This document shows positions 1 to 64,000 of a stretch of DNA of 64,000 bases, piece after piece. The DNA lies in assembly GCF_900182905.1 (NCBI RefSeq), contig NZ_FXUF01000006.1, positions 124,001 to 188,000 on the forward strand. Direction: 5' to 3'. Every line of letters starts with the position of its first letter. Position 1 is the first letter of the stretch. The stretch is from Anoxynatronum buryatiense (GTDB lineage: Bacteria > Bacillota > Clostridia > Peptostreptococcales > Tindalliaceae). Under the pieces are notes generated by a model, which did not search any database, had not been told where the DNA came from, and worked only from the letters and a program-made list of their open reading frames with translations. Position numbers and translations under genes: made by a program.

Positions 1-2
1 CG

Positions 3-296
3 GTTCCTGGGGAGAACCTTGCCCGTGAAGGGGTGGGATATGCCTATGTGAACCGATATGGGAAGACGCATGTGGTGCGGGATCTGGCAAGAGCATTGGA
101 CTATACCGCCGACGGTAACGTGTACGAATATACCGGTTTCTTTGGCGGCGGACATGCTTATAACAGTCATTTTGTCGCGCAACAACTTTCATTGACAAAC
201 AATGTGTTATCATCAACCGATAAACAGTTTTCCTATCGGGTCAGACAACTCACAGACCTCGACATAAATCGAATGACTCAAATTGCCAGCCGTTAA
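3..296 (+). CDS. C-terminal part of an unrecognised protein (cut by window edge)
   Basis: The reading frame is open from the first bases of the window and runs to a TAA at 294-296, so this is the 3' end of a gene that starts upstream. About 97 residues are visible. They are polar and rich in aromatic and glycine residues (a FFGGGHAYNS stretch), with no membrane segment or motif I can assign. A GTG at 33 could be read as a start, but the frame continues upstream with plausible codons and no ribosome binding site precedes it. A strong terminator follows directly. Function unknown. Confidence 0.55.
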   Translation, partial: VPGENLAREGVGYAYVNRYGKTHVVRDLARALDYTADGNVYEYTGFFGGGHAYNSHFVAQQLSLTNNVLSSTDKQFSYRVRQLTDLDINRMTQIASR

Positions 297-306
297 TCAC
301 AACGCT

Positions 307-350
307 GCATAAAAGCTCTGCCCGGCCTGGCCACAGAGCTTTTTTTATGC
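307..350 (+). terminator. Intrinsic terminator after the partial gene
   Basis: AAAGCTCTG (312-320) pairs with CAGAGCTTT (334-342) and a run of T follows. The stem can be extended outward by GCAT/ATGC with A-T pairs, so it may work in both directions. Confidence 0.85.
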
Positions 351-371
351 CTGTGATTAACCCCAGATTAC

Positions 372-400
372 TTGCAATCACGATAAAAATAGCGTAAACT
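372..400 (+). promoter_or_regulatory. Putative sigma-A promoter for the SLH/ligase/Wzz operon
   Basis: TTGCAA at 372-377, a 17-base spacer and TAAACT at 395-400. It lies about 80 bases before the ATG of the SLH gene and just after the preceding terminator. Found by eye only. Confidence 0.5.
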
Positions 401-477
401 GATGAAGAGTGATGAAACTCACACGAGATAAAAACGTCTTATGTAACAGATGAGATCATGATAAAGGAGGATATCGT

Positions 478-2397
478 ATGTGCATAAAATCAAAATGGGT
501 GCTTCTGGCAATGTGTGCTTTGATGGTGCTGAGCAGCGGACTGACTGCCTTTGCTTCCGTTCAATTTACCGATGTTCCGGCAAATCACTGGGCATATTCC
601 CACATCCGCAGAGCAGCTGATACAGGAATCATCGGCGGCTATACCCACGCAACCACCGGTCAGCGGGTATATGATCCTGAGAATCCGGTCACCCGGTTGC
701 AGGCGGTTGTCATGGTGTATGAAACATTAAAAGCTACAAATGATTTGAAATCTCAGTCAGACTTCACACAGAAGTACAACAGCCTGATGACAGCAGCGGG
801 TGTTCCCTGGGGTCAAAAGCAGGTGGCTTACGCACTGGAGTATGGGATCCTGACAACCACCGAGTTAACAATGCTGATGAATCAAAGCGGCAGTGAGCCC
901 AAACAGAACCCGGCAACCCGGGAAGAAGTGGCCGTGTTCTTCAGCCGTGCGCTTAACCCTAATCAAGAGGGCACCACCACGGTGAACCTGACATATAAAG
1001 ACGCTGAAATGATCAACAGTGCGGCGATGCTGCATGTCAACTTTCTGACACAACATCGTATCTTAACAGGCGACGATCAGGGCAATTTTAATCCCCGGGC
1101 GGCCATTAGACGTTCAGAGATGGCAGCGGTGATCAGTAAAGCGTATGACTGGCTGAATTCAACTGGCAATGAGATTGTCGTTACCATACCGGTGGAAACC
1201 AAAGAACCTGAAAAGGAAGAAAAAGAAGAAGAGAAAGAAACCCGACTTATTGGAGTTATTCAACTGCTCAGCTTCAACAGCAATCGTATTTATTTGGTGG
1301 AAGAAGGAAAAACCAGGGTGGATGATTATCCCTTTACCAATGATACCAGGGTCTATGTGCGCGGATCTGAACGAGGCCTCAGCAGCCTGCAGGAAGATCA
1401 AACCGCCGAGTTTACCCTGAACAAGGAGGGAATCATCACCCGTATTGAAGTGGACCCTCAAAGAGACAAAGTTGAAGGCACGTTACAGTCGTTAGTGGAC
1501 ATGACAAAAGACAGAGGGTACTACGTATTACGTATTGTCGACAGTGGAAAGAATGTGGATATGACTTTACAGGCCGATGAAAAAATCCCTGTAATGGCAG
1601 ATACAACTGAGGTTGATTTTGATTGGTTAACCATTGGAGAACGAGTGGTTGTCTATTACCGGGATAAAGAAGCCACAAAGATCGAGAAGCTGGATACCAT
1701 TAACGATGCAGAAGGCACACTGGCTAAAAGAGTCACCCGGTTTGACAATCACATTACATTAACATCAGGAAATGTTGAAAGAGAGTATCTTCTCGGCGAA
1801 GATTTATATATCCGCATCGAAGGTCGAAGTGCAGAACTCAGCGATTTGATGACGGGAGATATCATCACCCTTCGCCTGCGGGATGGAAAAGTGACACGTA
1901 TTGATGCGAAACAGGTGGAGTTGGAAAATACGGTTGAAGGAACCATTGTGGCCATTCAAATCGCCCGTACCAACATGATCACCATCGAAGATCGCCGCGG
2001 CACTGAAAAAACCTATGAAATCACAGATGGAGCACGTGTTTTCATCGATAACGAGCGAAAAGCCATCGCCGACCTGCGCAATGGCGACTGGGTTAAGCTA
2101 ACGCTGCGGGCAGACAGCGTTCTGGAGATTAGTCTTGAAAAAGGTTACCGGGGCGAGTATATGAGAGGCATCGTTGAAACGGTGTACGAAAGAACCAATC
2201 AGATTCGCTTGAGACGTACTGACACAGCCCGTGGCGAAGAAGTGCTTATCTACGTGGAGAACAATACCCGTATTTACGACACAAACAGAAAAGAGATCAC
2301 CATTGGGAGCATCCGCCGCAACTCACTCATCAGCATTCGCGGTGACTTCGAAGGCGACTTCTTTGTGGCTGACCTGATTGATGTGCTTGAAGAATAA
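478..2397 (+). CDS. SLH-domain surface protein with five C-terminal beta modules
   Basis: A 639-aa exported protein, probably bound to cell-wall polysaccharide through its S-layer-homology domains. A signal peptide covers about residues 1-26 (hydrophobic core, then AFA). Three SLH-like repeats lie at about 29-88, 95-160 and 168-228, the first with the typical FTDVPANHWAY start. A Glu/Lys-rich linker at 236-258 leads to five degenerate modules of about 70 residues (260-639), each with a G-T/I-V opening, a strand pair and a 'L.dL..GD.V.L' end. The ATG at 478 has AAAGGAGG seven bases upstream. It is first in an operon with the ligase-like and Wzz genes, which suggests a role in presenting or anchoring an exopolysaccharide. 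The SLH assignment is secure; the role is inferred. Confidence 0.85.
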   Translation: MCIKSKWVLLAMCALMVLSSGLTAFASVQFTDVPANHWAYSHIRRAADTGIIGGYTHATTGQRVYDPENPVTRLQAVVMVYETLKATNDLKSQSDFTQKYNSLMTAAGVPWGQKQVAYALEYGILTTTELTMLMNQSGSEPKQNPATREEVAVFFSRALNPNQEGTTTVNLTYKDAEMINSAAMLHVNFLTQHRILTGDDQGNFNPRAAIRRSEMAAVISKAYDWLNSTGNEIVVTIPVETKEPEKEEKEEEKETRLIGVIQLLSFNSNRIYLVEEGKTRVDDYPFTNDTRVYVRGSERGLSSLQEDQTAEFTLNKEGIITRIEVDPQRDKVEGTLQSLVDMTKDRGYYVLRIVDSGKNVDMTLQADEKIPVMADTTEVDFDWLTIGERVVVYYRDKEATKIEKLDTINDAEGTLAKRVTRFDNHITLTSGNVEREYLLGEDLYIRIEGRSAELSDLMTGDIITLRLRDGKVTRIDAKQVELENTVEGTIVAIQIARTNMITIEDRRGTEKTYEITDGARVFIDNERKAIADLRNGDWVKLTLRADSVLEISLEKGYRGEYMRGIVETVYERTNQIRLRRTDTARGEEVLIYVENNTRIYDTNRKEITIGSIRRNSLISIRGDFEGDFFVADLIDVLEE

Positions 2398-2416
2398 GAG
2401 AAGCAGGTGAATTCTG

Positions 2417-5400
2417 TTGAGCAAAAAGATGAAATCGACACAATTTCCACTAAATAAAAGCAATACCGCAGCCGGCGAGGCTGCGGTATTGCCGCTTCAG
2501 TCTTTTTTCGCTTTCTTTATGGGAATCCTACTCACCTTCATGGTGTTATCCCGGGGAGCGTTCTTTCCGGAAGACAAAATATTGTTTTCCTTGATATTTC
2601 TGTTATTAGGTGTCGTTGTCTTTGCGCTGACCAGCCTATTTCGCCACCGTGTGTGGTGGGATTCCATTCATGGATTCAGCCCTTTGTTGCTGTTGGCAGC
2701 CTACTGGGTTCCGGTGATTACTTTTCAATGGGTAGTCTTGTGGGAAGCGCTTACAATGATTCTATATTATGTGGTGGCAGTTGTTGTTTTCATTCTGGTG
2801 CGCAATTTGAATCGCAACAATCGATATACGGAGATGCTTTTAAATCTCATGCTGGTTGCAGGGATAATAGTTGCAACCACTGCGCTTATGGGAGCGGCAC
2901 AATTATGGGATTACCCTGACCTTGTGATGAGCAATCGCCTGGCAGGCATCTTTCAATATCCCAACACATTGGCCGCATGGATGATGACTCTCTATTTTGT
3001 CAGCAATGGTCTCATGCTGGAAGCATCCCAGAAATGGAAAAAAGTAGCTTATGGCAGCATTGGATTCTTCATGCTCTTTGTATTCGTCTTCACCTATTCC
3101 CGGGCGGCTTGGTTGCTCTTTCCCCTGATAGCATTGTTTTTTCTAATCATTCTCCCTGGGAAAAATCGCATTATGATGCTGCTCACCTACATCATCAGCG
3201 GTGTTCCGCTACTAGTGGCCTTGATGCCCTTCTACCGGGCTACTACTGGAAGTGAAGCAGGCGGTTTCTCTGTCTTCGCCATCATTCTGGCTGCCACCGC
3301 GGCCTTTGGGCTGTTGCTGGCCGGTCTGCTACGGCTGTCGAACCGTATGGAAGACTTCCTGCAGTCCCAGCAACATACCCACCTGAAAAAAGTGCTGTTT
3401 ATAGCAATGGGAGCGGTTCTTTTGGGAGCGGCCGTGTTGTTGATGGTTGCCCTGCAGGCCACAGAACCACTTGTGTTTGACAATATGGACTTGGAGGAAC
3501 CCCGCAACCAAACCCTTACCCGCACTCTGTCAGACATGCAGCCCTTAACAGCATATGAACTTCATCTGCAGCTGGAAACCCAGGGAGGTAACGAAGAACA
3601 GTGGCCCTGGCTGGTGGAGGTAATTTCAGAGAATGCAGGGAGAGACAGCACTCGAATCCTGCAGCACGTGGGCGTGAAAGAAGTTTCCGGTGAAATCATG
3701 ATCCCCTTTGAAACATTAGAAGACACCACTGCTCTTAGAATTGTGTTTCGCAATCAGTTCGAGAACACCGCGGTCACATTTCATGAAGCAACCGTCATTC
3801 ATCCTGAAGCTGATCTATTCTATTCCATCCCACTCCAATATAGGGTTTTGCCAGAGGGTCTGGTACAACGGCTGGAAAACATTGGTCGTGAAGAGAATAG
3901 TGCTGATACGCGTCTAACCTATTACCGGGACAGTATGACTATTTTACGAAGTCACCCCGTGGGTGCAGGTGGCGGTGCATGGGATGCACTTTATCGTGAA
4001 TATCAGAGTCAGCCTTATTACAGCCGACAGGTTCACAATTTCTTTCTTCAAACAGCGGTGGAAGCCGGCTATTTAGGCCTGATCTTGCTTGCCAGCATGG
4101 TGGGGTTGATCATATGGGGGTTGTACCAGTCTTTTCGCGCTGGCCATCTCTTACAGACCTCTCTTCATGTGGCAGTACTATCACTCTTAGGTCACAGTTT
4201 TCTCGACTTCAATTTCAGCTACTTGGCCACGTTTCTTTTCTATTGGATGCTGCTGGCGCTGTTGCAACCACCCTTGTGGCCTTCATCATGGAACAAGAAA
4301 GTAAGTCCGCGGGTTTCCAGTAGCGATCTGCCTGGATGGGCAGCATCTCTGGTACTTATTCCTGTTCTGGTGTTGGCTATGACTGCTTGGGGCGCCTCCA
4401 GAAGCCATGAAAACGCTGTTCTCTACGGGCAGACAGGAGAAGCTCAGTTGGCTTACGATACCTTCGAACAAGCAGCATCTCTGGACCGTCTGCGGCCAGA
4501 GTATCGCCTGGATCTAACGAGTAATCTGCTTCAATTATATAGTACCACCGGCGATCAGGTAATGCTCACAGTGGCAAATCACCATTGGCAACAGGGAATG
4601 CGCTATGCTCCCCGCCACCGGGAACTGATCATGGCAGGTGTCGATTTAAAAATCTATCAGGGAGAATTTCAGGAAGCCGGAGAACTTATCCAGCAGCGGA
4701 TCACTGAAGCTCCACTAGACCGAACGGGTTATGAGGAAGTTTCAGCTGCCTACCTCAACCTGGTGAAATTCATGTCAGGCAATTCGACACAAGATGCATC
4801 GCCAGTAGAACCAGCTTTGGCAGAAACTGCGCAGGAAGGTCTTCAGCTTCTCCATATTCAGCAACAGGCCAATCAGCAGGCTAAGGTACCCCTGGCCATC
4901 ACAAGTGTCTTTAAAAACAATCTGATGTATCTTCGAGCATGGCAGGAGTTTGCCGCAGGCAACCTGCCCTTTGCCTTAAATCCGTCAGAAAACCCCTTGT
5001 ATGTCAGTTTCCTTGATTTGGAGTATGCCACTGGTGCCGAACAAGCTTGGCGTGCTTGGGGTCGCGAAGATGCCCAACTCACCACTACTCTTACGGATGA
5101 AGGGCTATTAACCATCAATACCGGCACTGACCTGGGGCTTGCTCATACTCCCAATATACCACTGCAGTCGAAAACTACGTATCAGGTGTGGGTGGATTTC
5201 GCCCAAATTAGTCTGGAGGCTCCCCTGCAAATCCATGTGATTGCCACTGACAGTGAAGGGGGAGCAACACAGCACACCCATATCCTAACCCAGGAAGAAA
5301 CAAAAAATCTGGCTGCTACCTTTACATTTACCATCATCGGTGACATTGATCCGGTCAATGACCAATACATCCGTTTCGACCACCCTGGTCGCAGTCCAGA

Positions 5401-5473
5401 ATCCGACGCCAACCACGACCCCGGCAGCTTTACAATCCGTGGAGTGGTGGTTCAACAAACTACTAATATATAA
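2417..5473 (+). CDS. O-antigen ligase/polymerase-family membrane protein with TPR and beta domains
   Basis: A 1018-aa polytopic membrane protein of the Wzy/WaaL type. Multiple hydrophobic helices fill about residues 25-345 and 540-665. A long loop (about 350-480) between them looks beta-rich and outside the membrane. The conserved 'VHNFFLQTAVEAGYLG' segment before the last helices is typical of the O-antigen ligase family. After the membrane part there is a TPR-like alpha region (about 680-850) and a beta-sandwich-like tail (about 885-1018). The start is TTG at 2417 with AAGCAGGTG upstream; an in-frame ATG lies four codons later. It sits 19 bases after the SLH gene and 12 before the Wzz gene. 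It probably polymerises or transfers an exported glycan. The acceptor is unknown. Confidence 0.8.
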   Translation: MSKKMKSTQFPLNKSNTAAGEAAVLPLQSFFAFFMGILLTFMVLSRGAFFPEDKILFSLIFLLLGVVVFALTSLFRHRVWWDSIHGFSPLLLLAAYWVPVITFQWVVLWEALTMILYYVVAVVVFILVRNLNRNNRYTEMLLNLMLVAGIIVATTALMGAAQLWDYPDLVMSNRLAGIFQYPNTLAAWMMTLYFVSNGLMLEASQKWKKVAYGSIGFFMLFVFVFTYSRAAWLLFPLIALFFLIILPGKNRIMMLLTYIISGVPLLVALMPFYRATTGSEAGGFSVFAIILAATAAFGLLLAGLLRLSNRMEDFLQSQQHTHLKKVLFIAMGAVLLGAAVLLMVALQATEPLVFDNMDLEEPRNQTLTRTLSDMQPLTAYELHLQLETQGGNEEQWPWLVEVISENAGRDSTRILQHVGVKEVSGEIMIPFETLEDTTALRIVFRNQFENTAVTFHEATVIHPEADLFYSIPLQYRVLPEGLVQRLENIGREENSADTRLTYYRDSMTILRSHPVGAGGGAWDALYREYQSQPYYSRQVHNFFLQTAVEAGYLGLILLASMVGLIIWGLYQSFRAGHLLQTSLHVAVLSLLGHSFLDFNFSYLATFLFYWMLLALLQPPLWPSSWNKKVSPRVSSSDLPGWAASLVLIPVLVLAMTAWGASRSHENAVLYGQTGEAQLAYDTFEQAASLDRLRPEYRLDLTSNLLQLYSTTGDQVMLTVANHHWQQGMRYAPRHRELIMAGVDLKIYQGEFQEAGELIQQRITEAPLDRTGYEEVSAAYLNLVKFMSGNSTQDASPVEPALAETAQEGLQLLHIQQQANQQAKVPLAITSVFKNNLMYLRAWQEFAAGNLPFALNPSENPLYVSFLDLEYATGAEQAWRAWGREDAQLTTTLTDEGLLTINTGTDLGLAHTPNIPLQSKTTYQVWVDFAQISLEAPLQIHVIATDSEGGATQHTHILTQEETKNLAATFTFTIIGDIDPVNDQYIRFDHPGRSPESDANHDPGSFTIRGVVVQQTTNI

Positions 5474-5485
5474 AGGAGTTCACCA

Positions 5486-6556
5486 ATGTCACAGGAAAAA
5501 CAGAGCCAGCCGCAACATTCTCCCATCTTCAACGGTAGTCATTCTCCTAATGGCTACCATAACGGCTATTACGAAGAAGAAACTAGCCTTCGGGAGATCA
5601 TTGAAGCCTTGCTGAAACACTGGAAGAAGATCGTTGCTATCACTCTGGCTGCGTTAGTGCTGACTGCCGCCATTACTTTGGGCTTCGTCACTTCAGTTGA
5701 TGAAGCTCGGGTCATCATCAGCATGAGCCGCCCTGACCGCTACACCACTGAAGAACACCTTCAGGAAATCATCGCCAATCGACTTTCTCTGGTGAGTTTC
5801 AATGAACGCAATGAAATGAATATTCGAGATGCTCAGATGCTTATTAACAGCCCAGAAGTGGTTGAAGCCGCCATGATTCAGCAGGGTTTTGTGGCGAGAC
5901 CCATTAACCGTCTCATGGAAACCATCGAGATTAATGCGCTCAACGCTTACTTGTTTCAAATTAATCTTCAGGGGACAGAGAAGGAAGCTCTTCTGGGATT
6001 AGTGGACGAAATGGCCGTTCAGTTCAACCGTATCACTGTGGAAGAAATCACCCGGTCACTAAACCAGGAAATTAGCCGTAAGAAAAGGGCCATTCAAACG
6101 GCTGAAATGAACTTGGCTTCCAACCGAGCGCAGATGGAAGCTACTGACCCCTATATAACGTTGGAGAGAGCGGTGCTGGATGACCCATCCATGGCCGTGG
6201 CCGACCCCGATGCCAACCGCACCACGGTGGTGCGCACTCAGGAGACCAATCCATCCTATTTGGCCCGCCTGGAAGCTGTCACTCAGGCAGAAATGGAACT
6301 AAATCAGCTGAAGGTGGCGCTGGATGAGCTAAAGAATGAAGCTGACCTAATCATCGAGCAACTGAATCAGTTGGAAACCGCCCCTGTTCATATTGTGAGA
6401 GGTGCAACTGACTATGCAGGAGGCAACCCTTTGCGTAGAATCTCCCCCCGAATTAGCCTCAACCTAGCTATCGCTTTGGCGATAGGCCTCATGATGGGTG
6501 CTTTTATGGCCTTCTTCATTGAGTACTGGCAAAAATCTAAACCTAAGCAGCTTTAA
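5486..6556 (+). CDS. Wzz/chain-length determinant-like polysaccharide co-polymerase
   Basis: A 356-aa protein with the Wzz layout: a cytoplasmic N-terminus with a 'LREIIEALLKHWKKI' stretch, a membrane helix at about 50-73, a long coiled-coil-rich extracytoplasmic part, and a second helix at about 323-345 preceded by the Pro-containing 'NPLRRISPRIS' motif. No tyrosine-kinase domain or Walker motif is present and no kinase gene is adjacent, so it would be a kinase-less co-polymerase that sets glycan length. AAAGGAG precedes the ATG. It is third in the operon and follows the ligase-like gene by 12 bases. Confidence 0.85.
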   Translation: MSQEKQSQPQHSPIFNGSHSPNGYHNGYYEEETSLREIIEALLKHWKKIVAITLAALVLTAAITLGFVTSVDEARVIISMSRPDRYTTEEHLQEIIANRLSLVSFNERNEMNIRDAQMLINSPEVVEAAMIQQGFVARPINRLMETIEINALNAYLFQINLQGTEKEALLGLVDEMAVQFNRITVEEITRSLNQEISRKKRAIQTAEMNLASNRAQMEATDPYITLERAVLDDPSMAVADPDANRTTVVRTQETNPSYLARLEAVTQAEMELNQLKVALDELKNEADLIIEQLNQLETAPVHIVRGATDYAGGNPLRRISPRISLNLAIALAIGLMMGAFMAFFIEYWQKSKPKQL

Positions 6557-6592
6557 TACTGTGGTATCGAACTCACGTAGCACTTGCAACCC

Positions 6593-6621
6593 TTGACAAT
6601 CTCATTTTCACATGATACGAT
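6593..6621 (+). promoter_or_regulatory. Near-consensus promoter for the EPS regulator
   Basis: TTGACA at 6593-6598, a 17-base spacer and TACGAT at 6616-6621. The predicted start point (about 6628) falls inside the left arm of the terminator hairpin that begins at 6622. Confidence 0.7.
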
Positions 6622-6657
6622 AACCTTGCGTTCAATTGATGAACGCAAGGTTATTTT
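6622..6657 (+). terminator. Intrinsic terminator overlapping a transcription start
   Basis: A perfect 12-bp stem, AACCTTGCGTTC (6622-6633) with GAACGCAAGGTT (6641-6652), and then ATTTTTG. It ends the SLH-ligase-Wzz operon. Because the next promoter lies directly before it, the downstream transcript would start within the stem and carry only its inner part. Confidence 0.8.
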
Positions 6658-6732
6658 TGACACATCGGAGAGAGCTATTCATTGATTCTAGACACTTATT
6701 CTACACCCTGTTACCAATCTACTGGAGGTCCT

Positions 6733-7269
6733 ATGAACATATCCTACGACAAAGAATACTTGATTCTTTCCCAAATAGAATCTAACCCCGACGCCACCCA
6801 GAGAGACATCTCTCGCCATACGGGCCTTTCCCTGGGCAGCGTCAATTTACTGTTAAAAAAAATGACCAAAGAAGGACTCATTAAAATTGAATCCATCCCT
6901 GCTCATCGGGTGGCGTATATGCTTACTCCAAAAGGCATGGTGGAAAAAGCCAACAAAACCGTCAGTTACATCAAGCGTCATTATAACGCCATTACCCAAA
7001 CCAAAGAACATATAAAAAACACTTTCGCAAATCTGCTGAAAGACCACTCTGCGCTCTACATTTTCTACACTAATGATGAAGTGGGCAGCCTCATCATTAC
7101 CGCCATTGACGAGTTGTCTCTTCAACAGCGGGCAGCTATCACTCTGATTCAAACTATGGAAGAAGCTATCAATCCGCAGACCCCTGTCATTAAGTACTAT
7201 CCCAGCAATACTGAGGGATCCATGAACTATGCCAATCCTATCATCAATTTACTGGATAAACTGCCATGA
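6733..7269 (+). CDS. MarR-type EPS-associated winged-helix regulator
   Basis: A 178-aa DNA-binding protein. The N-terminal part is a winged helix-turn-helix: 'ILSQIESNPDATQRDISRHTG' region, then 'LSLGSVNLLLKKMTKEGLI' as recognition helix, then a wing with 'AYMLTPKGM'. A long helix with 'TVSYIKRHYN' follows, as in small MarR-like regulators found at exopolysaccharide loci. The C-terminal 90 residues are not assigned. A TTG at 6682 is open, but the ATG at 6733 has TGGAGGTC at the right distance and gives the natural N-terminus. It has its own promoter at 6593 and stands at the head of the polysaccharide island, so it probably controls that island. Confidence 0.75.
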   Translation: MNISYDKEYLILSQIESNPDATQRDISRHTGLSLGSVNLLLKKMTKEGLIKIESIPAHRVAYMLTPKGMVEKANKTVSYIKRHYNAITQTKEHIKNTFANLLKDHSALYIFYTNDEVGSLIITAIDELSLQQRAAITLIQTMEEAINPQTPVIKYYPSNTEGSMNYANPIINLLDKLP

Positions 7270-7362
7270 AGCGTAGGCACGTAAATATTGAACTAACACA
7301 CAGCGAGGAATCAGAAAAATGGATGCATTAGAATAGGAATGGATATGTGGAGGCTAAACACA

Positions 7363-7968
7363 ATGGCTTATTTAAAATTCAAAAGACTAATGGATATCAT
7401 ATTTTCAACTTTAGGACTTATCATATTAGCTCCTGTTTTTATGATCCTTACTATAGTCATTAAGATTGACTCAAAGGGGCCGATTCTCTTCAAACAAAAG
7501 AGAGTAGGAATCCATAAGAGTCATTTTTATATTTTAAAGTTTAGGACAATGCGTATTGATACACCGAGAGACACTCCAACACATCTTTTAGAAAATCCTG
7601 ACCAGTGGATCACAAGAGTGGGCACGATATTAAGGAAGACAAGTCTGGATGAGCTTCCACAGATCATCAATATCTTTAAAGGTGAGATGAGTATAATCGG
7701 TCCAAGGCCAGCACTTTGGAATCAGTACGATCTTATTAAAGAAAGAGAGAGGTATGGTGCCAATGAGGTGCCTGTTGGTCTTACCGGATGGGCTCAAATT
7801 AATGGTAGAGATGAACTTGAAATTGATGAAAAAGCTAAACTGGATGGGGAGTATGTTGAAAAAATGGGCCTTCTGATGGACATTAGATGTTTTATTGGAA
7901 CAATATTCTCGATAATAAGATCAGAAGGAGTAGCCGAGGGAAGAACAAGAAGCAAAATCAAAGACTAA
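7363..7968 (+). CDS. Initiating sugar-phosphate transferase (PglC/WbaP C-terminal type)
   Basis: A 201-aa bacterial sugar transferase that moves a sugar-1-phosphate from a nucleotide sugar onto undecaprenyl phosphate, the first membrane step of repeat-unit assembly. Seen: an N-terminal re-entrant hydrophobic helix after 'KRLMDII', 'KQKRVGIHKSHFYILKFRTMR', the catalytic-type 'SLDELPQIINIFKGEMSIIGPRP' region and 'GLTGWAQINGRD'. Length fits the short PglC-like class. An ATG at 7339 is in frame, but the ATG at 7363 has TGGAGG upstream and gives the usual start. It is the first biosynthetic gene of the A/T-rich island. Its substrate may be the QuiNAc/FucNAc-type sugar suggested by the next gene. 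Confidence 0.85.
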   Translation: MAYLKFKRLMDIIFSTLGLIILAPVFMILTIVIKIDSKGPILFKQKRVGIHKSHFYILKFRTMRIDTPRDTPTHLLENPDQWITRVGTILRKTSLDELPQIINIFKGEMSIIGPRPALWNQYDLIKERERYGANEVPVGLTGWAQINGRDELEIDEKAKLDGEYVEKMGLLMDIRCFIGTIFSIIRSEGVAEGRTRSKIKD

Positions 7969-8029
7969 ATTTATCAGCTATTCTTTTTTGCCTTTCGGAT
8001 TTCTAAGATGAGCTTTGCGAGGTGACAAA

Positions 8030-8872
8030 ATGAAACATATACTTATCACCGGTAAAAATAGCTACATAGGCACATCTCTTGAGAAATGGCTCTTAAGAGA
8101 ACCTGATACCTATAAAGTCGATACGATTGATATGAAGGATGGATCATGGAAAGAAAGATGCTTTTCTCAATATGAGGCTGTGTTTCATGTGGCTGGGGTA
8201 GCGCATATTAAAGAAACAAATGAGAATCAAGACCTTTATTATAAAGTAAATAGAGATCTTGCTTATGAAACTGCACAGAAGGCAAAACGAAATGGAGTTA
8301 TGCAGTTTATTTTTTTAAGCTCAATGAGTGTATATGGTGTTCAGAATGGTGTTATTAATAAGGAGACGCCGCTTCATCCTGATACAGCTTATGGAAAGTC
8401 AAAAATTGAAGCCGAAGAGTTGATTAATACGTTACAAGACGAATTTTTCACTGTTGCAACTCTTAGACCACCTATGGTTTATGGAAAAGGCTGCAGAGGG
8501 AACTACCCAAAGTTAGCTGAATTAGCACTCAAAACACCAATTTTTCCAGATTTTGATAATAAGCGCAGTATGATCTATATAGACAACTTATCGGAGTTCG
8601 TTAAGCAAATTATTGATAGCAAAAGTGGAGGAACATTTTTTCCGCAAAATGACGAATATACAAATCCTAGTGAAATGGTCAGGCTGATTGCTGAGTTCCA
8701 TGGCAAGAAAGTTGTAATGACTAAACTATTTAATCCCGCATTAAAATTACTAAATGTAAGGACGTTAAACAAAGTGTTTGGTGACTTGATTTATGATATG
8801 AACATGTCTGAATACATGAGTGATTATAGAGTTTGTGGCTTTAAAGAATCGATTAAAAGGTCGGAGGATTAA
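8030..8872 (+). CDS. NAD-dependent sugar epimerase/reductase (extended SDR)
   Basis: A 280-aa extended short-chain dehydrogenase. The Rossmann glycine motif is 'ITGKNSYIGTSLEKWL'. The active-site Ser region is 'LSSMSVYG' and the Tyr/Lys pair lies in 'YGKSKIEAEEL'. It is placed between the initiating transferase and a GT4 enzyme. In other clusters this position often holds a 4-keto reductase (WbpV/WreQ-like) that makes a UDP-6-deoxy-HexNAc for that transferase. A 4,6-dehydratase that could feed it is at 34436. The substrate is inferred, not visible. A TTG at 8015 is open upstream; ATG 8030 after GCGAGGTGAC is preferred. Confidence 0.7.
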   Translation: MKHILITGKNSYIGTSLEKWLLREPDTYKVDTIDMKDGSWKERCFSQYEAVFHVAGVAHIKETNENQDLYYKVNRDLAYETAQKAKRNGVMQFIFLSSMSVYGVQNGVINKETPLHPDTAYGKSKIEAEELINTLQDEFFTVATLRPPMVYGKGCRGNYPKLAELALKTPIFPDFDNKRSMIYIDNLSEFVKQIIDSKSGGTFFPQNDEYTNPSEMVRLIAEFHGKKVVMTKLFNPALKLLNVRTLNKVFGDLIYDMNMSEYMSDYRVCGFKESIKRSED

Positions 8873-8874
8873 GA

Positions 8875-9984
8875 ATGGATAGCAATAGAAGAATTTTGAT
8901 CCTTTCAAATCATCATTCTTACACTTATAATTTCCGAAAAGAAGTAATCCAAAAACTACTGGATGAAGGCTATGAGATCTATATTACTTTGCCTTATGGT
9001 GAAAAAGTGAAAAGATTAGAAGCGATGGGATGTAGTTATATCGAATCACCTCTGGATAGACGAGGGATGAATCCGGTTTCAGATTTAAGATTAATGAAAT
9101 CTTATTATGGGTTAATGAAAAAGATAAGGCCCAAATTGGTCCTTTCATATACCATCAAACCGAATATTTATGGGGGGATCATATGCAGGATACTAAAGAT
9201 ACCAATCATAGCAAATGTTACAGGCTTAGGAACGGCGGTTGGAAATGAAGGTGTTCTTCAAAAGATAGTAGTGGCGTTATACAAATCAGCGTTTAAAAAG
9301 GCAACGTGTATTTTTTTCCAAAACGAAAGTAATAGAGACTTTTTCATAAAAAAGGGCATTTCTTTAAATAGATATAAAGTCATTCCTGGCTCAGGCATCA
9401 ATATTAATGATTTTTCTTATCGAGACTATCCAAATGATAGTGGCATTGTGAGGTTCTTATATATAGGAAGAATAATGAAAGATAAGGGAATTGAAGAACT
9501 TATTGAGGCAGCCAAACGAATAAAAAAAGACCATGAAAATGTGCATTTCGACGCACTGGGGTTTTGTGAAGATGGATATAAAGAGAAGGTTGATTTTCTC
9601 CAAAAGAACAAATTAATTACATTTCATGGTGTTATAGATAATGTCAGGGATTATATAGAAAAATGCAACGCTGTTATACATCCAACATATCATGAAGGAA
9701 TGTCTAACGTATTACTGGAAGCTGCTGCTACTGGAAGGCCTGTATTAGCATCAGAGATTCCGGGATGTAGAGAAATATTTGATGAAGGGGTTAGCGGATT
9801 TGGATTTGAGGCTAAGAATATTGATAGTTTAACTCAAGCAATACTTAAATTTATGAAACTATCTAATCAAGAAAGAATGAAGATGGGAATTGCTGGACGC
9901 AGAAAAATTGAAAAAGAATTTGACAGAACAATAATTGTTGAAGAATATTTGAAGGAAATCAGCAGAGTCACGGAGGGAAGATGA
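8875..9984 (+). CDS. Glycosyltransferase family 4
   Basis: A 369-aa GT-B retaining glycosyltransferase. The N-terminal half has 'LSNHHSYTYNFRKEVI' and 'VLSYTIKPNIYGG'. The C-terminal half has the nucleotide-sugar site: 'RFLYIGRIMKDKGIEELIEA' and the E-x7-E type 'HEGMSNVLLEAAATGRPV'. It starts two bases after the SDR gene, with TCGGAGG upstream, and overlaps the following dehydrogenase by four bases. It probably adds the second sugar of the repeat unit. Donor and acceptor are not deducible. Confidence 0.85.
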   Translation: MDSNRRILILSNHHSYTYNFRKEVIQKLLDEGYEIYITLPYGEKVKRLEAMGCSYIESPLDRRGMNPVSDLRLMKSYYGLMKKIRPKLVLSYTIKPNIYGGIICRILKIPIIANVTGLGTAVGNEGVLQKIVVALYKSAFKKATCIFFQNESNRDFFIKKGISLNRYKVIPGSGININDFSYRDYPNDSGIVRFLYIGRIMKDKGIEELIEAAKRIKKDHENVHFDALGFCEDGYKEKVDFLQKNKLITFHGVIDNVRDYIEKCNAVIHPTYHEGMSNVLLEAAATGRPVLASEIPGCREIFDEGVSGFGFEAKNIDSLTQAILKFMKLSNQERMKMGIAGRRKIEKEFDRTIIVEEYLKEISRVTEGR

Positions 9985-11303
9985 TGAGTTTATACGAAAA
10001 GATTAAAAATAGAGAAGAAAAAATTTCTATTGTAGGCCTTGGCTATGTAGGCATGCCTATTGCAGTTGCATTTGCCAAGAAAGTTGATGTTATTGGTTTC
10101 GATATTAGCAAAGAAAAAGTTGAGTTATATAAAAAAGGAATTGATCCAACGAAAGAAGTTGGAGATGAAGCGGTTAAAGAAACGACGGTAGAGTTTACAG
10201 TAGATGAGTTAAAATTAAAAGAAGCCAAATTTCATATTGTTGCAGTTCCTACTCCTGTAAATGTTGATCACACACCTGACTTGAAGCCAGTTGAATCAGC
10301 CAGTAGAATGGTTGGAAGAAATCTAACCCAAAATTCAATTGTTGTATTTGAGTCTACAGTTTATCCAGGAGTTACAGAGGAAATTTGCATTCCAATTCTT
10401 GAAAGGGAATCAGGAATGAAGTGTGGTGTGGATTTTAAAGTTGGATATTCACCTGAGAGAATCAATCCTGGCGATAAAGTGCATAGGCTTGAAACCATTG
10501 TAAAAGTTGTATCCGGCATAGATGAAGAATCTCTTAACACTATTGCGAAAATTTACGAACTGGTTGTAGATGCTGGAGTACATAGAGCGGAGTCAATCAA
10601 GGTAGCCGAAGCGGCTAAGGTAATTGAAAACTCACAGAGAGACATCAATATTGCTTTTATGAATGAACTCTCTATCATTTTTAATAAGATGAAAATAGAC
10701 ACTAAGGCGGTTCTAAAAACGGCAGGAACTAAATGGAACTTCCTGAAATTTCATCCAGGATTAGTTGGAGGACACTGCATAGGTGTAGATCCATATTATC
10801 TAACCTATAAAGCAGAACAATTAGGATACCATTCACAAATCATTCTTTCGGGAAGAAGAATCAATGATGATATGGGGAGATATGTGGTTGAAAATCTAGT
10901 AAAAAATCTCATTAAGGCAGATGTTCCGGTTAAGGATGCAAAAGTAGCAATTTTAGGATTTGCATTCAAAGAAAACTGCCCTGACACCAGAAATACAAAG
11001 GTCATTGATATAGTAAATGAACTTAAGGAATATGGAATCATTCCTAAGATTGCGGATCCTGAAGCTGATGCGGAAGAGGCAGAGCATGAGTATGGCATTA
11101 TATTTGATTTGCTTGAGGATATTAATAATATGGATGCTATCCTTGTGGCGGTAGGGCATAATCGATTCATAAAAATTTCTAAAGAAGGTTTTGACGATAT
11201 GTTTAAGTCAGGTCTCAATGAAAGCAAAGTACTAATTGATATTAAAGGAATCTTAGATAGAAATGAATATGAAGCGGCAGGGTATAGATACTGGAGACTG
11301 TAG
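9981..11303 (+). CDS. UDP-N-acetylhexosamine 6-dehydrogenase (TviB/WbpO-like)
   Basis: A 440-aa UDP-sugar dehydrogenase that oxidises C6 of a UDP-HexNAc to the uronic acid with NAD. Seen: N-terminal 'IVGLGYVGMPIAVAFA', the central 'GYSPERINPGDK' signature of the HexNAc-type enzymes, and the active-site cysteine in 'GLVGGHCIGVDPYY' (about residue 261). The C-terminal 'ILGFAFKENCPDTRNTKV' closes the substrate site. Start at 9981 or at the adjacent ATG 9984; the gene overlaps the GT4 gene. With the next gene it forms the TviB/TviC (WbpO/WbpP) pair that yields UDP-GalNAcA from UDP-GlcNAc. Confidence 0.85.
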   Translation: MMSLYEKIKNREEKISIVGLGYVGMPIAVAFAKKVDVIGFDISKEKVELYKKGIDPTKEVGDEAVKETTVEFTVDELKLKEAKFHIVAVPTPVNVDHTPDLKPVESASRMVGRNLTQNSIVVFESTVYPGVTEEICIPILERESGMKCGVDFKVGYSPERINPGDKVHRLETIVKVVSGIDEESLNTIAKIYELVVDAGVHRAESIKVAEAAKVIENSQRDINIAFMNELSIIFNKMKIDTKAVLKTAGTKWNFLKFHPGLVGGHCIGVDPYYLTYKAEQLGYHSQIILSGRRINDDMGRYVVENLVKNLIKADVPVKDAKVAILGFAFKENCPDTRNTKVIDIVNELKEYGIIPKIADPEADAEEAEHEYGIIFDLLEDINNMDAILVAVGHNRFIKISKEGFDDMFKSGLNESKVLIDIKGILDRNEYEAAGYRYWRL

Positions 11304-11311
11304 GAAAGGCC

Positions 11312-12295
11312 GTGAATAGCATGGGATATGAAGATATAACATTTGAAAAAGAGAGTACATTTCTTGTTACAGGTGGAGCTGGATTTATCGGCTCCAACCT
11401 GTGTGAGGCCTTATTAGATAAACGATGCAAGGTAAGGTGCCTTGATAATTTATCGAACGGCAAACAAGAAAATGTGGACTCATTTAGAAGTAACCAAAAT
11501 TTTGTTTTTATCAATGGAGATATTAGAGATTTCAACACCTGTATGGAAGCTTGTGAAGGTATCGATTATGTGCTTCATCAAGCTGCTTGGGGAAGTGTGC
11601 CAAGAAGCATTGAGATGCCGTTACTCTATGAAGCAATCAATATTAGAGGAACACTGAATATGCTGGAAGCAGCAAGACAGAATAGTGTCAAAAAGTTTGT
11701 TTATGCATCGAGCTCTTCAGTTTATGGCGATGAACCTAACCTTCCGAAACAAGAAGGTAGAGAAGGCAACCTTTTATCACCATATGCGTTAACCAAAATG
11801 GCAGACGAAGAGTATGGAAAACTTTATAAAAAAATCTATGGGCTGGATACATATGGTTTAAGATACTTTAATGTGTTTGGGAAGAGACAAGATCCCAACG
11901 GTGTATATGCAGCAGTTATTCCAAAGTTCATCAAGCAACTTCTTAATGATGAGCAACCGATAATAAATGGTGATGGGAAACAGAGTAGGGACTTTACTTA
12001 CATTGAAAACGTAATCGAGGCAAATTTCAAAGCATGTAAAGCAACATCAGAAGTGGCAGGTGAAGTTTTTAATATTGCCTATGGTGGAAGAGAATGCTTA
12101 ATAGATGTTTATATTTCACTTTGTAATGCTCTGGACAAGAGTGTAATACCAATTTTTGGACCTGAAAGAAAAGGGGACATCAAGCATAGCAATGCTGATA
12201 TTAGTAAGGCAAAAAAAATGATTGGGTACAACCCAGACTGGAGCTTTGAAAGAGGAATCGAGGCATCGCTAAAATGGTATAAGGAGAATTTGTAG
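11312..12295 (+). CDS. UDP-N-acetylglucos(uron)amine 4-epimerase (TviC/WbpP-like)
   Basis: A 327-aa extended SDR. NAD-binding 'LVTGGAGFIGSNLCEAL', 'YASSSSVYGDEP', and the catalytic 'YALTKMADEEYG' are all present, as is 'FGKRQDPNGVYAAVIPKFI', typical of the 4-epimerases acting on UDP-HexNAc or its uronic acid. It follows the dehydrogenase by eight bases, which supports a joint role in UDP-hexosaminuronate supply. The start is GTG at 11312 with GGAAAGG upstream; an in-frame ATG lies three codons in. Confidence 0.8.
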   Translation: MNSMGYEDITFEKESTFLVTGGAGFIGSNLCEALLDKRCKVRCLDNLSNGKQENVDSFRSNQNFVFINGDIRDFNTCMEACEGIDYVLHQAAWGSVPRSIEMPLLYEAINIRGTLNMLEAARQNSVKKFVYASSSSVYGDEPNLPKQEGREGNLLSPYALTKMADEEYGKLYKKIYGLDTYGLRYFNVFGKRQDPNGVYAAVIPKFIKQLLNDEQPIINGDGKQSRDFTYIENVIEANFKACKATSEVAGEVFNIAYGGRECLIDVYISLCNALDKSVIPIFGPERKGDIKHSNADISKAKKMIGYNPDWSFERGIEASLKWYKENL

Positions 12296-12296
12296 G

Positions 12297-12884
12297 ATGA
12301 CACAAAATGGAAGAGGTAGAGATAAATTTAAAAGATATAGGAGGGTGTTATTATTATTTTCCTCCTTCTATAAAATATTACCGATTAGATTTAGAATCAA
12401 ATTACTTGAAATTCATAGAAACACAAACGGATTGATTGGTTTAGTTATAAGATACTCATTGCTCAAATCTGTAGCCCAAAAATGTGGAGATAATGTTATG
12501 ATTCAGCCGGGAGTATACTTATTATCACCTGACAAGTTGCAAATAGGCAATAATGTCAGCATACATCCAATGTGTTATATAGATTCAACAGGCGAGATTG
12601 CAATTGGAAATGATGTATCAATAGCTCATGGAACTACCATAATGAGCACTACTCATAATTATGGCGACAGAACCATTCCAATCAAAGATCAAGGTATTAA
12701 CCATGCACGGGTTACGATTGAAGACAATGTATGGATAGGTGCCAAAGTGGTAGTTCTTTCAGGAGTAAAAATTGCTTCAGGGTGTATATTAGGTGCGGGT
12801 ACTGTCATCACCAAAGATACTAATAATGATTTCATTTACGGCGGGGTTCCTTCTAAACAAATAAAAGGGAGGTTCGAGGGTTGA
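12297..12884 (+). CDS. Hexapeptide-repeat acyltransferase (maltose O-acetyltransferase-like)
   Basis: A 195-aa left-handed beta-helix acyltransferase. The N-terminal 60 residues are basic and helical. After them come hexapeptide turns ('IQIGNNVSI'-like repeats, 'GEIAIGNDVSI'), the loop 'TTHNYGDR' with the probable catalytic His, and the end motif 'GAGTVITKD' with 'YGGVPSKQIKG'. It probably O-acetylates a sugar of the repeat unit. The ATG is one base after the epimerase stop, and the end overlaps the next glycosyltransferase. Confidence 0.8.
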   Translation: MTQNGRGRDKFKRYRRVLLLFSSFYKILPIRFRIKLLEIHRNTNGLIGLVIRYSLLKSVAQKCGDNVMIQPGVYLLSPDKLQIGNNVSIHPMCYIDSTGEIAIGNDVSIAHGTTIMSTTHNYGDRTIPIKDQGINHARVTIEDNVWIGAKVVVLSGVKIASGCILGAGTVITKDTNNDFIYGGVPSKQIKGRFEG

Positions 12885-14023
12885 AAGTTTTATTTGCGCA
12901 TGATCATAAAATTAGACTAATTGATGGCAAGCATTATACCCCTGGAGGTCTGCCAAACGACGTGTTGAGACGGTACACGGAAAAATTCGGTGACTTAACG
13001 TTACTTACCAGAATATATGAAGAAGAGCATGCAAGCAATTCTTACAAAGAAATCAGCATAAATAAAATAAGATTTCTCAACTACTTTGAGGGCAGATATA
13101 AACAAGTCAAACATGCTGTACAAGGCACGGATATACTAATTGCAAGATTACCCAGTTGGATAGGATGTTTAGCAGTCCACTATGCCAAGGTTTTTAATAA
13201 ACCGTACTTGTTAGAAGTTGTTGGCGATCCAAAAACGGCATACAGTTTGTATGGAAGTATTAGAGGGAAGTTAATTGCTCCTTTTATGTCATCGGTAATG
13301 AAATACCAAGTTAAGCACGCGCCGTTTGTGTTATATGTTTCAAAACGTTTTCTGCAGGAACGTTATCCAACGAATGGCAATTCTGTAGGATGTCCAGATG
13401 TGTATTTAGAAGAGCCTTCTTTAGAAGCTCTTGACGAAAGGCTCAGCAAAATATCAGAGCAAGAATTTAATTCAGTAGTTTTGGGCTTAATCGGATCATT
13501 AGAAGTTTCATATAGAGGGCATAAAACATTGCTTAAAGTGGCTAATGAACTAAAGAAAAGAGATATATATTGTATAATTAGATTCCTTGGAGGTGGAAGT
13601 AATGACAAATGGACAAATATGGCAGAAAAACTTGGCATAAAAGATCAAATCACTTTTAATGGAATACTACCAGCAGGCTTTCCAGTGCTTAAATGGATAG
13701 ATGATATTGATATTCTTGTGATGCCATCCGAAGCCGAAACATTGGGACGAGCAATTATTGAGGCTATGAGTAGAGGATGTCCTGTGATTGGTTCATTGGA
13801 AACCGCAATAGGTGAACAAATTGGATCGGATTGCTTATGCAGTGCGCAGGACTATATAGCGATAGCCAATTTAATTGAAAGAATGATCAGTGATCGGGAA
13901 TATATGTCATATTGTGCAAAAGAAAATTTTTACAGATCGTTTAAATATACAAACACACAAACAGAGAGAATCAGAAGTGGGTTTTTTGATAAATTTCTCT
14001 CAACAATAAACATAGATAGATGA
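12881..14023 (+). CDS. Glycosyltransferase family 4
   Basis: A 380-aa GT-B enzyme. The C-terminal nucleotide-sugar half is clear: 'VVLGLIGSLEVSYRGHKTLL', 'IRFLGGGSNDKW' and 'PSEAETLGRAIIEAMSRGCPVIG'. The N-terminal acceptor half is less conserved. The start is TTG at 12881 after GGGAGGTTCGAGG and overlaps the acyltransferase by four bases. It probably extends the lipid-linked repeat unit. Confidence 0.85.
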   Translation: MKVLFAHDHKIRLIDGKHYTPGGLPNDVLRRYTEKFGDLTLLTRIYEEEHASNSYKEISINKIRFLNYFEGRYKQVKHAVQGTDILIARLPSWIGCLAVHYAKVFNKPYLLEVVGDPKTAYSLYGSIRGKLIAPFMSSVMKYQVKHAPFVLYVSKRFLQERYPTNGNSVGCPDVYLEEPSLEALDERLSKISEQEFNSVVLGLIGSLEVSYRGHKTLLKVANELKKRDIYCIIRFLGGGSNDKWTNMAEKLGIKDQITFNGILPAGFPVLKWIDDIDILVMPSEAETLGRAIIEAMSRGCPVIGSLETAIGEQIGSDCLCSAQDYIAIANLIERMISDREYMSYCAKENFYRSFKYTNTQTERIRSGFFDKFLSTINIDR

Positions 14024-14034
14024 AGGAGTAGACA

Positions 14035-15300
14035 ATGAATTTTTGGGGATATTTCTTATTTTCATTTTTTGCAATATATTTATATATGGTGTTTTATTGG
14101 ATCACCAAAGATGTTCTTAATCCTCCTGGAATCATGATATCTATCTGGCTTTTTTTTGCAGGGGTTAGTCACTTAAACTTAGGTTCATTCCAGCGAGATT
14201 GGATTCCAGAAACATACTGGGCGATAATTCTATCCGCTTTTTCGATGACAATTGCTGGATTATTATTATTAAAAGGGAGAAGAGCTCGATTAGTATCGTT
14301 GTCATCGAGGCGCAGGGAAATGCCTTTGAAAAACATGATGCTTACCTATAAATTTAACAAGCTCTACTACGTATGGGCTTGCGTAAGCTTATTTTCAGCG
14401 GTATGGGTTATTTTTGAGCAAGGTATCGATATTACTTATTTTTTTACTGTGACATTGGAAGGAAATAAAGGGCAGTGGCAAAAGTCAAATATAGTTTTTA
14501 TCGAATATTTTTCATTTATGCTTCCTCATATATCGATTATTTCATTTTTCCAGATTATTTTTGGTAGATGTAAGAACAGACTTGAGAAACACTTCAATAT
14601 TTTTATTATAGGAGCGTCACTCTACTTTACATTATTTGTTATGGTTTCAAGAGGAACGGCAATTATTCAATTATTGGGTTATTTGTATATAGCAAACAGG
14701 AAAAAAAGATTATCCTTTGGTCGACTGGGAAGAGTACTTGTAGCAATAATATTTCTTTTTGGGGCATTTTCTTTATTAAGATGGCAGGATCCCACCGTAG
14801 GCACCATTTATTCTGGAAGAACCGATTCACTCATATTTAATTCTGTATACAATTATATTGTATATTGTTATCAGAATTTAGATACATTAATTAGGGAAGG
14901 AACACCGTATACAATATATAAATATGTATTTGCATCAATTAGCCAAGCATTAGGCCTATCAAGCAGCAGTGAGTTGAGATATATAAGTACTGGAGGATTT
15001 AATGCAGTACCTTTTATATTTGGACACTATCATGATCTTGGAATGATAGGGGTAATCATATACCCGGTAATTATTGTATGGATGATGTCAACATTATATA
15101 ATATGTCGAACAGAAATGAGGCCTACTCAATAGTCTTGGCAATGTTTCAAAAAGGGGTGTTTTCCGTTTTTTTTGGAGATTATATTCTTTTATTCAATGC
15201 ACAGAACTTAGCAATGGTGATTGCATTTTTAATAATTAGAAGTAGCCTGCGTGATAAAAGAGAGCAAATACACAGAGATGGCGCTTTAATAATCCAATAA
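14035..15300 (+). CDS. wzy: Wzy-like oligosaccharide repeat-unit polymerase
   Basis: A 421-aa integral membrane protein with about ten hydrophobic segments and no other domain. The wzy role is inferred from topology, from 'FVMVSRGTAIIQLLGYL' and a large loop before the last helices ('FNAVPFIFGHYHDLGMIGVIIYP'), and from its place directly before the flippase. Wzy proteins share little sequence, so the family call rests on context. AAGGAG precedes the ATG at 14035. Confidence 0.7.
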   Translation: MNFWGYFLFSFFAIYLYMVFYWITKDVLNPPGIMISIWLFFAGVSHLNLGSFQRDWIPETYWAIILSAFSMTIAGLLLLKGRRARLVSLSSRRREMPLKNMMLTYKFNKLYYVWACVSLFSAVWVIFEQGIDITYFFTVTLEGNKGQWQKSNIVFIEYFSFMLPHISIISFFQIIFGRCKNRLEKHFNIFIIGASLYFTLFVMVSRGTAIIQLLGYLYIANRKKRLSFGRLGRVLVAIIFLFGAFSLLRWQDPTVGTIYSGRTDSLIFNSVYNYIVYCYQNLDTLIREGTPYTIYKYVFASISQALGLSSSSELRYISTGGFNAVPFIFGHYHDLGMIGVIIYPVIIVWMMSTLYNMSNRNEAYSIVLAMFQKGVFSVFFGDYILLFNAQNLAMVIAFLIIRSSLRDKREQIHRDGALIIQ

Positions 15301-15332
15301 AGTCTTAGGAACAAAGAGGTGTTAGCGATACC

Positions 15333-16838
15333 ATGCGATTCATTCAAAAAAACAAGAATACAGTTATTAGCCTGATTAATGTTTTAGTCTCGGCAATTCA
15401 ATCACTTTGGCTGTTGGGATATGTTCAAAAAATAATGGATGTAGAAGCGTATGGGTATATCGCAGTGATAACCAGCTTTGTTAACATGGCACATATAGTA
15501 ACAATTGTGTTTACAACATTCACTGCCAGGTATGTGTCTTTAGAGTTGCATAAAAAAAGAATAAATAAAGCTAATGAGTATTTTAATGCATCATTCTTTG
15601 GGCTTTTATTAATCTCTGGAATAATGGTGATTATTTTTTCAATGCTTGCAGTGTCTGCAAGAATGTGGCTCAACGTAAGTGATCAGTATGTTTCTCAAGT
15701 TCAGTTGTTATTACTGCTAATAGGAGGATCGTTTATAGTCACTACCTTTAGTACACCAATGAAAGCAGGCGTATACTATGCGAATAAGACGTACATTATG
15801 CATGGTTTACAAGTTCTTAGTTATCTAGGGAGGATCATTTTTGCATTAGTTTTATACGGGTATTTTCCGGCAAAGCTATGGTATGCTTACATAGGTTCAT
15901 TTGTTATTGATACAATTTCGTTATTTGTATACTTTTCAATTTACAAAAAGCTCATGCCTGGCATCAAAATAACATGGACATCTTTTTCAGCTGGTGCAAT
16001 GAAGGATATCATTTCATCAGGGTTATGGATGTCCATTAATAAAATAGGCGCTGTGTTGTTAGCGAATATAAATGTAATAATAATGAGTACATTAATTTCG
16101 GTATATATAACAGGGGTATACGCTACTATAGTTCAATTTGTTTCGCTAATAGGTGTACTGACAATGACGTTGTTGTCAACCTTTGTTCCGAACATTTATC
16201 GGTTTTACGCAGATGATGATATTGAAAAATTCAGAGAATATGTATCGAAATGTGTAAAGATTATATCAATCACGAATGGGTTTATAGTAGGTGGGATGCT
16301 TGTATTCCAGAAGTATTTACTGAGCTTATTTATTAGTAACGATTATATGGATCATAATTTCATCATTATACTAACGCTTATCTATATTCCACTCGCTTTT
16401 TCTGCGAATGTACTTGAACAGGTATTGATAGCTTATAATAAGTTCAAAATTCCTGCGATTTCTCAGTTGATCGCGGGAGCGGCCAACATAGTCCTCATTC
16501 TATTGATAAGCAAGTTACTTAACATAGGTATATATGGAATTTTAATATCGACAATAGTGGTAGCGGTGGTACGAGACGTGTTCTTTATACCTCTATATAC
16601 GAATGCTGTGACATTATATCAGGCAAAAGATTACTATAGAAGCGTTTTGTTTGGTATTATCACTTGTGTATATACCGTAGTTATTTCTCGAATAATGGTA
16701 TCGATTAAAGCTCCTTCATCATGGGAAATTTTTATTATTGAGGTATTCTTGGTAAGTGTACTCTTTGTAGCGTTCTACTTTGTGATATCAAGCAAGCAAG
16801 AAACTCAATTTTTAATAACAAATCTAAAAGGTGGTTAA
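15333..16838 (+). CDS. wzx: Wzx-like lipid-linked oligosaccharide flippase
   Basis: A 501-aa MATE/MOP-superfamily protein with roughly 12-14 hydrophobic segments. The first helix pair carries 'ISLINVLVSAIQSLWLLGYVQ', and 'GLWMSINKIGAVLLANINVII' matches the polysaccharide-exporter type. It would move the undecaprenyl-linked repeat unit to the outer face for the Wzy polymerase encoded just upstream. AAAGAGGTG precedes the ATG. The stop is four bases before the next preferred start. Confidence 0.85.
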   Translation: MRFIQKNKNTVISLINVLVSAIQSLWLLGYVQKIMDVEAYGYIAVITSFVNMAHIVTIVFTTFTARYVSLELHKKRINKANEYFNASFFGLLLISGIMVIIFSMLAVSARMWLNVSDQYVSQVQLLLLLIGGSFIVTTFSTPMKAGVYYANKTYIMHGLQVLSYLGRIIFALVLYGYFPAKLWYAYIGSFVIDTISLFVYFSIYKKLMPGIKITWTSFSAGAMKDIISSGLWMSINKIGAVLLANINVIIMSTLISVYITGVYATIVQFVSLIGVLTMTLLSTFVPNIYRFYADDDIEKFREYVSKCVKIISITNGFIVGGMLVFQKYLLSLFISNDYMDHNFIIILTLIYIPLAFSANVLEQVLIAYNKFKIPAISQLIAGAANIVLILLISKLLNIGIYGILISTIVVAVVRDVFFIPLYTNAVTLYQAKDYYRSVLFGIITCVYTVVISRIMVSIKAPSSWEIFIIEVFLVSVLFVAFYFVISSKQETQFLITNLKGG

Positions 16839-16842
16839 AGCC

Positions 16843-18201
16843 ATGAAGAAGATGTTGATTGTGTATCAATTAAGAGCAAGAGAATTTGATAATGCGTTAT
16901 TGCTGAAAACTATTTTTGAGAATAATGGATATATTGTAAGCATCAAGAATGATGCTGATACATTTTGTCTTTTTGAAAAATTTGATTTTATCATATGGCC
17001 TTGTATGTATGATAACAATCAATTTGATACATTATCATATCGATTCAACTCTTGTGGAGTACCTTCAATAAGTATGCGCTATGAACAAATATTTACTAAA
17101 CATGATGAGGATACAGGCGTGATGGCACCAAAAGGAAAAGCCCAAGATATACCAACAATGAACTGGGGCATAGCAGATTATAATTATTGCAAGATGAATG
17201 GAGTTCCAGATAAAAACTTATCGGTTACAGGGTTTATTACACTTGATTACTTAAGACCAGAGTTTAGTGGTTTCTGGTATAATCGCGATGATATTGCGGA
17301 TAGATATAACCTTTCCAAGGATAAAAAATGGTTGTTATTTATCTCTAGCTTTGCATTGGCAGATAATGTTGAAGTTGCCAAAACGTTGTACACTTATCAA
17401 GAAGGAGAAGACGCCATTTCTATCAGTGACTTAAATACACGGTCCAGAAAAGAAATTTTGGAGTGGCTTGAAAACCTCATACTGGATGATAAAAGTTACA
17501 ATATTATTTATAGACCTCATCCAGCAGAAAAGAGCGACATCAACTTGTTTAGTGATCTCAAAAAAAAATATCCAAATAACTTCCATGTCATTCCTGAGTT
17601 GAATATCAAACAGTGGATTCTCACTACCGACATAATAACAACTTGGGTTAGTACATCGATTACAGAGTGTTATGTAGCAAAAAAACATTGTTTGGTTTTA
17701 AGGCCCGAACCATATCCACAAAAATATGATATTGTTCTATACAAGGATGGCAAATTCATAACTAACTATGATGAGTTCAAACTAGAAATAGAAAACAGTT
17801 CTAAACAGAAAGATTTTAAAGAAAACTTCCCAATTAGTTCAGATATTTTAAATAGATATTACGACATATCTGACACGCCAACTTATTTACGGATTGTTAA
17901 TGAAGTAGAAAAACATATCAATGATAATCCTGAAAATGAAATCAATAGAGCACAATGGTTAATAAAAAGATGGAAATACCTTATTTTCAAAGGATATATT
18001 CTTAAAATTTATTTAAAAAGAATATATCAGTTTACACATAAGAATTTCCATTTTTCGATTAGGGATGCAAGATTAAGAAAAAAGTATGCGATACAAACAT
18101 GGGAAGATGAAGCTGTAAACAAAGCCTTTAATAAGAATGATGAAGAAAACAAACTCAAGAAACTTAAGTCAATGGTAAACATGTATGGTAATATCAAATA
18201 A
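16843..18201 (+). CDS. Surface-carbohydrate biosynthesis protein, possible CDP-type transferase
   Basis: A 452-aa cytoplasmic protein that resembles the 'surface carbohydrate biosynthesis' group distantly related to CDP-glycerol glycerophosphotransferases and GT-B enzymes. Seen: 'MKKMLIVYQLRAREFDNALL' at the start, 'SMRYEQIFTKHDEDTG', 'VTGFITLDYLRPEF', 'IIYRPHPAEKSDI' and 'TTWVSTSITECYVAKK'. The last two match the His-Pro and Ser/Thr positions of the CDP-glycerol transferase fold. It stands between the flippase and the nonulosonate genes, so it is the best candidate here for the nonulosonate transferase. GTG 16831 is open, but ATG 16843 after AAAGGTGG is preferred. The C-terminal 80 residues are very basic. 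Confidence 0.55.
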   Translation: MKKMLIVYQLRAREFDNALLLKTIFENNGYIVSIKNDADTFCLFEKFDFIIWPCMYDNNQFDTLSYRFNSCGVPSISMRYEQIFTKHDEDTGVMAPKGKAQDIPTMNWGIADYNYCKMNGVPDKNLSVTGFITLDYLRPEFSGFWYNRDDIADRYNLSKDKKWLLFISSFALADNVEVAKTLYTYQEGEDAISISDLNTRSRKEILEWLENLILDDKSYNIIYRPHPAEKSDINLFSDLKKKYPNNFHVIPELNIKQWILTTDIITTWVSTSITECYVAKKHCLVLRPEPYPQKYDIVLYKDGKFITNYDEFKLEIENSSKQKDFKENFPISSDILNRYYDISDTPTYLRIVNEVEKHINDNPENEINRAQWLIKRWKYLIFKGYILKIYLKRIYQFTHKNFHFSIRDARLRKKYAIQTWEDEAVNKAFNKNDEENKLKKLKSMVNMYGNIK

Positions 18202-18222
18202 TTTGTGAAACGGGGGCAAAGA

Positions 18223-19200
18223 ATGAAAATAATAGTGACAGGTGCAGATGGTTTTATCGGAAGTCATTTAACAGAAGAATTAGTCAAACAAGGACACAAG
18301 GTGAAAGCTTTTGCCTACTATAATTCATTTAATTCTTGGGGATGGCTTGATGTGATACCTCAGGAGATTATAAAAGAAGTGGAGGTGTTTACAGGAGATG
18401 TTCGTGATCCAAATGGCGTTAGAGAAGCCATGAAAGGAATGGATGAAGTTTTTCATCTTGCAGCACTGATTGCCATCCCATTCAGCTATCATTCGCCTGA
18501 CACGTATGTGGATACGAATATCAAAGGCACGCTTAACGTACTTCAAGCTGCGAGAGATTTGGGTACATCTAGAGTTCTTATTACATCTACGTCAGAAGTG
18601 TATGGAACAGCTCAATATGTTCCGATTGATGAAAAACATCCTTACCAGGGCCAATCTCCGTATTCAGCCACTAAAATAGGGGCAGATCGATTGGCAGAAT
18701 CATTTTTTTGCAGCTTCAACATGCCAATCACAATTGTTCGTCCATTTAATACATATGGACCTAGACAATCAGCAAGAGCCGTCATTCCAACAATAATAAC
18801 ACAGCTTCTTGCAGGTAAAGAAGAGATAAAGCTTGGCTCATTAGCGCCAACAAGAGATTTCAATTATGTAAAAGATACAGTCAATGGGTTTATAGAAATT
18901 GCAAAATCAGATGAGGCTATCGGTGAAGAAATCAACATTGCTACCCAACAAGAAATTTCGATTGGTCAACTGGCTGAGGAGTTGATTTTACAAATCAATC
19001 CGAAGGCAATAATAGTTTGTGAGGAACAGAGACTTAGACCTGAAAAAAGTGAAGTGAATAGACTTCTTGGTTCTAACGAAAAAATTATGAGATTAACAAA
19101 TTGGAAACCAAATTATACTATTGAACAAGGATTGGCAGAAACTGTTGAATTCTTTAAGAATAACTTGAATCAGTATAAAATAGATATTTATAATATATAA
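18223..19200 (+). CDS. legB: NDP-GlcNAc 4,6-dehydratase, LegB type
   Basis: A 325-aa extended SDR. It should convert GDP- or UDP-GlcNAc to the 4-keto-6-deoxy sugar, the first committed step to legionaminic acid. Evidence is the NAD motif 'IVTGADGFIGSHLTEEL', the subgroup signature 'AFAYYNSFNSWGWLD', 'TSTSEVYGTAQY', 'YSATKIGADRLAESF' with the Tyr/Lys pair, and 'NTYGPRQSARAVIPTII'. The preferred start is ATG 18223 (GGGGGCAAAG upstream), not GTG 18205. It opens the nonulosonate block; legC lies three genes downstream. Confidence 0.85.
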   Translation: MKIIVTGADGFIGSHLTEELVKQGHKVKAFAYYNSFNSWGWLDVIPQEIIKEVEVFTGDVRDPNGVREAMKGMDEVFHLAALIAIPFSYHSPDTYVDTNIKGTLNVLQAARDLGTSRVLITSTSEVYGTAQYVPIDEKHPYQGQSPYSATKIGADRLAESFFCSFNMPITIVRPFNTYGPRQSARAVIPTIITQLLAGKEEIKLGSLAPTRDFNYVKDTVNGFIEIAKSDEAIGEEINIATQQEISIGQLAEELILQINPKAIIVCEEQRLRPEKSEVNRLLGSNEKIMRLTNWKPNYTIEQGLAETVEFFKNNLNQYKIDIYNI

Positions 19201-19216
19201 TTTGAGGTGACAACAG

Positions 19217-19888
19217 ATGGAGATGAAAATGGAAATTTGCAGAGAAGATTTGATAAATCTTGTGAATTTGCAGCTAAACAATCTACTTGGATCGTCGGGA
19301 AATGTGAAAAACTATGTTGATACGACTTTGGAAAGACTTTCAAAGTGTTTTAAACTGACGAAAGATAAATATTATAGATCTTCAAATAATTGCAAATTCT
19401 CGCCCTATCACTCAGGTCAATATTCGATTTTTTTGTATTATCTAGCAAACACAATACACCGTGAAGCTGGAGATTCGGAGCTATCAACTAAATTATACTA
19501 TCTTAATAAAATCATGAACTCGGTTGACTGGTATTATGAAATAGCATTGCCTGAATATTTTGGAGTAGAGCATCCAATGGGTTCTGTTTTGGGAAGAGCG
19601 CGATATTCAGATGGATTCTATATTTTTCAGGGATGTACAGTTGGTGGCGATAAAGGGACGAATCCTAATTATCCCCAAATAGGCAAAAACGTAATTATGT
19701 ACTCAAATTCAACAGTACTTGGTGAAGTAAATATCGGAAAAAATGTCATCATTTCAACAGGCACCACAATAATAAATGAAAACATCCCAGATGGATGCAT
19801 TGTTTTTGGGCATTCGCCAAATTTGTTGATAAAGGAAAAAAGTTTAAGCGAAATTAATAAACATATATCAGAGTTTTGGCTGATATGA
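19217..19888 (+). CDS. Serine-acetyltransferase-like hexapeptide acyltransferase
   Basis: A 223-aa protein with an alpha-helical N-terminal half (about 1-120) and a short left-handed beta-helix C-terminal half, the layout of CysE. Seen: 'YFGVEHPMGSVLGRARYSDGF', 'FQGCTVGGDKG', 'IGKNVIMYSNSTVLGEV' and 'GKNVIISTGTTII'. The usual CysE active-site His/Asp region is altered and the location inside a sugar cluster argues against cysteine synthesis. It may acetylate the amino sugar made by LegC, or the finished nonulosonate. GAGGTGAC precedes the ATG. It lies 16 bases after legB. Confidence 0.65.
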   Translation: MEMKMEICREDLINLVNLQLNNLLGSSGNVKNYVDTTLERLSKCFKLTKDKYYRSSNNCKFSPYHSGQYSIFLYYLANTIHREAGDSELSTKLYYLNKIMNSVDWYYEIALPEYFGVEHPMGSVLGRARYSDGFYIFQGCTVGGDKGTNPNYPQIGKNVIMYSNSTVLGEVNIGKNVIISTGTTIINENIPDGCIVFGHSPNLLIKEKSLSEINKHISEFWLI

Positions 19889-19933
19889 GTATGCTGTGCA
19901 TTAAATAGCTTTATTAAAATGGAGGTCCTTATA

Positions 19934-21052
19934 ATGAAATATTGTAAAAAATGTGTCATGTCGAATACAAGACCAGGAATCAAGTTTAATGAAGAAGGAA
20001 TTTGTTCAGCTTGTCGGTCATATGAAAGACGCAAACAAATTGACTGGGATAAAAGATACAAAGAACTCGAAGCATTATGTGATAAGTACCGTGGGATGAA
20101 CGGAGCTTCATTCGATTGTGCTATTGCAGTGAGCGGTGGCAAAGATAGTCATTATCAAGTTTATCTAATGAAAGAAGTCATGAAGATGAATCCGATTCTT
20201 TTCAGCGTTGAAGACAATTTTGAAATGACAGAAGCAGGAAAACATAATCTGAAGAATATCTCAGAAGAATTTGGTTGCCCGATTATCAGTTTAAAACCTG
20301 ATAGAAAAGCACAAAAGAAACTAATGAGATATACATTTGAGAAATATGGAAAACCGACTTGGTTCATTGATAGATTAATCTATACATTTCCTATGCATAT
20401 GGCGATAAAATTTAGTACTCCTTTACTTGTGTATGGAGAGAATGTCAGTTTTGAATACGGAGGTAGTGTTTATGAAGAGACCTATTCTGCAAAAAATCAA
20501 TTAAGCAATGGAGTGGCATCGGATATTGAACTAGATGAGTTGCTTAGCATTGATGGGATAACTGAACAAGTCCTTGAAATGACAAAAGCACCATCAACTG
20601 AAGAATTGAATAAACTTGATCCAATGTATGTCTCATATTTTATTACATGGAATAGTTATTCGAACTATCAATTTGCTAAGAAGAGAGGTTTTAAAGATTT
20701 AACTCATGAATGGGAGAGAACTCACCATGTTGAAAATTTCGACCAAATTGATAGTAGAGCATATTTGGTGCATTCATGGATGAAGTATCCTAAATTTGGA
20801 CATGCTTCAGCAACTGATTATGCAGCAAGATTTGTCAGGTATGGAATGTTATCAAGAGATGAAGCGGTTGAATTAGTCAAAAAACATGATCATGCCTTAG
20901 ATCCTAAATGTGTTTCTGATTTTATTAATTTTCTTGGGTATTCAGAATCAGAGTTTTGGGACATAGTTGATAAACTCTACAATGAAGAATTATTTGAAAA
21001 AGATATATTTGGTGAGTGGAAGTTATTAAATCCAATTTGGCGAGATAGGTAG
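19934..21052 (+). CDS. N-acetyl sugar amidotransferase, PseA/WbpG family (first copy)
   Basis: A 372-aa PP-loop ATPase that turns an N-acetyl group of a sugar into an acetamidino group. Four cysteines (4, 7, 24, 27) form a probable zinc site. The ATP PP-loop is 'AVSGGKDS' (SGGKDS at about 67-72), followed by 'YGENVSFEYGG' and 'SNYQFAKKRGFKDL'. ATG 19934 follows ATGGAGGTCC; an upstream in-frame ATG at 19919 is part of that ribosome binding site and is rejected. The family needs ammonia, normally from a HisH-type glutaminase through a HisF-type partner. The only such pair here is at 23287-24812, beside the second copy. Confidence 0.85.
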   Translation: MKYCKKCVMSNTRPGIKFNEEGICSACRSYERRKQIDWDKRYKELEALCDKYRGMNGASFDCAIAVSGGKDSHYQVYLMKEVMKMNPILFSVEDNFEMTEAGKHNLKNISEEFGCPIISLKPDRKAQKKLMRYTFEKYGKPTWFIDRLIYTFPMHMAIKFSTPLLVYGENVSFEYGGSVYEETYSAKNQLSNGVASDIELDELLSIDGITEQVLEMTKAPSTEELNKLDPMYVSYFITWNSYSNYQFAKKRGFKDLTHEWERTHHVENFDQIDSRAYLVHSWMKYPKFGHASATDYAARFVRYGMLSRDEAVELVKKHDHALDPKCVSDFINFLGYSESEFWDIVDKLYNEELFEKDIFGEWKLLNPIWRDR

Positions 21053-22225
21053 GTGAGCCATTTGCATAATAAATTTATACCATTATCAGTACCTAATTTA
21101 AAAGGAAAAGAGCTTGAATATGTGACGCATGCTATTAAAACAGAATGGGTCTCGACTGGGGGGCCATATGTAAATGAGTTTGAGGAAAAGATAGCGGATT
21201 ACGCTAAGTGTAAAGGTGCTGTTTCATGTCAAAATGGCACCTCTGGCCTTCATGTAGCCTTAAAAGCATGTGGAGTGACTGAAAATGATGAAGTGATCGT
21301 TCCAACACTTACTTTTATTGCTGCAGTAAATCCAGTGAAGTACATCGGTGCAGAACCAATTTTCATGGATTGTGACGATTCGCTATGCATGGATGTAGAT
21401 AAGTTGAGATATTTCTGTGAAACTGAATGCAACTTTATTGAAGGTAAACTCATCAATAAGACCACTGAAAAAAACATTAAAGCATTGATTGTCGTTCATG
21501 TTTTTGGAAACATGGCTGACATGGTGGGTTTTATTGAAATTGCAAAAAAATACAATCTAAGAGTAATTGAAGATGCAACAGAAGCCATTGGTACGTACTA
21601 TCTTGATGGAAAGTATAAAGGAAAGCACGCAGGAACGATAGGTGATATTGGTGTTTATTCTTTTAATGGAAACAAGATCATGACCACCGGAGGTGGAGGA
21701 ATGATTGTTTCTGATAACGAGGAGTTGCTTAAGAGAACGAAGCATCTTACAACCCAAGCAAAAAGCGATGAACTCTACTATACACACGATGAAATTGGCT
21801 ATAACTATCGAATGACTAATCTTCAGGCAGCATTAGGATTAGCACAGTTAGAACAATTGGAAGACTTCATTAAGGTAAAGAAAGACAATTATGACTTATA
21901 CAAGAAGGAAATTCTAGAGATACCAGGATTAAGAATTATTGATTTTAATAATGGCATTCGGCCGAATTATTGGTTTTATGCTGTGTATGTAGAACCAGAG
22001 TATCCATTAAATAGAGACCAAATCATTAAATACCTAGCTTCTAAAAAGATACAGGCAAGACCCATATGGGGGCTGATTAGTGATCAAAAGCCGTATGTAG
22101 GAAATCAAACTTATAAGATTGAAAAGGCTTGTCATTATTTGGAGCATGTTGTGAATATACCATGCAGTTCTAACTTAAGTAAAGACGATGTAGTAACGGT
22201 TCTTAGCATCCTCAAAAACGCTTGA
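21053..22225 (+). CDS. legC: PLP-dependent sugar aminotransferase, LegC type
   Basis: A 390-aa DegT/DnrJ/EryC1 aminotransferase that adds the 4-amino group to the LegB product. Seen: 'PLSVPNLKGKELEYVTHAIKT' with 'EWVSTGGPYVNEFE', 'SCQNGTSGLHVAL', 'VIEDATEAIGTYY' and the PLP lysine in 'SFNGNKIMTTGGGG' (about K208). It starts directly at the stop of the amidotransferase. Two starts are possible: GTG 21053, or TTG 21062 with AGGTGAG in front. The 'VPNL.G' opening is typical of the LegC/PerA group. Confidence 0.85.
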   Translation: MSHLHNKFIPLSVPNLKGKELEYVTHAIKTEWVSTGGPYVNEFEEKIADYAKCKGAVSCQNGTSGLHVALKACGVTENDEVIVPTLTFIAAVNPVKYIGAEPIFMDCDDSLCMDVDKLRYFCETECNFIEGKLINKTTEKNIKALIVVHVFGNMADMVGFIEIAKKYNLRVIEDATEAIGTYYLDGKYKGKHAGTIGDIGVYSFNGNKIMTTGGGGMIVSDNEELLKRTKHLTTQAKSDELYYTHDEIGYNYRMTNLQAALGLAQLEQLEDFIKVKKDNYDLYKKEILEIPGLRIIDFNNGIRPNYWFYAVYVEPEYPLNRDQIIKYLASKKIQARPIWGLISDQKPYVGNQTYKIEKACHYLEHVVNIPCSSNLSKDDVVTVLSILKNA

Positions 22226-22250
22226 TTGAAAAGGTGAGGAGGATAAAATT

Positions 22251-23297
22251 TTGGAAGTCAGTGCTGTAATTATAGATGAACACAATAGTATGATTGAAGC
22301 AATGGAACGCTTAGATGCAACATCCAAGAAAGTTCTTTTTGTTCAGATTGACGGTAAATTAGCCGCGGCAATTACAGACGGCGATATTCGGAGATGGATA
22401 TTAAAGAAAGGCAACTTAGATGCAAAAGTAAAAGATATTGCTAATTATAATCCTCTCTACTTAGAAGAAAACAATAAACACGCAGCAAGAGAATTCATGA
22501 AGAAGAATTTTATAGATGCTCTACCAATTGTAAACAAAAGCATGGAGATTACCTCAGTAGTTCTTTTGAATGAAGAAGGCATTGAGCAAAAAAAGGAATT
22601 GAAAATACCGATTGTTATAATGGCCGGCGGTCTTGGCACAAGATTATATCCTTACACTAAAATACTTCCTAAACCATTGATACCGATTGGTGAAATACCG
22701 ATTGTTGAGCATATTATGAACCGTTTTAACCAGTATGGATGTGATCAATTTTATCTAATAGTCAATCACAAAAAGAATATGATTAAAGCTTATTTTAATG
22801 AAATTGAAAAAGCCTACAAGGTTGACTATGTAGATGAAGATAAGCCGCTAGGTACTGGTGGGGGGTTGAGTCTACTTAAGGGAAAGATCAAGTCAACATT
22901 TATTTTATCAAATTGTGACGTTTTAATCGAAGAGGATTATGAAAAGATCTACAAGTATCATGTAAAAGAAAAAAATTTAATTACAATGGTTTGTTCTTTA
23001 AAGATTATAAGAATCCCTTATGGTGTTATAGAAATTAGTGAAACGGGTGAGATCGAAAAGATGAAGGAAAAACCTGAACTATCATTCTTCACAAATACCG
23101 GTATGTATATTGTAGAGCCTAAAGTGCTTGAAGAAATTGAAGAAGATAGAGCGATTGGATTTCCTGACATAATTGAAAAACACAAAGCTCAAGGCGAAAA
23201 GATTGGAGTGTATCCAATAAGTGAAAATAGCTGGATGGATATGGGGCAGATAGATGAAATGGAAGAAATGAGGAGACGACTGGACTATGAATCATAG
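22251..23297 (+). CDS. ptmE: CBS-pair plus sugar nucleotidyltransferase (PtmE-like)
   Basis: A 348-aa fusion. Residues about 1-115 form two CBS repeats ('ATSKKVLFVQIDGKLAAAITDGD', 'MKKNFIDALPIVN'). Residues 120-348 form a nucleotidyltransferase with 'VIMAGGLGTRLYPYTKILPKPLIPIG', 'SNCDVLIEEDY' and 'NTGMYIVEP'. In Campylobacter the same fusion (PtmE) makes GDP-glucosamine for the GDP-linked legionaminic pathway. The start is TTG at 22251 after GTGAGGAGG. The gene overlaps the following hisF-like gene by 11 bases. The GDP specificity is inferred from the family. Confidence 0.8.
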   Translation: MEVSAVIIDEHNSMIEAMERLDATSKKVLFVQIDGKLAAAITDGDIRRWILKKGNLDAKVKDIANYNPLYLEENNKHAAREFMKKNFIDALPIVNKSMEITSVVLLNEEGIEQKKELKIPIVIMAGGLGTRLYPYTKILPKPLIPIGEIPIVEHIMNRFNQYGCDQFYLIVNHKKNMIKAYFNEIEKAYKVDYVDEDKPLGTGGGLSLLKGKIKSTFILSNCDVLIEEDYEKIYKYHVKEKNLITMVCSLKIIRIPYGVIEISETGEIEKMKEKPELSFFTNTGMYIVEPKVLEEIEEDRAIGFPDIIEKHKAQGEKIGVYPISENSWMDMGQIDEMEEMRRRLDYES

Positions 23298-24141
23298 AAT
23301 AATAGCTAGGCTAGATATAAAAGGACCCAACCTGGTGAAGGGAATTCATTTAGAGGGACTAAGGGTATTAGGAAAGCCAGAGGACTTTGCAAAATACTAT
23401 TATGAGAATGATATTGATGAATTAATGTATATGGATGTTGTAGCAAGCCTCTATGAAAGAAATAGCCTATCCGAGGTCATATCAAAGACTGCTAGAGAAA
23501 TATTCATTCCATTGACTGTAGGGGGAGGCTTGCGCTCCGTTGAAGATATTAGACGCGTACTTAGAGCCGGGGCAGACAAAGTATCATTGAATACGGCAGC
23601 TATAAGGAATCCTGATATTATTCGAGAAGCTTCTCGTGAGTTTGGCTCATCTACTATTGTCGTAGCAATAGAAGCGATCAAAGAGCAAAATGGTGAATAT
23701 CTTGCCTACATTGATAACGGTAGAGAGTATACCGGGATAGAGGTTTGCAAGTGGGCGAAACAAGCAGAAGAACTGGGCGCTGGAGAATTGGTGATTACTT
23801 CTGTAGATGCAGAAGGAACGAGACAGGGATTCGAACTAGATTTAATTAAGAGTGTTACTAAGAATGCAACTATTCCAGTTATTGCCCACGGTGGTGCAGG
23901 TAAGCCTGAGCATATTGCAGAGGTGATCAAAAAGGGGCGAGCAGATGCAGTGGCGATCGCGTCTGTACTGCATTATGAATGCATCAAAGGAATGCAACTA
24001 TCCGATGATTATAAAGACGAAGGTAACACTGAATTTCTCGTAATAAATAATAGAGGTTCAAAGAAAGAGACAATGACGATTGATGAAATAAAAAGATCTT
24101 TAATTAGAGATGGTGTTATGTGCAGACATAGAGTGAGTTAG
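23287..24141 (+). CDS. HisF-like ammonia-channel subunit for the sugar amidotransferase
   Basis: A 284-aa TIM barrel of the HisF family, longer than the usual about 253. Seen: '[10 protein letters not shown]' (first Asp, D10, kept), '[15 protein letters not shown]', '[15 protein letters not shown]' and '[13 protein letters not shown]'. The position matching the second catalytic Asp of HisF (D130 in the Thermotoga enzyme, in AIDAK) is Glu here (E129 in '[10 protein letters not shown]'). It sits with hisH-like and WbpG-like genes and no other histidine gene, so it likely passes ammonia to the amidotransferase rather than making imidazole glycerol phosphate. Confidence 0.85.
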
Positions 24142-24149
24142 GAGGCAAT

Positions 24150-24812
24150 ATGGAGAATACAAGGGTAGCGATAATTGATAATGACATGGGAAATATGTTT
24201 AGTGTAAAAAATGCCCTAGAGAAAGTTGGCTTGGCTGTAGAGATAACTAAAGATCGCGGGCATATCATGAAAGCAGATGCACTTGTATTGCCAGGCGTTG
24301 GCGCCTTTGGCAGTGCGATGAAACATCTAAATGAACATGGACTAGTAGAGACGATAAAAGCATTTGTGGAAACCGGGAAGCCATTTATTGGAATTTGCTT
24401 GGGGTTACAGCTCTTGTTTGAAGAAAGTGAAGAGTTTGGAAATTCACCTGGATTAGCCCTTATAAAGGGGAGGGTTGTTAGGTTTCCGCAGCATGTAAAT
24501 CAAGAAGAAATCAAAGTACCGCAGATTGCTTGGAATAAGATTATGAAGGGCAATATGGAGTGGGAACGGACTGTTCTGAAGAATATTACAGCAGGAGAGT
24601 ACATGTATTTTGTTCATTCATATTATGTGGTGCCGAATGATGAAAAGGTGATCCTTACAAAGACTAGTTATGAAGGCATAGAGTATTGCTCTGCCATTCA
24701 GCAAAATAATATTGTTGCATTTCAATTCCACCCCGAAAAAAGCGGGTTGAAGGGATTGGAAATTTACGAGAATATTAAGGAATGGATTATAAGATCAAAG
24801 GAGGGGAAATAG
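24150..24812 (+). CDS. HisH-like glutaminase for the sugar amidotransferase
   Basis: A 220-aa class-I glutamine amidotransferase that releases ammonia from glutamine. The nucleophile Cys is in 'GICLGLQLLFEES' (C83) and the His and Glu are in 'FQFHPEKSG' (H194, E196). The oxyanion-type 'LPGVGAFGSAMKHL' is present. It starts eight bases after the hisF-like gene with TTAGGAGG upstream and ends directly at the start of the second WbpG-like gene. Order HisF-HisH-WbpG matches the ammonia-relay trio known from Pseudomonas O-antigen loci. Confidence 0.88.
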   Translation: MENTRVAIIDNDMGNMFSVKNALEKVGLAVEITKDRGHIMKADALVLPGVGAFGSAMKHLNEHGLVETIKAFVETGKPFIGICLGLQLLFEESEEFGNSPGLALIKGRVVRFPQHVNQEEIKVPQIAWNKIMKGNMEWERTVLKNITAGEYMYFVHSYYVVPNDEKVILTKTSYEGIEYCSAIQQNNIVAFQFHPEKSGLKGLEIYENIKEWIIRSKEGK

Positions 24813-26042
24813 ATGGTTAATAGACGTGAGGTGTATTATGGATTGCCAGAGGATGTTGCTTTTTGTACTAAATGTGTTATGTCAAATCAACGCCCAACAT
24901 CAGCCGTTGAGCATAATCATACAATAGAGAGCAGGAAGAACACACTAAAGCTTGATGAAGAAGGTGTTTGTGATGCATGTCGTACTGCAGAACAGAAGTC
25001 AAAGATTGATTGGGAAGATAGAGAGAGACAGCTGGTTGAACTATTAGATAAGCATAGAAAAAAAGATGGTTCCTACGATTGCTTGGTGCCGGGCAGCGGC
25101 GGTAAAGATAGTGTCTATCAGGCCCACGTTCTAAAGTATAAATATGGGATGAATCCATTGACAGTTACATGGCCTCCAATTCTATATACAGATTATGGGT
25201 ATAAGAATTTTAAGAATTGGATTGATGTTGGAGGGTTTGACAATATTAGCTTTAATCGTAATGGTAAAGTCATGAAGCTGCTGACAAAACTTTCAATTGA
25301 AAACTTATTCCATCCATTTCAGACCTTTATTCTAGGACAAAAGAATCTTGCACCAAAGATGGCGCAAAAGTTTGGAATAGAGCTGATATTTTATGGAGAG
25401 AATGAGGCTGAGTATGGAAACCCAATCGCAGATAATGCAACTTCATTAAGGGACAAATCCTATTATACCTATGAGCACTTGGATGAGATTTATTTAGGTG
25501 GTATATCGGTGAAAGAAATAATGGAAAACTATGATGTTAGACTGTCAGATATAAAATCATTTTTACCGGCGCCAGTTAATGAGGTGGAAAAATGCAACAT
25601 TGAGGTACATTACTTGGGGTATTATCTAAAGTGGATACCACAGGAGGCCTATTATTATGCTGTTGAGAATACAGGCTTTCGAGCAAGACCTTTTAGAACT
25701 CAGGGAACTTACAGTAAATACAATAGCATTGACGATAAAATTGATGATTTGCACTACTATACGACGTTTATTAAATTTGGGATCGGAAGAGCTACATACG
25801 ATGCGTCTCAAGAAATAAGAAACAAGCATTTGACCAGAGAAGAAGGAATGGCTTTGGTTAAAAAATTTGATGGAGAATTTCCGGACAGATATTTCAATGA
25901 AATTATGGAATACTTAGAGATTGACCCAGACTATTTTAGATATGATTTAACAGATAAATTTAGATCACCACATCTTTGGACAAAGGCAGATGGAGAATGG
26001 AGACTGAGATATACAGTTAATAGGGATGGAACTGAGGATTAG
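24813..26042 (+). CDS. N-acetyl sugar amidotransferase, PseA/WbpG family (second copy)
   Basis: A 409-aa PP-loop ATPase, a distant paralogue of the protein at 19934. Its likely zinc cysteines are 18, 21, 53 and 56, with a longer insert between the pairs. The PP-loop is 'VPGSGGKDSVYQ' (SGGKDS at 95-100), followed by 'YGENEAEYGNP'. The ATG follows the hisH stop without a gap and the ribosome binding site AAAGGAGGGG lies inside the hisH end, suggesting translational coupling. It is probably the direct partner of HisH/HisF and makes an acetamidino group on the nonulosonate or its precursor. Confidence 0.87.
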   Translation: MVNRREVYYGLPEDVAFCTKCVMSNQRPTSAVEHNHTIESRKNTLKLDEEGVCDACRTAEQKSKIDWEDRERQLVELLDKHRKKDGSYDCLVPGSGGKDSVYQAHVLKYKYGMNPLTVTWPPILYTDYGYKNFKNWIDVGGFDNISFNRNGKVMKLLTKLSIENLFHPFQTFILGQKNLAPKMAQKFGIELIFYGENEAEYGNPIADNATSLRDKSYYTYEHLDEIYLGGISVKEIMENYDVRLSDIKSFLPAPVNEVEKCNIEVHYLGYYLKWIPQEAYYYAVENTGFRARPFRTQGTYSKYNSIDDKIDDLHYYTTFIKFGIGRATYDASQEIRNKHLTREEGMALVKKFDGEFPDRYFNEIMEYLEIDPDYFRYDLTDKFRSPHLWTKADGEWRLRYTVNRDGTED

Positions 26043-26111
26043 ATACGGTGAAAGGAAACTGCTTTTAATCGTTGGTGGAGGCCGCTGCTGGGAATCAAAA
26101 GGAGGGTCAAA

Positions 26112-26705
26112 ATGCTTCAGAGCAAGTATTTAACGGAATATGATATGGCTGATTTTGGTTTTAAAAGTATAGGAAAAAATGTTAGAATATCATCTGATGC
26201 TAGAATTTATGGACAAGAAAATATTTCAATTGGCAATAATGTACGAATCGATGATTTTGTCATTTTGTCTGCAGTTAATGGATCAATCACTATCGGCAAT
26301 TACGTGTTTATAGCACGTAGTTCACACTTAAGCGGTGCATTAGGAATAGAACTAAAAGACTTTAGCAGTATGGCTGCTAATACAGTAATATATAGCGCAT
26401 CAGATGATTATAGTGGAAGTTATCTGACAGCACAAGCTGTTCCGCAAAAGTACACAAATTATCGTGGTGGAAAAGTAGTTCTTGGAAGACATGTTATTAT
26501 TGGTAGCAGTACAACTATTATTGGGCCGTGTGATATTGGCGAAGGATGCAGTGTTGGGGCAATGACCTTAGTTAACAAAAAATTAGAACCATGGGGTGTA
26601 TATGCCGGTGTTCCAGCGAAACGATTAAAAGATAGAAACAAAAAAATGCTGGAATTAGAGCTTGAGTTGTTGGCAGATGATAATAGTAATCACAACGGAA
26701 TATAA
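26112..26705 (+). CDS. Hexapeptide-repeat acyltransferase (LegH candidate)
   Basis: A 197-aa left-handed beta-helix acyltransferase. Hexapeptide turns run from about residue 18 ('IGKNVRISSDARIYG', 'ISIGNNVRIDDFVIL') to 150. After them come 'GCSVGAMTLVNK' and 'YAGVPAKRLKDR', typical for O- and N-acetyltransferases acting on sugars. In legionaminic pathways a separate acetyltransferase (LegH) modifies the 4-amino group after LegC. This gene, just before neuB, or the one at 19217 could do it. AAAGGAGGG precedes the ATG. Confidence 0.7.
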   Translation: MLQSKYLTEYDMADFGFKSIGKNVRISSDARIYGQENISIGNNVRIDDFVILSAVNGSITIGNYVFIARSSHLSGALGIELKDFSSMAANTVIYSASDDYSGSYLTAQAVPQKYTNYRGGKVVLGRHVIIGSSTTIIGPCDIGEGCSVGAMTLVNKKLEPWGVYAGVPAKRLKDRNKKMLELELELLADDNSNHNGI

Positions 26706-26810
26706 GAAAAGGTGTATTTTACTTGATGTTTGCAGCTGTCAACGTTGGAGTCATTAGCTTTATACGAAGTAATATCGCTAAGGAAATGTTATAATAGGAG
26801 ATCGATAACT

Positions 26811-27809
26811 ATGAGAAAAACACTTATTATTGCGGAAGCTGGTGTGAACCATAATGGTAGTTTAGAGTTAGCGAAAAAATTAGTAAATGCAGCTAAAGAT
26901 GCAGGTGCTGATTGCGTAAAGTTTCAGACCTTTATCTCAGAAAATATTGTATCAAAGAATGCAGTAAAAGCTGAATATCAAAAGAAGCAAACAGAAGCTG
27001 AAGAATCACAACACGATATGCTTAAAAAGCTCGAACTTTCTTTCGATGAATTCGTGCAACTGAATGAGTATTGCAAAAATATACATATAGAATTTATGTC
27101 CACTGCTTTTGATTTTGATAGCATTGATTTTTTAGATAGTTTAGAGATGGGTAGTTGGAAAATTCCATCGGGAGATATCACAAATTTACCTTATCTGATG
27201 AAGATTGCTAAATTTAAAAAGCCTGTCATCCTTTCTACAGGGATGAGTACGATGGATGATATAAGAAGTGCAGTTAATGTTTTAAGAGATAATGGCGCAG
27301 GAGAACTGACTGTTCTTCACTGCACAACAGAGTATCCAACACCATTTAAAGATGTGAATTTGAAAGCAATGCTTACGATAGAAAATGAATTTGGTGTACA
27401 AATTGGCTATTCTGATCATACCAAAGGTATAGAGGTTCCTATTGCAGCAGTTGCGTTAGGCGCTAAAGTCATTGAAAAACATTTTACGCTCGATAGAAAT
27501 ATGGAAGGACCTGATCACAAAGCTAGTCTAGAACCTGATGAACTGAAGGTTATGGTTGATTCCATAAGACACATTGAATTAGCTCTAGGTGATGGGATGA
27601 AACAGCCAGTTGAATCAGAGAAAAAAAATATGGCGGTTGCACGTAAGAGTATTACTGCAAAGCAAGACATAAAAGCAGGAGAGGTTTTCACTGAAGATAA
27701 CCTTACGGTAAAAAGACCTGGCAATGGAATAAGTCCTATGAAATGGTTTGATGTTATAGGGCGAGTTGCTTCAAGAGATTTCGAAGAAGATGAGCTGATA
27801 GAATTATGA
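26811..27809 (+). CDS. neuB: Nonulosonic acid (sialic/legionaminic) synthase
   Basis: A 332-aa NeuB-family synthase that condenses phosphoenolpyruvate with the 6-carbon sugar to form the 9-carbon acid. Seen: 'IIAEAGVNHNGSLELAKKL', 'GADCVKFQTF', 'WKIPSGDITNLPYL', 'VILSTGMSTM', 'LHCTTEYPTP' and 'IGYSDHTKGIEVPIAAVALGA'. The C-terminal SAF antifreeze-like domain starts near residue 285 ('ARKSITAKQDIKAG'). A TTG at 26730 is open upstream, but ATG 26811 after AATAGGAG is the natural start. It overlaps neuC by four bases. Confidence 0.92.
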   Translation: MRKTLIIAEAGVNHNGSLELAKKLVNAAKDAGADCVKFQTFISENIVSKNAVKAEYQKKQTEAEESQHDMLKKLELSFDEFVQLNEYCKNIHIEFMSTAFDFDSIDFLDSLEMGSWKIPSGDITNLPYLMKIAKFKKPVILSTGMSTMDDIRSAVNVLRDNGAGELTVLHCTTEYPTPFKDVNLKAMLTIENEFGVQIGYSDHTKGIEVPIAAVALGAKVIEKHFTLDRNMEGPDHKASLEPDELKVMVDSIRHIELALGDGMKQPVESEKKNMAVARKSITAKQDIKAGEVFTEDNLTVKRPGNGISPMKWFDVIGRVASRDFEEDELIEL

Positions 27810-28975
27810 AGAAAATAGTTAGTATACTAACAGCAACAAGAGCGGAATATGGTTTGTTAAAACCGATTATTGCCAAATTAAATTCAGTTAAAGAGTTTGA
27901 TGTTAGAATTGTAGCAACAGGCGCACATCTATCGCCAGAGTTTGGTTTAACATATCAGGAAATTGAAAATGATGGTTTTAAGATTGACAAGAAGATAGAA
28001 ATCCTATTAAGCTCAGATACACCATCCTCAATTTCTAAATCAATGGGACTTGCGATGATTAGCTTTGCAGATTATTTTAAGGAGCTTAATCCGGATTTGT
28101 TGATTGTCCTGGGTGATCGTTATGAAACGCTAGCAGTAGCAACTGTGGCTATGAATCAGAGAATTCCAATCACTCATCTCTATGGCGGAGAAACTACAGA
28201 AGGAGCCATAGATGAATCTGTTCGTCATGCAATTACTAAATTAAGCTACCTTCATTTTACTAGCACTGAGGAATATCGCAAAAGAGTGATTCAATTAGGT
28301 GAACATCCGGATCGTGTATATAATGTCGGAGCGATAGGTATTGAAAATATACTAAATGAAAAGCTGTTATCAAAAGAAGAACTAGAAGAAGATCTTAAAA
28401 TGGAATTATCGAGACCATATGCGATGGTTACATTCCATCCAGTAACACTTGAAAACAACAGCGCTAAGAAGCAGATTGAATCTCTTCTTGAAGCCTGCAA
28501 AAAATACAAAGACATCACTTTCATTTTCACTAAGGCAAATGCGGATACGGAAGGGCGAATCATTAATCAATTTATTGATAATTACTCAAAAGAAAATGCT
28601 AATATTGCAACGTTTACTTCGCTTGGCACGAGGCGATATTTAAGTGCACTTAAGTACTGTTCAATGGTTATCGGAAATTCATCAAGCGGGATATTAGAGG
28701 CTCCAAGTTTTGGTATTCCGACAATTAACATAGGAGACCGACAAAAAGGAAGGCTGCAATCAAATAGCATCATAAATTGTGAACCATCGGAGGAAAGAAT
28801 AAAAGAAGCAATCGTGCAAGTGATGACAAAATCTTTTGTTGAAAAAGCAAAAAAAACGGTGAATCCTCACGGAACCGGCAATACTTCTGATAGAATAGTT
28901 GAGGTTGTTAAAGAATATGTATTTGATGGGAAGATTAACCTTAAAAAGAAGTTTTACGACTGTGAGGTGAAGTAG
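27806..28975 (+). CDS. neuC: UDP/GDP-sugar hydrolysing 2-epimerase
   Basis: A 389-aa NeuC/LegG-type enzyme that removes the nucleotide from the N-acetylated sugar and inverts C2, giving the substrate for NeuB. Seen: 'LTATRAEYGLLKPII', 'VLGDRYETLAVA', 'HLYGGETTEGAIDESVRHA', 'VTFHPVTLENN' and 'IGNSSSGILEAPSFGIP'. The ATG lies in the stop of neuB (ATGA overlap), so the two are coupled. The next gene starts at the stop codon. Confidence 0.92.
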   Translation: MKKIVSILTATRAEYGLLKPIIAKLNSVKEFDVRIVATGAHLSPEFGLTYQEIENDGFKIDKKIEILLSSDTPSSISKSMGLAMISFADYFKELNPDLLIVLGDRYETLAVATVAMNQRIPITHLYGGETTEGAIDESVRHAITKLSYLHFTSTEEYRKRVIQLGEHPDRVYNVGAIGIENILNEKLLSKEELEEDLKMELSRPYAMVTFHPVTLENNSAKKQIESLLEACKKYKDITFIFTKANADTEGRIINQFIDNYSKENANIATFTSLGTRRYLSALKYCSMVIGNSSSGILEAPSFGIPTINIGDRQKGRLQSNSIINCEPSEERIKEAIVQVMTKSFVEKAKKTVNPHGTGNTSDRIVEVVKEYVFDGKINLKKKFYDCEVK

Positions 28976-29953
28976 ATGAATATTGCCGTAATTGGACTCG
29001 GCTCAATGGGAAGAAGAAGAATTCGTTTAATTCAGCAATATAACAACTCTTTTAAAATCATTGGAATCGATTTAAATAAAGAGAGAAGGGATATTTCTGA
29101 AGCTGAATTTGGAATAGACACAAAAGATAGCTTAGAAGAGGTTATTAAATACTATGATCTTAACTGTGCGATCATCTGCACTTCTCCATTATCTCATAAT
29201 AAACTAACTCAGATAAGCTTAGAGAATAATCTACATGTTTTTACAGAGTTAAACTTGGTAACCGAAGGATATGATGAGAACGTTCAATTAGCAGAAGCAA
29301 AAAAGAAAGTTCTATTTTTATCATCGACGTTCTTATATAGAGCAGAGATAAAAGAAATTAATAGGTTAGTAAAAGAACAAGATAACAAACTAAACTATAC
29401 TTACCACATTGGGCAATATTTACCAGACTGGCACCCGTGGGAGAATTATAAGGATTTTTTTGTTGGCGACAAGAGAACGAATGGATGCAGAGAAATTTTT
29501 GCAATCGAATTACCATGGCTTATCGAAGTATTCGGGAACGTGAAGGATATTATTGTGAGAAAAAGCAAGATCAGTTCATTAAATATTGATTACGATGATA
29601 ACTATATAGTTATTTTTGAACATGAATCAGGTCACAAAGGCGTAGTTGCCGTTGATATTGTGTCAAGGAAAGCAGTAAGAAACCTGGAAGTTTTCGGAGA
29701 AAACATATATTTGTCTTGGGACGGATCCGCTAATGGACTTAAAATGATGGACATAAAGAATAAGAAAGAAGAGAATATTCATTTATACGAAAAGGTGGAT
29801 CAACTGGGCCAATATAGTCAATTTGTAGTTGAAAATGCTTACTATGATGAAATTAAGTCTTTTTTTGACGTGATAGCGAAAGCTATTGAACCTATCTATA
29901 ATTTTGAAAAAGATAAAAAAATTCTCGAGCTGATTGATAGAATTGAGGCTTAG
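28976..29953 (+). CDS. Gfo/Idh/MocA oxidoreductase, first of two paralogues
   Basis: A 325-aa NAD(P)-dependent oxidoreductase. The N-terminal Rossmann part has 'IAVIGLGSMGRRRIRLI' and 'ICTSPLSHNK'. The second domain holds 'QYLPDWHPWENYKDFF'. The glycine-rich motif is complete, but the usual EKP motif reads TEL here ('VFTELNLVT'), where the lysine would normally act in catalysis. It begins directly at the neuC stop. It may reduce or oxidise a nonulosonate precursor; substrate unknown. Confidence 0.75.
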   Translation: MNIAVIGLGSMGRRRIRLIQQYNNSFKIIGIDLNKERRDISEAEFGIDTKDSLEEVIKYYDLNCAIICTSPLSHNKLTQISLENNLHVFTELNLVTEGYDENVQLAEAKKKVLFLSSTFLYRAEIKEINRLVKEQDNKLNYTYHIGQYLPDWHPWENYKDFFVGDKRTNGCREIFAIELPWLIEVFGNVKDIIVRKSKISSLNIDYDDNYIVIFEHESGHKGVVAVDIVSRKAVRNLEVFGENIYLSWDGSANGLKMMDIKNKKEENIHLYEKVDQLGQYSQFVVENAYYDEIKSFFDVIAKAIEPIYNFEKDKKILELIDRIEA

Positions 29954-29955
29954 TT

Positions 29956-30906
29956 ATGCAAAAAAAATACAAAATTGCAATGATTGGCTTAGGTGCAATA
30001 GGAAAAAGACATCTTCTAAATATTGACAAAGTGCTTCAAAGAAGAGGGATTGAATATACGGTTGATTTGATTAGAAGAAAAAGTAGTTGTGCTTTGGATA
30101 AGTCTTTACATAAAATTGTTTCTACTGTCTATACAGAACATGAAAATGTTCCGGATGATTACGATGTCATATTTATCACCAATCCAACGTATCTACACTA
30201 TGATACGATCAGAAAGTTTAGTTGCAAATCAAAGAATATGTTTATTGAGAAGCCCGTTTTTGATGAGGTTGCTGTAGATATAGCGAAACTATCTTTAGAT
30301 GAAGATGGTGTTTACTATGTAGCTTGTCCGTTAAGATACACTGATGTTATTCAATATGTAAAAAATGAGATCGACTTAGATTGTGTATATAGTGCGAGAG
30401 CAATCTGTTCAAGTTATTTGCCAGATTGGAGGCCGGGGACAGATTATCGAAAAACGTATAGTGCGCATTTGGACCAGGGTGGCGGTGTTTCAATTGACCT
30501 TATACATGAGTGGGACTATATAATGTATTTATTTGGAAAGCCTAAGCAGGTTATGAATTATCGCGGTAAATTTTCGCGATTAGAAATAAACAGTGATGAT
30601 TTGTCGGTATATATTGCTGAATATGAGAATAGGCTAGCAGAAGTACATATAGATTACTTTGGGAGAAAGCTAATAAGAGAACTACAACTATTTACAGCAG
30701 ATGAGACTATAGTAGCTGACATTGCAAATAGTGAAATAAGATTTTTAAAGGAGAACAACGCAATTCAATTCAAGGAGGATAGAAACTCTTATCAACTCAA
30801 AGAAATAGAAAACTTCTTTGATATCTTAGAAGGAAAAAATAATAATGAAAATGACATTACTATAGCGCTGGACACGCTGAAAATTGCGAAGGAAGGAGAA
30901 GCATAA
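29956..30906 (+). CDS. Gfo/Idh/MocA oxidoreductase, second of two paralogues
   Basis: A 316-aa oxidoreductase related to its upstream neighbour. The cofactor site is 'IAMIGLGAIGKRHLLNI', and unlike the neighbour it keeps the EKP catalytic motif ('NMFIEKPVFDE'). The second domain has 'SYLPDWRPGTDYRKTYS', which aligns with the neighbour's 'YLPDW.P..DY', followed by 'GGGVSIDLIHEWDYI' with His-Glu. It starts two bases after the first copy and overlaps the cytidylyltransferase by one base. Perhaps the pair acts as a heteromer with one active subunit. Confidence 0.78.
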   Translation: MQKKYKIAMIGLGAIGKRHLLNIDKVLQRRGIEYTVDLIRRKSSCALDKSLHKIVSTVYTEHENVPDDYDVIFITNPTYLHYDTIRKFSCKSKNMFIEKPVFDEVAVDIAKLSLDEDGVYYVACPLRYTDVIQYVKNEIDLDCVYSARAICSSYLPDWRPGTDYRKTYSAHLDQGGGVSIDLIHEWDYIMYLFGKPKQVMNYRGKFSRLEINSDDLSVYIAEYENRLAEVHIDYFGRKLIRELQLFTADETIVADIANSEIRFLKENNAIQFKEDRNSYQLKEIENFFDILEGKNNNENDITIALDTLKIAKEGEA

Positions 30907-31667
30907 TGAAGATATTATTTACAATATGCGGCAGAGCAGGTTCGAAAGGAATAAAGAATAAGAACCTGAAAGATTTTTTAGGGTTACCATTGCCGTTTTA
31001 TACAGTGTCAATAATAGATTTGTTTATGAAGAACAATGAGCAATACGAGTGCGATATTGTTTTAAATACCGATAGTAATGATTTGATTGATTTATTTAGA
31101 AATAGATTGATGATACCAATCGAAGTAGTAGAAAGAGAACCCGAACTAAGTGAAGATAATACGCCAAAGGCTCATGTTGTCCAAAACAGTTACGCAGCTA
31201 TAAAAGAACGATTAAAAAAAGATTATGAATTAGTTGTGGACTTGGATATTACATCTCCGTTAAGAACGCTGAGCGATCTTGAAGCGCTGGTAGATAAAAA
31301 AATTAAAACAAATGCTGATGTTGTTTTCTCTATTACAGACTCGCGAAGGAACCCATATTTTAATATGGTAATGAAAACCAAAGAGGGATATGATCGCGTT
31401 ATTAAATCTAACTTTAATGCAAGACAAGAAGCACCAGAAATGTACGATATGAATGCTTCAATGTATGCATATTCTCCGGATTTTCTTATTAGCGGCAAAG
31501 GAATTTTTGAAGGGAAGTGTGATGCCATTAAAATGATGGACACAGCAGTGCTTGACATTGACCATGAAATTGATTTTGAGTTGATGGAAGTTATTGCAGC
31601 ACATTTGTTTGATAAGAACCAAAGTATGAATTTGATTAAATTGAACATAAGTACAATAACAGTTTAA
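30906..31667 (+). CDS. neuA: CMP-nonulosonate synthetase (cytidylyltransferase)
   Basis: A 253-aa NeuA/LegF-type enzyme that activates the 9-carbon acid with CTP. Seen: the nucleotide-binding 'CGRAGSKGIKNKNLKDFLG', 'LNTDSNDLIDLF', 'DLDITSPLRTLSDLEAL' and 'DMNASMYAYSPDFL', ending with the metal-site 'VLDIDHEIDFELME'. The ATG overlaps the preceding TAA by one base. It is the last gene of the island; no terminator is visible before the convergent protease gene 40 bases on. Confidence 0.9.
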   Translation: MKILFTICGRAGSKGIKNKNLKDFLGLPLPFYTVSIIDLFMKNNEQYECDIVLNTDSNDLIDLFRNRLMIPIEVVEREPELSEDNTPKAHVVQNSYAAIKERLKKDYELVVDLDITSPLRTLSDLEALVDKKIKTNADVVFSITDSRRNPYFNMVMKTKEGYDRVIKSNFNARQEAPEMYDMNASMYAYSPDFLISGKGIFEGKCDAIKMMDTAVLDIDHEIDFELMEVIAAHLFDKNQSMNLIKLNISTITV

Positions 31668-31707
31668 TTGAAGTTTTACATTTTGACATTGGCGTATATA
31701 ATGAACC

Positions 31708-34128
31708 TTAGTTCTGTGCGGAAGAAACCTCAAAAGAAAGGCCGCGCTGCATGTCCCATGAACTGCTGGAAAAAGCGTCTTTGGCATGGACAACCAGGGT
31801 ATAAAAGCCTGGAACAGTGGGAGTCCAATTATAAAAGTTCTGAGACCCATAAGACTGAACTAAAACCCATGAACCAGTATCCTGGTTGTGAACATAGAAT
31901 CTGTAAAGCGGGTTTGAACTACCGCTTGATTGAGCGGTAAGAGCGATGGTTTGACCAAGAGACTGAGGACTTGGCAAATCACTGCTGAAGGACAGACTGG
32001 TCACCTTCTGTGCGGAAGAAACCTCAAAAGAAAGGCCGCGCTGCATGTCCCATGAACTGCTGGAAAAAGCGTCTTTGGCATGGACAACCAGGGTATAAAA
32101 GCCTGGAACAGTGGGAGTCCAATTATAAAAGTTCTGAGACCCATAAGACTGAACTAAAACCCATGAACCAGTATCCTGGTTGTGAACATAGAATCTGTAA
32201 AGCGGGTTTGAACTACCGCTTGATTGAGCGGTAAGAGCGATGGTTTGACCAAGAGACTGAGGACTTGGCAAATCACTGCTGAAGGACAGACTGGTCACTT
32301 GGGTTGGACTAGAGTTCTCAATTAAGGAATCAACTGAAGCTACAAAATTCACCAAGCCCCAGCCATACTCATTGTCTTTCCCTGCAGGGCCCAAATCAGT
32401 GGCTGTGGTTGTCAGGATGTTTTTGATTCCAGCCGGTGTTACAGAAGGATCCAGCCCTTTCAGCACTGCTGCCATGCCTGAAACAATGGGAGCGGAAAAG
32501 GAAGTGCCATTGGCAGTAGGGGTGCTGGTGGTGGTATAGGTGCTTCCAATGTCGGTGGTAACCATGCCGACGCCTGGGGCAACTAAATCAACGGTGCTGT
32601 TATAATTAGAAAAAGAAGCCCTGGTGTTGGCAGCATCATTGGAAGTGGCACCAACGTTAATGGCATTGGCATAGGCGGCTGGATAAACCAGGCTGGTGCT
32701 GTAAAAGTTTCCGGCAGCAGCGATTACGGTAACACCTGCAGCCACAGCATTGTTAATGGCGGTTTCTTCGGCAATAATCGCACCACCAGTGTTTCGACCC
32801 AAGCTCAGGTTGATGACATGAGCCCCTTGCTGAACGGCATAATCGATTGCCGCAATCATATGGACATTGGAGCCGTTGCCTGCATCATCCAACACTTTAA
32901 GAGGCAAAATGGAGACGGGCCAGGTATAGGCGACACCAGCCATGCCGGTGCTGTTGTTGGTGGAAGCGGCGATAATACCGGAAACCCGGGTGCCATGGCC
33001 ATGGCCGTCGGCGGGGTTAGAGGTGCTGTTAGTATAGTTGAAACCACCGGCAGCAATGCGACCGGTCAAATCGGGATGATTGGCTTGAACTCCGGTATCA
33101 AGAACAGCCACCTTCACAGGCGATAATGTGCGGCCGGAGGTGACAATGGTGGTCCAGGCTTCAGACGCTTTGACGCGTGGCAGGTACCACTGGGTTGCAT
33201 ATAACGGGTCGTTAACAGCCATAAGAGAAATCGGTTGGTTCTCTTCCACGGCAATGACATTGGGATTTAGTGCAAGGTCATCCATGAGGGTTTCACGGTC
33301 TTCGGAAGACTGTGGAATCACCAGGTCTGTATGGGATGAGATTTGCTGCAGACGTTCAATTTTATCAATGGCTTGGGCAGACATGAGACGCATTTGCCCC
33401 TGGGGACGGTCGTAGGTGACCAAAAGCCATTCGCTTTTGTCAGTGGAGGGCGGTCCCCGTGCTTCTTGCATGCGAAGCAACCCTTGAGCCGCGGGACCAT
33501 AAGGCTCCACCGGTATTTCCACCCAATCAGTCAGGTCTTTCAGTTCCACACCTTCCTCTGGAAGCCCGTCAACCTCTTCAAACCCATCTTTTTCTTCATC
33601 AGCTTCCGGGCTAACAGGCTCATCCTCACCAGAGGCCATTTCTTCTTCAACGTCTTCGGGCGCTGATGTTTCAGGCTGCTCATCTGGCATATCCATCGGT
33701 AATTCTTCAAGCATACCCGTTTCTGGGGTTTCGGGATCTGTACCTTCAACATCGTCTTCAACCTCACTGTCAGGAATGAAGCCATCCCATATCACCACAG
33801 CACCCAAACCACGAAGTGCTGTAGCCAAGGCATGGGTTTCTTCATTGGCTTGCAGCTGGTTTTTCTGTAGCAAAAAATCCAAGTCCAGCAACAGGTCTGG
33901 AAAGCTTTCCTCTTTTTCAAGCAATGTTTTCATCCATTGATTGAAATCATCAATGGTGGCAAATGCTGAAGCCTCAAAGGGTTCCAGCGGTTCATCCAAA
34001 GTAGTGGAAGTCGTGGCTGTATCCAAAGCATAGGCAATGGGGAGGGTGTTTACCCAAAAGGAATTGAAAAGCAAGAGAAAAGAAAGGAGTGCAGGAATCA
34101 GTTTATTTCGGTGAAGCATCATTTTCAT
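31708..34128 (-). CDS. Secreted subtilisin-like (S8) serine protease with duplicated C-terminal domain
   Basis: An 806-aa exported protease. A signal peptide covers about 1-35. An acidic Pro/Glu/Asp stretch lies at 120-195 and an I9-like propeptide at about 225-300. The catalytic triad is Asp344 ('VAVLDTGVQANHPDL'), His378 ('GHGHGTRVSG') and Ser543 ('NGTSFSAPIVSG'); Asn474 in 'AAGN' forms the oxyanion hole. Two identical 98-residue beta domains (611-708 and 709-806, 'VTSLSFSSDLPSPQSLGQ' start, 'NWTPTVPGFYTLVV' core) end the protein; they resemble Y_Y_Y-type modules of clostridial surface proteins. GGAGGG precedes the ATG. It is convergent with the nonulosonate operon and its codon and base use match the more G/C-rich flanks. 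Confidence 0.92.
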   Translation of the reverse strand: MKMMLHRNKLIPALLSFLLLFNSFWVNTLPIAYALDTATTSTTLDEPLEPFEASAFATIDDFNQWMKTLLEKEESFPDLLLDLDFLLQKNQLQANEETHALATALRGLGAVVIWDGFIPDSEVEDDVEGTDPETPETGMLEELPMDMPDEQPETSAPEDVEEEMASGEDEPVSPEADEEKDGFEEVDGLPEEGVELKDLTDWVEIPVEPYGPAAQGLLRMQEARGPPSTDKSEWLLVTYDRPQGQMRLMSAQAIDKIERLQQISSHTDLVIPQSSEDRETLMDDLALNPNVIAVEENQPISLMAVNDPLYATQWYLPRVKASEAWTTIVTSGRTLSPVKVAVLDTGVQANHPDLTGRIAAGGFNYTNSTSNPADGHGHGTRVSGIIAASTNNSTGMAGVAYTWPVSILPLKVLDDAGNGSNVHMIAAIDYAVQQGAHVINLSLGRNTGGAIIAEETAINNAVAAGVTVIAAAGNFYSTSLVYPAAYANAINVGATSNDAANTRASFSNYNSTVDLVAPGVGMVTTDIGSTYTTTSTPTANGTSFSAPIVSGMAAVLKGLDPSVTPAGIKNILTTTATDLGPAGKDNEYGWGLVNFVASVDSLIENSSPTQVTSLSFSSDLPSPQSLGQTIALTAQSSGSSNPLYRFYVHNQDTGSWVLVQSYGSQNFYNWTPTVPGFYTLVVHAKDAFSSSSWDMQRGLSFEVSSAQKVTSLSFSSDLPSPQSLGQTIALTAQSSGSSNPLYRFYVHNQDTGSWVLVQSYGSQNFYNWTPTVPGFYTLVVHAKDAFSSSSWDMQRGLSFEVSSAQN
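31712..32299. repeat. Tandem duplication, 2 x 294 bp, apparently exact
   Basis: Bases 31712-32005 and 32006-32299 read the same by eye over their whole length, including third codon positions. Each unit codes for one 98-residue domain at the protease C-terminus. Exact identity points to a very recent duplication or to gene conversion. Confidence 0.93.
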
Positions 34129-34335
34129 AGTGAACCCTCCATGGCAATATTATGTTAACCATCCTATAATACATATCGGCAACACACAATGATGGTTAAG
34201 ATGGTTAAGGCGGTTTGCGGACAAATAATGACCTTCTTTATTATACACCGAAGAAGATAGACAATAAAGATAAATATGTCTGCTTAATCCAAATAATATC
34301 AGTTGTGATCGACTGAAACAACTGGCAGGGCTGAC

Positions 34336-34364
34336 TGGCAGTTTGTCCCATTTTTTGGTATAGT
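34336..34364 (+). promoter_or_regulatory. Putative extended -10 promoter for the 4,6-dehydratase gene
   Basis: TATAGT at 34359-34364 with the extended TGG before it; a weak -35 (TGGCAG) lies 17 bases upstream. This is the only clear signal in the 34141-34435 gap between two divergent genes, which otherwise shows no ORF or stable hairpin. Confidence 0.4.
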
Positions 34365-34435
34365 GTTAGGGGAATAGAGAAGCTTCGGGAAAGCTGCTGA
34401 AAGACGCAGCAACAACTGACGGGAGTGAGAGGCTG

Positions 34436-36292
34436 TTGAAGCTGACTTTACAGATGAAAAAAGGGGTACTGCTGGTGCTGGACGCCCTGCTGATTCAGCT
34501 GGTGTATCTGCTGGCCTTTGCCATACGATTTGACTATGATTTTTCGGGACGAATGGTGAGCAACTACTGGCCGGTATACCGGGAAAACCTGCTATGGATT
34601 TTACTCATTAAGCTGGCGGTTTTTTATCTGCTGGGGCTGTACCACAGCCTTTGGCGGTATGCCAGCATTGAAGAATTGATGAAGGTGGCCATAACGGCGG
34701 TGTTGGCCAATGCTTCGGTGATGGCTTATTTAGCCATTACCCAGCAAATGCTGCCCAGGGGGATTCATGCCCTGGCCATTTTGCTGGACATGGCCCTGAT
34801 TGGTGGGGTGCGCTTTGCTTACCGGGTAAGCCGCACTTATCGGGATACGGGGTTTCTCACCTTTAACCCCCAGGTAACCAGTGCCCGCCGGGTATTGATT
34901 GTGGGAGCAGGTGAGGCGGGGGCCATGGTGGTGAAGGAACTGAAGGCCCATGGCTACCAGCACGGTCGACCCGTGGGAATTGTGGACGATGATAAAAGCA
35001 AAATTGGTCGCAAGCTGGCGGGAGTCACCGTGCTGGGAAGCCGGGAAAAACTGCCGGAGCTCATCAAAAGCAAACGGGTGGATGAAGTGATTCTGGCCAT
35101 GCCCTCGGTGCAGCGTCAGGTAATGCGTGAAGTGATTGATGTGGCCGCCGGCGCCGGGGTGCGCCTCAAAACCGTGCCCGGTGTGTATGAGCTGATCGAC
35201 GGCCAGGTGAGTATTAAAGAGATTCGGGATGTGGACATTGAAGATCTGCTGGGCCGGGAACCGGTGGATTTGGATCTGGAGGCCATTGCCGGTTTCCTGA
35301 AAGGCAAGAAAGTGCTGGTCACCGGTGGCGGCGGCTCCATTGGAAGTGAACTGTGCCGGCAGATTGCAGATTTTGCTCCCCGGGAGCTGCTGATGCTGGA
35401 TATTTATGAGAACCATTTGTATGAATTGCAGCAGGAGCTGCGAAAAAAACACCCCCAGCTGACTATGAAGGTGCTGGTGGGTTCGGTGCGGGACAAAGCC
35501 TGTATGCAGGCGTTATTCCAGCGGGAACAGCCTACGGTGGTGTTCCATGCAGCGGCCCATAAGCATGTGCCACTGATGGAGGACAGCCCGGCAGAAGCAG
35601 TGAAGAACAATGTGATGGGCACTCGCAATGTGGCCTGGTGCGCCCATGAGGCGGGCTGTGAGAAGCTGGTGTTGATTTCCACCGACAAGGCCGTGAACCC
35701 CACCAATGTGATGGGAGCCAGTAAACGGCTGGCAGAAATGGTGGTGCAGTCTCTCGATGAAATAAGTCAAACAGAGTTTGCAGCGGTGCGCTTTGGAAAT
35801 GTGCTGGGTTCCAGCGGCAGCGTGATTCCCCTGTTTAAAAAACAGATTGAAGACGGGGGGCCGGTGACGGTGACCCACGAAGATATGACCCGTTATTTTA
35901 TGACCATTCCTGAAGCAGTGCAGCTGGTGATTCAGGCAGGGGCCATGGCTCGGGGAGGCGAAGTCTTTGTGCTGGATATGGGAGACCCGGTGAAGATCAT
36001 GGACCTGGCGGAAAACCTGATTCGCCTCAGTGGGTTCACTCCTGGTGAAGATATTCAGGTGGAGGTGACGGGCCTGCGACCGGGAGAAAAGTTATATGAA
36101 GAGCTGCTGTTGGACAGCAATGGCCTGGAAGCCACGGTGCACCAGAAAATTTTTGTGGAAAAACCGGCAGTCACGGCCTTTGAGACACTGAACCAGCAGG
36201 TGGATGAACTGGCAGCGGAGATCTGCATGCAGTCTCCGGAAACGGTAAAGGCGGCTGTGGCCCGCCTGGTCACCACTTACACACCCCAATAG
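34436..36292 (+). CDS. Membrane UDP-GlcNAc 4,6-dehydratase (PglF/WbpM/CapD type)
   Basis: A 618-aa protein. About four membrane helices fill residues 10-130. A first Rossmann domain follows ('RRVLIVGAGEAGAMVVKEL', about 152) and then the catalytic SDR domain ('KKVLVTGGGGSIGSELCRQI', 'FHAAAHKHVPLMEDSP', 'VLISTDKAVNPTNVMGASKR', 'RFGNVLGSSGSV'). The Met in place of Tyr in the YxxxK motif is normal for this group. It makes UDP-4-keto-6-deoxy-HexNAc, possibly for the SDR and initiating transferase at 7.3-8.9 kb. The start is TTG 34436 after GGGAGTGAGAGG; an ATG lies six codons later. G/C content is clearly higher than in the island. Confidence 0.9.
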   Translation: MKLTLQMKKGVLLVLDALLIQLVYLLAFAIRFDYDFSGRMVSNYWPVYRENLLWILLIKLAVFYLLGLYHSLWRYASIEELMKVAITAVLANASVMAYLAITQQMLPRGIHALAILLDMALIGGVRFAYRVSRTYRDTGFLTFNPQVTSARRVLIVGAGEAGAMVVKELKAHGYQHGRPVGIVDDDKSKIGRKLAGVTVLGSREKLPELIKSKRVDEVILAMPSVQRQVMREVIDVAAGAGVRLKTVPGVYELIDGQVSIKEIRDVDIEDLLGREPVDLDLEAIAGFLKGKKVLVTGGGGSIGSELCRQIADFAPRELLMLDIYENHLYELQQELRKKHPQLTMKVLVGSVRDKACMQALFQREQPTVVFHAAAHKHVPLMEDSPAEAVKNNVMGTRNVAWCAHEAGCEKLVLISTDKAVNPTNVMGASKRLAEMVVQSLDEISQTEFAAVRFGNVLGSSGSVIPLFKKQIEDGGPVTVTHEDMTRYFMTIPEAVQLVIQAGAMARGGEVFVLDMGDPVKIMDLAENLIRLSGFTPGEDIQVEVTGLRPGEKLYEELLLDSNGLEATVHQKIFVEKPAVTAFETLNQQVDELAAEICMQSPETVKAAVARLVTTYTPQ

Positions 36293-36307
36293 GGGACAAT
36301 AGGCGAT

Positions 36308-36351
36308 AAAAAACCAGGAGAACCGGAAATGGCCGGTACTCCTGGTTTTTT
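36308..36351 (+). terminator. Intrinsic terminator, copy C of a repeated module
   Basis: AAAAAACCAGGAG (36308-36320) pairs perfectly with CTCCTGGTTTTTT (36339-36351), with an inner ACCGG/CCGGT stem. The same hairpin appears near 39881 and 41141. Confidence 0.88.
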
Positions 36352-36430
36352 AAACTGACCGAGCAGGCCGGACAAATGCCCATCTGCCCATCTGCACATT
36401 GATGATCCCTTTGACATAAGCTGGAAAGAG

Positions 36431-36502
36431 AACTGGAAGGTCTACGTTGAGGAAGATTGGGTAGATCAGATGGCAGTGGAGCATAGAGAAGAAGAGGAGT
36501 AA
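36431..36502 (+). pseudogene. 3' fragment of a second copy of the 208-aa protein gene
   Basis: These 72 bases match 40957-41028, the end of the 208-aa gene, at about 65 positions by eye, in the same reading frame and ending at a stop (TAA instead of TAG). It codes for VYVEEDWVDQMAVEH and an acidic tail. Nothing upstream resembles the rest of the gene, so only the last 23 codons remain. Confidence 0.85.
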
Positions 36503-36627
36503 GTGAAATTGCATGATGATTTTCGAGAAATTTCTTCAATAAAATCTGAATTAAACTTCTTTAAAATGGTTATATTTACTTAAAAATACAAATTATTTGC
36601 ATTAATTATTGATTTTTGCATAAATTA

Positions 36628-36656
36628 TTGATATTTACATAAAATGATAGTATGAT
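36628..36656 (+). promoter_or_regulatory. Putative promoter of the AlbA-type gene
   Basis: TTGATA (36628-36633), a 17-base spacer and TATGAT (36651-36656) in an A/T-rich stretch, 24 bases before the ATG at 36681. Confidence 0.65.
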
Positions 36657-36680
36657 TGTAGGTGAGAAGGAGGGATTTTC

Positions 36681-38108
36681 ATGTTAGAAGAGGAATTGGT
36701 TCAATTAGTCAATAAAATTATTTCTCAGAAATGTGAAAAACAGCACATAGAAAGCAAGAAGGCGTTAGGTGGTACACCAACTAAACTTTATGATACGTTA
36801 TCCAGCTTTTCTAATCAGATTGGCGGCGGGATTATCATTTTTGGAGTTGATGAAGATGCTGGTTATGAGGTGGTAGGTGTTTATGATGCTCAAGACCTTC
36901 AAAAAAAAGTTGTGGAACAGTCTTTGCAAATGGAGCCGGTTGTTAGGCCATTGTTTACGGTGGCAACTGTAAAAGAGAAGATCGTCGTAAGTGCGGAGAT
37001 TTCAGAATGTGACATTTACGATAAGCCTTGCTTTTATAAAGGGGCAGGAAGGCTGCGGGGGTCTTTTGTTCGTGTTGGTGATTCTGATCAGCCAATGACA
37101 GAGTACGAAATTTACAGTTACGAAGCCTTTAAAAGAAGAATTCATGACGAACTTCGCACTGTTGATCGGGCAACCATGGCTTATTTGAAAAAAGACAACA
37201 TGACTGAATATCTATTAAAACTACGCAGACAAAAAAACAATCTTGCTAATCTTGAGGATCAACGAATACTCGAAACTCAAGGCATAAGTCAAGATGGTTT
37301 GCCAACTTTGGCAGGATTGATGCTTCTTGGTGAATACCCGCAAGAATTCTTTCCACAGCTAAGCGTCACTGCGATGGTGGTGCAAGGAAAAGAGATGGGG
37401 GATCTTGGTGATGATGGAGAACGATTTGTAGACAATAAACGAATCGAGGGCACCATATCTCAGATGCTTGAAAGTACATTGGCTTTTGTCCGAAGGAATA
37501 TGAAAGTCAAAACCATTGTTACAGAAGAGGGGATGCGGGCAGACAAACCAGAGTATCCCATTAAGGCAGTAAGGGAAATAATATTAAATGCACTGATTCA
37601 CAGAGATTATAGTGTCCATACAGAACGTTCGCCCATAAGGTTGGTCATGTATGAGGATAGATTGGAACTGGAGAACCCCGGGGGCCTGTATGGTAGAATA
37701 ACTGTCGATGATTTAGGGAAAGCAGCTGCAGATACAAGAAACCCGTACCTGGCAGGTGCATTGGAAATGATGATTGATACTGAGAATCGATTTTCTGGGA
37801 TTCCGACTGTTATCGCTGAGCTTAAAAAAGCTAATATGCCCGCTCCTATATTTATCGATCGGCGAGGTGCATTCAAGGTCATTTTCTATAAAAAGACAAT
37901 CGTTCAGGATAAAAGTGCTGATCTTGCACAGGAAATAATATCCTATTGCAGGACGCCAAGAACAAGAGAAGAGCTCGCTGAACAGTTTGAATTTGAAACA
38001 CCCAGCTATTTTATTAAAACCTATCTATATCCATTAATTCAGGCGGGAAAAATTAAAATGTCATTACCTGATAAACCAAAGAGTAAATATCAGAAATATT
38101 TTTCATGA
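36681..38108 (+). CDS. AlbA_2/Schlafen-type DNA-binding protein with HATPase-like domain
   Basis: A 475-aa 'putative DNA-binding' regulator. The N-terminal AlbA_2 domain (about 10-130) has 'ESKKALGG', 'SSFSNQIGGGIIIFGVDED' and 'GRLRGSFVRVGDSDQPMTEYE'. The central HATPase_c_4-like domain has 'REIILNALIHRDYSVHTERSP' and 'LELENPGGLYG'. A winged-helix tail follows ('TREELAEQF'). Such proteins often sit in accessory islands and beside toxin-antitoxin or phage genes, as here. AGAAGGAGGG precedes the ATG. The exact role is not known. Confidence 0.82.
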   Translation: MLEEELVQLVNKIISQKCEKQHIESKKALGGTPTKLYDTLSSFSNQIGGGIIIFGVDEDAGYEVVGVYDAQDLQKKVVEQSLQMEPVVRPLFTVATVKEKIVVSAEISECDIYDKPCFYKGAGRLRGSFVRVGDSDQPMTEYEIYSYEAFKRRIHDELRTVDRATMAYLKKDNMTEYLLKLRRQKNNLANLEDQRILETQGISQDGLPTLAGLMLLGEYPQEFFPQLSVTAMVVQGKEMGDLGDDGERFVDNKRIEGTISQMLESTLAFVRRNMKVKTIVTEEGMRADKPEYPIKAVREIILNALIHRDYSVHTERSPIRLVMYEDRLELENPGGLYGRITVDDLGKAAADTRNPYLAGALEMMIDTENRFSGIPTVIAELKKANMPAPIFIDRRGAFKVIFYKKTIVQDKSADLAQEIISYCRTPRTREELAEQFEFETPSYFIKTYLYPLIQAGKIKMSLPDKPKSKYQKYFS

Positions 38109-38225
38109 AGAACATCATACCGGGACGGAGGTGTTGTAACCTTCGATTACCAGCAAGGCAGGCCGCTCAAATGTACCATCGTTGGGCCTAATCTTGCTAA
38201 TGGTGTATTAATTAATACGATTTAA
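38109..38225 (+). other. Open stretch in frame after the AlbA stop; possible gene remnant
   Basis: After the TGA at 38106-38108 the same frame stays open for 38 codons to a TAA. It encodes a sensible-looking stretch containing 'YRDGGVVTFDYQQ'. About 21 of 24 bases around 38122-38145 match 40248-40271, which encodes 'DEGVVTFG' in another ORF. It has no start or ribosome binding site. It is probably debris of a lost gene rather than a functional reading-through tail. Confidence 0.35.
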
Positions 38226-38226
38226 A

Positions 38227-38254
38227 TTGAAAAAATGGTTAATTGACGTATAAT
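38227..38254 (+). promoter_or_regulatory. Putative promoter of the toxin-antitoxin operon
   Basis: TTGAAA (38227-38232), a 16-base spacer and a perfect TATAAT (38249-38254). It lies 31 bases before the TTG start of the toxin gene. Confidence 0.7.
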
Positions 38255-38284
38255 ATGGTTATACTATCGATAAGGAGTGTTCAT

Positions 38285-38711
38285 TTGAGCTCCAAAAATC
38301 CGAACCCTCAAAAATATATTAACTTCTCCCCGGACGACATAAAAACTTATCTGGATATGCTTAGAAAATGTGTTCTTGAAGGTAGCTATTCAATTGCCAG
38401 GAATGAGAACGGGCAGGAAAACATGGATTTCATTGAGAATTATAAGATTAGTTCGAAGAGAGAGAAAGAAATATTACTTGGTTTACAGTTTGATGATTTC
38501 TGCTACGCTGTTGAGAATGAGAAGCTTGATTACGCTCATGAGATTTTATATGTTTTTTTGCAAACAGCATGAACTGGACTTTTGGGGAGAACTTGAGAGT
38601 GTTGAGATATATATTAAAGTGAATATGATTGAAATGAGAAACGGAGATTCCAGAGCATTTGTTGTCTCATTTCATAAAAGAAATTTTGAAATGACGTACT
38701 TATTTAGATAG
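38285..38711 (+). pseudogene. MqsR-family toxin gene broken by a frameshift in a T7 run
   Basis: Read with one base removed at 38553-38559 (seven T), this gives a 141-aa MqsR-like ribonuclease toxin. Residues 1-90 come from the frame starting at TTG 38285 (AAGGAGTG upstream), with 'ILLGLQFDDFCYAVENEKL' and 'AHEILYVF'. The rest comes from the next frame, with 'WGELESVEIYIKVNMIE' and the family's 'VVSFHKRNFEMTYLF' end. As written, frame 1 stops at 38570-38572 and the essential beta-strand end is lost. It could be a mutation, a sequencing error or a slippery site. The antitoxin gene downstream is intact. Confidence 0.75.
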
Positions 38712-38716
38712 ATCAA

Positions 38717-38797
38717 GGTGGGTAATGGACTGCCATAGAAGAAAATGGGTAATGGACTGCCATAGAAGAAGGTGGGTAATGGACTGCCATAGAAGGA
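38717..38797 (+). repeat. Three 27-bp tandem repeats between toxin and antitoxin
   Basis: The unit GGTGGGTAATGGACTGCCAT plus AGAAGAA is repeated at 38717-38743, 38744-38770 and 38771-38797 with one to three differences. The end of copy 3 becomes GAAGGA and supplies the ribosome binding site for the antitoxin gene. Confidence 0.95.
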
Positions 38798-38807
38798 GGA
38801 GATCAAA

Positions 38808-39806
38808 ATGAAGGGATATTGTGAAAATTGCCGCGATATGGTTGACTACAGTATAAAGACAGTGAATAAGGAAAAAACAATTAAAGGAAAAACAATTCGT
38901 TATGTCGGTAAAGAAGCTTACTGTGAGGAGTGTAAAGAAGAAATTCTTGTGGCAGAAATCAGGGACTATAATTTAATGCAACTTGATGCTGCTTACAGAG
39001 AAGCCGAAGATTTGATTAAAGTGACAGATGTTGAGAGCATTTTAGAGAGGTATGGTATCGGGAAAAGGCCCTTGTCTTTGCTGCTGGGATGGGGGGAAGG
39101 AACATTAACGAGATACGTAGATGGCGATACGCCGTCAAAACCATACTCGGATATCCTGAATCGTATTCTTGTTGATAAGACGTATTACCGAGACTTGCTG
39201 GAGCAGAATAGGGAACGAATTTCTGAAGTAGCATATCGTAAAAGCATGACAGCTACTGAAAAAATCCCTGACCCTGAGGTAGAAGGGAATGAAATTAGTA
39301 AGCTTGAATCAGCAGTTAAATATATATTGATGGAGACATCAGAGATTACGCCTCTCGCTTTACAAAAATTATTGTACTTTACTCAGGGATTTAATAAAGC
39401 TTTTGCAGACACCTTTATGTTTGAGGAAGACTGCGAGGCTTGGGCACACGGGCCGGTTTATCGCGATGTGTATCATAAGTATAGAGGGTATGGGTATAAC
39501 CCTATTGAAGAAGGCCATTTATCTTATGAGAACATCAATTTGACAGATGATGAAAAAGAGCTGCTTGACCATATTGTTTTATACTTTGGCTGCTATAGCG
39601 GTACAATTCTTGAAAACATGACGCATTCAGAAGAACCTTGGCGAGTAGCCAGACGCGGCTTAGTGGACGGTGAAAGGTCTGAGAGAGTTATTGAAAAGCA
39701 GGACATTGGTGCTTATTTCATAAACGTTAAAGAAAAGTATAAGATGTTGAATCACACAGACATCAAAGACTATACGAAAGATTTGTTTAGTAAGCTCTAT
39801 GCATAG
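38808..39806 (+). CDS. Antitoxin: MqsA-like zinc/HTH part fused to a Panacea (SocA/DUF4065) domain
   Basis: A 332-aa predicted antitoxin. Residues 1-50 hold two CxxC pairs ('CENCRDMVDY', 'YCEECKEE'), a zinc-binding part. Residues about 68-130 form an XRE-like helix-turn-helix ('YGIGKRPLSLLLGWGEGTLTR'). Residues about 165-310 form the Panacea/DUF4065 domain ('ITPLALQKLLYFTQGFNKAF', 'CEAWAHGPVYRDVYHKYRGYG'). It should bind and silence the MqsR-like toxin encoded upstream and repress the promoter. GAAGGAGGAG precedes the ATG and lies in the last 27-bp repeat. Confidence 0.85.
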   Translation: MKGYCENCRDMVDYSIKTVNKEKTIKGKTIRYVGKEAYCEECKEEILVAEIRDYNLMQLDAAYREAEDLIKVTDVESILERYGIGKRPLSLLLGWGEGTLTRYVDGDTPSKPYSDILNRILVDKTYYRDLLEQNRERISEVAYRKSMTATEKIPDPEVEGNEISKLESAVKYILMETSEITPLALQKLLYFTQGFNKAFADTFMFEEDCEAWAHGPVYRDVYHKYRGYGYNPIEEGHLSYENINLTDDEKELLDHIVLYFGCYSGTILENMTHSEEPWRVARRGLVDGERSERVIEKQDIGAYFINVKEKYKMLNHTDIKDYTKDLFSKLYA

Positions 39807-39813
39807 AGGTGGA

Positions 39814-39938
39814 GTTAGAAATCTGAAGATCGGTAAAGGATGTCGTAAAGCGTAGTGAAGGTAGAAAGAAAGAGTGATCAAAAAACCAGGAGAACCGGAA
39901 ATAGTCGGTACGCCTGATTTTTTTAAACTGATGGAACA
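39814..39938 (+). repeat. Repeat module copy A, with terminator hairpin
   Basis: About 120 bases that align with 41075-41197 (TTAGAAATCT, GATCGGTAAAGGATGTCG, AAAGCGTAGTGAAGGTAGAA, then the CCAGG hairpin) with few differences. The hairpin at 39881-39924 and the T run likely end the antitoxin transcript. The rest of the gap to 40178 holds a promoter at 40090 and a second GACAC-containing copy at 40151, but no gene. Confidence 0.88.
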
Positions 39939-40089
39939 GAACTGTCGAATAATCACCCACTCAATATTCATCTTTTCGCCATGGGGTGAGGATGATTATA
40001 AAGGCTTACTGAGGTTGTGAACGTTGAAGCTCTTGATACTGGAGGGGATTGATTCATTGGATATGTGCTAAAAGTAAAAAGACACCCTA

Positions 40090-40118
40090 TTGACACAATC
40101 TTCAACATAATTTACGTT
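40090..40118 (+). promoter_or_regulatory. Putative promoter upstream of the 208-aa gene
   Basis: TTGACA (40090-40095), a 17-base spacer and TACGTT (40113-40118). The 13-base string ACCCTATTGACAC that includes this -35 recurs at 40151-40163, so a second -35 or an operator is possible. Confidence 0.45.
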
Positions 40119-40178
40119 TAAAGCATCAATGACGTGTCGTATATAACATGCAACCCTATTGACACGGGGGAAGTAGTC

Positions 40179-40475
40179 ATGGAAAGCAACCTGGTTCCTA
40201 AAAACAATAAACGATACAGTGGAGTAGAAGTAATGGAGTCACATTGGGACGAAGGTGTTGTAACTTTTGGGGAATTAATCTCTAAGGGTTTATTCGAAAA
40301 TGAAAGGGTGAATGAAAAGATGAAACAGGCAAACAATGCATTTTTGCTCAATATAACAAAAGACTATTTAGATGGCATTCAAAAGGAGGTCTGTAACCAT
40401 TATGGACAAATTAGCTTTCACAGGAACGATTATTTCAATCCAGCCCAGGATCCGTCTCGCCAGGTCTTTCGATGA
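40179..40475 (+). CDS. Uncertain ORF overlapping the 208-aa gene
   Basis: A 98-aa reading frame (ATG 40179, GGGGGAAG upstream) with a plausible polar, helical sequence ('GVEVMESHWDEGVVTFGELI', 'VNEKMKQANNAFLL'). Its last 74 bases overlap the start of the next gene in another frame, and that part looks like a shadow. It may be the remains of a small gene that once ended earlier. A piece of it resembles the debris at 38120. No family recognised. Confidence 0.25.
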   Translation: MESNLVPKNNKRYSGVEVMESHWDEGVVTFGELISKGLFENERVNEKMKQANNAFLLNITKDYLDGIQKEVCNHYGQISFHRNDYFNPAQDPSRQVFR

Positions 40476-41028
40476 AGCTTCCCATACATACCTGGGTTAT
40501 GCCATTAAGCTAGACGGAGAATTAGATGGTGAGAAAACCGTTTTCTCCATCGGGATAGGTAAAGCTGCCCATGCGAAACATCAATTCAAAGTAAATGATA
40601 CTATCTCAGGTGAGTGTGTACCGGTACCGGATCTTGATATGGAGCCAGTTGAATATTATAAAGTTTCAAAACTGAAAGTTATCTCTACAGGAGAACAAGG
40701 CAGCAGTTCATCTCCATGGGAGCTGGTGCCGCCGGAGTTGGAAGTCTATAGAGAAAGAGGACACCGAAGACTGGCAGCCAGGACCTATGACACTAAGTGT
40801 AGTAGCTGCATGTGGGGCTGTAGAATGCCAGTTGAGATTATTGTCGATAACTGGAATCCGAGAGGCAAGAAGAAGCATCGATTTGAGACATTCTGCTATG
40901 GTCCTCTTAATTGTCAATTGTATAAGGCGGGTCCTAATCGCAAAGTGGAAGGCCGGAACGGGATGGTCTACGTTGAGGAAGATTGGGTAGATCAGATGGC
41001 AGTGGAGCATCGGGGAGAAGATGAGTAG
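40402..41028 (+). CDS. Unrecognised 208-aa cysteine-containing protein
   Basis: Residues 1-95 look beta-rich ('FTGTIISIQPRIRLARSFDE', 'FSIGIGKAAHAKHQFKVNDTI', perhaps an OB-like fold). Residues 120-190 carry a likely metal site: CxxC in 'TKCSSCMWGCRMPVEIIVDNW', then 'FETFCYGPLNC'. The tail is acidic. The preferred start is ATG 40402 after AAAAGGAGG; an ATG at 40372 precedes that site and is rejected. Repeat modules A and B lie on either side, and a fragment of another copy is at 36431. I do not know a function; the setting suggests an accessory, possibly mobile or defence-related, gene. Confidence 0.75.
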   Translation: MDKLAFTGTIISIQPRIRLARSFDEASHTYLGYAIKLDGELDGEKTVFSIGIGKAAHAKHQFKVNDTISGECVPVPDLDMEPVEYYKVSKLKVISTGEQGSSSSPWELVPPELEVYRERGHRRLAARTYDTKCSSCMWGCRMPVEIIVDNWNPRGKKKHRFETFCYGPLNCQLYKAGPNRKVEGRNGMVYVEEDWVDQMAVEHRGEDE

Positions 41029-41074
41029 GTTGCAGCAAAAGAAGGGTGGCAAAGTGGCGCAGGTAAGAGTTTGA

Positions 41075-41197
41075 ATTAGAAATCTAAAGATCGGTAAAGG
41101 ATGTCGCAAAGCGTAGTGAAGGTAGAAAGAATTGTGATCAAAAAACCAGGAGAACCGGAAATAGTTGTTACTCCTGGTTTTTAAATTGACCGAACAG
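41075..41197 (+). repeat. Repeat module copy B, with terminator hairpin
   Basis: Matches copy A at 39814. The hairpin AAAAACCAGGAG (41141-41152) with CTCCTGGTTTTT (41171-41182) likely ends transcription of the 208-aa gene. Confidence 0.9.
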
Positions 41198-41234
41198 GCT
41201 AATTGACCGAACAGGCTAATTGACCGAACAGGCT
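41184..41234. repeat. Three exact 17-bp tandem repeats
   Basis: AATTGACCGAACAGGCT occurs at 41184-41200, 41201-41217 and 41218-41234. The first copy overlaps the end of repeat module B, where a similar string also follows copies A and C. The last copy reaches into the stop codon of the minus-strand gene. Confidence 0.97.
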
Positions 41235-41832
41235 AATCAAAGGTTCGCCGCTCCTGCAGCTTTAGCAATGACGCCTGCTGCAGCAAAGCCACGGCCAGCT
41301 GAGCCTGGTTGATGCGCCGGTTCACGGTGGCCTGGTGATTCAGACAGGGGAAGGCCTGCCCGCTGACCAGAAGCAGGGAGTCTTCTGCAACTGTGGTGTG
41401 CTGCAGGGCACATAAATTCACATACCCGTGAACATCGTCCCCCTTCACGGTGAGGTGCCGGGTTTTCACTGGTACCAGCACCAGCTGGCTGGTGAGGGGC
41501 AGGGGAACATAATAGTTGATGCCCAACTGGTCCCGAAGGCGGCGCTTCAGCACCCGCAGATTCACCAGATAAGTGTCTGCCAGGGCATTGAGAAAAGTGG
41601 TGGTGGTCATGGGAAGCTGTTCCCGATGGCCGCTTAAGAGGCAGACTTCCAGTGCGGTGCCCATGGCGGGCACATGCACCGGCATAAATCCGGTGATGGT
41701 ATCAGGTTGCTGCAGCAACGCTTCCAGCGGCTGTTCTTTTGACGGGCGGGGTGAACGGCGTTTCTTTCGGCCGGGGCTCAGGGTGTAAAGGGCCAAAGGG
41801 TCTTTCAGTAAGGGTGTGGGTGTGTTTTTCAA
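41233..41832 (-). CDS. Possible ComK-like regulator
   Basis: A 199-aa protein, close to the 192 of ComK. The start is TTG at 41832, six bases after GGAGGAG; the frame upstream to 41997 looks non-coding. After a basic N-terminus, 'NYYVPLPLTSQLVLVPV', 'GDDVHGYVNLCAL' and 'FPCLNHQATVNRRINQAQLAV' follow the order of the ComK segments around 'FLFPT', 'WISHVHV' and 'LPISYNSFENQVYRTAWL'. The similarity is weak and read by eye. It diverges from the DUF1659/DUF2922/YvrJ/sigma genes. If ComK-like, it would be a DNA-binding activator; otherwise unknown. Confidence 0.4.
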   Translation of the reverse strand: MKNTPTPLLKDPLALYTLSPGRKKRRSPRPSKEQPLEALLQQPDTITGFMPVHVPAMGTALEVCLLSGHREQLPMTTTTFLNALADTYLVNLRVLKRRLRDQLGINYYVPLPLTSQLVLVPVKTRHLTVKGDDVHGYVNLCALQHTTVAEDSLLLVSGQAFPCLNHQATVNRRINQAQLAVALLQQASLLKLQERRTFD

Positions 41833-42150
41833 GGGGCTCTCCTCCTTCTCGGTGGCGCAGGGTGTCATGTATAAGGGCGCCATGTAAAAAGCGCCAGGTA
41901 TCAGAATCGGAAGCGGTGCAGGAATCCAAGTGGGTGGCTTTTTCATCATACCAGAACATAAGTTCGAAATCAAGGCATAACCATTTGAGTTCTGCAAGGG
42001 TCAGACTGCAGGAACAATAAAAAATCAAAGCCTACGGCGCTGAACCCACTGCGCCAGGGGCTTTTGTCGTTTCAGGAATCATTTTTTTACAAAAAGAGGG
42101 CTATGCTTTCTTCTCTGCTGCGATTTATCCAGTAGAAGGGAGGTGAGCAC

Positions 42151-42375
42151 ATGCCGATTCAAATCATCAATGAACAGGCCAGACTGCGACTGCGTTACAT
42201 CGACAGCGTGGATGGCGAAGGAAACGAGAAGCTGAGCACCAGAAGCTTCAGCGGTGTTAAAACCACCGCCGCCGATGAAGATCTGCTGGAAGCGGCCCAA
42301 ACCATGGCGTCGCTGCAGACAAAGCCGGTGAAGCACGTGATTCGTGCAGAAGAAAAAGAAATCATCGAAGCGTAG
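42151..42375 (+). CDS. DUF1659 small protein
   Basis: A 74-aa protein with the DUF1659 pattern: an N-terminal strand pair ('ARLRLRYIDSVDGEGNEKLS'), 'RSFSGVKTTAADEDLLEAAQT', and 'ASLQTKPVKHVIRAEEKEI'. Function is unknown. GGGAGGTGAG precedes the ATG. In many Firmicutes it is followed, as here, by DUF2922 and YvrJ. Confidence 0.85.
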   Translation: MPIQIINEQARLRLRYIDSVDGEGNEKLSTRSFSGVKTTAADEDLLEAAQTMASLQTKPVKHVIRAEEKEIIEA

Positions 42376-42415
42376 TCACTCTTTTTGACGACGCGACAGC
42401 AAAGGAGGTGAAGGA

Positions 42416-42637
42416 ATGAATAAGCGACTGGAACTGAACTTTCGCAAAACCGACGGTAAAACCGCCCGCATCACCCTCCAGGAACCCCGGGAGGATCTGA
42501 CGGAAGCAGAAGTGGAGGCGGCCATGAACAGCCTGGTGATGCAGGATGTGTTCGCTCCTGCCGGTGTGTCCCTGGCGACACCGGTGAGTGCCCGCATTGT
42601 CACCACTGACGCAGAAGTCTTTGACTTCGAAGGGTAG
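42416..42637 (+). CDS. DUF2922 small protein
   Basis: A 73-aa protein matching DUF2922: 'KRLELNFRKTDGKTARITL', 'PREDLTEAEVEAAMNSLV' and 'SARIVTTDAEVFDFE'. AAAGGAGGTG precedes the ATG. It partners the DUF1659 gene 40 bases upstream. No function is established. The 200 bases to the next gene hold nothing I recognise. Confidence 0.85.
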   Translation: MNKRLELNFRKTDGKTARITLQEPREDLTEAEVEAAMNSLVMQDVFAPAGVSLATPVSARIVTTDAEVFDFEG

Positions 42638-42840
42638 GAAAAGTGGGGGAAATGATGCCAAAAAGTGCCCTGTCGCAGGCGGTGTTTCAGCCAGCGGCGG
42701 GGCACTGCTTGTAAAGCTGCGTCAACAGCAGGGTTTAAGAGGCTGTTGATGTATGGTTGAGGATGAAAAGACTTGCTGGTCGAATCATTGGGATAATGAT
42801 CGGCTGTGGTGCTTAAACTGAAGAAAAGGAGGTGCATTCC

Positions 42841-42993
42841 ATGAACGAGCTGCTGAACCCTGTGGCCAACCTGGGGTTTCCCATTGTCCTTTCTGTTTAC
42901 CTGCTGGTGCGGTTGGAAGGCAAGATCGACACCCTTTCTGCCAGCCTGCAGGACTTGGCCCGGTCCATTGAAGGGATGACAACAGAAAAATAA
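42841..42993 (+). CDS. yvrJ: YvrJ-family small membrane protein
   Basis: A 50-aa protein with one membrane helix: 'VANLGFPIVLSVYLLVRLEGK', then an amphipathic 'IDTLSASLQDLARSIEG'. This is the YvrJ family pattern; in Bacillus subtilis yvrJ lies beside the SigO/RsoA (yvrI/yvrHa) genes. AAAAGGAGGTG precedes the ATG. The next gene is a sigma-like factor, a similar pairing. Its length is below usual ORF-calling limits. Confidence 0.85.
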   Translation: MNELLNPVANLGFPIVLSVYLLVRLEGKIDTLSASLQDLARSIEGMTTEK

Positions 42994-43016
42994 AGTGACA
43001 CACGGTGGTGCCAATG

Positions 43017-43044
43017 GGCGGGAGAAATTTCTCCTGCCTTTTTT
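43017..43044 (+). terminator. Intrinsic terminator after yvrJ
   Basis: GGCGGGAGAAA (43017-43027) pairs with TTTCTCCTGCC (43028-43038) with one G-T pair, then TTTTTT. The arms meet, so the central A/T pairs form the loop. Confidence 0.85.
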
Positions 43045-43384
43045 GGTGTTTTTCTAACTTGTTGAATAAAAAATAGCATGCGCAAAAAATCGGTGGATAA
43101 CGTTTTCGTAATGGTTTCAAGCTCTTTATTCACTATCCCTGTCACCTGTTCACTGAAAAACTGCTGCAGGCAGTTTTGTTCTTTTCAGGGATCAGCGTCA
43201 TTCAGTGGTGAATTTTCTTGATTAGAGATTTCAGTGGGTGAGTTGGGTCCATTGTTCATGAACGTGGTTGGCAGAGACAGCCAAAAGAGAAGGAACGTGA
43301 GTTCGATTTCCGGCATTGTCCATGATAAAGTGGGCTCACCGGTAAAACATACAGGAGCGCGTTCCTTGAGAAAGAGGCACTTTC
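43045..43384 (+). other. Gap between yvrJ and the sigma-like gene
   Basis: No convincing ORF. It contains a hairpin AAAACTGC (43157-43164) with GCAGTTTT (43170-43177) that may be a second terminator or a leader structure. No clear sigma-A promoter was found before the sigma gene. Confidence 0.5.
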
Positions 43385-44122
43385 ATGAATAAATCATTGA
43401 CAACAAACACCTCGCCACATTTGCCCACCCAACCCATGAAAAGGGAAGCGGCGGCTCAACTGGCAGAGGCGGCACGGCAGCATCAGCCCGGTGCCCGGGA
43501 GAGCCTGCTTCAGCAGCTGTACCCCATGCTGGCGGCGGTGGTTCACCAGTACCCCAAAGTGTTTCCCAGCCGTGAAGATGCCCTGCAGGAGGGGCGGCTC
43601 ATCATTCTGGAAGCACTGTACAGTTATCGGCCTGAACTGGGAGTTCCCTTTCTGGCCTATGTGCGCCAGCAACTCTGGTACCATTTTATGAACCAGGCTC
43701 GGCGCAAACAGCCCCTGCCTATTCTGGACAGTGCTGGCGGTATGACCGGCGGCGGTTCCGGGCGGGGTGCAGGGCCGGGAGATGACAGGGAAGAAAGCTG
43801 GCTGGCCCGGATTCCCGACGAAGGCCCCCTTCCTGAGGAGGCATTAATTAATGAAGAACTGCATCAGTGGTTGTTGGAAGCGGTGGCAGGTCTTTCAGAA
43901 GGCGATGGCTTGCTTTTTCAGGAACACTACGGCAGGCAGAAGACCCTGCGGCAGCTGGCGGCAGAAACCGGCAAACACCCCGTCACCCTGTCCCGGCAAA
44001 AAGCAGCCATGCTCACCATGCTGCGTCAGCAGCTGCAGGCAACAACGGTCATGAAAGCAGCGGTCATGAAAGGAACCGACGTCGGAAAACAAACCACTAG
44101 CCCATCAAAAAGATCACATTAG
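43385..44122 (+). CDS. Sigma-70-like RNA polymerase factor
   Basis: A 245-aa protein with a sigma region 2: 'VFPSREDALQEGRLIILEAL', 'YSYRPELGVPFLAYVRQQLW' and 'NQARRKQ'. A Gly-rich linker (about 120-135) leads to a weaker region 4-like helix-turn-helix ('TLRQLAAETGKHPVTLSRQKAAML'). It could direct transcription of its own cluster, in line with the yvrJ/sigO neighbourhood of Bacillus. GAAAGAGG precedes the ATG. A phage late-type regulator is the alternative. Confidence 0.75.
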   Translation: MNKSLTTNTSPHLPTQPMKREAAAQLAEAARQHQPGARESLLQQLYPMLAAVVHQYPKVFPSREDALQEGRLIILEALYSYRPELGVPFLAYVRQQLWYHFMNQARRKQPLPILDSAGGMTGGGSGRGAGPGDDREESWLARIPDEGPLPEEALINEELHQWLLEAVAGLSEGDGLLFQEHYGRQKTLRQLAAETGKHPVTLSRQKAAMLTMLRQQLQATTVMKAAVMKGTDVGKQTTSPSKRSH

Positions 44123-44176
44123 GAGAAAACAAGAGCAAATGAAATGAAAACTGAACAGATATAGGGAGGACTATAA

Positions 44177-44551
44177 ATGACAGTCATGAACCGAATCAAA
44201 GTATCAGAGAACTTTTACCTCCGCGAATTTGAATGCAAAGACGGCAGTCATCAGGTGCGGCTGCATCCACAACTGCTGGAAAAACTGCAACAGCTTCGAA
44301 ATAAACTGAAACGCCCGGTGATCATCACCAGCGGCTACCGGAACCCCGCCCATAATGCCCGGGTGGGGGGCAGTCCCACCAGCCAGCACCTGCTGGGAAC
44401 AGCGGCAGATCTTCAAGTGACAGGCGTCAGCATTCATCAACTGGCGCTTGAAGCCCGGCAGGTGGGATTCACAGGCATTGGGATATACGACACCTTTGTG
44501 CATGTGGATGTGCGTGCCACTCCGGCCAGCTGGGATCATCGTTCAGGATGA
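44177..44551 (+). CDS. M15-family D-Ala-D-Ala carboxypeptidase/endolysin-like peptidase
   Basis: A 124-aa peptidase M15_3-like protein. Zinc ligands are in 'SQHLLGTAADLQV' (His and Asp) and 'TFVHVDVR' (His). The fold also shows 'FYLREFECKDGSHQVRLHP' and 'PVIITSGYRNPAHN'. There is no signal peptide. This short form is common in phage lysis modules and in small cell-wall peptidases. GGGAGGAC precedes the ATG. It lies 54 bases after the sigma gene. Confidence 0.85.
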   Translation: MTVMNRIKVSENFYLREFECKDGSHQVRLHPQLLEKLQQLRNKLKRPVIITSGYRNPAHNARVGGSPTSQHLLGTAADLQVTGVSIHQLALEARQVGFTGIGIYDTFVHVDVRATPASWDHRSG

Positions 44552-44653
44552 TCTTTTGAAATGTTTTTTCGGTTAAGAAATGAAATGAATGGGTAAATAG
44601 CCTACAGAAAATTTATCCGAAAATTCATTCAAAACAGGGAGAGGGGTGTCCAT

Positions 44654-46141
44654 TTGAAAAATGCATTAGATCAAAGGAAATCATTACCGCCGATTGCGCC
44701 ACTTCATGAAGCAGCACCACGGGGTTTCACCGGCAAGCTGAAAGGAGCCACATTGTTGGTGCTGGTGCTGTTATTGACCATGCTGCCGTTAACCGGTTGC
44801 AGCGATGACCTGCTGGGGCTGGGAGATGCTTTCGAAGCCCTTGAAGAACGGGCAGAAGCTCTTGAAGACCGCATGTATGAGATTGAATGGCACCTGGATT
44901 ATGAGCAGTCCCTGATTTTTGAACAACGCATGGAACAGGCGCTGGAAGCATTTGAGAAATCAGTTGAGGCCGATGTGGTGGCACTGATGGGAGGCGAAGT
45001 GACTTACGAAGAGCTGGAAATGATGAGTGAAGCGGAAATTCTGGAATTGCTGAATGAGGAGAGTGCCGCCAGCCTCATCGAAATGCTGGACCATCTCATC
45101 GATCAGCTGCATGTCACCATGGACGAAGTGGAGCATGCGTTGCTTCCCTACCGCAAAACCATCCGGTTAACCATTGATGAGGCAGAGGGCCTTGTTAACG
45201 GCCGCATACAGCCGCTGGATCAGGCGCCTGTGATCACTGACGGCCGCACGCTGGTGCCTCTCCGCTTTATTGGAGAAGCCCTGGGGGCGGCAGTTGAGTG
45301 GAGTCACACCGACCGACGGGTGACCTACACTCTGGGTGATCAGGTGCTTCAGCTGACCATCAACAGCAACGAGGCAAACCTCAATGGGCAAACCATCACG
45401 CTGGAAACAGCTCCAGTGATTGCTGGCGGCCGCACGCTGGTACCCCTTCGGTTCGTCGGTGAAACCCTGGGATTTGAGGTGGAATGGGTCGGCAGCAAAC
45501 GCATGGTGGTCATTACCACACCTTTTGAGGGAGTGGAGGATCCCTGGAGCCTGCCCCCTGAACCCCCTGCTGCTGTCAGCTATCTCCATGGAGTGGTGGT
45601 GGACGCTCAATGGATAGAGGAAGACCCCGTCATCACCCTGTTGGTGAATGGTGAAGAAGAAACTTATGAGGTACACCCCACCACCTACTGGGACGTGGTG
45701 GAAGACTGGGACTACTATTCTCACTGGGGGCTGTTTCAGGCAGGATTCAGCGATGAAATGATCCTGGTGTCCCTGGAATATCTGGAAGGTGTCGCAGAGT
45801 ATGTTGGTATTTTCGCCGATTATGAAGACGAAAAAACCCTGGCGGATGTGCTGGCTCTGGAAGGGAATCTGCTGACATTTATTGGAGTGGAGCACCTGCT
45901 GGACAGCGACGACCCGGACGCCCTGGCCGGCTTTGACACCATCATCAACACCCAGTTAACACCGGCAAACGGAGAAACCATTCAACTGTCGGATGATGTG
46001 GTGGTGTATGTGGAAGGGGAAGATGGCCTTTTCCAGGTGGGTGACCCTGAAGCGATGGTGGGAGACGCCTATGACTATGTGGAGTTGTACGATATCGACG
46101 GCGATCTGGTTTATGACATTGTGATTGTGTGGCTCATTTAG
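44654..46141 (+). CDS. Lipoprotein with two copper-amine-oxidase-N repeats
   Basis: A 495-aa envelope protein. Residues 1-50 form a long signal with the lipobox 'LPLTGC' (Cys about 50). Residues 55-120 are a Glu-rich coiled coil. Two Cu_amine_oxidN1-like repeats follow: 'APVITDGRTLVPLRFIGEAL' and 'APVIAGGRTLVPLRFVGETL', each followed by 'VEW'. The last 190 residues are acidic and unassigned. The start is TTG 44654 after GGGAGAGGGG. This domain is common in clostridial surface proteins and does not imply amine-oxidase activity. Confidence 0.85.
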   Translation: MKNALDQRKSLPPIAPLHEAAPRGFTGKLKGATLLVLVLLLTMLPLTGCSDDLLGLGDAFEALEERAEALEDRMYEIEWHLDYEQSLIFEQRMEQALEAFEKSVEADVVALMGGEVTYEELEMMSEAEILELLNEESAASLIEMLDHLIDQLHVTMDEVEHALLPYRKTIRLTIDEAEGLVNGRIQPLDQAPVITDGRTLVPLRFIGEALGAAVEWSHTDRRVTYTLGDQVLQLTINSNEANLNGQTITLETAPVIAGGRTLVPLRFVGETLGFEVEWVGSKRMVVITTPFEGVEDPWSLPPEPPAAVSYLHGVVVDAQWIEEDPVITLLVNGEEETYEVHPTTYWDVVEDWDYYSHWGLFQAGFSDEMILVSLEYLEGVAEYVGIFADYEDEKTLADVLALEGNLLTFIGVEHLLDSDDPDALAGFDTIINTQLTPANGETIQLSDDVVVYVEGEDGLFQVGDPEAMVGDAYDYVELYDIDGDLVYDIVIVWLI

Positions 46142-46162
46142 GATAATATATGTTACACAGCT

Positions 46163-46196
46163 AAGACCACCGGAACAGCAACCGGTGGTCTTTTTC
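46163..46196 (+). terminator. Intrinsic terminator (first of two near-identical)
   Basis: AAGACCACCGG and CCGGTGGTC flank an 8-base loop, followed by TTTTTC. The same hairpin occurs at 48448. It may also serve the minus-strand ATPase gene that ends at 46252. Confidence 0.88.
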
Positions 46197-46251
46197 ATTT
46201 TAAGGATTGTTCAGTTGGCGTAACTTTATATTGTGTTCGGTTTTCAGTGAA

Positions 46252-47466
46252 TTATGCGGAGTATGTGTTGAGCAAGAAATCGAGGATATTGACTACTTTG
46301 ATTCCAGAATAGTCGTTGAAGACGGTTTGATCCATGGTCAGAATATATTTTGGATAATTATCAGAGATGGATTCAAGAGGTCTAAGCTCCCGATTTCTTG
46401 TTGTTTCATCCATCATGCTGGCAGAAACCTGGAAGTAGATTTTTTCATCGGGTTTCGTAGCAACGAAGTCAACTTCCAAGGTGCCGATTTTGCCAATAGC
46501 AACCTGATAGCCGCGTCTTAACAGTTCAAGATAAACGATGTTTTCTAACACATGGCCATAATCGGTTCCCTTTAGTCCTGTTAGTCTGTTACGGATCCCC
46601 ATATCTACGATGTAATACTTTTCAAGTGTTTTCAGAAACAGCTTACCTTTTAAGTCATAGCGGTTTGCCTTGTAAATGATAAAGGCATTTTCAAGCATCT
46701 TTAAATAGTTATCAATGGTGTCGCTGGTTGTTTTTCTACCACTGCTGGTGAGATAGTCACTTATTTTTTTTGTGGAGACAATGCTTCCGATGTTGGCGGC
46801 GATGAATTTTAAAATGCTTTCCAGAAGAGCGGCATCTCTGACCTCATTTCGTTCAATCACATCCTTCATCAGAACAGTATTGTAGATACCTTCCAGAAAA
46901 GGCCCGATAGTATCGGGATGATCCAATAGCTCCACGATAGTGGGAAGCCCGCCATAGAGCAGGTATTGATTAAATTGTACAGGAGGATGGCTGTTGTTGC
47001 CTGAATCTGTGAAGTCGACATATTCCTTAAAGGATAATGGCAGCATTTTAATTTCAACATACCTGCCAGATAACAATGTGGAAAGCTCAGAAGACAATAG
47101 ATAAGCATTGGATCCGGTGATATAGATGTCCACATTGGCATCCACAAGGAAGGCATTAATCACTCTTTCCCATGACGCAACCTGCTGAACTTCATCAAGA
47201 AGAATATAGTGCTTTATGTTCTTGTCGGCGATGCGTTCGGTGATGTATGCGTGGAGTTCTTTATAAGTTGTTATGTCATCGAACTCAAAAGACTCAAAGT
47301 TCATTCGGATAATATGATTCTTGTTAACGCCGCTTGCAATCAGATGATTTTCAAAAAGTAAAAGTAAAGTTGATTTACCTGATCGCCTTAAACCAGTGAT
47401 CACCTTGATCAATTTTTTGTCTCTGAACTTAATGAGTTGATTAAGATAAAGATCTCGATTTTTCAT
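46252..47466 (-). CDS. AAA ATPase with DUF4143 domain
   Basis: A 404-aa ATPase. Walker A is 'VITGLRRSGKSTLLLLF' and Walker B is 'HYILLDEVQQVASWERV'; 'IYITGSNAYLLSSELSTLL' is the sensor region. The C-terminal DUF4143 part has 'SKKISDYLTSSGRKTTSDTI', 'FIIYKANRYDLKGK', 'LENIVYLELLRRGYQV' and a nuclease-like 'LEVDFVATKP'. This widespread accessory family has no settled function. AGAGGTGATG precedes the ATG. Its promoter carries direct repeats. Confidence 0.88.
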   Translation of the reverse strand: MKNRDLYLNQLIKFRDKKLIKVITGLRRSGKSTLLLLFENHLIASGVNKNHIIRMNFESFEFDDITTYKELHAYITERIADKNIKHYILLDEVQQVASWERVINAFLVDANVDIYITGSNAYLLSSELSTLLSGRYVEIKMLPLSFKEYVDFTDSGNNSHPPVQFNQYLLYGGLPTIVELLDHPDTIGPFLEGIYNTVLMKDVIERNEVRDAALLESILKFIAANIGSIVSTKKISDYLTSSGRKTTSDTIDNYLKMLENAFIIYKANRYDLKGKLFLKTLEKYYIVDMGIRNRLTGLKGTDYGHVLENIVYLELLRRGYQVAIGKIGTLEVDFVATKPDEKIYFQVSASMMDETTRNRELRPLESISDNYPKYILTMDQTVFNDYSGIKVVNILDFLLNTYSA

Positions 47467-47485
47467 TTCATCACCTCTTTAATTA

Positions 47486-47541
47486 GAGTATAATCGAAAA
47501 AAGAAATGATATCAATAAAATTTCGAGTATAGTCGAAAAAA
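47486..47541. repeat. Direct repeats at the ATPase promoter
   Basis: GAGTATAATCGAAAAAA (47486-47502) and GAGTATAGTCGAAAAAA (47525-47541) differ at one base and start 39 bases apart. One covers the -10 box, the other lies upstream of the -35, as expected for operator sites. Confidence 0.8.
47487..47515 (-). promoter_or_regulatory. Promoter of the DUF4143 ATPase
   Basis: On the minus strand: TTGATA (47515-47510), a 17-base spacer, then TATACT (47492-47487). Confidence 0.7.
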
Positions 47542-47730
47542 TAGACAAAGATGAAAGGCGGCTGACGGCGTGTTTATCTCATTGAAAAGTCAACCCGGGC
47601 GGTTTTGCGCTGGAAAAGCGGGTGCCGAAAACCAGAGGACAGAACATTGTTCACCACTGGAAAATATGCTATGATCAGGGCACACAGGAAATCCATAGAG
47701 AAAGCAGTGATGAAAATGGGTGATGACCCT

Positions 47731-48045
47731 ATGGATCATGAAAAGGATCAGGTGATGTGTGCAATCAAGAAAGCCATTGCTGAACATGATGTCAAAAAAG
47801 TGGTGTTGTTTGGATCGCGTGCCAGAGGAGATCATGAAGAAACCAGCGACTATGACCTGGCTGTTTTTGGAGAAGGGTTGACGGCTGGTGAACAGGCGCT
47901 GATTCGTGAAGCAATGGAAGCGATTCATACGCTGAAAAAAATAGATGTTGTTTTTGTGAATGAGGCCATTGGGGAGCAGCTGTTGAAGAACATTGAGAGT
48001 GAGGGGGTGATCATTTATGAGCAAATTGGAAAGCAAACAGATTAA
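47731..48045 (+). CDS. MNT-type nucleotidyltransferase antitoxin
   Basis: A 104-aa minimal nucleotidyltransferase. The active-site motif is 'VVLFGSRARGDHEETSDYDLAVF' in two parts: GSxxxG and SDxD; a third acidic residue is in 'KKIDVVFVN'. The preferred start is ATG 47731 (GGTGATG upstream); the frame is open upstream to 47605, but that part lacks family character. It overlaps the HEPN gene by 29 bases. In such pairs the MNT protein usually counters the HEPN partner, in some cases by adding nucleotides to it. Confidence 0.83.
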   Translation: MDHEKDQVMCAIKKAIAEHDVKKVVLFGSRARGDHEETSDYDLAVFGEGLTAGEQALIREAMEAIHTLKKIDVVFVNEAIGEQLLKNIESEGVIIYEQIGKQTD

Positions 48046-48418
48046 CTTTAAAAAAGCGCTGGATCGACTGAAGGAAGCGGTGGAAGAGTATCAAAAGGAG
48101 AATGCAAGTGATGTGGTGAGAGATGGTGTTATTCAGCGATTTGAATTTACCTATGAGCTTTCGTGGAAAACAGCGAGAGAATACATGAAAGAATTGGGGA
48201 TTGTGGACCTGAATGCACCCAAGCCTGTGATCAAAGAGGCTTTTGCTCAAAAATGGATTACCAATGAAGAAAACTGGCTGTTGATGCTCAGTGATCGGAA
48301 CATGACGTCTCATGTGTACAGGGAAGAAATGGCTGAAGAGATTGCGGAACGTATCGCATCCTGCTATGTGCAGGAGTTTGAACAATTATTAACAAAACTG
48401 ACAGGATCATTGGAATAG
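48017..48418 (+). CDS. HEPN-domain (HI0074-type) toxin/partner protein
   Basis: A 133-aa helical protein of the 'nucleotidyltransferase substrate-binding' family. The HEPN R-x4-H motif is in 'LSDRNMTSHVYRE' (about residue 92), and 'FEFTYELSWKTAREYMKE' is typical for the family. The motif is intact, so RNase activity is possible. It overlaps the MNT gene by 29 bases, which implies coupled translation. A terminator follows at 48448. Confidence 0.87.
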   Translation: MSKLESKQINFKKALDRLKEAVEEYQKENASDVVRDGVIQRFEFTYELSWKTAREYMKELGIVDLNAPKPVIKEAFAQKWITNEENWLLMLSDRNMTSHVYREEMAEEIAERIASCYVQEFEQLLTKLTGSLE

Positions 48419-48447
48419 ATCGGGCGAACGGGCTGAGAAATACAACT

Positions 48448-48480
48448 AAGACCACCGAAACAGCAACCGGTGGTCTTTTT
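48448..48480 (+). terminator. Intrinsic terminator (second near-identical copy)
   Basis: AAGACCACCG (48448-48457) pairs with CGGTGGTCTT (48468-48477), then T residues. The loop (AAACAGCAAC) and stem match the terminator at 46163 with one base changed. Confidence 0.88.
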
Positions 48481-48492
48481 CAGTTCGCTGGA

Positions 48493-48972
48493 TTACCTGC
48501 GCAGGGTGGCCACCAGACGATTGGGCTCCAACAGCAGCACCAGCGCATCCTCGATGCGAGTCACCGCCAGATCTGCCACGGCAAGCAGCGGCGCATAGAC
48601 GCCTTCGCCGCCGATGATGGCCACTGAAAGAGCGGCTTTTTCCAGCATTTTCATATCATTGGCCCCATTCCCCAGGGCAATAGTCTCATGTGCTCCCAGG
48701 GATTCAACGAAGCGCTCTTTTTCATGGGCGGTATGGGTGCCGCTGATGACTTTGACACTGGCGGCGTCTCCCAGTAACCGCTGGATTTGCGGGGCCGTCT
48801 GGTGGGTATCGGCAGTGATCACATAAAGCTGTACATGAGAGGCCAGCCGGGTCAGCAACTGCTGAACAGACGGGGCGATTTCACCGCCAACGGCCAGGGT
48901 TCCGTTGAGATCAAACACAACCTGACGGATGGTGTAGGTCTTGTCGCCGGGAATCTGAAAATGAAGGGACAT
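48493..48972 (-). CDS. HAD-superfamily protein (soluble P-type-ATPase-like)
   Basis: A 159-aa HAD hydrolase. Motif I is 'VVFDLNGTLAVGG': the nucleophile Asp is present but the second Asp of DxD is Asn, as in the 'soluble P-type ATPase' group. Motif II/III regions are 'LYVITADTH' and 'KERFVESLG'; motif IV is 'ALGNGANDMKMLEKA'. It may act as a small phosphatase. The GTG at 48987 is in frame, but ATG 48972 after GTGAGGAG is preferred. It points away from the short XRE gene. Confidence 0.82.
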   Translation of the reverse strand: MSLHFQIPGDKTYTIRQVVFDLNGTLAVGGEIAPSVQQLLTRLASHVQLYVITADTHQTAPQIQRLLGDAASVKVISGTHTAHEKERFVESLGAHETIALGNGANDMKMLEKAALSVAIIGGEGVYAPLLAVADLAVTRIEDALVLLLEPNRLVATLRR

Positions 48973-49056
48973 GGGCATTCTCCTCACTTTGTGGAACGTT
49001 CATCATATCTATGGATAACACTACTGTATGATATTGCGGGGCAAGAGGCAAGTGGA

Positions 49057-49239
49057 ATGACACAGAAAGAGTTGGCAAGAAAAATAGGGGTCAGTCAACA
49101 GGTGATCTCCAGATTTGAAAATGAAAAACATGTTCCTAAGCTGGATAACTTCCTTAAAATCTTAAATGGACTTGACTTGGAAATATCCATTAGAAAAAAG
49201 CAGTACTGTGAAAATCCATTGGGAAACAACCATCTTTGA
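49057..49239 (+). CDS. Short XRE-type helix-turn-helix protein, perhaps truncated
   Basis: A 60-aa protein that is almost only a helix-turn-helix: 'MTQKELARKIGVSQQVISRF', 'ENEKHVPKLDNFLKILNGL'. Such sequences normally have a 20-30 residue N-terminal lead, as in HigA-type antitoxins. The frame is open upstream, but beyond about 48990 it lies on the HAD gene's other strand. GCAAGAGG precedes the ATG. It is probably a small repressor or the remains of an antitoxin whose toxin is gone. Confidence 0.55.
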   Translation: MTQKELARKIGVSQQVISRFENEKHVPKLDNFLKILNGLDLEISIRKKQYCENPLGNNHL

Positions 49240-49260
49240 AATGAAAACAAAACGATAGAA

Positions 49261-49300
49261 AACAGCCTGAATCCACAAGAGGGATGTCAGGCGGTTTTGT
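49261..49300. terminator. Probable two-way terminator
   Basis: AACAGCCTGA (49261-49270) pairs with TCAGGCGGTT (49287-49296) apart from one mismatch, and TTTG follows. It lies between the convergent XRE and GLUG genes. Confidence 0.6.
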
Positions 49301-49318
49301 TCACGCTAATAAGAGTGG

Positions 49319-51313
49319 TTAGTGCATCTCTCCGCTGAAGTGACCCTGCATAAGCGGGCTCAGCCAATACTCCTTTAGCTCCTCGACCGCAAGAAGGGCA
49401 TTGGTCATCAGCGCCAGCATGGGAGAAGGAGACTGGAAGGACTGAAGGGCCAGCACTCTCCTTTCTGCTGATGTGAGGGAGCTGAAAACCAGTGGAGCGG
49501 CCTCGGTCTTTTGAAGTGGGAGGATTTCATCAACCTTTTCCTGATGGCGGGCACCCTTGGATGTGCGGGAGCCGCGGCTTATGCTGCCAGAGTGATCTCT
49601 GCTATCATCTCTCTCGCTAGAATCATTGGGTGTTTCCGGCGGAGTTCCGCTGTCATCCGGGTTTGGGTGGACATCAGGATCAGGCTGAGGAGTGGGACTG
49701 GGCCTGGTGTCATCATCAGGTAGATTTGGTTCAGGTTCAGGGTGATTTGGATCTGGCGCAGGTGGTTCAGGTTCAGGATTTTCATCTTCATTTGGATCAG
49801 GTACGGGTGCAGGTTCAGGATCTTCATCTTCATCTGGGTCAGGTTCAGGTGCTGGTTCTGGAAGTGGTTCAGGCAAAGGAATCGCTTCAAGTGCTCTTAA
49901 ATAAGGATAGCCGTCATTGATCAGAGAATCCATTCCCCACACAGATTCGAAGTTCCAGGAAGGCATTCCATTGGAAGCGAGAGCAGTTGTAAAAGTGGCA
50001 ATGCGCTTCATTTGGATGCTGGTTCTTCCTGCTCCAAGCTCATTAAGGTAAAGGCTGCGACCAGAAAAGGGCTGATCGTAAAAACTGCTGGTGACACTGG
50101 AAGTACTACTCTTATGTCCAACAAAACCACGAATAGTGATGTTGTCAGCTTGGCTGGGGGTAAGCGTTGGGAGGTGAACCACCACATAACTGCTGTTTAC
50201 CTGGCTGTTTTCCAGGAAGCCGACTGCACCGCCTATCCAGCGGCTGTTGCCCCTGAGTGTGCCGCGGGAGAATGAATCGGTGATGAGGGTGTTTGCTTCA
50301 GCGTGACCTGCAATGCCCCCCAGTACATGGATGGCTTCACCAGTGACGAAGGTGTTGCACTGTGAAAGGTGTGTGTTGGAAACCAGACCGACTAAGCCGC
50401 CTGCGCTCCGTTCGCCTATGAAGGTGACAGAAGCAGTGGAATAGTGAACTTCACCATTGATCAACTGGCCGGCCAAGCCACCCACATTTCGCCTGCCTGT
50501 CACAGACCCGCTGACCCTCACCTGATTCACAACAACATCAGTGCCCTTTCCCAGCAGCGCTCCCACCTGGTCATACCCTTGAACGGTGACATTTTCCAAA
50601 TGAAGTCGCTTCAGGCTGCCGCCGGTCATGACTCCAAAAAGGCCGATATGGCTGGTTCCTGCACCGCTGCTACTTGGCTGTTGAATGGTGAGGTCGGTGA
50701 TGGTGTAATGGGCGCCGTCATAATGGCCGCGAAAAGGGGTGGCGCTGCTGCCAATGGGCTCCCAGCCGGTGCCTTCATTCCAGGGAGACTGGCCCAGATC
50801 AATGTGGGCAATCTGGCGGAAATGAAGATTTTGGTGGACTTCCGTGGATTCCTCTTCAACGGTTGTGATGATTAGTCGAATCTGAGAGAGATCCTCCGGT
50901 GTGGCAATGAGGTAGGGGTGCTCAAAGGTGCCTTCACCGCCTGAAAAAGCCAGATCATGGGAAGCATCAGCGAGAGGGGAAATCTTTTGGATATCGGTTG
51001 GCCCATAAACGGCTTCAGTAACGGAGAAGAGGGGATTCTCATGGGCATAACTGATAAAAGGTGGCATGCTGGAGGGCAAGACGAAAAAGGTAAGGAAGAG
51101 GCAGAAGGCGAAGCCGGCAAAAATCCGCAGGCCCCTGAAAAAAGGTGTCACTGCCAGCAAGCGTGATAAAGACATTGGAAAATGTGGAAGTGTGGGCAGG
51201 GAGGCGTTCCAATAGGATGGCACCGCAGGGTTTCGTGTGCCGGTGGACGGGTGGTGTGGCATTTGTCGGGTCAACCTTGATGTGAACACAGCTGTAAACC
51301 TGGGTGCAATCAT
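49319..51313 (-). CDS. GLUG-repeat surface protein with Pro/Asp/Glu wall-spanning region
   Basis: A 664-aa exported protein. A hydrophobic signal lies unusually far in (about residues 53-85, 'GLRIFAGFAFCLFLTFFVL'). A beta-helix-like GLUG region (about 125-420) follows, with repeats such as 'HIGLFGVMTGGSLKRLHLEN', 'NVGGLAGQLINGEVHYS' and 'SAGGLVGLVSNTHLSQC'. A Pro/Asp/Glu-rich stretch of about 90 residues, then a Ser/Arg segment and a tail of unknown type complete it. No LPXTG motif is present. ATG 51313 has ACAGGAGG ten bases upstream; the frame is open to 51496 without a ribosome binding site. Probably an adhesin or wall-associated protein. Confidence 0.75.
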   Translation of the reverse strand: MIAPRFTAVFTSRLTRQMPHHPSTGTRNPAVPSYWNASLPTLPHFPMSLSRLLAVTPFFRGLRIFAGFAFCLFLTFFVLPSSMPPFISYAHENPLFSVTEAVYGPTDIQKISPLADASHDLAFSGGEGTFEHPYLIATPEDLSQIRLIITTVEEESTEVHQNLHFRQIAHIDLGQSPWNEGTGWEPIGSSATPFRGHYDGAHYTITDLTIQQPSSSGAGTSHIGLFGVMTGGSLKRLHLENVTVQGYDQVGALLGKGTDVVVNQVRVSGSVTGRRNVGGLAGQLINGEVHYSTASVTFIGERSAGGLVGLVSNTHLSQCNTFVTGEAIHVLGGIAGHAEANTLITDSFSRGTLRGNSRWIGGAVGFLENSQVNSSYVVVHLPTLTPSQADNITIRGFVGHKSSTSSVTSSFYDQPFSGRSLYLNELGAGRTSIQMKRIATFTTALASNGMPSWNFESVWGMDSLINDGYPYLRALEAIPLPEPLPEPAPEPDPDEDEDPEPAPVPDPNEDENPEPEPPAPDPNHPEPEPNLPDDDTRPSPTPQPDPDVHPNPDDSGTPPETPNDSSERDDSRDHSGSISRGSRTSKGARHQEKVDEILPLQKTEAAPLVFSSLTSAERRVLALQSFQSPSPMLALMTNALLAVEELKEYWLSPLMQGHFSGEMH

Positions 51314-51715
51314 GGATGTCGGTCCTCCTGTCGTGGGTTCATGGTGATGTGAAGGCCTGCAAGTGAACCATTCGACAAAAACAGCCGAAATCCTTTTGAT
51401 CATTCGGATTTTTCTTTTTTTCCAAGGACTCGAAGGAGTATTTTTGAGAGGTCTTGAAGGGACGAAGGTGTTATGAAGGCACAGAAGTGATGTCACCTCC
51501 GGTTTACTGTCACCTCCGGTTCACTGTCATCGGGTTTTTAGCCTTATCAGTACCAGTCAGCCAGGTTAATCAGATGCTGCAAGATGCGGGCTTGTTCCTG
51601 GCAACGCGCCTGGCTTTCTTCATTCAGGTGAAGGTGAGCAGGGGGAAAGATTTCCCATGATTCGGAGAGAAACAGGGAGAAACAGGGGTTGTCGCAGATA
51701 CGCTTCCAGCAACTA
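51314..51715. other. Gap between GLUG gene and RND operon
   Basis: It contains a 17-bp tandem pair TGTCACCTCCGGTT(T/C)AC (51491-51507, 51508-51524) and a partial third TGTCATCGG. No gene with a ribosome binding site was found. Short frames on both strands lack coding character. Confidence 0.5.
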
Positions 51716-51755
51716 AATAACAGCGGCAGGAGAGCCCTCCCCTGCCGCTGTTATT
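51716..51755 (-). terminator. Terminator of the RND operon
   Basis: A perfect 15-bp stem: AATAACAGCGGCAGG (51716-51730) with CCTGCCGCTGTTATT (51741-51755). Read on the minus strand it is followed by TAGTTG, with a weak T tract. Confidence 0.75.
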
Positions 51756-51788
51756 GCATGGTTCCCGGTGATCAATGTGGTCAGCCGG

Positions 51789-54700
51789 TTACCTTAATGC
51801 CTGTTCGATTTCTGCCCGTCTCATTTTGGGTTTGAGTCGCAGCAGCTTTCTCAGCTTGCTTGAAAATCTGTCAAAATAGATATACAGCACCGGTACCAGA
51901 AGCAGGGTCAGAAAAGTGGAGGTGAAAAGGCCGCCTGCAATCACCAGACCCATGCTTTTCAGCATTTCGCTGTTGGCACCGCTGGAAAAAATAATGGGAA
52001 ACTGCGCGAAAATGGTGGTCATGGCGGTCATGAGAATGGGGCGAAGCCGTGTGGGGCAGGCTTTCAGGGTGGCTTCCTCAGTTTCTAATCCGTCTTCGTC
52101 CCGCAGGGTGTTGATATAGTCCACCAGAATGATCCCGTTATTGACCACAATGCCCACCAGTACCAGACAGCCGATCAACGCCATCATACTTAGAGGTTCA
52201 CCGGTGATAAAGAGAAGAAGAAAGGCACCGGTATAGGCCAGGGGAATGGTAAACATGATGATAAAGGGATTGATCAGTGATTCAAACTGGGCAGCCATGA
52301 CCAGGTAAACCAAGACCACTGCCAGAATAATAACTGTAAAGAGGGAACTGAAAGTTTCGTCCATCATTTGATTGGTGCCTCCAAAAGATGCCGTGTACCC
52401 TTCAGGTAAATTCATTTGATCAATGATGCGCTGCACCTCATTCCCCACAACACCTGTTGAACGACCAAAAATGGAGTAGGAAACAGTGCTGTAACGGGTT
52501 TGATCAGTTCGGTTAATGGAATCAGGCACATCATCCAGGATGATATCAGCCACAGACGAAAGGGGAATGTAGGCCCCTGAAAGGGTGCTGATGGTGAGAT
52601 CATTCAAGTCCATCAGAGTGGTGACAGCTTCTTCAGGATAAACGATGCGCATATCCAGTTCGGTGCCGTTTACTTTCAAGGTGGAGGCGGTATATCCTGA
52701 AACCATATTTCTCACCTGGGAAGCCACTTGGGAGCCGGTCAGGTCATAATGTCTGATTTTTTCCCTGTCCATCTTTAGAACAACCTGCCTGTCCAGTTCC
52801 TCCAGTGAGCTTTCCAGTTGCCGCACACCTTCAACATGAGCGATTCTGCTGATCAGTTCATCGCTGATTTCACGAAGCATTTCCAGATCATCGCCGTAGA
52901 TGTCGATTTGCGAGCCGCCGCCAGACAGGGCACCCATTTCTGAGGTGGCCGAAACGGTCACTTTGGCTCCGGCAACGGCAGTTACTTCATTTCTGATTTC
53001 TTCCAGAATCTGGTCAACGCTTTTAGTGCGTTGGGTTTTATCCACCAGGGTGCAGGTGATGTTGCTCTGACCGCTGCCGCCACCCATGAGGCGGGCCATG
53101 CCCCCTGATCCACCCGACATGGAGACGGTCATGGTTTCCATTTCAGGGAGTTTCTCCAGAAGCGCTTCCACCTGCAGGGAAATTTGGTTGACTGACTCAA
53201 GATTGCTCCCTGCATCTGCTTCAACGGTCACCTGAAAAGTGCCTTCGTCTGCGGTGGGCATCAGTTCCATGCCCAGATAGGGAAGGGTGAACAGCGAAGC
53301 GACAAAAATGCCCACAATGGTTGCCAGTGTTTTCTTTTTATGCCTTAGCGCCCAGCGGAGGCATTTTTGATAGAGATGATCAAGGCCTTTGATGAATCGA
53401 TCGAAGCCATTGAGAATCACATTGATAAAACCAAATGGTTTTGGAGCGGTGTTTTGGTGAATATTATTCACATAGTTTCCGCTGAGCATGGGAACAACGG
53501 TCACGGCCACGACGACAGACATCAGCAGTGAAAAAACAACTGAGAGGGCCAGGTCAGTCAACAGTTCCTGCACCAGGCCGCTGGAAAAGATGAAAGGCAG
53601 GAAAATCACCACAGTGGTGAGGGTGGAGGCGGTAATGGCCAGCCCAACGGCCTTGGTTCCCTTATAAGTGCCTGACAGCCGGTCATAGCCTTCGGTTGAC
53701 CGGTAACGGTGAATGCTCTCCAAAACAACCACTGAGTTATCAACCAGCATACCCACGCCGATGGAAATGCCCCCGAGAGAAATCAGGTTCAGGGTGGTGC
53801 CTGAAAAGTAGAGGAGTACAAAGGTGCCGATGATGGATAAAGGCATGGAGATGGCAATAATTCCTGTTAAACCCACATTCTTCAGAAAGATGAAGAGCAC
53901 CAGAATGGAAAGGGAAATTCCGATCACAATATTGGAGATCACATTATTGATGGAATTTTCAATGACACTGCCAGATTCATCCACAAGGGCAATCTTCACA
54001 TCCGGATAGGTTTCTGAGACTGACCCAATTTCTTTTCGAACGGCTTTGACAGTGTCGACGGTGTTGCCGTCACTCGTTTTTGTGACAGATAAGCTGACGC
54101 TTTCTTCACCATTATAACGGCTGATGGATTCAATCTTTTTGTCGGTTTCAGTAATTTCAGCAAGTTCATCCAGCCGAAGCACAGCGCCGCCCGGCAGTCT
54201 GATGGGTGTCGCTTTGATATCTTCGATACTCTCCATTTTCAATCGGCTGCTGATGCTGAGGGACTGTTCTCCGAATTCAATGGTACCACCAGGTTGATTG
54301 GTATTTTCTGCCTGAATGGTCTGGCCAATACCTGCCAGGGTGAGCCCAAGCCCCTGAAGCCGTTCGGGGTTTATCTCAATTCTGATTTCTTTCTCCACAC
54401 CGCCGGTGACGTCAACAGAAGCAACTCCCTGCTGGCGTTCAATGCGGGGCTGCAGGGTATCTTCTGCAAATGCTTTCAGGGCATCACTGTTCATGTTCTC
54501 AGATGAGACAACAATGGTGGCGATGGGAGCGGCATTCATATCGAGCTTCATAATGGTGGGTGAAGAAGCATCGCCGGGGAGCATCTGTTCCACCATGTCA
54601 ATTTTACTTCGAATATCGTTGACAGCTTTATCCAGATCAATGCCGTAGTTAAACTGTGCCATGACAATGGAGAGACCTTCGGAAGAGGTGGAGGAAACTG

Positions 54701-54935
54701 AATCCAGGTGCTCCACATTTGAAACGGCGCCTTCAATCACTTCAGTAACAAGGTTCTCAACCTCTTCAGGCCCTGCGCCACTGTATTCTGTCATAATCAG
54801 TGCGATGGGAAAGTCCACATTGGGAGTTAACGCCATCTGCATTTTGCTGATGGAAACAAACCCCAGTATAAAAACAATCATCATCGCCACCAGGACGGTG
54901 ACGGGTCTTTTGATAGAAATTTTGGTGACATCCAT
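51789..54935 (-). CDS. RND-family efflux permease (AcrB/HAE1-like)
   Basis: A 1048-aa proton-driven exporter with the twelve-helix, two-porter-domain layout. Seen: 'ISIKRPVTVLVAMMIVFILG', 'EYSGAGPEEVENLVT', 'ISIGVGMLVDNSVVVLESIH' (the Asp-Asp pair of AcrB reads Asp-Asn, as usual in Gram-positive members) and 'ACPTRLRPILMTAMTTIFAQ'. AGGGAGGA precedes the ATG. It lies 42 bases after the adaptor gene. Two-component genes just upstream suggest induction by envelope stress or a drug. Confidence 0.92.
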   Translation of the reverse strand: MDVTKISIKRPVTVLVAMMIVFILGFVSISKMQMALTPNVDFPIALIMTEYSGAGPEEVENLVTEVIEGAVSNVEHLDSVSSTSSEGLSIVMAQFNYGIDLDKAVNDIRSKIDMVEQMLPGDASSPTIMKLDMNAAPIATIVVSSENMNSDALKAFAEDTLQPRIERQQGVASVDVTGGVEKEIRIEINPERLQGLGLTLAGIGQTIQAENTNQPGGTIEFGEQSLSISSRLKMESIEDIKATPIRLPGGAVLRLDELAEITETDKKIESISRYNGEESVSLSVTKTSDGNTVDTVKAVRKEIGSVSETYPDVKIALVDESGSVIENSINNVISNIVIGISLSILVLFIFLKNVGLTGIIAISMPLSIIGTFVLLYFSGTTLNLISLGGISIGVGMLVDNSVVVLESIHRYRSTEGYDRLSGTYKGTKAVGLAITASTLTTVVIFLPFIFSSGLVQELLTDLALSVVFSLLMSVVVAVTVVPMLSGNYVNNIHQNTAPKPFGFINVILNGFDRFIKGLDHLYQKCLRWALRHKKKTLATIVGIFVASLFTLPYLGMELMPTADEGTFQVTVEADAGSNLESVNQISLQVEALLEKLPEMETMTVSMSGGSGGMARLMGGGSGQSNITCTLVDKTQRTKSVDQILEEIRNEVTAVAGAKVTVSATSEMGALSGGGSQIDIYGDDLEMLREISDELISRIAHVEGVRQLESSLEELDRQVVLKMDREKIRHYDLTGSQVASQVRNMVSGYTASTLKVNGTELDMRIVYPEEAVTTLMDLNDLTISTLSGAYIPLSSVADIILDDVPDSINRTDQTRYSTVSYSIFGRSTGVVGNEVQRIIDQMNLPEGYTASFGGTNQMMDETFSSLFTVIILAVVLVYLVMAAQFESLINPFIIMFTIPLAYTGAFLLLFITGEPLSMMALIGCLVLVGIVVNNGIILVDYINTLRDEDGLETEEATLKACPTRLRPILMTAMTTIFAQFPIIFSSGANSEMLKSMGLVIAGGLFTSTFLTLLLVPVLYIYFDRFSSKLRKLLRLKPKMRRAEIEQALR

Positions 54936-54977
54936 TTTTACAAGTCCTCCCTAAGGTTGAAACGCATTGACTGCAAC

Positions 54978-56246
54978 TTAGTTTTCTGCTGCGATGCTGA
55001 CGGCGCTGCCATGGGAGAGGAATGTATGACCCTTCACAACAACCAGATCTCCGGTGGTAACACCCTTGGTGATTTCAATATGACTGTCATTGCTGATGCC
55101 TGTCTCAACCATTATTTGACGTGCGATTTGATCTTCATCGACAATATATACAAATTTTTCGCCACTCTTTTCAATGACGGCGTTTAATGGGACCGAAACG
55201 GTGTTTTCCCTTGTTTCAACAACCAGTTTCAAAGATGCGAACATTCCCGGTTTTACCAGATTGTCTGCCTGATTGAGATGAACTTCGACGGGATACAGCA
55301 GGGTGCTGCTGTTGGCAGCAGGTGACACATGGGCCACGATGCCTTCGTAAGGTGTCTCTGATGCGGCTGCGATGGTGATAGATACGCTTGAACCGACAGA
55401 AACACGGTTGATATGGTTCTCCGACAGGCTGATGGGAAGCTTCAGGTTGTCGGTATTGACAATGGTCATGGCGACATTCTGGGCTGAAACAGTTGAGCCA
55501 GGTGTGATGTTGCTGGTGCTGATCACGCCGTCAATCTCAGCCAGAACACTGGTGTATCCCAACTGCAGCTGTGCAGATTCCAGCGATACCTGTGCCTGTG
55601 AAATGGAGGCCTGGCCTGTTTTTTTGGTTTCTTCCAGAATGAGACCCTGTTTTAACCGCAGGTTTTCCTGTGCGGTGTGAAGCTGCAGCTCCAGATTAGC
55701 CACATTGGTCTCCATGTTGTCCAGTTCGCTCTTGGGAACTGCCCCGGCTTCATACAGCGTTTTTACTTTCGCCATGTTTTTCATCAGTTCATCGTACTGA
55801 AGCTCATAGGCGTCAATGGAAGACTGCAGTTGTAACAGCTGGGAATCATAGTTTCCTCCCACGCTGGCCTCAAAGCTGGCCTGAGCAGAAGAAAGAGATG
55901 CTGCCGCCTGTGCCGCCTGCAAAGATAAGGTGGTGTCGTCAATTTCAAAGAGTACGTCGCCGGCCTTCACTGAATCACCCAGACTGACATGCACTTTTTT
56001 AACAGTCCCGCCCACCTTGGGCATGACGGATATTTCGCTATTGGCAGTGACCTTTGAAGATGTATTGACATATTGTTCGATGGTCTCGGGTCCAATTTTT
56101 TGGACTTCAACACTGGTGACAGCAGCTGCAGGCGGTAGATTGCCCGCGTCTGAATGAGTGCTGTTCATAAATCCCATGATGGCCACCGCTATCATGGCCG
56201 CTGCGATAGCCGGATAAAGCAGTTTTTTGATGATTGTTGCGTTCAT
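54978..56246 (-). CDS. RND efflux adaptor (membrane fusion protein)
   Basis: A 422-aa MFP/HlyD-type adaptor. An N-terminal membrane anchor (about 8-27), a lipoyl-like half ('VMPKVGGTVKKVHVSLGDSV'), a coiled-coil hairpin (about 110-210), the second lipoyl half ('AEIDGVISTSNITPGSTV') and a beta-barrel end ('VPLNAVIEKSGEKFVYIV') are in order. ATG 56246 follows TAGGAGG; the open frame extends to 56453 without family character. Partner of the permease that follows. Confidence 0.9.
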   Translation of the reverse strand: MNATIIKKLLYPAIAAAMIAVAIMGFMNSTHSDAGNLPPAAAVTSVEVQKIGPETIEQYVNTSSKVTANSEISVMPKVGGTVKKVHVSLGDSVKAGDVLFEIDDTTLSLQAAQAAASLSSAQASFEASVGGNYDSQLLQLQSSIDAYELQYDELMKNMAKVKTLYEAGAVPKSELDNMETNVANLELQLHTAQENLRLKQGLILEETKKTGQASISQAQVSLESAQLQLGYTSVLAEIDGVISTSNITPGSTVSAQNVAMTIVNTDNLKLPISLSENHINRVSVGSSVSITIAAASETPYEGIVAHVSPAANSSTLLYPVEVHLNQADNLVKPGMFASLKLVVETRENTVSVPLNAVIEKSGEKFVYIVDEDQIARQIMVETGISNDSHIEITKGVTTGDLVVVKGHTFLSHGSAVSIAAEN

Positions 56247-56535
56247 ATCAAAACCTCCTAAAATAATCACGGTGAGTCCTTCTTTCGTTGAAAAATGCGT
56301 GACAGACGGGTGTTTGGCATGTGAAAACCTGTGTATCTGAGAGATGTCTGCCGCACACATGAGCGATAAGAAGATCACTATACAGCAGAAAGCTAAACCC
56401 AATCTAAACAACAAAAGCCGCTGTTGAAAAAACAGCGGCGAGGTTGAAGACAAATGGAGTTGGTGTCATCATATTTTGTTGACAGTCTGAACCGCTGTTG
56501 AAAAATCACAACGGCTCTTGGAGGTAAATGATGGA
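56247..56535. other. Gap between adaptor and histidine kinase genes
   Basis: Two CCGCTGTTGAAAAA hairpin-like elements lie at about 56410-56440 and 56490-56515 (CGCTGTT/AACAGCG in the first). They may end or attenuate the kinase transcript before the pump genes. No ORF. No clear promoter seen. Confidence 0.45.
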
Positions 56536-57582
56536 TTATCGGGGAAGTGTAACAGAAAAAATGGTTTCCTCAGGGGAGCTGACAACGGAGATGTTACCTT
56601 TATGCAGCTCTGTGATGCGTCGGGCGATGGAAAGCCCAATGCCTGACCCTTCTGAGGAATGGGAAGTGTCGCCTTGCCAGAATTTGTTGAAAATCCGATT
56701 CTGGTTTTCGGTGCTGATCATCGGCCCGTTGTTTTTCACCGAAACGGTAATTTCGTCTGATGAGAGTGGTTCTGAGATGAACACATGGATTTCGCCAGTG
56801 TCTGGGGAGAATTTGATCGCATTATCAATGAGGTTGATCCAGACTTGCTTTAAAAGATCCTCATTGGCATGAACGGGATGTTCTTCGAAATCAGCACGAA
56901 TGGTCAGATTTTTTTGAGACCACTTTTTCTCAAACAGCAGAATACAGCTTCTAAGTTGTTCGGAGAGGTTGAAATCAGCAGTATCAGTGAGAATGCTCTG
57001 GTTTTCCACCTTTGCAAGATTAAGCACACTGGTGGACATGTCGCAAAGGCGGGTGGATTCGTCCACGATAATGGCCAGGTATTCCTGCTGTTGTTCACTG
57101 GAGAGATGTTTCTTTTGAAGTAACTTCGCAAACCCGCGAATAGAGATCAGCGGCGTTTTCAGTTCGTGGGAGAAGTTGTTGACAAAGTCTGAGCGCAACA
57201 TCTCTGTATGTTGAAGCTCTTCAGCCAGGGTGTTGAAGCTGGTGGTTATTTCCCGGGCGATGGAAAGATTTCCCAAATCGATACGTGCTTTGTAATCGCC
57301 GCTGGCCAGCCGGTTCATGCCGTTAATCAGCAGGGTGGCGGGTCTTAGCGGAGCACGACTGATAATGGTTCCGACGAGAGTGCCGACCAGTATGCTGGCA
57401 AAGGCAAGTAACATGATGGGAATCAATGCATTTGGAGGACCAAGTTTATTGATGATACCTGTTCGAACCAATATAAATACCAGGATGCCAACAATGAACA
57501 TGGTGAGAGAAAGAATGATAAAGATCATGATGGCAAACAGGATTGTCAACGCGGTGCGGGGAGGTACTTTATGCTTTGTCAT
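56536..57582 (-). CDS. Sensor histidine kinase
   Basis: A 348-aa kinase. Two membrane helices (about 12-38, 52-74) are joined by a loop of only about 13 residues, so there is no external sensor domain. HAMP (75-127), then HisKA with the phospho-His in 'NNFSHELKTPLISIRG' (H139), then HATPase_c: 'WINLIDNAIKFSPDTGEI', 'GSGIGLSIARRI'. It overlaps the response regulator gene by 14 bases. Intramembrane-sensing kinases of this form often govern exporters; here the RND genes are directly downstream. Confidence 0.92.
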   Translation of the reverse strand: MTKHKVPPRTALTILFAIMIFIILSLTMFIVGILVFILVRTGIINKLGPPNALIPIMLLAFASILVGTLVGTIISRAPLRPATLLINGMNRLASGDYKARIDLGNLSIAREITTSFNTLAEELQHTEMLRSDFVNNFSHELKTPLISIRGFAKLLQKKHLSSEQQQEYLAIIVDESTRLCDMSTSVLNLAKVENQSILTDTADFNLSEQLRSCILLFEKKWSQKNLTIRADFEEHPVHANEDLLKQVWINLIDNAIKFSPDTGEIHVFISEPLSSDEITVSVKNNGPMISTENQNRIFNKFWQGDTSHSSEGSGIGLSIARRITELHKGNISVVSSPEETIFSVTLPR

Positions 57583-58252
57583 TATGTTTCACCGCCTTAT
57601 ATCCAAGACCTCTCACAGATTCAATCTCAAATTCCGGCCATCCGTCGAAGCGTTTTCGCAGGCGGCTGATATGAACGGTGATGGTTTCCCAGCCAGTGCC
57701 GCTGTCGGTGCCCCAGATCTCATCCATGAGTTGAATGCGTGTAAAAATTTTGCCGGGGTAAGACAGCAACTTATAAAGGAGCAAAAATTCTTTTTGGGGG
57801 AGCTCCTGCATGTCATCACCTCTTGTGACGCACAGCGAGTCGTAATCCAGGGTGACATCACCGATGACGATCTTGCGTTCGCTGGCGATTTTTGCACGGC
57901 GCAACAGGGCTTTGATGCGCAAAATCATTTCTTCTTCGTCCACTGGCTTTGTCATGAAATCGTCTGTTCCTGCGAGAAAGCCCTGTTTCCGGTCGGCGGG
58001 AAGCTGTTTGGCGGTGACCATAAGAATGGGTAAATCATTCTGAACGCTTCGAAGTGTTTTCGTAAACTCATACCCATCCATTCGGGGCATCATGATATCG
58101 ATGATAACCAGGTCGATATGGTGGGCATCCAGAATCTCCAGAGCCTCTTCGCCATTGGAGGCAGTGAAGACAGTATAGTTCTCGGCTTCCAGCACGGCGC
58201 GCATCAGCTGGCGGATGTTTTTATCATCATCAACAACGAGCATATGAAACAT
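57569..58252 (-). CDS. OmpR-family response regulator
   Basis: A 227-aa regulator. The receiver domain has 'LVVDDDKN' and the phospho-Asp at D52 ('VIIDIMMPRMDGYEF'), with 'VTAK' and 'TKPVDEEEM'. The C-terminal winged helix has 'ELPQKEFLLLYKLLSYPGKI', 'RIQLMDEIWG' and 'ETITVHISRLRKRF'. GGAGGTGAAC precedes the ATG. It is first in an operon with the kinase and probably also controls the RND pump. Confidence 0.93.
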   Translation of the reverse strand: MFHMLVVDDDKNIRQLMRAVLEAENYTVFTASNGEEALEILDAHHIDLVIIDIMMPRMDGYEFTKTLRSVQNDLPILMVTAKQLPADRKQGFLAGTDDFMTKPVDEEEMILRIKALLRRAKIASERKIVIGDVTLDYDSLCVTRGDDMQELPQKEFLLLYKLLSYPGKIFTRIQLMDEIWGTDSGTGWETITVHISRLRKRFDGWPEFEIESVRGLGYKAVKHNDKA

Positions 58253-58757
58253 GGCAGTTCACCTCCGGGGTGATGAAGTTTTCTTCCAGCCCCATGTATT
58301 TCACGGAGCATCACCTCGGCAAAATAATATACCGTTAGCGGAATAATGGCAAGGATTTTCTTGTGGTCACCATCAGATCAGTCAGCGACATCTGCTTCGT
58401 CTTATCTGCGAGGTGTGGGGAGTGAGATGGAGTGCCTGATGGTATTCACTTTATCGTATTTTTGCAGGATGATCAAGGCTGGCAAGAAATAGGGAATGGG
58501 AAAAGGGATAACGGAACAGGGATAAGAATAAGGATAACGAATAAGGAAAGCGGGATAAGGATAAAAGGATCAAGGTATCAGAAGGTAAGGAGTTAGAATA
58601 AATGATCAAGGGAAACGCGAAACGGAATACAGAATAAAGAATCAGGGATTGAAGAATCAGGGATTGAAACCAAGAAAGATCATCGAGGAGAGCTGAAAAT
58701 ATGGTACAATAAGCGGTAACAGACGAAGATCACAACAAGGAAAAGTGAGCACACACG
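58253..58757. other. Gap with a purine-rich GGATAA-type simple region
   Basis: From about 58494 to 58580 the + strand is almost all purine plus T, with irregular repeats of GGGATAA/GGATAA/GAATAAG. At 58635-58666 GAATCAGGGATTGAA occurs twice in tandem. No gene or clear terminator. A promoter for VanZ may lie near 58700 (TATGGTACAAT-like), which is weak. Confidence 0.6.
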
Positions 58758-59321
58758 ATGAAGCAGCCACCGAACAACCACCTCAAAACAGTCTTTTCCA
58801 CCATCACCTGGGCAACCGTCATTTCCTGGGTTTTCGTCATCGGCTGGATGGCCCTTATTTTCCACCTGTCGGCCCAGCCGGCGGTGGATTCCAATGAACT
58901 GAGCACCGGCATCACCCAGCGGCTGATGGCGGTACTTCAACAGGCATTTCCCCGGTTGATGGAGGGCTTGGAAGTAAGTCGCCTCAACCGGTTTGTTCGA
59001 AAAAGCGGGCATTTCTTCGCCTATCTGATTCTGGGGCTGCTGGTGAGCAACGCCCTCGGTCACAGCGGCCAGCAGTACACCGGGAGAAATGAAAGCACCA
59101 GGCATCCCTTGAATCGTCGGAATCACCTTCCCCTGGGGAAGCCGCTGGTGGCACTCCTCATTTGTTTTCTCTATGCGGTGAGTGATGAAGTGCATCAGTT
59201 GTATGTGCCGGGACGGGGCGGCCAGGTGTCAGATGTACTGCTGGACACGGCAGGGGCTTCAATAGGAATCCTGTGTTATTGGTTTGGCCGTTACTGGCGT
59301 CGCCGTGCCGCTTTCAAATAA
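58758..59321 (+). CDS. VanZ-family membrane protein
   Basis: A 187-aa protein with four predicted membrane helices. VanZ motifs are 'VIGWMALIFHLSAQPA', 'RKSGHFFAYLILGLLVSNAL' and 'CFLYAVSDEVHQLYVPGRGGQVSDVLLDTAG'-type end (Asp-Glu-His-Gln). The family includes the teicoplanin-resistance protein VanZ, but most members are of unknown function. AAGGAAAAGTGAG precedes the ATG. It lies 49 bases before the CotH-type gene. Confidence 0.88.
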   Translation: MKQPPNNHLKTVFSTITWATVISWVFVIGWMALIFHLSAQPAVDSNELSTGITQRLMAVLQQAFPRLMEGLEVSRLNRFVRKSGHFFAYLILGLLVSNALGHSGQQYTGRNESTRHPLNRRNHLPLGKPLVALLICFLYAVSDEVHQLYVPGRGGQVSDVLLDTAGASIGILCYWFGRYWRRRAAFK

Positions 59322-59370
59322 GGTAAACAAAGAGAGACAGAGTTGAAAACACTGCAAGGGAGAGGCATCA

Positions 59371-62364
59371 ATGACAGAAAAGATTCCCAACAGAAAAGAA
59401 AACGGGCACCGTCAATGGCGGCAGCTGCTGACCATACTGGAAGAACAAATGTACCGGTTTTACCGGAAACGGCGGGTGCTTCCCCTGCTCATTGCCCTGG
59501 GACTGGCGGCTTTGCTGCTGGTGAGCCTGGTGCTGCTGGCAGAGCGGGACGGGGTGCAGGGGCATCTTTTCATCAATGAAGTGATGGCCTCCAACGGATC
59601 AGTGCTGCGGGATGAAGACGGCGACTATTCCGACTGGATTGAACTCTATTACACCGGCAGACAACCTTTGGATCTCACCGGTTTTTACCTTTCCGACGAT
59701 CCGCTGCATCTCATGAAATGGGAGTTTCCCCAAGGGGAGATTCAGCCCGGCGGTTATTTGCTTCTCTGGGCTTCCGGTAAAGATCAGGTGAGCCCTCTGG
59801 GGCAGTTGCACACCAACTTTCGCATCAGTGCGGCAGGTGAATCCCTCACCCTCACGGCTCCCGACGGGGTGCAGATCATTGACCAGGCACCGGCAGCTGC
59901 CATGCCCCGGGATGTCTCCTGGGGGCGTCAAACCGACGGCGGAAAAGACTGGCAGCTTTTTCAGGAAAGCACCCCCGGCAGCAGCAACGAGGCGGGGGTT
60001 CCCTACATGACCACTCTGCCGCCGCCCCTGTTTTCCCATGAGGGCGGGTTTTATGAAACCGCCTTTCAGCTGAGCCTCAGCCCTCCCCAGGCAGGGGTAA
60101 AGCTGTATTACACCCTGGACGGATCAGAACCGGACCCGGAAAAGACAGCAGGCAGCACCTTTCAGGTGCGGCAGGCATATCCCGGCGGGGAAACCCTCAC
60201 GCTGGTCACCCGAACCCATCAATACACCGATGAGACCATCCACATCAGAAACATCAGCGAAAATACCAGTCAAAATACCAGCGAAGAAACCGGCGAAATA
60301 ACCGGCGAAGTTACCAGCCGGCGAGCCAGTGAAATCATGAGGGAGTTGCCCGCTGATTCACCGGAAGCAGCTTCCGGCGGGGAAGAGCTGCCGGCCGAGG
60401 GAGTCTATCTGGCAGGCATCAATACCCAGTTTATTCCCCAGCCCCGGCCGGTGCTGGAAGAACACTTCACCGGGCAGGTGGTACGGGCCGTGGCGGTCAC
60501 TGAAGATGGCCGGCGCAGCCCCGTGGTCACCCATACTTACTGGGTAGACCCTGCCGGGTGGGAACGCTACTCTTTGCCGGTGGTGTCTGTGGTCACAGAC
60601 CCGGCCCACCTTTTTGATGTGAGTACGGGAGTCTACGTGGCCGGCAGCCATTACGAGACCTGGCAGGAAGCCCGCCCGGAGGCGGTTCCCGACGGTGATA
60701 CCCCCGCCAATTACTCCCAGCGGGGCCATGACTGGGAAAAGCCGGCCCACGTGGCCTTCTATGAAACCGACGGTGCTCTGGGTTTCGCCCAGGACATGGG
60801 CATCCGCATTCATGGGGGCTGGGGGCGCAGTTACCCCCAAAAGCCCCTGCGGTTGTACCCCCGGCACGACTATCATGAAAACAACCGGATCGTTTATCCC
60901 GTGTTTCCCGGCCTCACGGCCCAGGGGGATGCCAACCGGTTCATCACCGACTTCAATCGGCTGCTGCTGCGCAACGCAGGCAACGACTTTTACCGCACCT
61001 ACCTGCGGGACCCCTACATGCAGCGGCTGGTGGCACACCTGAATCTGGACACCCAGGCCTACCGGCCGGTGGTTCACTTTGTCAATGGGGAATACTGGGG
61101 TATCATCAACCTCCGGGAACGCTTTGATGCCAATTACATCGAAAGTCATTACGGTGTGGCGGAAGAGGATGTGGTGATGCTGGGCGACGGCGCCCAGGTG
61201 GATGAAGGCCGGGCCGGTGACCGGGTAGCCTTTCTGGCCCTGCGCCAGTTCATCCGCAGTGAAGACATGACCCGTGAAGCCAACATGGCCCATGTGGAAG
61301 CGCGCATGGACCTTAATAATTTCATGGACTATTATATCAGCCAGATTTTCTTTCGAAATACCGACTGGCCTTTACATAATGTGCGGATCTGGCGGAAACG
61401 CACCGAACCAATGGGTACCAGTGATGGTGAAGTCAATGAAGCCAATGAAGCCAATGAAGCCAATCAGGTTGATGGAGCCGATCAGAGTCGCCTTCCAGTT
61501 GGTCACGATGGGCGGTGGCGGTGGATGCTTTACGATACCGACCACGGCTTTGGGTTTGCCGGCGGGCTGGAAGCCTACACTCACAATACCCTGGCCTATG
61601 CCATGGGGCTGGAGGGCCATGAAGAATGGAGCAACCCGGAGTGGAGCACTGTCATGTTTCGAAAACTGCTGGAAAATGAAGCTTTCCGCCATGCGTTCAT
61701 CACCACCTTTGCCCACCATCTGAACACCACCTTTCACCCCCGCCGAACTCTGGAACTACTGGAGGAAATGCAGGCGGTGATCATGCCTGAAATGGCAGAA
61801 CACCGCCTGCGCTGGGGCTATGGCGGTGTGGGCTACAATGTGATGGAAACCTTCGCCCGCCAGCGCCCCAACTATGTGCGCCAGCATCTGGTGGAAACCT
61901 TTGAGCTGCCGGGAATGACCCGGCTGACAGTGGTGCTTCCGGAGGAAGGGCATATCACCATTGGCGGCCATCCCATCACCCCCGAAACGCCGGGAGTGAT
62001 GGCCGGAACCATGGGCAGCCCTGCAGTTAACGCAAGTATTGCCAGCAGTGACGGGACAGCTGAAAAAGGTGCCCTTATCTGGCAGGGCACCTACTTTCAG
62101 GGTGTTCCCCTGGAGCTGGCGGTGGTGTGGGGTGATGGTCGCTCCATAAAAGAATGGTACGCCTTTGAAGATGTGAAAGCATTGGAGGCTTTTGTCAGCG
62201 GAGAAGCAGGTGGCATCCACCAGGGGATTCCGGCAGTCCGTTTGCCTGAAGCCGGAGGGGAAGTGACGGCGACGCCTGGTGAGTACCCGGAAGCAACCCT
62301 GACCCTGGTGCCGGGGAACCGGCCCCTTTATCTGGCCCCGGTCTTTCAGGGTGCCGGTGAATGA
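59371..62364 (+). CDS. Membrane-anchored lamin-tail/CotH-domain protein
   Basis: A 997-aa surface protein. A membrane anchor lies at about 33-54. A lamin-tail domain follows (about 62-150, 'FINEVMASNGSVLRDEDGDYSDWIELY'-like with 'DLTGFYLSDDP'), then a chitobiase-like beta domain ('VKLYYTLDGSEPDP'). The CotH kinase-like domain spans about 465-800: 'GIRIHGGWGRSYPQKPLRLY', 'LLLRNAGNDFYRTYLRD', 'YWGIINLRERFD' and 'WMLYDTDHGFGF'. CotH proteins phosphorylate spore-coat or other proteins in some species. Short insertions of NTS/EET and NEA repeats occur at about 300-325 and 690-700. GGGAGAGG precedes the ATG. It overlaps the convergent ATPase gene by 19 bases. Confidence 0.88.
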   Translation: MTEKIPNRKENGHRQWRQLLTILEEQMYRFYRKRRVLPLLIALGLAALLLVSLVLLAERDGVQGHLFINEVMASNGSVLRDEDGDYSDWIELYYTGRQPLDLTGFYLSDDPLHLMKWEFPQGEIQPGGYLLLWASGKDQVSPLGQLHTNFRISAAGESLTLTAPDGVQIIDQAPAAAMPRDVSWGRQTDGGKDWQLFQESTPGSSNEAGVPYMTTLPPPLFSHEGGFYETAFQLSLSPPQAGVKLYYTLDGSEPDPEKTAGSTFQVRQAYPGGETLTLVTRTHQYTDETIHIRNISENTSQNTSEETGEITGEVTSRRASEIMRELPADSPEAASGGEELPAEGVYLAGINTQFIPQPRPVLEEHFTGQVVRAVAVTEDGRRSPVVTHTYWVDPAGWERYSLPVVSVVTDPAHLFDVSTGVYVAGSHYETWQEARPEAVPDGDTPANYSQRGHDWEKPAHVAFYETDGALGFAQDMGIRIHGGWGRSYPQKPLRLYPRHDYHENNRIVYPVFPGLTAQGDANRFITDFNRLLLRNAGNDFYRTYLRDPYMQRLVAHLNLDTQAYRPVVHFVNGEYWGIINLRERFDANYIESHYGVAEEDVVMLGDGAQVDEGRAGDRVAFLALRQFIRSEDMTREANMAHVEARMDLNNFMDYYISQIFFRNTDWPLHNVRIWRKRTEPMGTSDGEVNEANEANEANQVDGADQSRLPVGHDGRWRWMLYDTDHGFGFAGGLEAYTHNTLAYAMGLEGHEEWSNPEWSTVMFRKLLENEAFRHAFITTFAHHLNTTFHPRRTLELLEEMQAVIMPEMAEHRLRWGYGGVGYNVMETFARQRPNYVRQHLVETFELPGMTRLTVVLPEEGHITIGGHPITPETPGVMAGTMGSPAVNASIASSDGTAEKGALIWQGTYFQGVPLELAVVWGDGRSIKEWYAFEDVKALEAFVSGEAGGIHQGIPAVRLPEAGGEVTATPGEYPEATLTLVPGNRPLYLAPVFQGAGE

Positions 62365-63773
62365 TTGAGAAGTTGGGGCAGGTCTATTAGATGCAGGTGT
62401 GGGGTGTTCTGTGACATGCGGATCAGGTCTTCAGAAAAGCCGTTTTTTGAAAAAAGGTAGTAGCAAACATTTTCGGGACTGACAGCTTTTCCAGCAGTAG
62501 CGGAACTTCCTTTCTGCTGCAACTGGAGAAAATTGGACAATGTCATCGGTTGATTACGATACTTACATTCCCCCAACAGCCAGCGTTGTCGATCCAGGTC
62601 AAAGGCCAGCAAATCAATTTCCTGATCTTTGTGCCACCAGCGACCTGCCCGTACAAAGGTGAATGGCAATCGGTTACTTTTATTTAAGTGGCGCAGATAG
62701 GACAGGCAGGCTTTCTCGAAACTTTTTGAAACAAAGTCATTGAGAGAGGGTGCAACAACTTGTTGGTAAATCTGATGGCCGCTGCCAGCTTCCAGCTCAG
62801 AAAAGTAAGGGAAAACAAAGGCGTACCAGAAGCGAAAGTAATGATCCGACAATTGGTACAGGCCGCGTTGAACGTTGGCCTGGTCCTTTGGGCTGGAGAC
62901 GGTGGGAAATTCCCGGTAGATGATGTGCAAGTCCAACAGATTCTTTAAATAGACAGAGAGTTTGCTCTTGTCGATTTGGGTTTTTTGATGGATGCCATTC
63001 AGTCCGGTATTGCCAAGGGCAATGGCCTCAATGATGGTGTTGTAAACGGTCGTTTCCCGCAGCTCCTGGCGAAGGAGAAACTCAATCTCACTGTAGAGAA
63101 TACTTCCCCGGGTGAAAATATGTTTGAGAATGTTTTCCTCCAGGGTCAATCTGTCATCAAACTGTTTCAGATAATGGGGAATACCTCCCAGGATTCCATA
63201 GGCGGTCACCTGGGATTCAGGAGAAAAATGGGGAAAAAATTGAATGGCCTCGTAAAAGTCCAACTCTTTCATTTTTAAGATCCCTGTGGCCCGTCCATAA
63301 AGGGGATTTTTTTCAGCCAGGATTTCTTTTTCAATAAATGCCATGGCGCTTCCACAGAGAACAATCATGACATTTTCCTCTTTCAGCTGCTGGTCCCACA
63401 GCTTCTGAAGTGTGGAGGGAATCCCATGATTGTTTTTTACCATGTAAGGAAACTCATCAATGATAAGAAGTTTTTTTTCTGTGCCGGGCAGTTGGGTGAT
63501 GGCAGAAAAAGCCTGTTCCCAGTCGGCGAAGGTATCGACATAAGCCGCCGCCGGGTGCTGCTGGGTGAGAATGCGGGAGCTAAAGGCTCTCAGCTGTTGC
63601 AAATCAGTGTATTCCGTACAGGTATAGAAGCTGTGGGGTTTCTCCTTGCAAAAGGCATGAAGGGTTTCGGTTTTGCCGATACGACGTCTTCCATAAAGCA
63701 CCACCAGTTCCGCTTTTTGGCTGGCGTAAGCAGCTTCTAAGAAGTCGAGTTCTTCTTTTCTTCCGATAAACAT
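62346..63773 (-). CDS. AAA ATPase, archaeal-type with DUF234-like end
   Basis: A 475-aa ATPase. It starts with 'MFIGRKEELDFLEAAYASQ', Walker A 'LYGRRRIGKTETLHAF', Walker B 'KLLIIDEFPYMVKNN' and sensor 'IVLCGSAMAFIEKEI'. A winged helix ('IHQKTQIDKSKLSVYLKNLL') leads to the nuclease-like DUF234 end ('FVRAGRWWHKDQEIDLLAFD', 'LLGECKYR'), whose Asp and Glu-Cys-Lys resemble a PD-(D/E)XK site. GGGAGGTGC precedes the ATG. Like the DUF4143 protein at 46252 it is a common accessory ATPase without known function. Confidence 0.88.
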   Translation of the reverse strand: MFIGRKEELDFLEAAYASQKAELVVLYGRRRIGKTETLHAFCKEKPHSFYTCTEYTDLQQLRAFSSRILTQQHPAAAYVDTFADWEQAFSAITQLPGTEKKLLIIDEFPYMVKNNHGIPSTLQKLWDQQLKEENVMIVLCGSAMAFIEKEILAEKNPLYGRATGILKMKELDFYEAIQFFPHFSPESQVTAYGILGGIPHYLKQFDDRLTLEENILKHIFTRGSILYSEIEFLLRQELRETTVYNTIIEAIALGNTGLNGIHQKTQIDKSKLSVYLKNLLDLHIIYREFPTVSSPKDQANVQRGLYQLSDHYFRFWYAFVFPYFSELEAGSGHQIYQQVVAPSLNDFVSKSFEKACLSYLRHLNKSNRLPFTFVRAGRWWHKDQEIDLLAFDLDRQRWLLGECKYRNQPMTLSNFLQLQQKGSSATAGKAVSPENVCYYLFSKNGFSEDLIRMSQNTPHLHLIDLPQLLNHSPAP

Positions 63774-63801
63774 GTCCGCACCTCCCGATCTCTTCTCTTA
63801 A

Positions 63802-63829
63802 AGTATCACAAACTATCTTTCTTATCCAA
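63802..63829 (-). promoter_or_regulatory. Putative promoter of the DUF234-type ATPase
   Basis: On the minus strand: TTGGAT (63829-63824), a 16-base spacer, GATACT (63807-63802), with TGT before the -10. Confidence 0.45.
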
Positions 63830-63870
63830 ATTGCCGGTGGCAAACCCTGCATACCAAATGCATTTTATGA

Positions 63871-63955
63871 GAACCCCAATCACTAGAATTACGATTATTA
63901 GAATTGCGATTATTATAATTATGATTCTAAAACTTGTAATTTTATTATAACGCAG
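63871..63955. repeat. A/T-rich imperfect short repeats at the window end
   Basis: Units like AGAATTACGATTATT and AGAATTGCGATTATT follow each other, then decay into AT-rich sequence. No gene. Confidence 0.6.
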
Positions 63956-64000
63956 CCCGCAGAAACCTGTCAACTGTCTGTAAATGCAAGAATAAACTAC

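Follow-up and report, generated by a model that had tools for sequence, protein, structure and literature searches.

A pair of unlike Gfo/Idh proteins as a putative redox module in a legionaminic-acid-type operon

Between neuC and neuA of a legionaminic-acid-type operon in Anoxynatronum buryatiense lie two genes, here called gfo1 and gfo2, whose products belong to the same oxidoreductase family but carry different active sites. We suggest that the two enzymes may work together as a redox module that alters the stereochemistry of this operon's nonulosonate, giving an epimer, most likely at C8; we put the chance of this just short of even. The first-pass annotation placed two adjacent Gfo/Idh reading frames at 28976-30906 of the window (the whole stretch of DNA analyzed, 64,000 nucleotides), and both the coordinates and the position between neuC and neuA were borne out (Table 1). 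It had also raised the idea of an extra redox step leading to a new nonulosonate, which is the reading favored by the evidence below.

The genes are tightly packed. gfo1 follows directly 3' of neuC, 2 bases separate it from gfo2, and the gfo2 stop overlaps the neuA start by 1 base. Two redox genes thus adjoin the synthase and CMP-synthetase genes, the layout of Ela/Epa-type systems (described below). The true start of neuB is probably an inner ATG near 26811.

Table 1. Genes of the operon and diagnostic residues of gfo1 and gfo2, by position in the window
Feature	Position	Strand	Basis or remark
LegB 4,6-dehydratase	18205..19200	+	TIGR04180 519.4 bits, cut-off 475
Serine-acetyltransferase-like transferase	19217..19888	+	Score below cut-off
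WbuX-type N-acetyl sugar amidotransferase, copy 1	19919..21052	+	TIGR03573 359.4 bits
LegC aminotransferase	21053..22225	+	TIGR04181 484 bits, cut-off 420
PtmE-type CBS + nucleotidyltransferase	22251..23297	+	35% to E. coli O108 counterpart
WbuZ/HisF-type subunit	23287..24141	+	272.6 bits, below cut-off 299.7
HisH-type glutaminase subunit	24150..24812	+	
WbuX-type N-acetyl sugar amidotransferase, copy 2	24813..26042	+	TIGR03573 363.9 bits
Hexapeptide-repeat acetyltransferase	26112..26705	+	PF00132
neuB nonulosonate synthase	26730..27809	+	TIGR03569 528.6 bits, cut-off 399.65; match from residue 31
neuC (LegG-type) 2-epimerase/hydrolase	27806..28975	+	TIGR03568 495.5 bits, cut-off 235.9
gfo1	28976..29953	+	Gfo/Idh-fold protein, 325 aa, without canonical K/D/H; NAD-type D32; invariant E91, N93, R172, E173
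gfo1 D32	29069..29071	+	End of beta-2 strand, NAD-type; D 81/81
gfo1 E91-L92-N93	29246..29254	+	In place of EKP; E and N 81/81
gfo1 R172-E173	29489..29494	+	Near start of stretch bearing D and H in canonical members; both 81/81
gfo2	29956..30906	+	Canonical Gfo/Idh oxidoreductase, 316 aa; K99/D181/H184; NADP-type R40; PtmF-type group
gfo2 R40	30073..30075	+	Opposite gfo1 D32, NADP-type; R 76/77
gfo2 E98-K99-P100	30247..30255	+	77/77
gfo2 D181 and H184	30496..30507	+	77/77
neuA, CMP-nonulosonate synthetase-like cytidylyltransferase	30906..31667	+	PF02348 35.1 bits

Active sites and fold of the two proteins

Both products score above the PF01408 cut-off of 24 bits (gfo1, 49.0; gfo2, 45.8), and gfo2 also matches PF02894. 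The motif noticed in the first pass, YLPDW(H/R)P..(N/D)Y, is present as described (148-YLPDWHPWENY-158 in gfo1, 154-YLPDWRPGTDY-164 in gfo2), as is the contrast between TEL (90-TELN-93) and EKP (98-EKP-100). This difference is fixed: Lys stands at the position in 0 of 81 gfo1 sequences and 77 of 77 gfo2 sequences. The loss is not confined to the Lys that had been singled out, as the canonical Asp and His are absent from gfo1 too. Leu or Ile takes the place of Lys, Phe that of Asp, and a gap that of His; a profile alignment pairs L92 with K99, F175 with D181, and P180 with D187, and leaves a gap at H184. In gfo2, each of K99, D181, and H184 is retained in all 77 sequences, the protein aligns with inositol dehydrogenases, and it has the catalytic residues expected of the Gfo/Idh/MocA family.

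Is gfo1 simply a dead copy? Its conservation and its replacement residues speak against this. E91, N93, R172, and E173 are invariant in all 81 sequences, the glycines of the dinucleotide-binding motif (G7, G9, and G12) are intact in 81/81, and mean identity over 63 loci is higher for gfo1 (54.4%) than for gfo2 (48.7%). gfo1 therefore seems, from these residues, to be a repurposed enzyme. Its predicted structure (pLDDT 91.3) has the two-domain Gfo/Idh fold, with Z scores of up to 31.0 over residues 1 to 325, though the 50 rows of the fold comparison lie within about 3 Z and no single function is picked out. Searches by sequence yielded no close solved relative at E 1e-5, a profile search against solved structures returned generic Gfo/Idh chains only, and a domain search indicated that gfo1 itself is not a short-chain dehydrogenase/reductase (SDR).

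The two proteins also differ at the position that reads out cofactor preference, where D32 of gfo1 (81/81) aligns with R40 of gfo2 (76/77). This counts in favor of NAD+ as the cofactor of the former and NADPH as that of the latter.

Pairing, co-divergence, and exchange of partners

In a survey of the best 80 of 161 relatives, gfo1 and gfo2 were paired in 76 of 80 loci, and in 73 of those 76 they lay within 100 bases of each other; these counts are not independent, because close relatives (several Gemmiger) are included. Across 63 loci, distances for the two genes correlated at 0.933, more strongly than for any other among 10 gene pairs, and a partial correlation of 0.51 persisted given neuA, neuB, and neuC (0 of 500 permutations). 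They are paralogues, as first annotated, only in a distant sense (24% identity over 249 aa). A recent tandem duplication, with gfo1 and gfo2 forming one clade, was rejected by the AU test (p-AU 0.0013).

The annotation had proposed checking whether the genes always occur as a pair, and they nearly do. gfo1 stood without gfo2 in 4 of the 80 best loci, and gfo2 was not found anywhere in the four genomes concerned (control, 8/8). Conversely, a gfo2-type Gfo without gfo1 occurs in E. coli and in 2 of 283 genomes of the same class, so that each gene is in part found alone in other nonulosonate clusters. These data bear on another early proposal, that the two form an active/inactive heteromer; gfo1 would then be a pseudoenzyme scaffolding or regulating gfo2. 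The missing Lys, Asp, and His would fit that proposal, as would strict pairing and co-divergence. Yet gfo1 is the better conserved protein, has invariant replacements at its catalytic places and an intact dinucleotide motif, occurs in genomes in which gfo2 was not found, and belongs to a scheme of partner swaps; a heteromer of this kind is accordingly improbable and was not upheld. A read-through fold of the tandem, a linked proxy with a 17-row alignment, gave a pTM of 0.53 and no confident interface.

gfo1 is rare in genome samples (3/291 and 3/398; in each case one of the three is the genome of the window itself and another a distant match); a plasmid search gave one match, in Subdoligranulum, and a search of the phages collection gave none. 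legB was found in 14 of 54 well-covered loci.

What takes the place of the missing partner? A further two genomes in the class (G022, locus L119; G278, locus L120) carry legB, legC, a ptmE-type gene, neuD, neuC, neuB, an SDR gene, neuA, and a Gfo of the gfo2 type; neither has gfo1. In these two Clostridia and in E. coli O61/O108-type clusters, gfo1 appears to have its slot filled by the SDR PtmA. The phylogeny of gfo2 points the same way: gfo2, the E. coli O61/O108 Gfo, and the Gfo of L119 and L120 lie on one side of a branch with support of 99/98, which groups gfo2 with cluster-borne Gfo proteins partnered by an SDR in a tree drawn without Campylobacter or Plesiomonas sequences. An earlier tree with longer-branched rows gave gfo2 and the E. 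coli Gfo 92/88; the later tree omits six Gfo rows that were distant or long-branched and includes two new ones. In the same genome as the pair, a PtmA-type SDR above the NF050062 cut-off was found in 0 of 17 genomes, a strict threshold given that the E. coli O108 SDR itself scores 209.9 against a cut-off of 350. With that SDR as the query, distant matches only were seen, in 2 of the best 80 of 161 loci.

The other exchange involves a class III aminotransferase, which lies next to gfo1 in three of the four gfo2-less loci and was found in 0 of 76 loci with gfo2. The three form one clade and hence count as one event. Two distant cases are a phage contig (L087), in which a gfo1-type gene adjoins a class III aminotransferase gene, and L112, in which the two are within about 3 kb. 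This association fits a gfo1 that makes a ketone.

A proposed epimerization and its alternatives

In the proposed scheme, gfo1 would use NAD+ to oxidize a secondary hydroxyl of a legionaminic-acid-type sugar, free or CMP linked, to a ketone, and gfo2 would re-reduce this ketone with NADPH from the opposite face. The pair would thereby act as an epimerase via a keto intermediate; with a class III aminotransferase in the place of gfo2, the ketone would be aminated instead. In a 5,7-diamino-3,5,7,9-tetradeoxy nonulosonate, C4 and C8 are the only carbons bearing a free secondary hydroxyl, and the product would therefore be a legionaminic-type acid inverted at C8 (8-epi, more likely) or at C4 (4-epi). 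The direct observations concern residues, gene content, phylogeny, and how the genes co-occur and co-diverge; the cofactors, the direction of reaction, the substrate, the carbon affected, and gfo1 catalysis itself are what we infer from them.

E. coli offers a comparison with known sugars. The Gfo was found in 9 + 6 of 5,426 genomes and the SDR in the identical 15, all with O61/O108-type clusters. A legC-neuC-neuB query found 23 E. coli genomes, of which the other 8 comprise NT1F31 and seven genomes whose legC resembles that of O161; Gfo and SDR were absent from the two of these eight clusters examined, NT1F31 and one of the seven O161-like ones. The E. coli clusters were found via neuB, and DNA searches of the E. 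coli genomes with legB and gfo1 of the window gave no match. Passages of PMC3628348 assign 8-epilegionaminic acid (8eLeg) to O61 and O108, and those of PMC10609480 assign legionaminic acid (Leg) to O161. Carriage of Gfo and SDR thus appears to track 8eLeg, as a correlation over three known O-types; weighing against the link, the ten-gene set that a portion of PMC4875605 compares with O161 fits the O61 cluster better.

In all four SDR/Gfo pairs of O108, O61, L119, and L120, the cofactor place holds an acid in the SDR and Ser or Arg in the Gfo. Several points count against epimerization. Campylobacter carries PtmF and PtmA, yet the sugar it makes has been reported to be Leg and not 8eLeg. None of the canonical catalytic residues remains in gfo1, which leaves the activity of this protein putative, and in a more distant SDR/Gfo pair (L111) the cofactor residues are reversed. 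Finally, PMC4481668 lists PtmA among the enzymes of the first, GDP-GlcNAc, segment.

That last assignment, made after Schoenhofen 2009, is an argument for a role in precursor supply, in which the pair would act early, in the synthesis of glucosamine phosphate or GDP-GlcNAc for LegB, as cited for Campylobacter PtmF/PtmA. A PtmE-type gene in 47 of 54 well-covered loci agrees with it. However, the pair occurs without a full-length PtmE match in 4 of 7 genomes checked, one rated 100% complete (G405); L113 carries a PglF-type dehydratase; and ptmE-type genes are present in E. coli O161 and NT1F31, which carry neither Gfo nor SDR. Precursor supply is, on balance, distinctly unlikely.

Could the pair instead act at the hexose stage, oxidizing and re-reducing C3 of the 2,4-diamino-2,4,6-trideoxyhexose before NeuB? 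The fold is common to the sugar 3-dehydrogenases WlbA, GnnA, and GenD2, although these matches tie with many other Gfo/Idh structures and so do not discriminate. Inverting C3 of the hexose would alter C6 of the product, for which we know of no natural example, and in the window, E. coli, L119, and L120 alike the genes lie beside neuA. We give this route little credence. Another target might be the N-acyl substituent, a hydroxy- or amino-acyl group being made or edited rather than the carbon chain: odd N-acyl groups occur on Leg, and L030, L044, and L079 contain a carbon-nitrogen hydrolase gene along with gfo1. Both gene types adjoin neuA or SpsF-type genes, though, and O61 and O108, which have the Gfo and SDR pair, bear 8eLeg in the passages of PMC3628348 already cited, making this option very improbable.

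A broader version of the preferred redox scheme, which we consider rather unlikely, would make gfo1 the founder of a Gfo/Idh class with a new catalytic site (E91/N93/R172/E173 instead of K/D/H). It would be a hub producing keto-nonulosonates, with exchangeable partners setting the product: an epimer with gfo2, and a triamino nonulosonate (4- or 8-amino) with the class III aminotransferase, of which phage contig L087 would be an example. We know of no such triamino sugar class, nor of a glycan structure for any organism with gfo1 and gfo2.

Comparison with known systems

The genes responsible for the C8 or C4 configuration of legionaminic-type acids have so far been assigned largely by gene content. 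If redox epimerization is correct, several consequences would follow. (i) The pair would be a sequence signature for predicting which epimer is made by many Firmicutes of gut and soil, a few Bacteroidota, and one archaeal metagenome-assembled genome. (ii) PtmF/PtmA would merit re-examination as a redox epimerization pair. (iii) A Gfo/Idh active site would be strongly selected without Lys, Asp, or His. (iv) Amino-nonulosonates would be predicted for the aminotransferase version. Among the open-licence papers searched, none was seen to describe a pair of this kind.

8-Epi-legionaminic acid is a constituent of Vibrio fischeri LPS, and we know of no Ela/Epa-type member with two Gfo/Idh proteins. 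The term 8-epi-legionaminic appears in PMC7940393. In Acinetobacter baumannii, lgaABCDEF together with elaABC is described in passages of PMC9676051 as leading to 8eLeg, ElaA being a putative oxidoreductase, and an excerpt of PMC12053666 has EpaA and EpaB converting pseudaminic acid (Pse) to 8ePse, as seen by NMR. Like the pair proposed here, ElaABC (8-epilegionaminic) and EpaAB (8-epipseudaminic) are extra redox enzymes, lying next to a nonulosonate module or appended to it, that change the C8 epimer, the Ela comparison being one of description, not of sequence. EpaAB differs in its make-up, with a cytidylyltransferase fused to an aldo/keto-reductase (EpaA) next to an SDR (EpaB).

Closer to home are PtmF/PtmA of Plesiomonas and Campylobacter and WeiH of E. 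coli, which share with the window a canonical Gfo beside neuA in a Leg-type operon. Table 5 of PMC4481668 already lists the Gfo-type PtmF in a Leg cluster, which qualifies the first-pass statement that such genes are not part of the known legionaminic route. PtmA, however, is an SDR; the corresponding slot in the window is taken by gfo1, a Gfo/Idh protein whose active site has been rebuilt. In fold, gfo1 resembles WlbA, GnnA, GenD2, and KanD2 (Z, about 28 to 30). All four feed aminotransferases, the same partnership that gfo1 has in the aminotransferase-type loci, but they keep the canonical residues, whereas gfo1 has none of Lys, Asp, and His.

The gene pair, its operon and its active sites

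The pair belongs to a plus-strand gene run encoding, in order, LegB, a serine-acetyltransferase-like protein, WbuX, LegC, a PtmE-type nucleotidyltransferase, WbuZ-type and HisH-type proteins, a second WbuX, a hexapeptide transferase, NeuB, NeuC, the Gfo/Idh proteins gfo1 and gfo2, and NeuA. LegB exceeds the TIGR04180 cut-off. From its gene content, the operon is therefore of the legionaminic acid (Leg) type, with acetamidino-type modification genes. The two WbuX-type amidotransferases differ and share the operon with a single WbuZ/HisH pair, which suggests two acetamidino-type modifications or two substrates. As the first-pass annotation had described, gfo1 and gfo2 are neighbors between neuC and neuA, both carry YLPDW(H/R)P, and EKP occurs in the second only. 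gfo1 starts on the very next base after the neuC stop, two bases separate the gfo1 stop from the gfo2 start, and the gfo2 stop and neuA start overlap by one base. The genome also carries a second NeuB cluster (L105, contig C15). Its NeuB is 37% identical, one of its genes resembles PseG by eye, and the pathway is apparently of pseudaminic type.

Coordinates of features in the window and in compared loci
Feature	Locus	Coordinates	Strand	Remark
gfo1	window	28976-29953	+	325 aa
gfo2	window	29956-30906	+	316 aa
WbuX-type, first copy	window	19919-21052	+	
WbuX-type, second copy	window	24813-26042	+	
Subtilase-like ORF	window	31708-34128	-	3' end: two near-identical tandem domain copies, each roughly 90 residues
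gfo1 relative	L003	5671-6708		mid-protein low-complexity insert rich in Ser/Glu/Gln
Carbon-nitrogen hydrolase	L030	9198-10001		accompanies gfo1 and class III aminotransferase
Carbon-nitrogen hydrolase	L044	9200-9991		as for L030
Carbon-nitrogen hydrolase	L079	13059-13826		as for L030
Phage-contig cluster	L087	3774-11222		SpsF-like gene, gfo1-type Gfo, class III aminotransferase, neuB-like fragment
gfo1-type cluster	L112	2214-8155		class III aminotransferase; by eye, trimethylamine-methyltransferase-like and BNR-type glycosidase-like proteins
E. coli NT1F31 Leg-type cluster, O-type unnamed	L097	5455-12475		

When each species was represented by one genome, 161 relatives of gfo1 were found; the best 80 were retained, with flanking sequence of at most 10 kb to either side. 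Among these 80 plus the window (n=81), position 92, which corresponds to the lysine of EKP, holds L in 59, I in 22, and K in none, while E91, N93, R172, and E173 are invariant and the dinucleotide-binding glycines are kept throughout. In gfo2, K99, D181, and H184 are invariant in 77/77 sequences; profile-profile alignment sets L92 of gfo1 against K99, F175 against D181, and a gap against H184. The gfo1 model is a complete two-domain fold (pLDDT 91.3) that matches Gfo/Idh structures with Z up to 31 across residues 1-325; its lowest-confidence stretch, 150-157, lies in the invariant YLPDWHPWENY loop. Across the 63 loci with all five genes, conservation is 62.1% for neuB, 54.4% for gfo1, 50.7% for neuA, and 48.7% for both gfo2 and neuC.

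Is gfo1, then, a dead partner? The first-pass annotation offered either an active/inactive heteromer or an extra redox step. The former, with gfo1 as an inactive subunit of gfo2, is quite unlikely, because new invariant residues occupy the catalytic places, which would not be expected of a dead subunit; catalysis by gfo1 is putative. An in-frame read-through of the two genes (17-locus alignment), a linked proxy that is weak either way, gave two good domains, a pTM of 0.53, and no confident interface. Of the two proposals, the redox step is the favored one.

Pairing, ancestry and an alternative partner

Do the genes always occur together, as the first-pass annotation wondered? Mostly: 76 of the best 80 of the 161 loci carry gfo2 (at least 200 bits), and in 73 of the 76 no more than 100 bases separate the two genes. 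Exceptions include four loci without gfo2 and two genomes of the window's class, G022 and G278, with a gfo2-type gene but no gfo1. The gfo1-gfo2 distance correlation, 0.933, is the top of ten gene pairs and stands at 0.51 once neuA, neuB, and neuC are removed (0/500 permutations). By record title, the non-Bacillota carriers among the best 80 are three Bacteroidota and one Methanobrevibacter MAG.

A constraint uniting gfo1 and gfo2 as a single clade was rejected (p-AU 0.0013). In a first tree, gfo2, the E. coli rows, and one viral-contig row group at 92/88. A second tree of 47 rows, made by removing six distant or long-branched rows and adding two, places gfo2 on one side of a 99/98 branch, together with the Gfo proteins from E. 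coli (O61 and O108) and from two other class genomes. In both trees, gfo1 groups with the Gfo of phage contig L087, that of L112, and the second Gfo of L030.

Gfo2 was not found in the genomes of the four loci lacking it, L020, L030, L044, and L079 (0/4 at E 1e-30; positive control, 8/8 known carriers). In three of them the gene immediately after gfo1 encodes a class III aminotransferase that is found in 0/76 of the loci having gfo2; its assigned name is glutamate-1-semialdehyde aminomutase, and the L044 protein exceeds the cut-off. The three form one clade and therefore represent one event. Such aminotransferases also occur in L087, a distant second case (29% identity), and L112, a looser third whose cluster looks unrelated to nonulosonates and is possibly catabolic. 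Near the L087 cluster, PHROGs include an ssDNA-binding protein and a transcription regulator; it is possibly a host-glycan editing cluster, comparable in kind to epaAB.

Redox pairs, epimers and a possible mechanism

The gfo2 profile matches four of 283 sampled genomes of the class: the window's own, G240 (which also carries gfo1), G022, and G278. The last two form an informative bridge: their clusters encode LegB, LegC, PtmE-type (in G278 matched over the nucleotidyltransferase part only), NeuD-type, NeuC, NeuB, an SDR, NeuA, and a gfo2-type Gfo, with gfo1 absent, and the SDR therefore fills the slot that gfo1 fills in the window. These SDRs are 31-32% identical to that of E. coli O108, which scores 209.9 bits against the NCBIfam PtmA model (cut-off, 350).

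In E. coli O108 and O61, Gfo, neuA, and SDR adjoin one another, and among 5,426 E. coli genomes Gfo occurs in 15 (9 O108-type, 6 O61-type), with the SDR in the same 15. The O161 and NT1F31 clusters have LegC-, NeuB-, NeuC-, and PtmE-type genes and lack both Gfo and SDR. Excerpts from the literature give the sugar as 8-epilegionaminic acid (8eLeg) for O61 (PMC3628348) and, by a reference title there, for O108, and as Leg for O161 (a table in PMC10609480). A passage of PMC4875605 compares Plesiomonas with ten O161 proteins; since that ten-gene set matches O61, not O161, and the study it cites deposited two sequences, its O161 label probably covers both. In Acinetobacter baumannii, again from excerpts, lgaABCDEF yields 8eLeg with elaABC, ElaA being a putative oxidoreductase, and Leg with lgaG (PMC9676051). 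Exchange of the SDR AciB for AciE accompanies a C8 change (PMC5595891), and conversion of pseudaminic to 8-epipseudaminic acid by EpaA and EpaB is reported as NMR-proven (PMC12053666). The E. coli and A. baumannii cases, as excerpted, thus indicate that redox pairs adjoining nonulosonate genes track epimers. If such pairs do epimerize, the NT1F31 sugar should be plain Leg. Counting against an epimerizing pair, Campylobacter has PtmF and PtmA and its sugar is said to be ordinary Leg.

Alternatively, the pair could act early, supplying precursor in the GDP-GlcNAc segment, to which literature cited in an excerpt of PMC4481668 assigns PtmA. This is unlikely: full-length PtmE is not matched in four of seven genomes searched despite the pair, including one rated 100% complete (G405), and E. 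coli O161 has ptmE and no Gfo/SDR pair.

An acid at the end of strand beta-2 favors NAD, and R or S favors NADP. At the aligned positions, gfo1 has D in 81/81 (best 80 of 161 relatives plus the window) and gfo2 has R in 76/77. In the SDRs of O108, O61, G022, and G278 this residue is D, D, E, and D, respectively; in the Gfo proteins paired with them it is S, S, R, and S. gfo1 thus matches the SDR whose place it takes. In L111, a more distant Gfo and SDR pair, the residues are reversed. These residues and the tracking of epimers lead us to propose that gfo1 would oxidize the nonulosonate and gfo2 would re-reduce it on the other face. With NAD+ as oxidant in the first step and NADPH as reductant in the second, epimerization would be pushed forward. 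The sugar of this Leg type has free secondary hydroxyls at C4 and C8 only, so the product would be the 8-epi or 4-epi acid, with C8 favored by comparison with E. coli.

Redox pairs beside nonulosonate genes were known already; what is new is a Gfo/Idh protein whose active site, judged from sequence, is rebuilt and which replaces an SDR. Compared with the clusters that bear an SDR (E. coli O61 and O108, G022, G278), the window has in common a gfo2-type Gfo and neuA, but has gfo1 where they have the SDR.

What the first reader, a model, noticed from the sequence alone, without database searches (positions are those of the whole stretch)
38285..38711. MqsR-like toxin frameshifted in a T7 tract next to an intact antitoxin
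Two overlapping frames join to a complete MqsR-family protein if one T of the run at 38553-38559 is skipped. Options are a disarming mutation, a phase-variable switch, transcript slippage on U7, or a sequencing error. A slip-dependent toxin would be a new way to keep its level low.
Basis: partly seen in the sequence, partly recalled or inferred. Interest (0 to 1): 0.62.

Follow-up and report, generated by a model that had tools for sequence, protein, structure and literature searches.

The report
Broken MqsR-like toxin, intact Panacea antitoxin
A bacterial self-poisoning gene of the MqsR kind has probably been switched off by a single extra letter in a run of T's while its protective partner gene stayed intact, which is an ordinary way for such gene pairs to decay and not evidence of a new control mechanism.

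Summary
At 38285-38711 two overlapping frames carry the two parts of one toxin, and they part at a run of seven T (38553-38559). An intact antitoxin follows at 38808-39806. Close relatives carry the same operon with an unbroken toxin. The toxin matches no Pfam or NCBIfam model directly, but a model of an intact relative matches E. coli MqsR (3hi2_B) at Z 12.2 over all 97 residues, and a bridging relative passes the Pfam MqsR cut-off. The antitoxin is a zinc-finger/HTH/Panacea protein, so this is the published MqsR:PanA architecture. None of 40 relatives has more than six T at the site, and most have fewer than six. Other relatives have lost the toxin by different lesions elsewhere, with the antitoxin retained. 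The assembly shows no broken copy among 217 ABC and HATPase domains, which makes sequencing error unlikely but not excluded. The window also has R43G at a nearly invariant arginine. Best reading: a recent loss-of-function indel in a homopolymer, antitoxin kept. Slip-dependent or phase-variable expression is not supported. A low-level leak cannot be excluded, because E. coli RNA polymerase is reported to slip on runs from about seven T.

The parts
38227..38254 (+). promoter-like site of the operon (TTGAAA, 16 nt, TATAAT)
   Evidence: 11 of 12 consensus matches; the number of promoter-like sites in the region is at chance level, so this is a candidate only
38248..38264 (.). candidate operator: perfect 6-bp inverted repeat GTATAA-TATGG-TTATAC overlapping the -10
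   Evidence: perfect in the window, L001, L005, L007 and L012, imperfect in other relatives; binding is inferred
38272..38279 (+). ribosome-binding site AAGGAGTG of the toxin
   Evidence: sequence; conserved upstream of the UUG start in close relatives
38285..38572 (+). toxin, 5' piece: residues 1-91 of the toxin, then a few out-of-frame residues and TGA
38411..38413 (+). codon 43, Gly where relatives have Arg
   Evidence: Arg in 24 of 26 diverse relatives and all 21 of a closer set
38553..38559 (+). run of seven T at which the reading frame breaks
   Evidence: none of 40 relatives exceeds six T here
38556..38711 (+). toxin, 3' piece in the other frame, with the conserved Tyr109, Lys111, Ser128 and His130 positions
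38719..38795 (+). 27-bp unit repeated 2.9 times between toxin stop and antitoxin; relatives have one copy
38793..38799 (+). ribosome-binding site AAGGAGG of the antitoxin
   Evidence: sequence; present in relatives
38808..39806 (+). antitoxin: N-terminal zinc finger (CENC, CEEC), HTH, C-terminal Panacea domain; intact
   Evidence: PF13274 E 3.5e-19, over cut-off; TIGR03830 E 2.2e-14, under cut-off

Best explanation
This is a chromosomal toxin-antitoxin operon of the MqsR:PanA kind (toxin gene first, then a ZBD-HTH-Panacea antitoxin) whose toxin gene has recently been inactivated by a one-base indel in a T homopolymer. Shown: the frame break, the intact antitoxin, the unbroken toxins in relatives and their MqsR fold. 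Inferred: translation ends at 38572, giving a ~95-aa fragment without the conserved Tyr/Lys and Ser-Phe-His elements that form the MqsR-type RNase core, so the product is inert. The antitoxin is still made, because its own ribosome-binding site and the promoter region remain, and it probably still represses the operon as an orphan regulator.
For: Unbroken orthologues in the same operon order in close relatives. The T7 run is unique to the window: in 40 relatives the longest run at the site is two to six. About 7 of 54 relatives have a broken or missing toxin by different lesions (frame break near codon 62 in L006, near codon 100 in L011, in-frame stop in L048 and L064, N-terminal loss in L010, remnant or nothing in L013 and L014), and the antitoxin is intact in most of them. 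R43G at a nearly invariant position. No second copy of the toxin in the genome. The assembly is clean: all 217 ABC and HATPase domain copies are unbroken, the single flagged stop being a natural gene end.
Against: There is no other stop or indel in either piece. Nonsynonymous:synonymous change on the window's branch is 11:8 against 0:15 for L001, but 9:12 for L002 and 19:25 for the window's own antitoxin, so relaxed selection is not demonstrated; the lesion must be recent or the gene still partly used. No reads could be inspected. Some lesions in relatives come from metagenome assemblies and could themselves be errors.
Confidence: 0.74

Rival explanations
1. Sequencing or assembly error: the real run is shorter and the toxin is intact.
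For: Homopolymers are where such errors fall, and the two nearest relatives have an unbroken frame with six T here. Both pieces are otherwise free of stops.
Against: None of 217 domain copies across the genome is broken. In a 464-kb sample, 208 A/T runs of seven or more lie inside intact ORFs of 200 aa or more. True toxin loss is common in the family, about 7 of 54.
Confidence: 0.11
2. Leaky expression: RNA polymerase (or, less likely, the ribosome) slips on the U run, so a small share of transcripts encodes full-length toxin and the pair works at low dose.
For: In E. coli, slippage by the host polymerase becomes detectable at about seven T; rescue by insertion was 5% and 10% for T7/T8 and by deletion 10% for T8 (PMC6260861), and transcript sequencing gave 0.75% insertion at a T7 run (PMC6260861). 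Constraint on the toxin is not clearly lost.
Against: The site is not conserved in any relative. In E. coli transcripts, deletions within homopolymers, the direction needed here, are reported as rare (PMC5574713). Known functional slip sites such as the A11 of Citrobacter tssM1 are longer (PMC4256274). T7 runs are ordinary in genes of this genome. R43G would affect the slipped product too.
Confidence: 0.08
3. Phase-variable switch: the run changes length between cells and turns the toxin on and off.
For: A homopolymer indel inside the coding sequence is the right kind of site (sequence).
Against: Seven T is short for efficient slipped-strand switching (own knowledge). No relative has a longer run. 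No second strain of the species was available.
Confidence: 0.05
4. Split toxin: the frame break puts an ATG (38550-38552) in frame with the 3' piece, and two fragments reassemble.
For: The ATG is in frame with the 3' piece and overlaps the end of the 5' piece.
Against: There is no evident ribosome-binding site in front of it, and the ATG is simply part of the Tyr-Val codons (TAT GTT) found in many relatives, so its presence is incidental.
Confidence: 0.02

Closest known systems
Bacillus fungorum MqsR_D2:PanA (PMC10440598)
   Same: MqsR-type RNase toxin paired with a ZBD-HTH-Panacea antitoxin
   Different: there the toxin is intact and shown to be toxic, and neutralised by the ZBD; here the toxin gene is broken and nothing has been tested
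E. coli MqsRA (3hi2)
   Same: toxin fold (Z 12.2, rmsd 2.1, 97 of 97 residues, 16% identity) and toxin-first gene order
   Different: no Panacea domain in MqsA; the toxin here is about 40 residues longer and not recognised by the Pfam model
PHROG 34059 and PHROG 10390
   Same: toxin and antitoxin families of this pair as met in phages
   Different: both are listed as of unknown function
Citrobacter rodentium tssM1 transcript slippage (PMC4256274)
   Same: an out-of-frame gene with a homopolymer near the break
   Different: A11 with about 20% measured frameshifting; here T7, not conserved, nothing measured

Membership tests
MqsR toxin | MqsR fold | tested here: met
   model of L001 (pLDDT 84) against 3hi2_B: Z 12.2, next best 5.4. 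Foldseek alone gave no match at E 0.001 or better
MqsR toxin | match to Pfam PF15723 at its cut-off | tested here: not met
   no hit for the window pieces or five close relatives. Bridging relative L061 passes (27.0 against 26.2 bits) and is homologous to this family (E 6.5e-21; 99.9% probability, but L061 is itself a row of that alignment). So: distant relative of MqsR, outside the Pfam family as drawn
MqsR toxin | conserved catalytic Tyr (Y97 in B. fungorum MqsR_D2) | tested here: inconclusive
   an invariant Tyr109 lies in the YIK motif of all 26 relatives, but the residue-by-residue match to Y97 was not computed. In the window it lies in the out-of-frame piece
MqsR toxin | mRNA cleavage and growth arrest | not testable with these tools
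   needs expression
PanA antitoxin with MqsA-type N-terminus | Panacea domain PF13274 over cut-off | tested here: met
   70.2 against 25.7 bits
PanA antitoxin with MqsA-type N-terminus | zinc-binding CxxC pairs and MqsA-type HTH | tested here: inconclusive
   CENC and CEEC present; TIGR03830 53.3 against a cut-off of 61.8, E 2.2e-14
PanA antitoxin with MqsA-type N-terminus | neutralises its cognate toxin | not testable with these tools
   needs co-expression
programmed transcriptional slippage | slip site conserved in orthologues | tested here: not met
   0 of 40 relatives with seven or more T; most have runs of two to five
homopolymer phase variation | run length varies between cells or strains | not testable with these tools
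   no reads and no second strain; the two other genomes of the genus lack the locus

The most novel reading that the evidence does not exclude
A trickle of full-length toxin is made by polymerase slippage on U7, so an apparently dead toxin gene works as a low-dose toxin held safe by its antitoxin.
Probability: 0.06. Interest if true: 0.6.

Novelty: new member of a known kind. Interest (0 to 1): 0.17.

Why it matters
As it stands it is a clean example of how MqsR:PanA pairs decay: the toxin goes first, by varied lesions, and the antitoxin stays. A by-product is that a family without Pfam or NCBIfam annotation (PHROG 34059), found in Clostridia and their phages, can be assigned the MqsR fold, which would let many 'hypothetical protein' partners of Panacea antitoxins be named.

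Tried and rejected
Direct Pfam, NCBIfam and PADLOC scans of the toxin: no useful hit. Sequence search of solved structures with two profiles: only chance hits. First structure model from nine close sequences: poor (pLDDT 38), replaced by one from 21 sequences. Foldseek top hits were weak NTF2-like matches. Search for the same toxin in phage records: none. Conserved hairpin between toxin and antitoxin: looked plausible by eye but not supported, -1.25 kcal/mol and four pairs. Relaxed selection on the toxin: significant against L001 (p 0.0005), 0.02 against both relatives pooled, and not against the window's antitoxin (p 0.41), so not claimed. Frameshift survey by orthologues from a sister genome gave only 11 full-length pairs, and one split that reads as a large internal deletion, too few to use.

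Full report
The feature is real. The window holds a UUG-initiated frame from 38285 that ends at 38572 and a second frame, open from the T run at 38553-38559 to the stop at 38709-38711. Used as separate queries, the two pieces hit the first and last parts of one unbroken 141-residue protein in L001 (88% and 92% identical), L002, L003 and more distant relatives. The joined protein was never built or handed to any tool; folds and profiles used unbroken relatives only.

What the toxin is. No Pfam or NCBIfam family recognises the window pieces or five close relatives. A wider set gathered from 394 genomes of the order and from viral contigs contains L061, which passes the Pfam MqsR cut-off and is found by the family's own profile at 6.5e-21. 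A model of L001 from 21 sequences (mean pLDDT 84) aligns with E. coli MqsR, 3hi2_B, at Z 12.2, rmsd 2.1, over all 97 MqsR residues, far above the next match at 5.4. Foldseek alone did not show this match among its listed top hits. PHROGs lists the family as 34059, unknown function.

What the antitoxin is. The 332-aa protein has two CxxC pairs, an MqsA-type region (TIGR03830, below cut-off) and a Panacea domain over cut-off. The same ZBD-HTH-Panacea architecture paired with an MqsR toxin was studied in Bacillus fungorum, where the zinc domain neutralises the toxin and replacement of the catalytic Tyr97 removes toxicity (PMC10440598). In the 52 relatives where both genes were found, the two lie close together, and the toxin precedes the antitoxin in every case but L053, whose toxin runs off the contig end before its own partner would appear. 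Upstream lie a promoter-like site and a perfect inverted repeat over its -10, kept in several relatives.

Is the T run special? No. In 40 relatives the longest T run at the site is 2 to 6, and only five of them have six. In a 464-kb sample of the genome, 46 T7, 9 T8 and 1 T9 runs lie in intact ORFs of 200 aa or more. A homopolymer is the expected place for a spontaneous indel.

Is it a sequencing error? The assembly (4.16 Mb, 47 contigs, 99.8% complete) has 127 ABC and 90 HATPase domain matches, none truly interrupted: the one flagged stop is the natural end of its gene. That puts broken domains at roughly 1.4% or less (three in 217, rule of three), against about 7 of 54 relatives with a broken or missing toxin. 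A true lesion is therefore favoured, but only reads can settle it.

Decay or function? Lesions in relatives differ in kind and place: a frame break near codon 62 (L006), a frame break near codon 100 (L011), in-frame stops (L048, L064), loss of the N-terminal half (L010), and a remnant or nothing (L013, L014). L044 (possible N-terminal break) and L053 (contig end) are ambiguous. Retention of the antitoxin after toxin loss is what a toxin-antitoxin pair predicts. Because L001-L014 were found with the antitoxin as query, the asymmetry is partly built into that half of the sample; in the toxin-query half the antitoxin was also present. The window toxin carries R43G where 24 of 26 diverse relatives have Arg. 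Substitution counts do not prove relaxed selection (11 nonsynonymous to 8 synonymous, against 0:15 and 9:12 in two relatives and 19:25 in the window antitoxin), which fits a recent event.

Could slippage make it a working toxin? In E. coli, slippage on T runs becomes detectable at about seven T, with rescue of a few percent (PMC6260861), while deletions within homopolymers, the direction needed here, are rare in transcripts (PMC5574713). A leak is possible, but nothing in the comparison shows that it is used. The organism lies in the same family as a Tindallia metagenome assembly: L001 coincides with G005, contig 55, by coordinates. The two other genomes of the genus lack the locus.

Verdict: an ordinary, recently disarmed MqsR:PanA pair, with a useful side result in naming the toxin family.

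Noticed in passing
window 38719-38795: A 27-bp unit stands 2.9 times in tandem between toxin stop and antitoxin start; relatives have one copy.
   Followed up: partly
window 31712-32298: A 294-bp stretch is duplicated in tandem with 100% identity, in frame (98 codons), at the C-terminal end of a subtilisin-like protease gene on the minus strand (31708-34128); very recent duplication or assembly artefact.
   Followed up: no
window 36302-36504 and 40956-41182: The stretch with the Schlafen/AlbA-type gene (36681-38108), the toxin-antitoxin pair and a 218-aa ORF is flanked by repeated segments: a 75-bp repeat at 91% (the right copy is the 3' end of the 218-aa ORF) and a 49-bp terminator-like repeat that also occurs at 39874; possible trace of an insertion or duplication.
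   Followed up: partly
window 36681-38108: Schlafen AlbA_2 plus HATPase_c_4 protein with a Fic-like C-terminal domain lies just upstream of the pair; weak PADLOC hits to pAgo-type models probably reflect shared domains.
   Followed up: no
L016 (own genome, C11:131093-131512, minus strand): A second, distant ZBD-HTH antitoxin-like gene (25% identity, 359-aa frame) stands elsewhere in the genome; no MqsR-family toxin was found beside it.
   Followed up: partly
L036-L039, L069-L083: The same toxin and antitoxin families occur on viral contigs, so the pair travels on prophages.
   Followed up: partly
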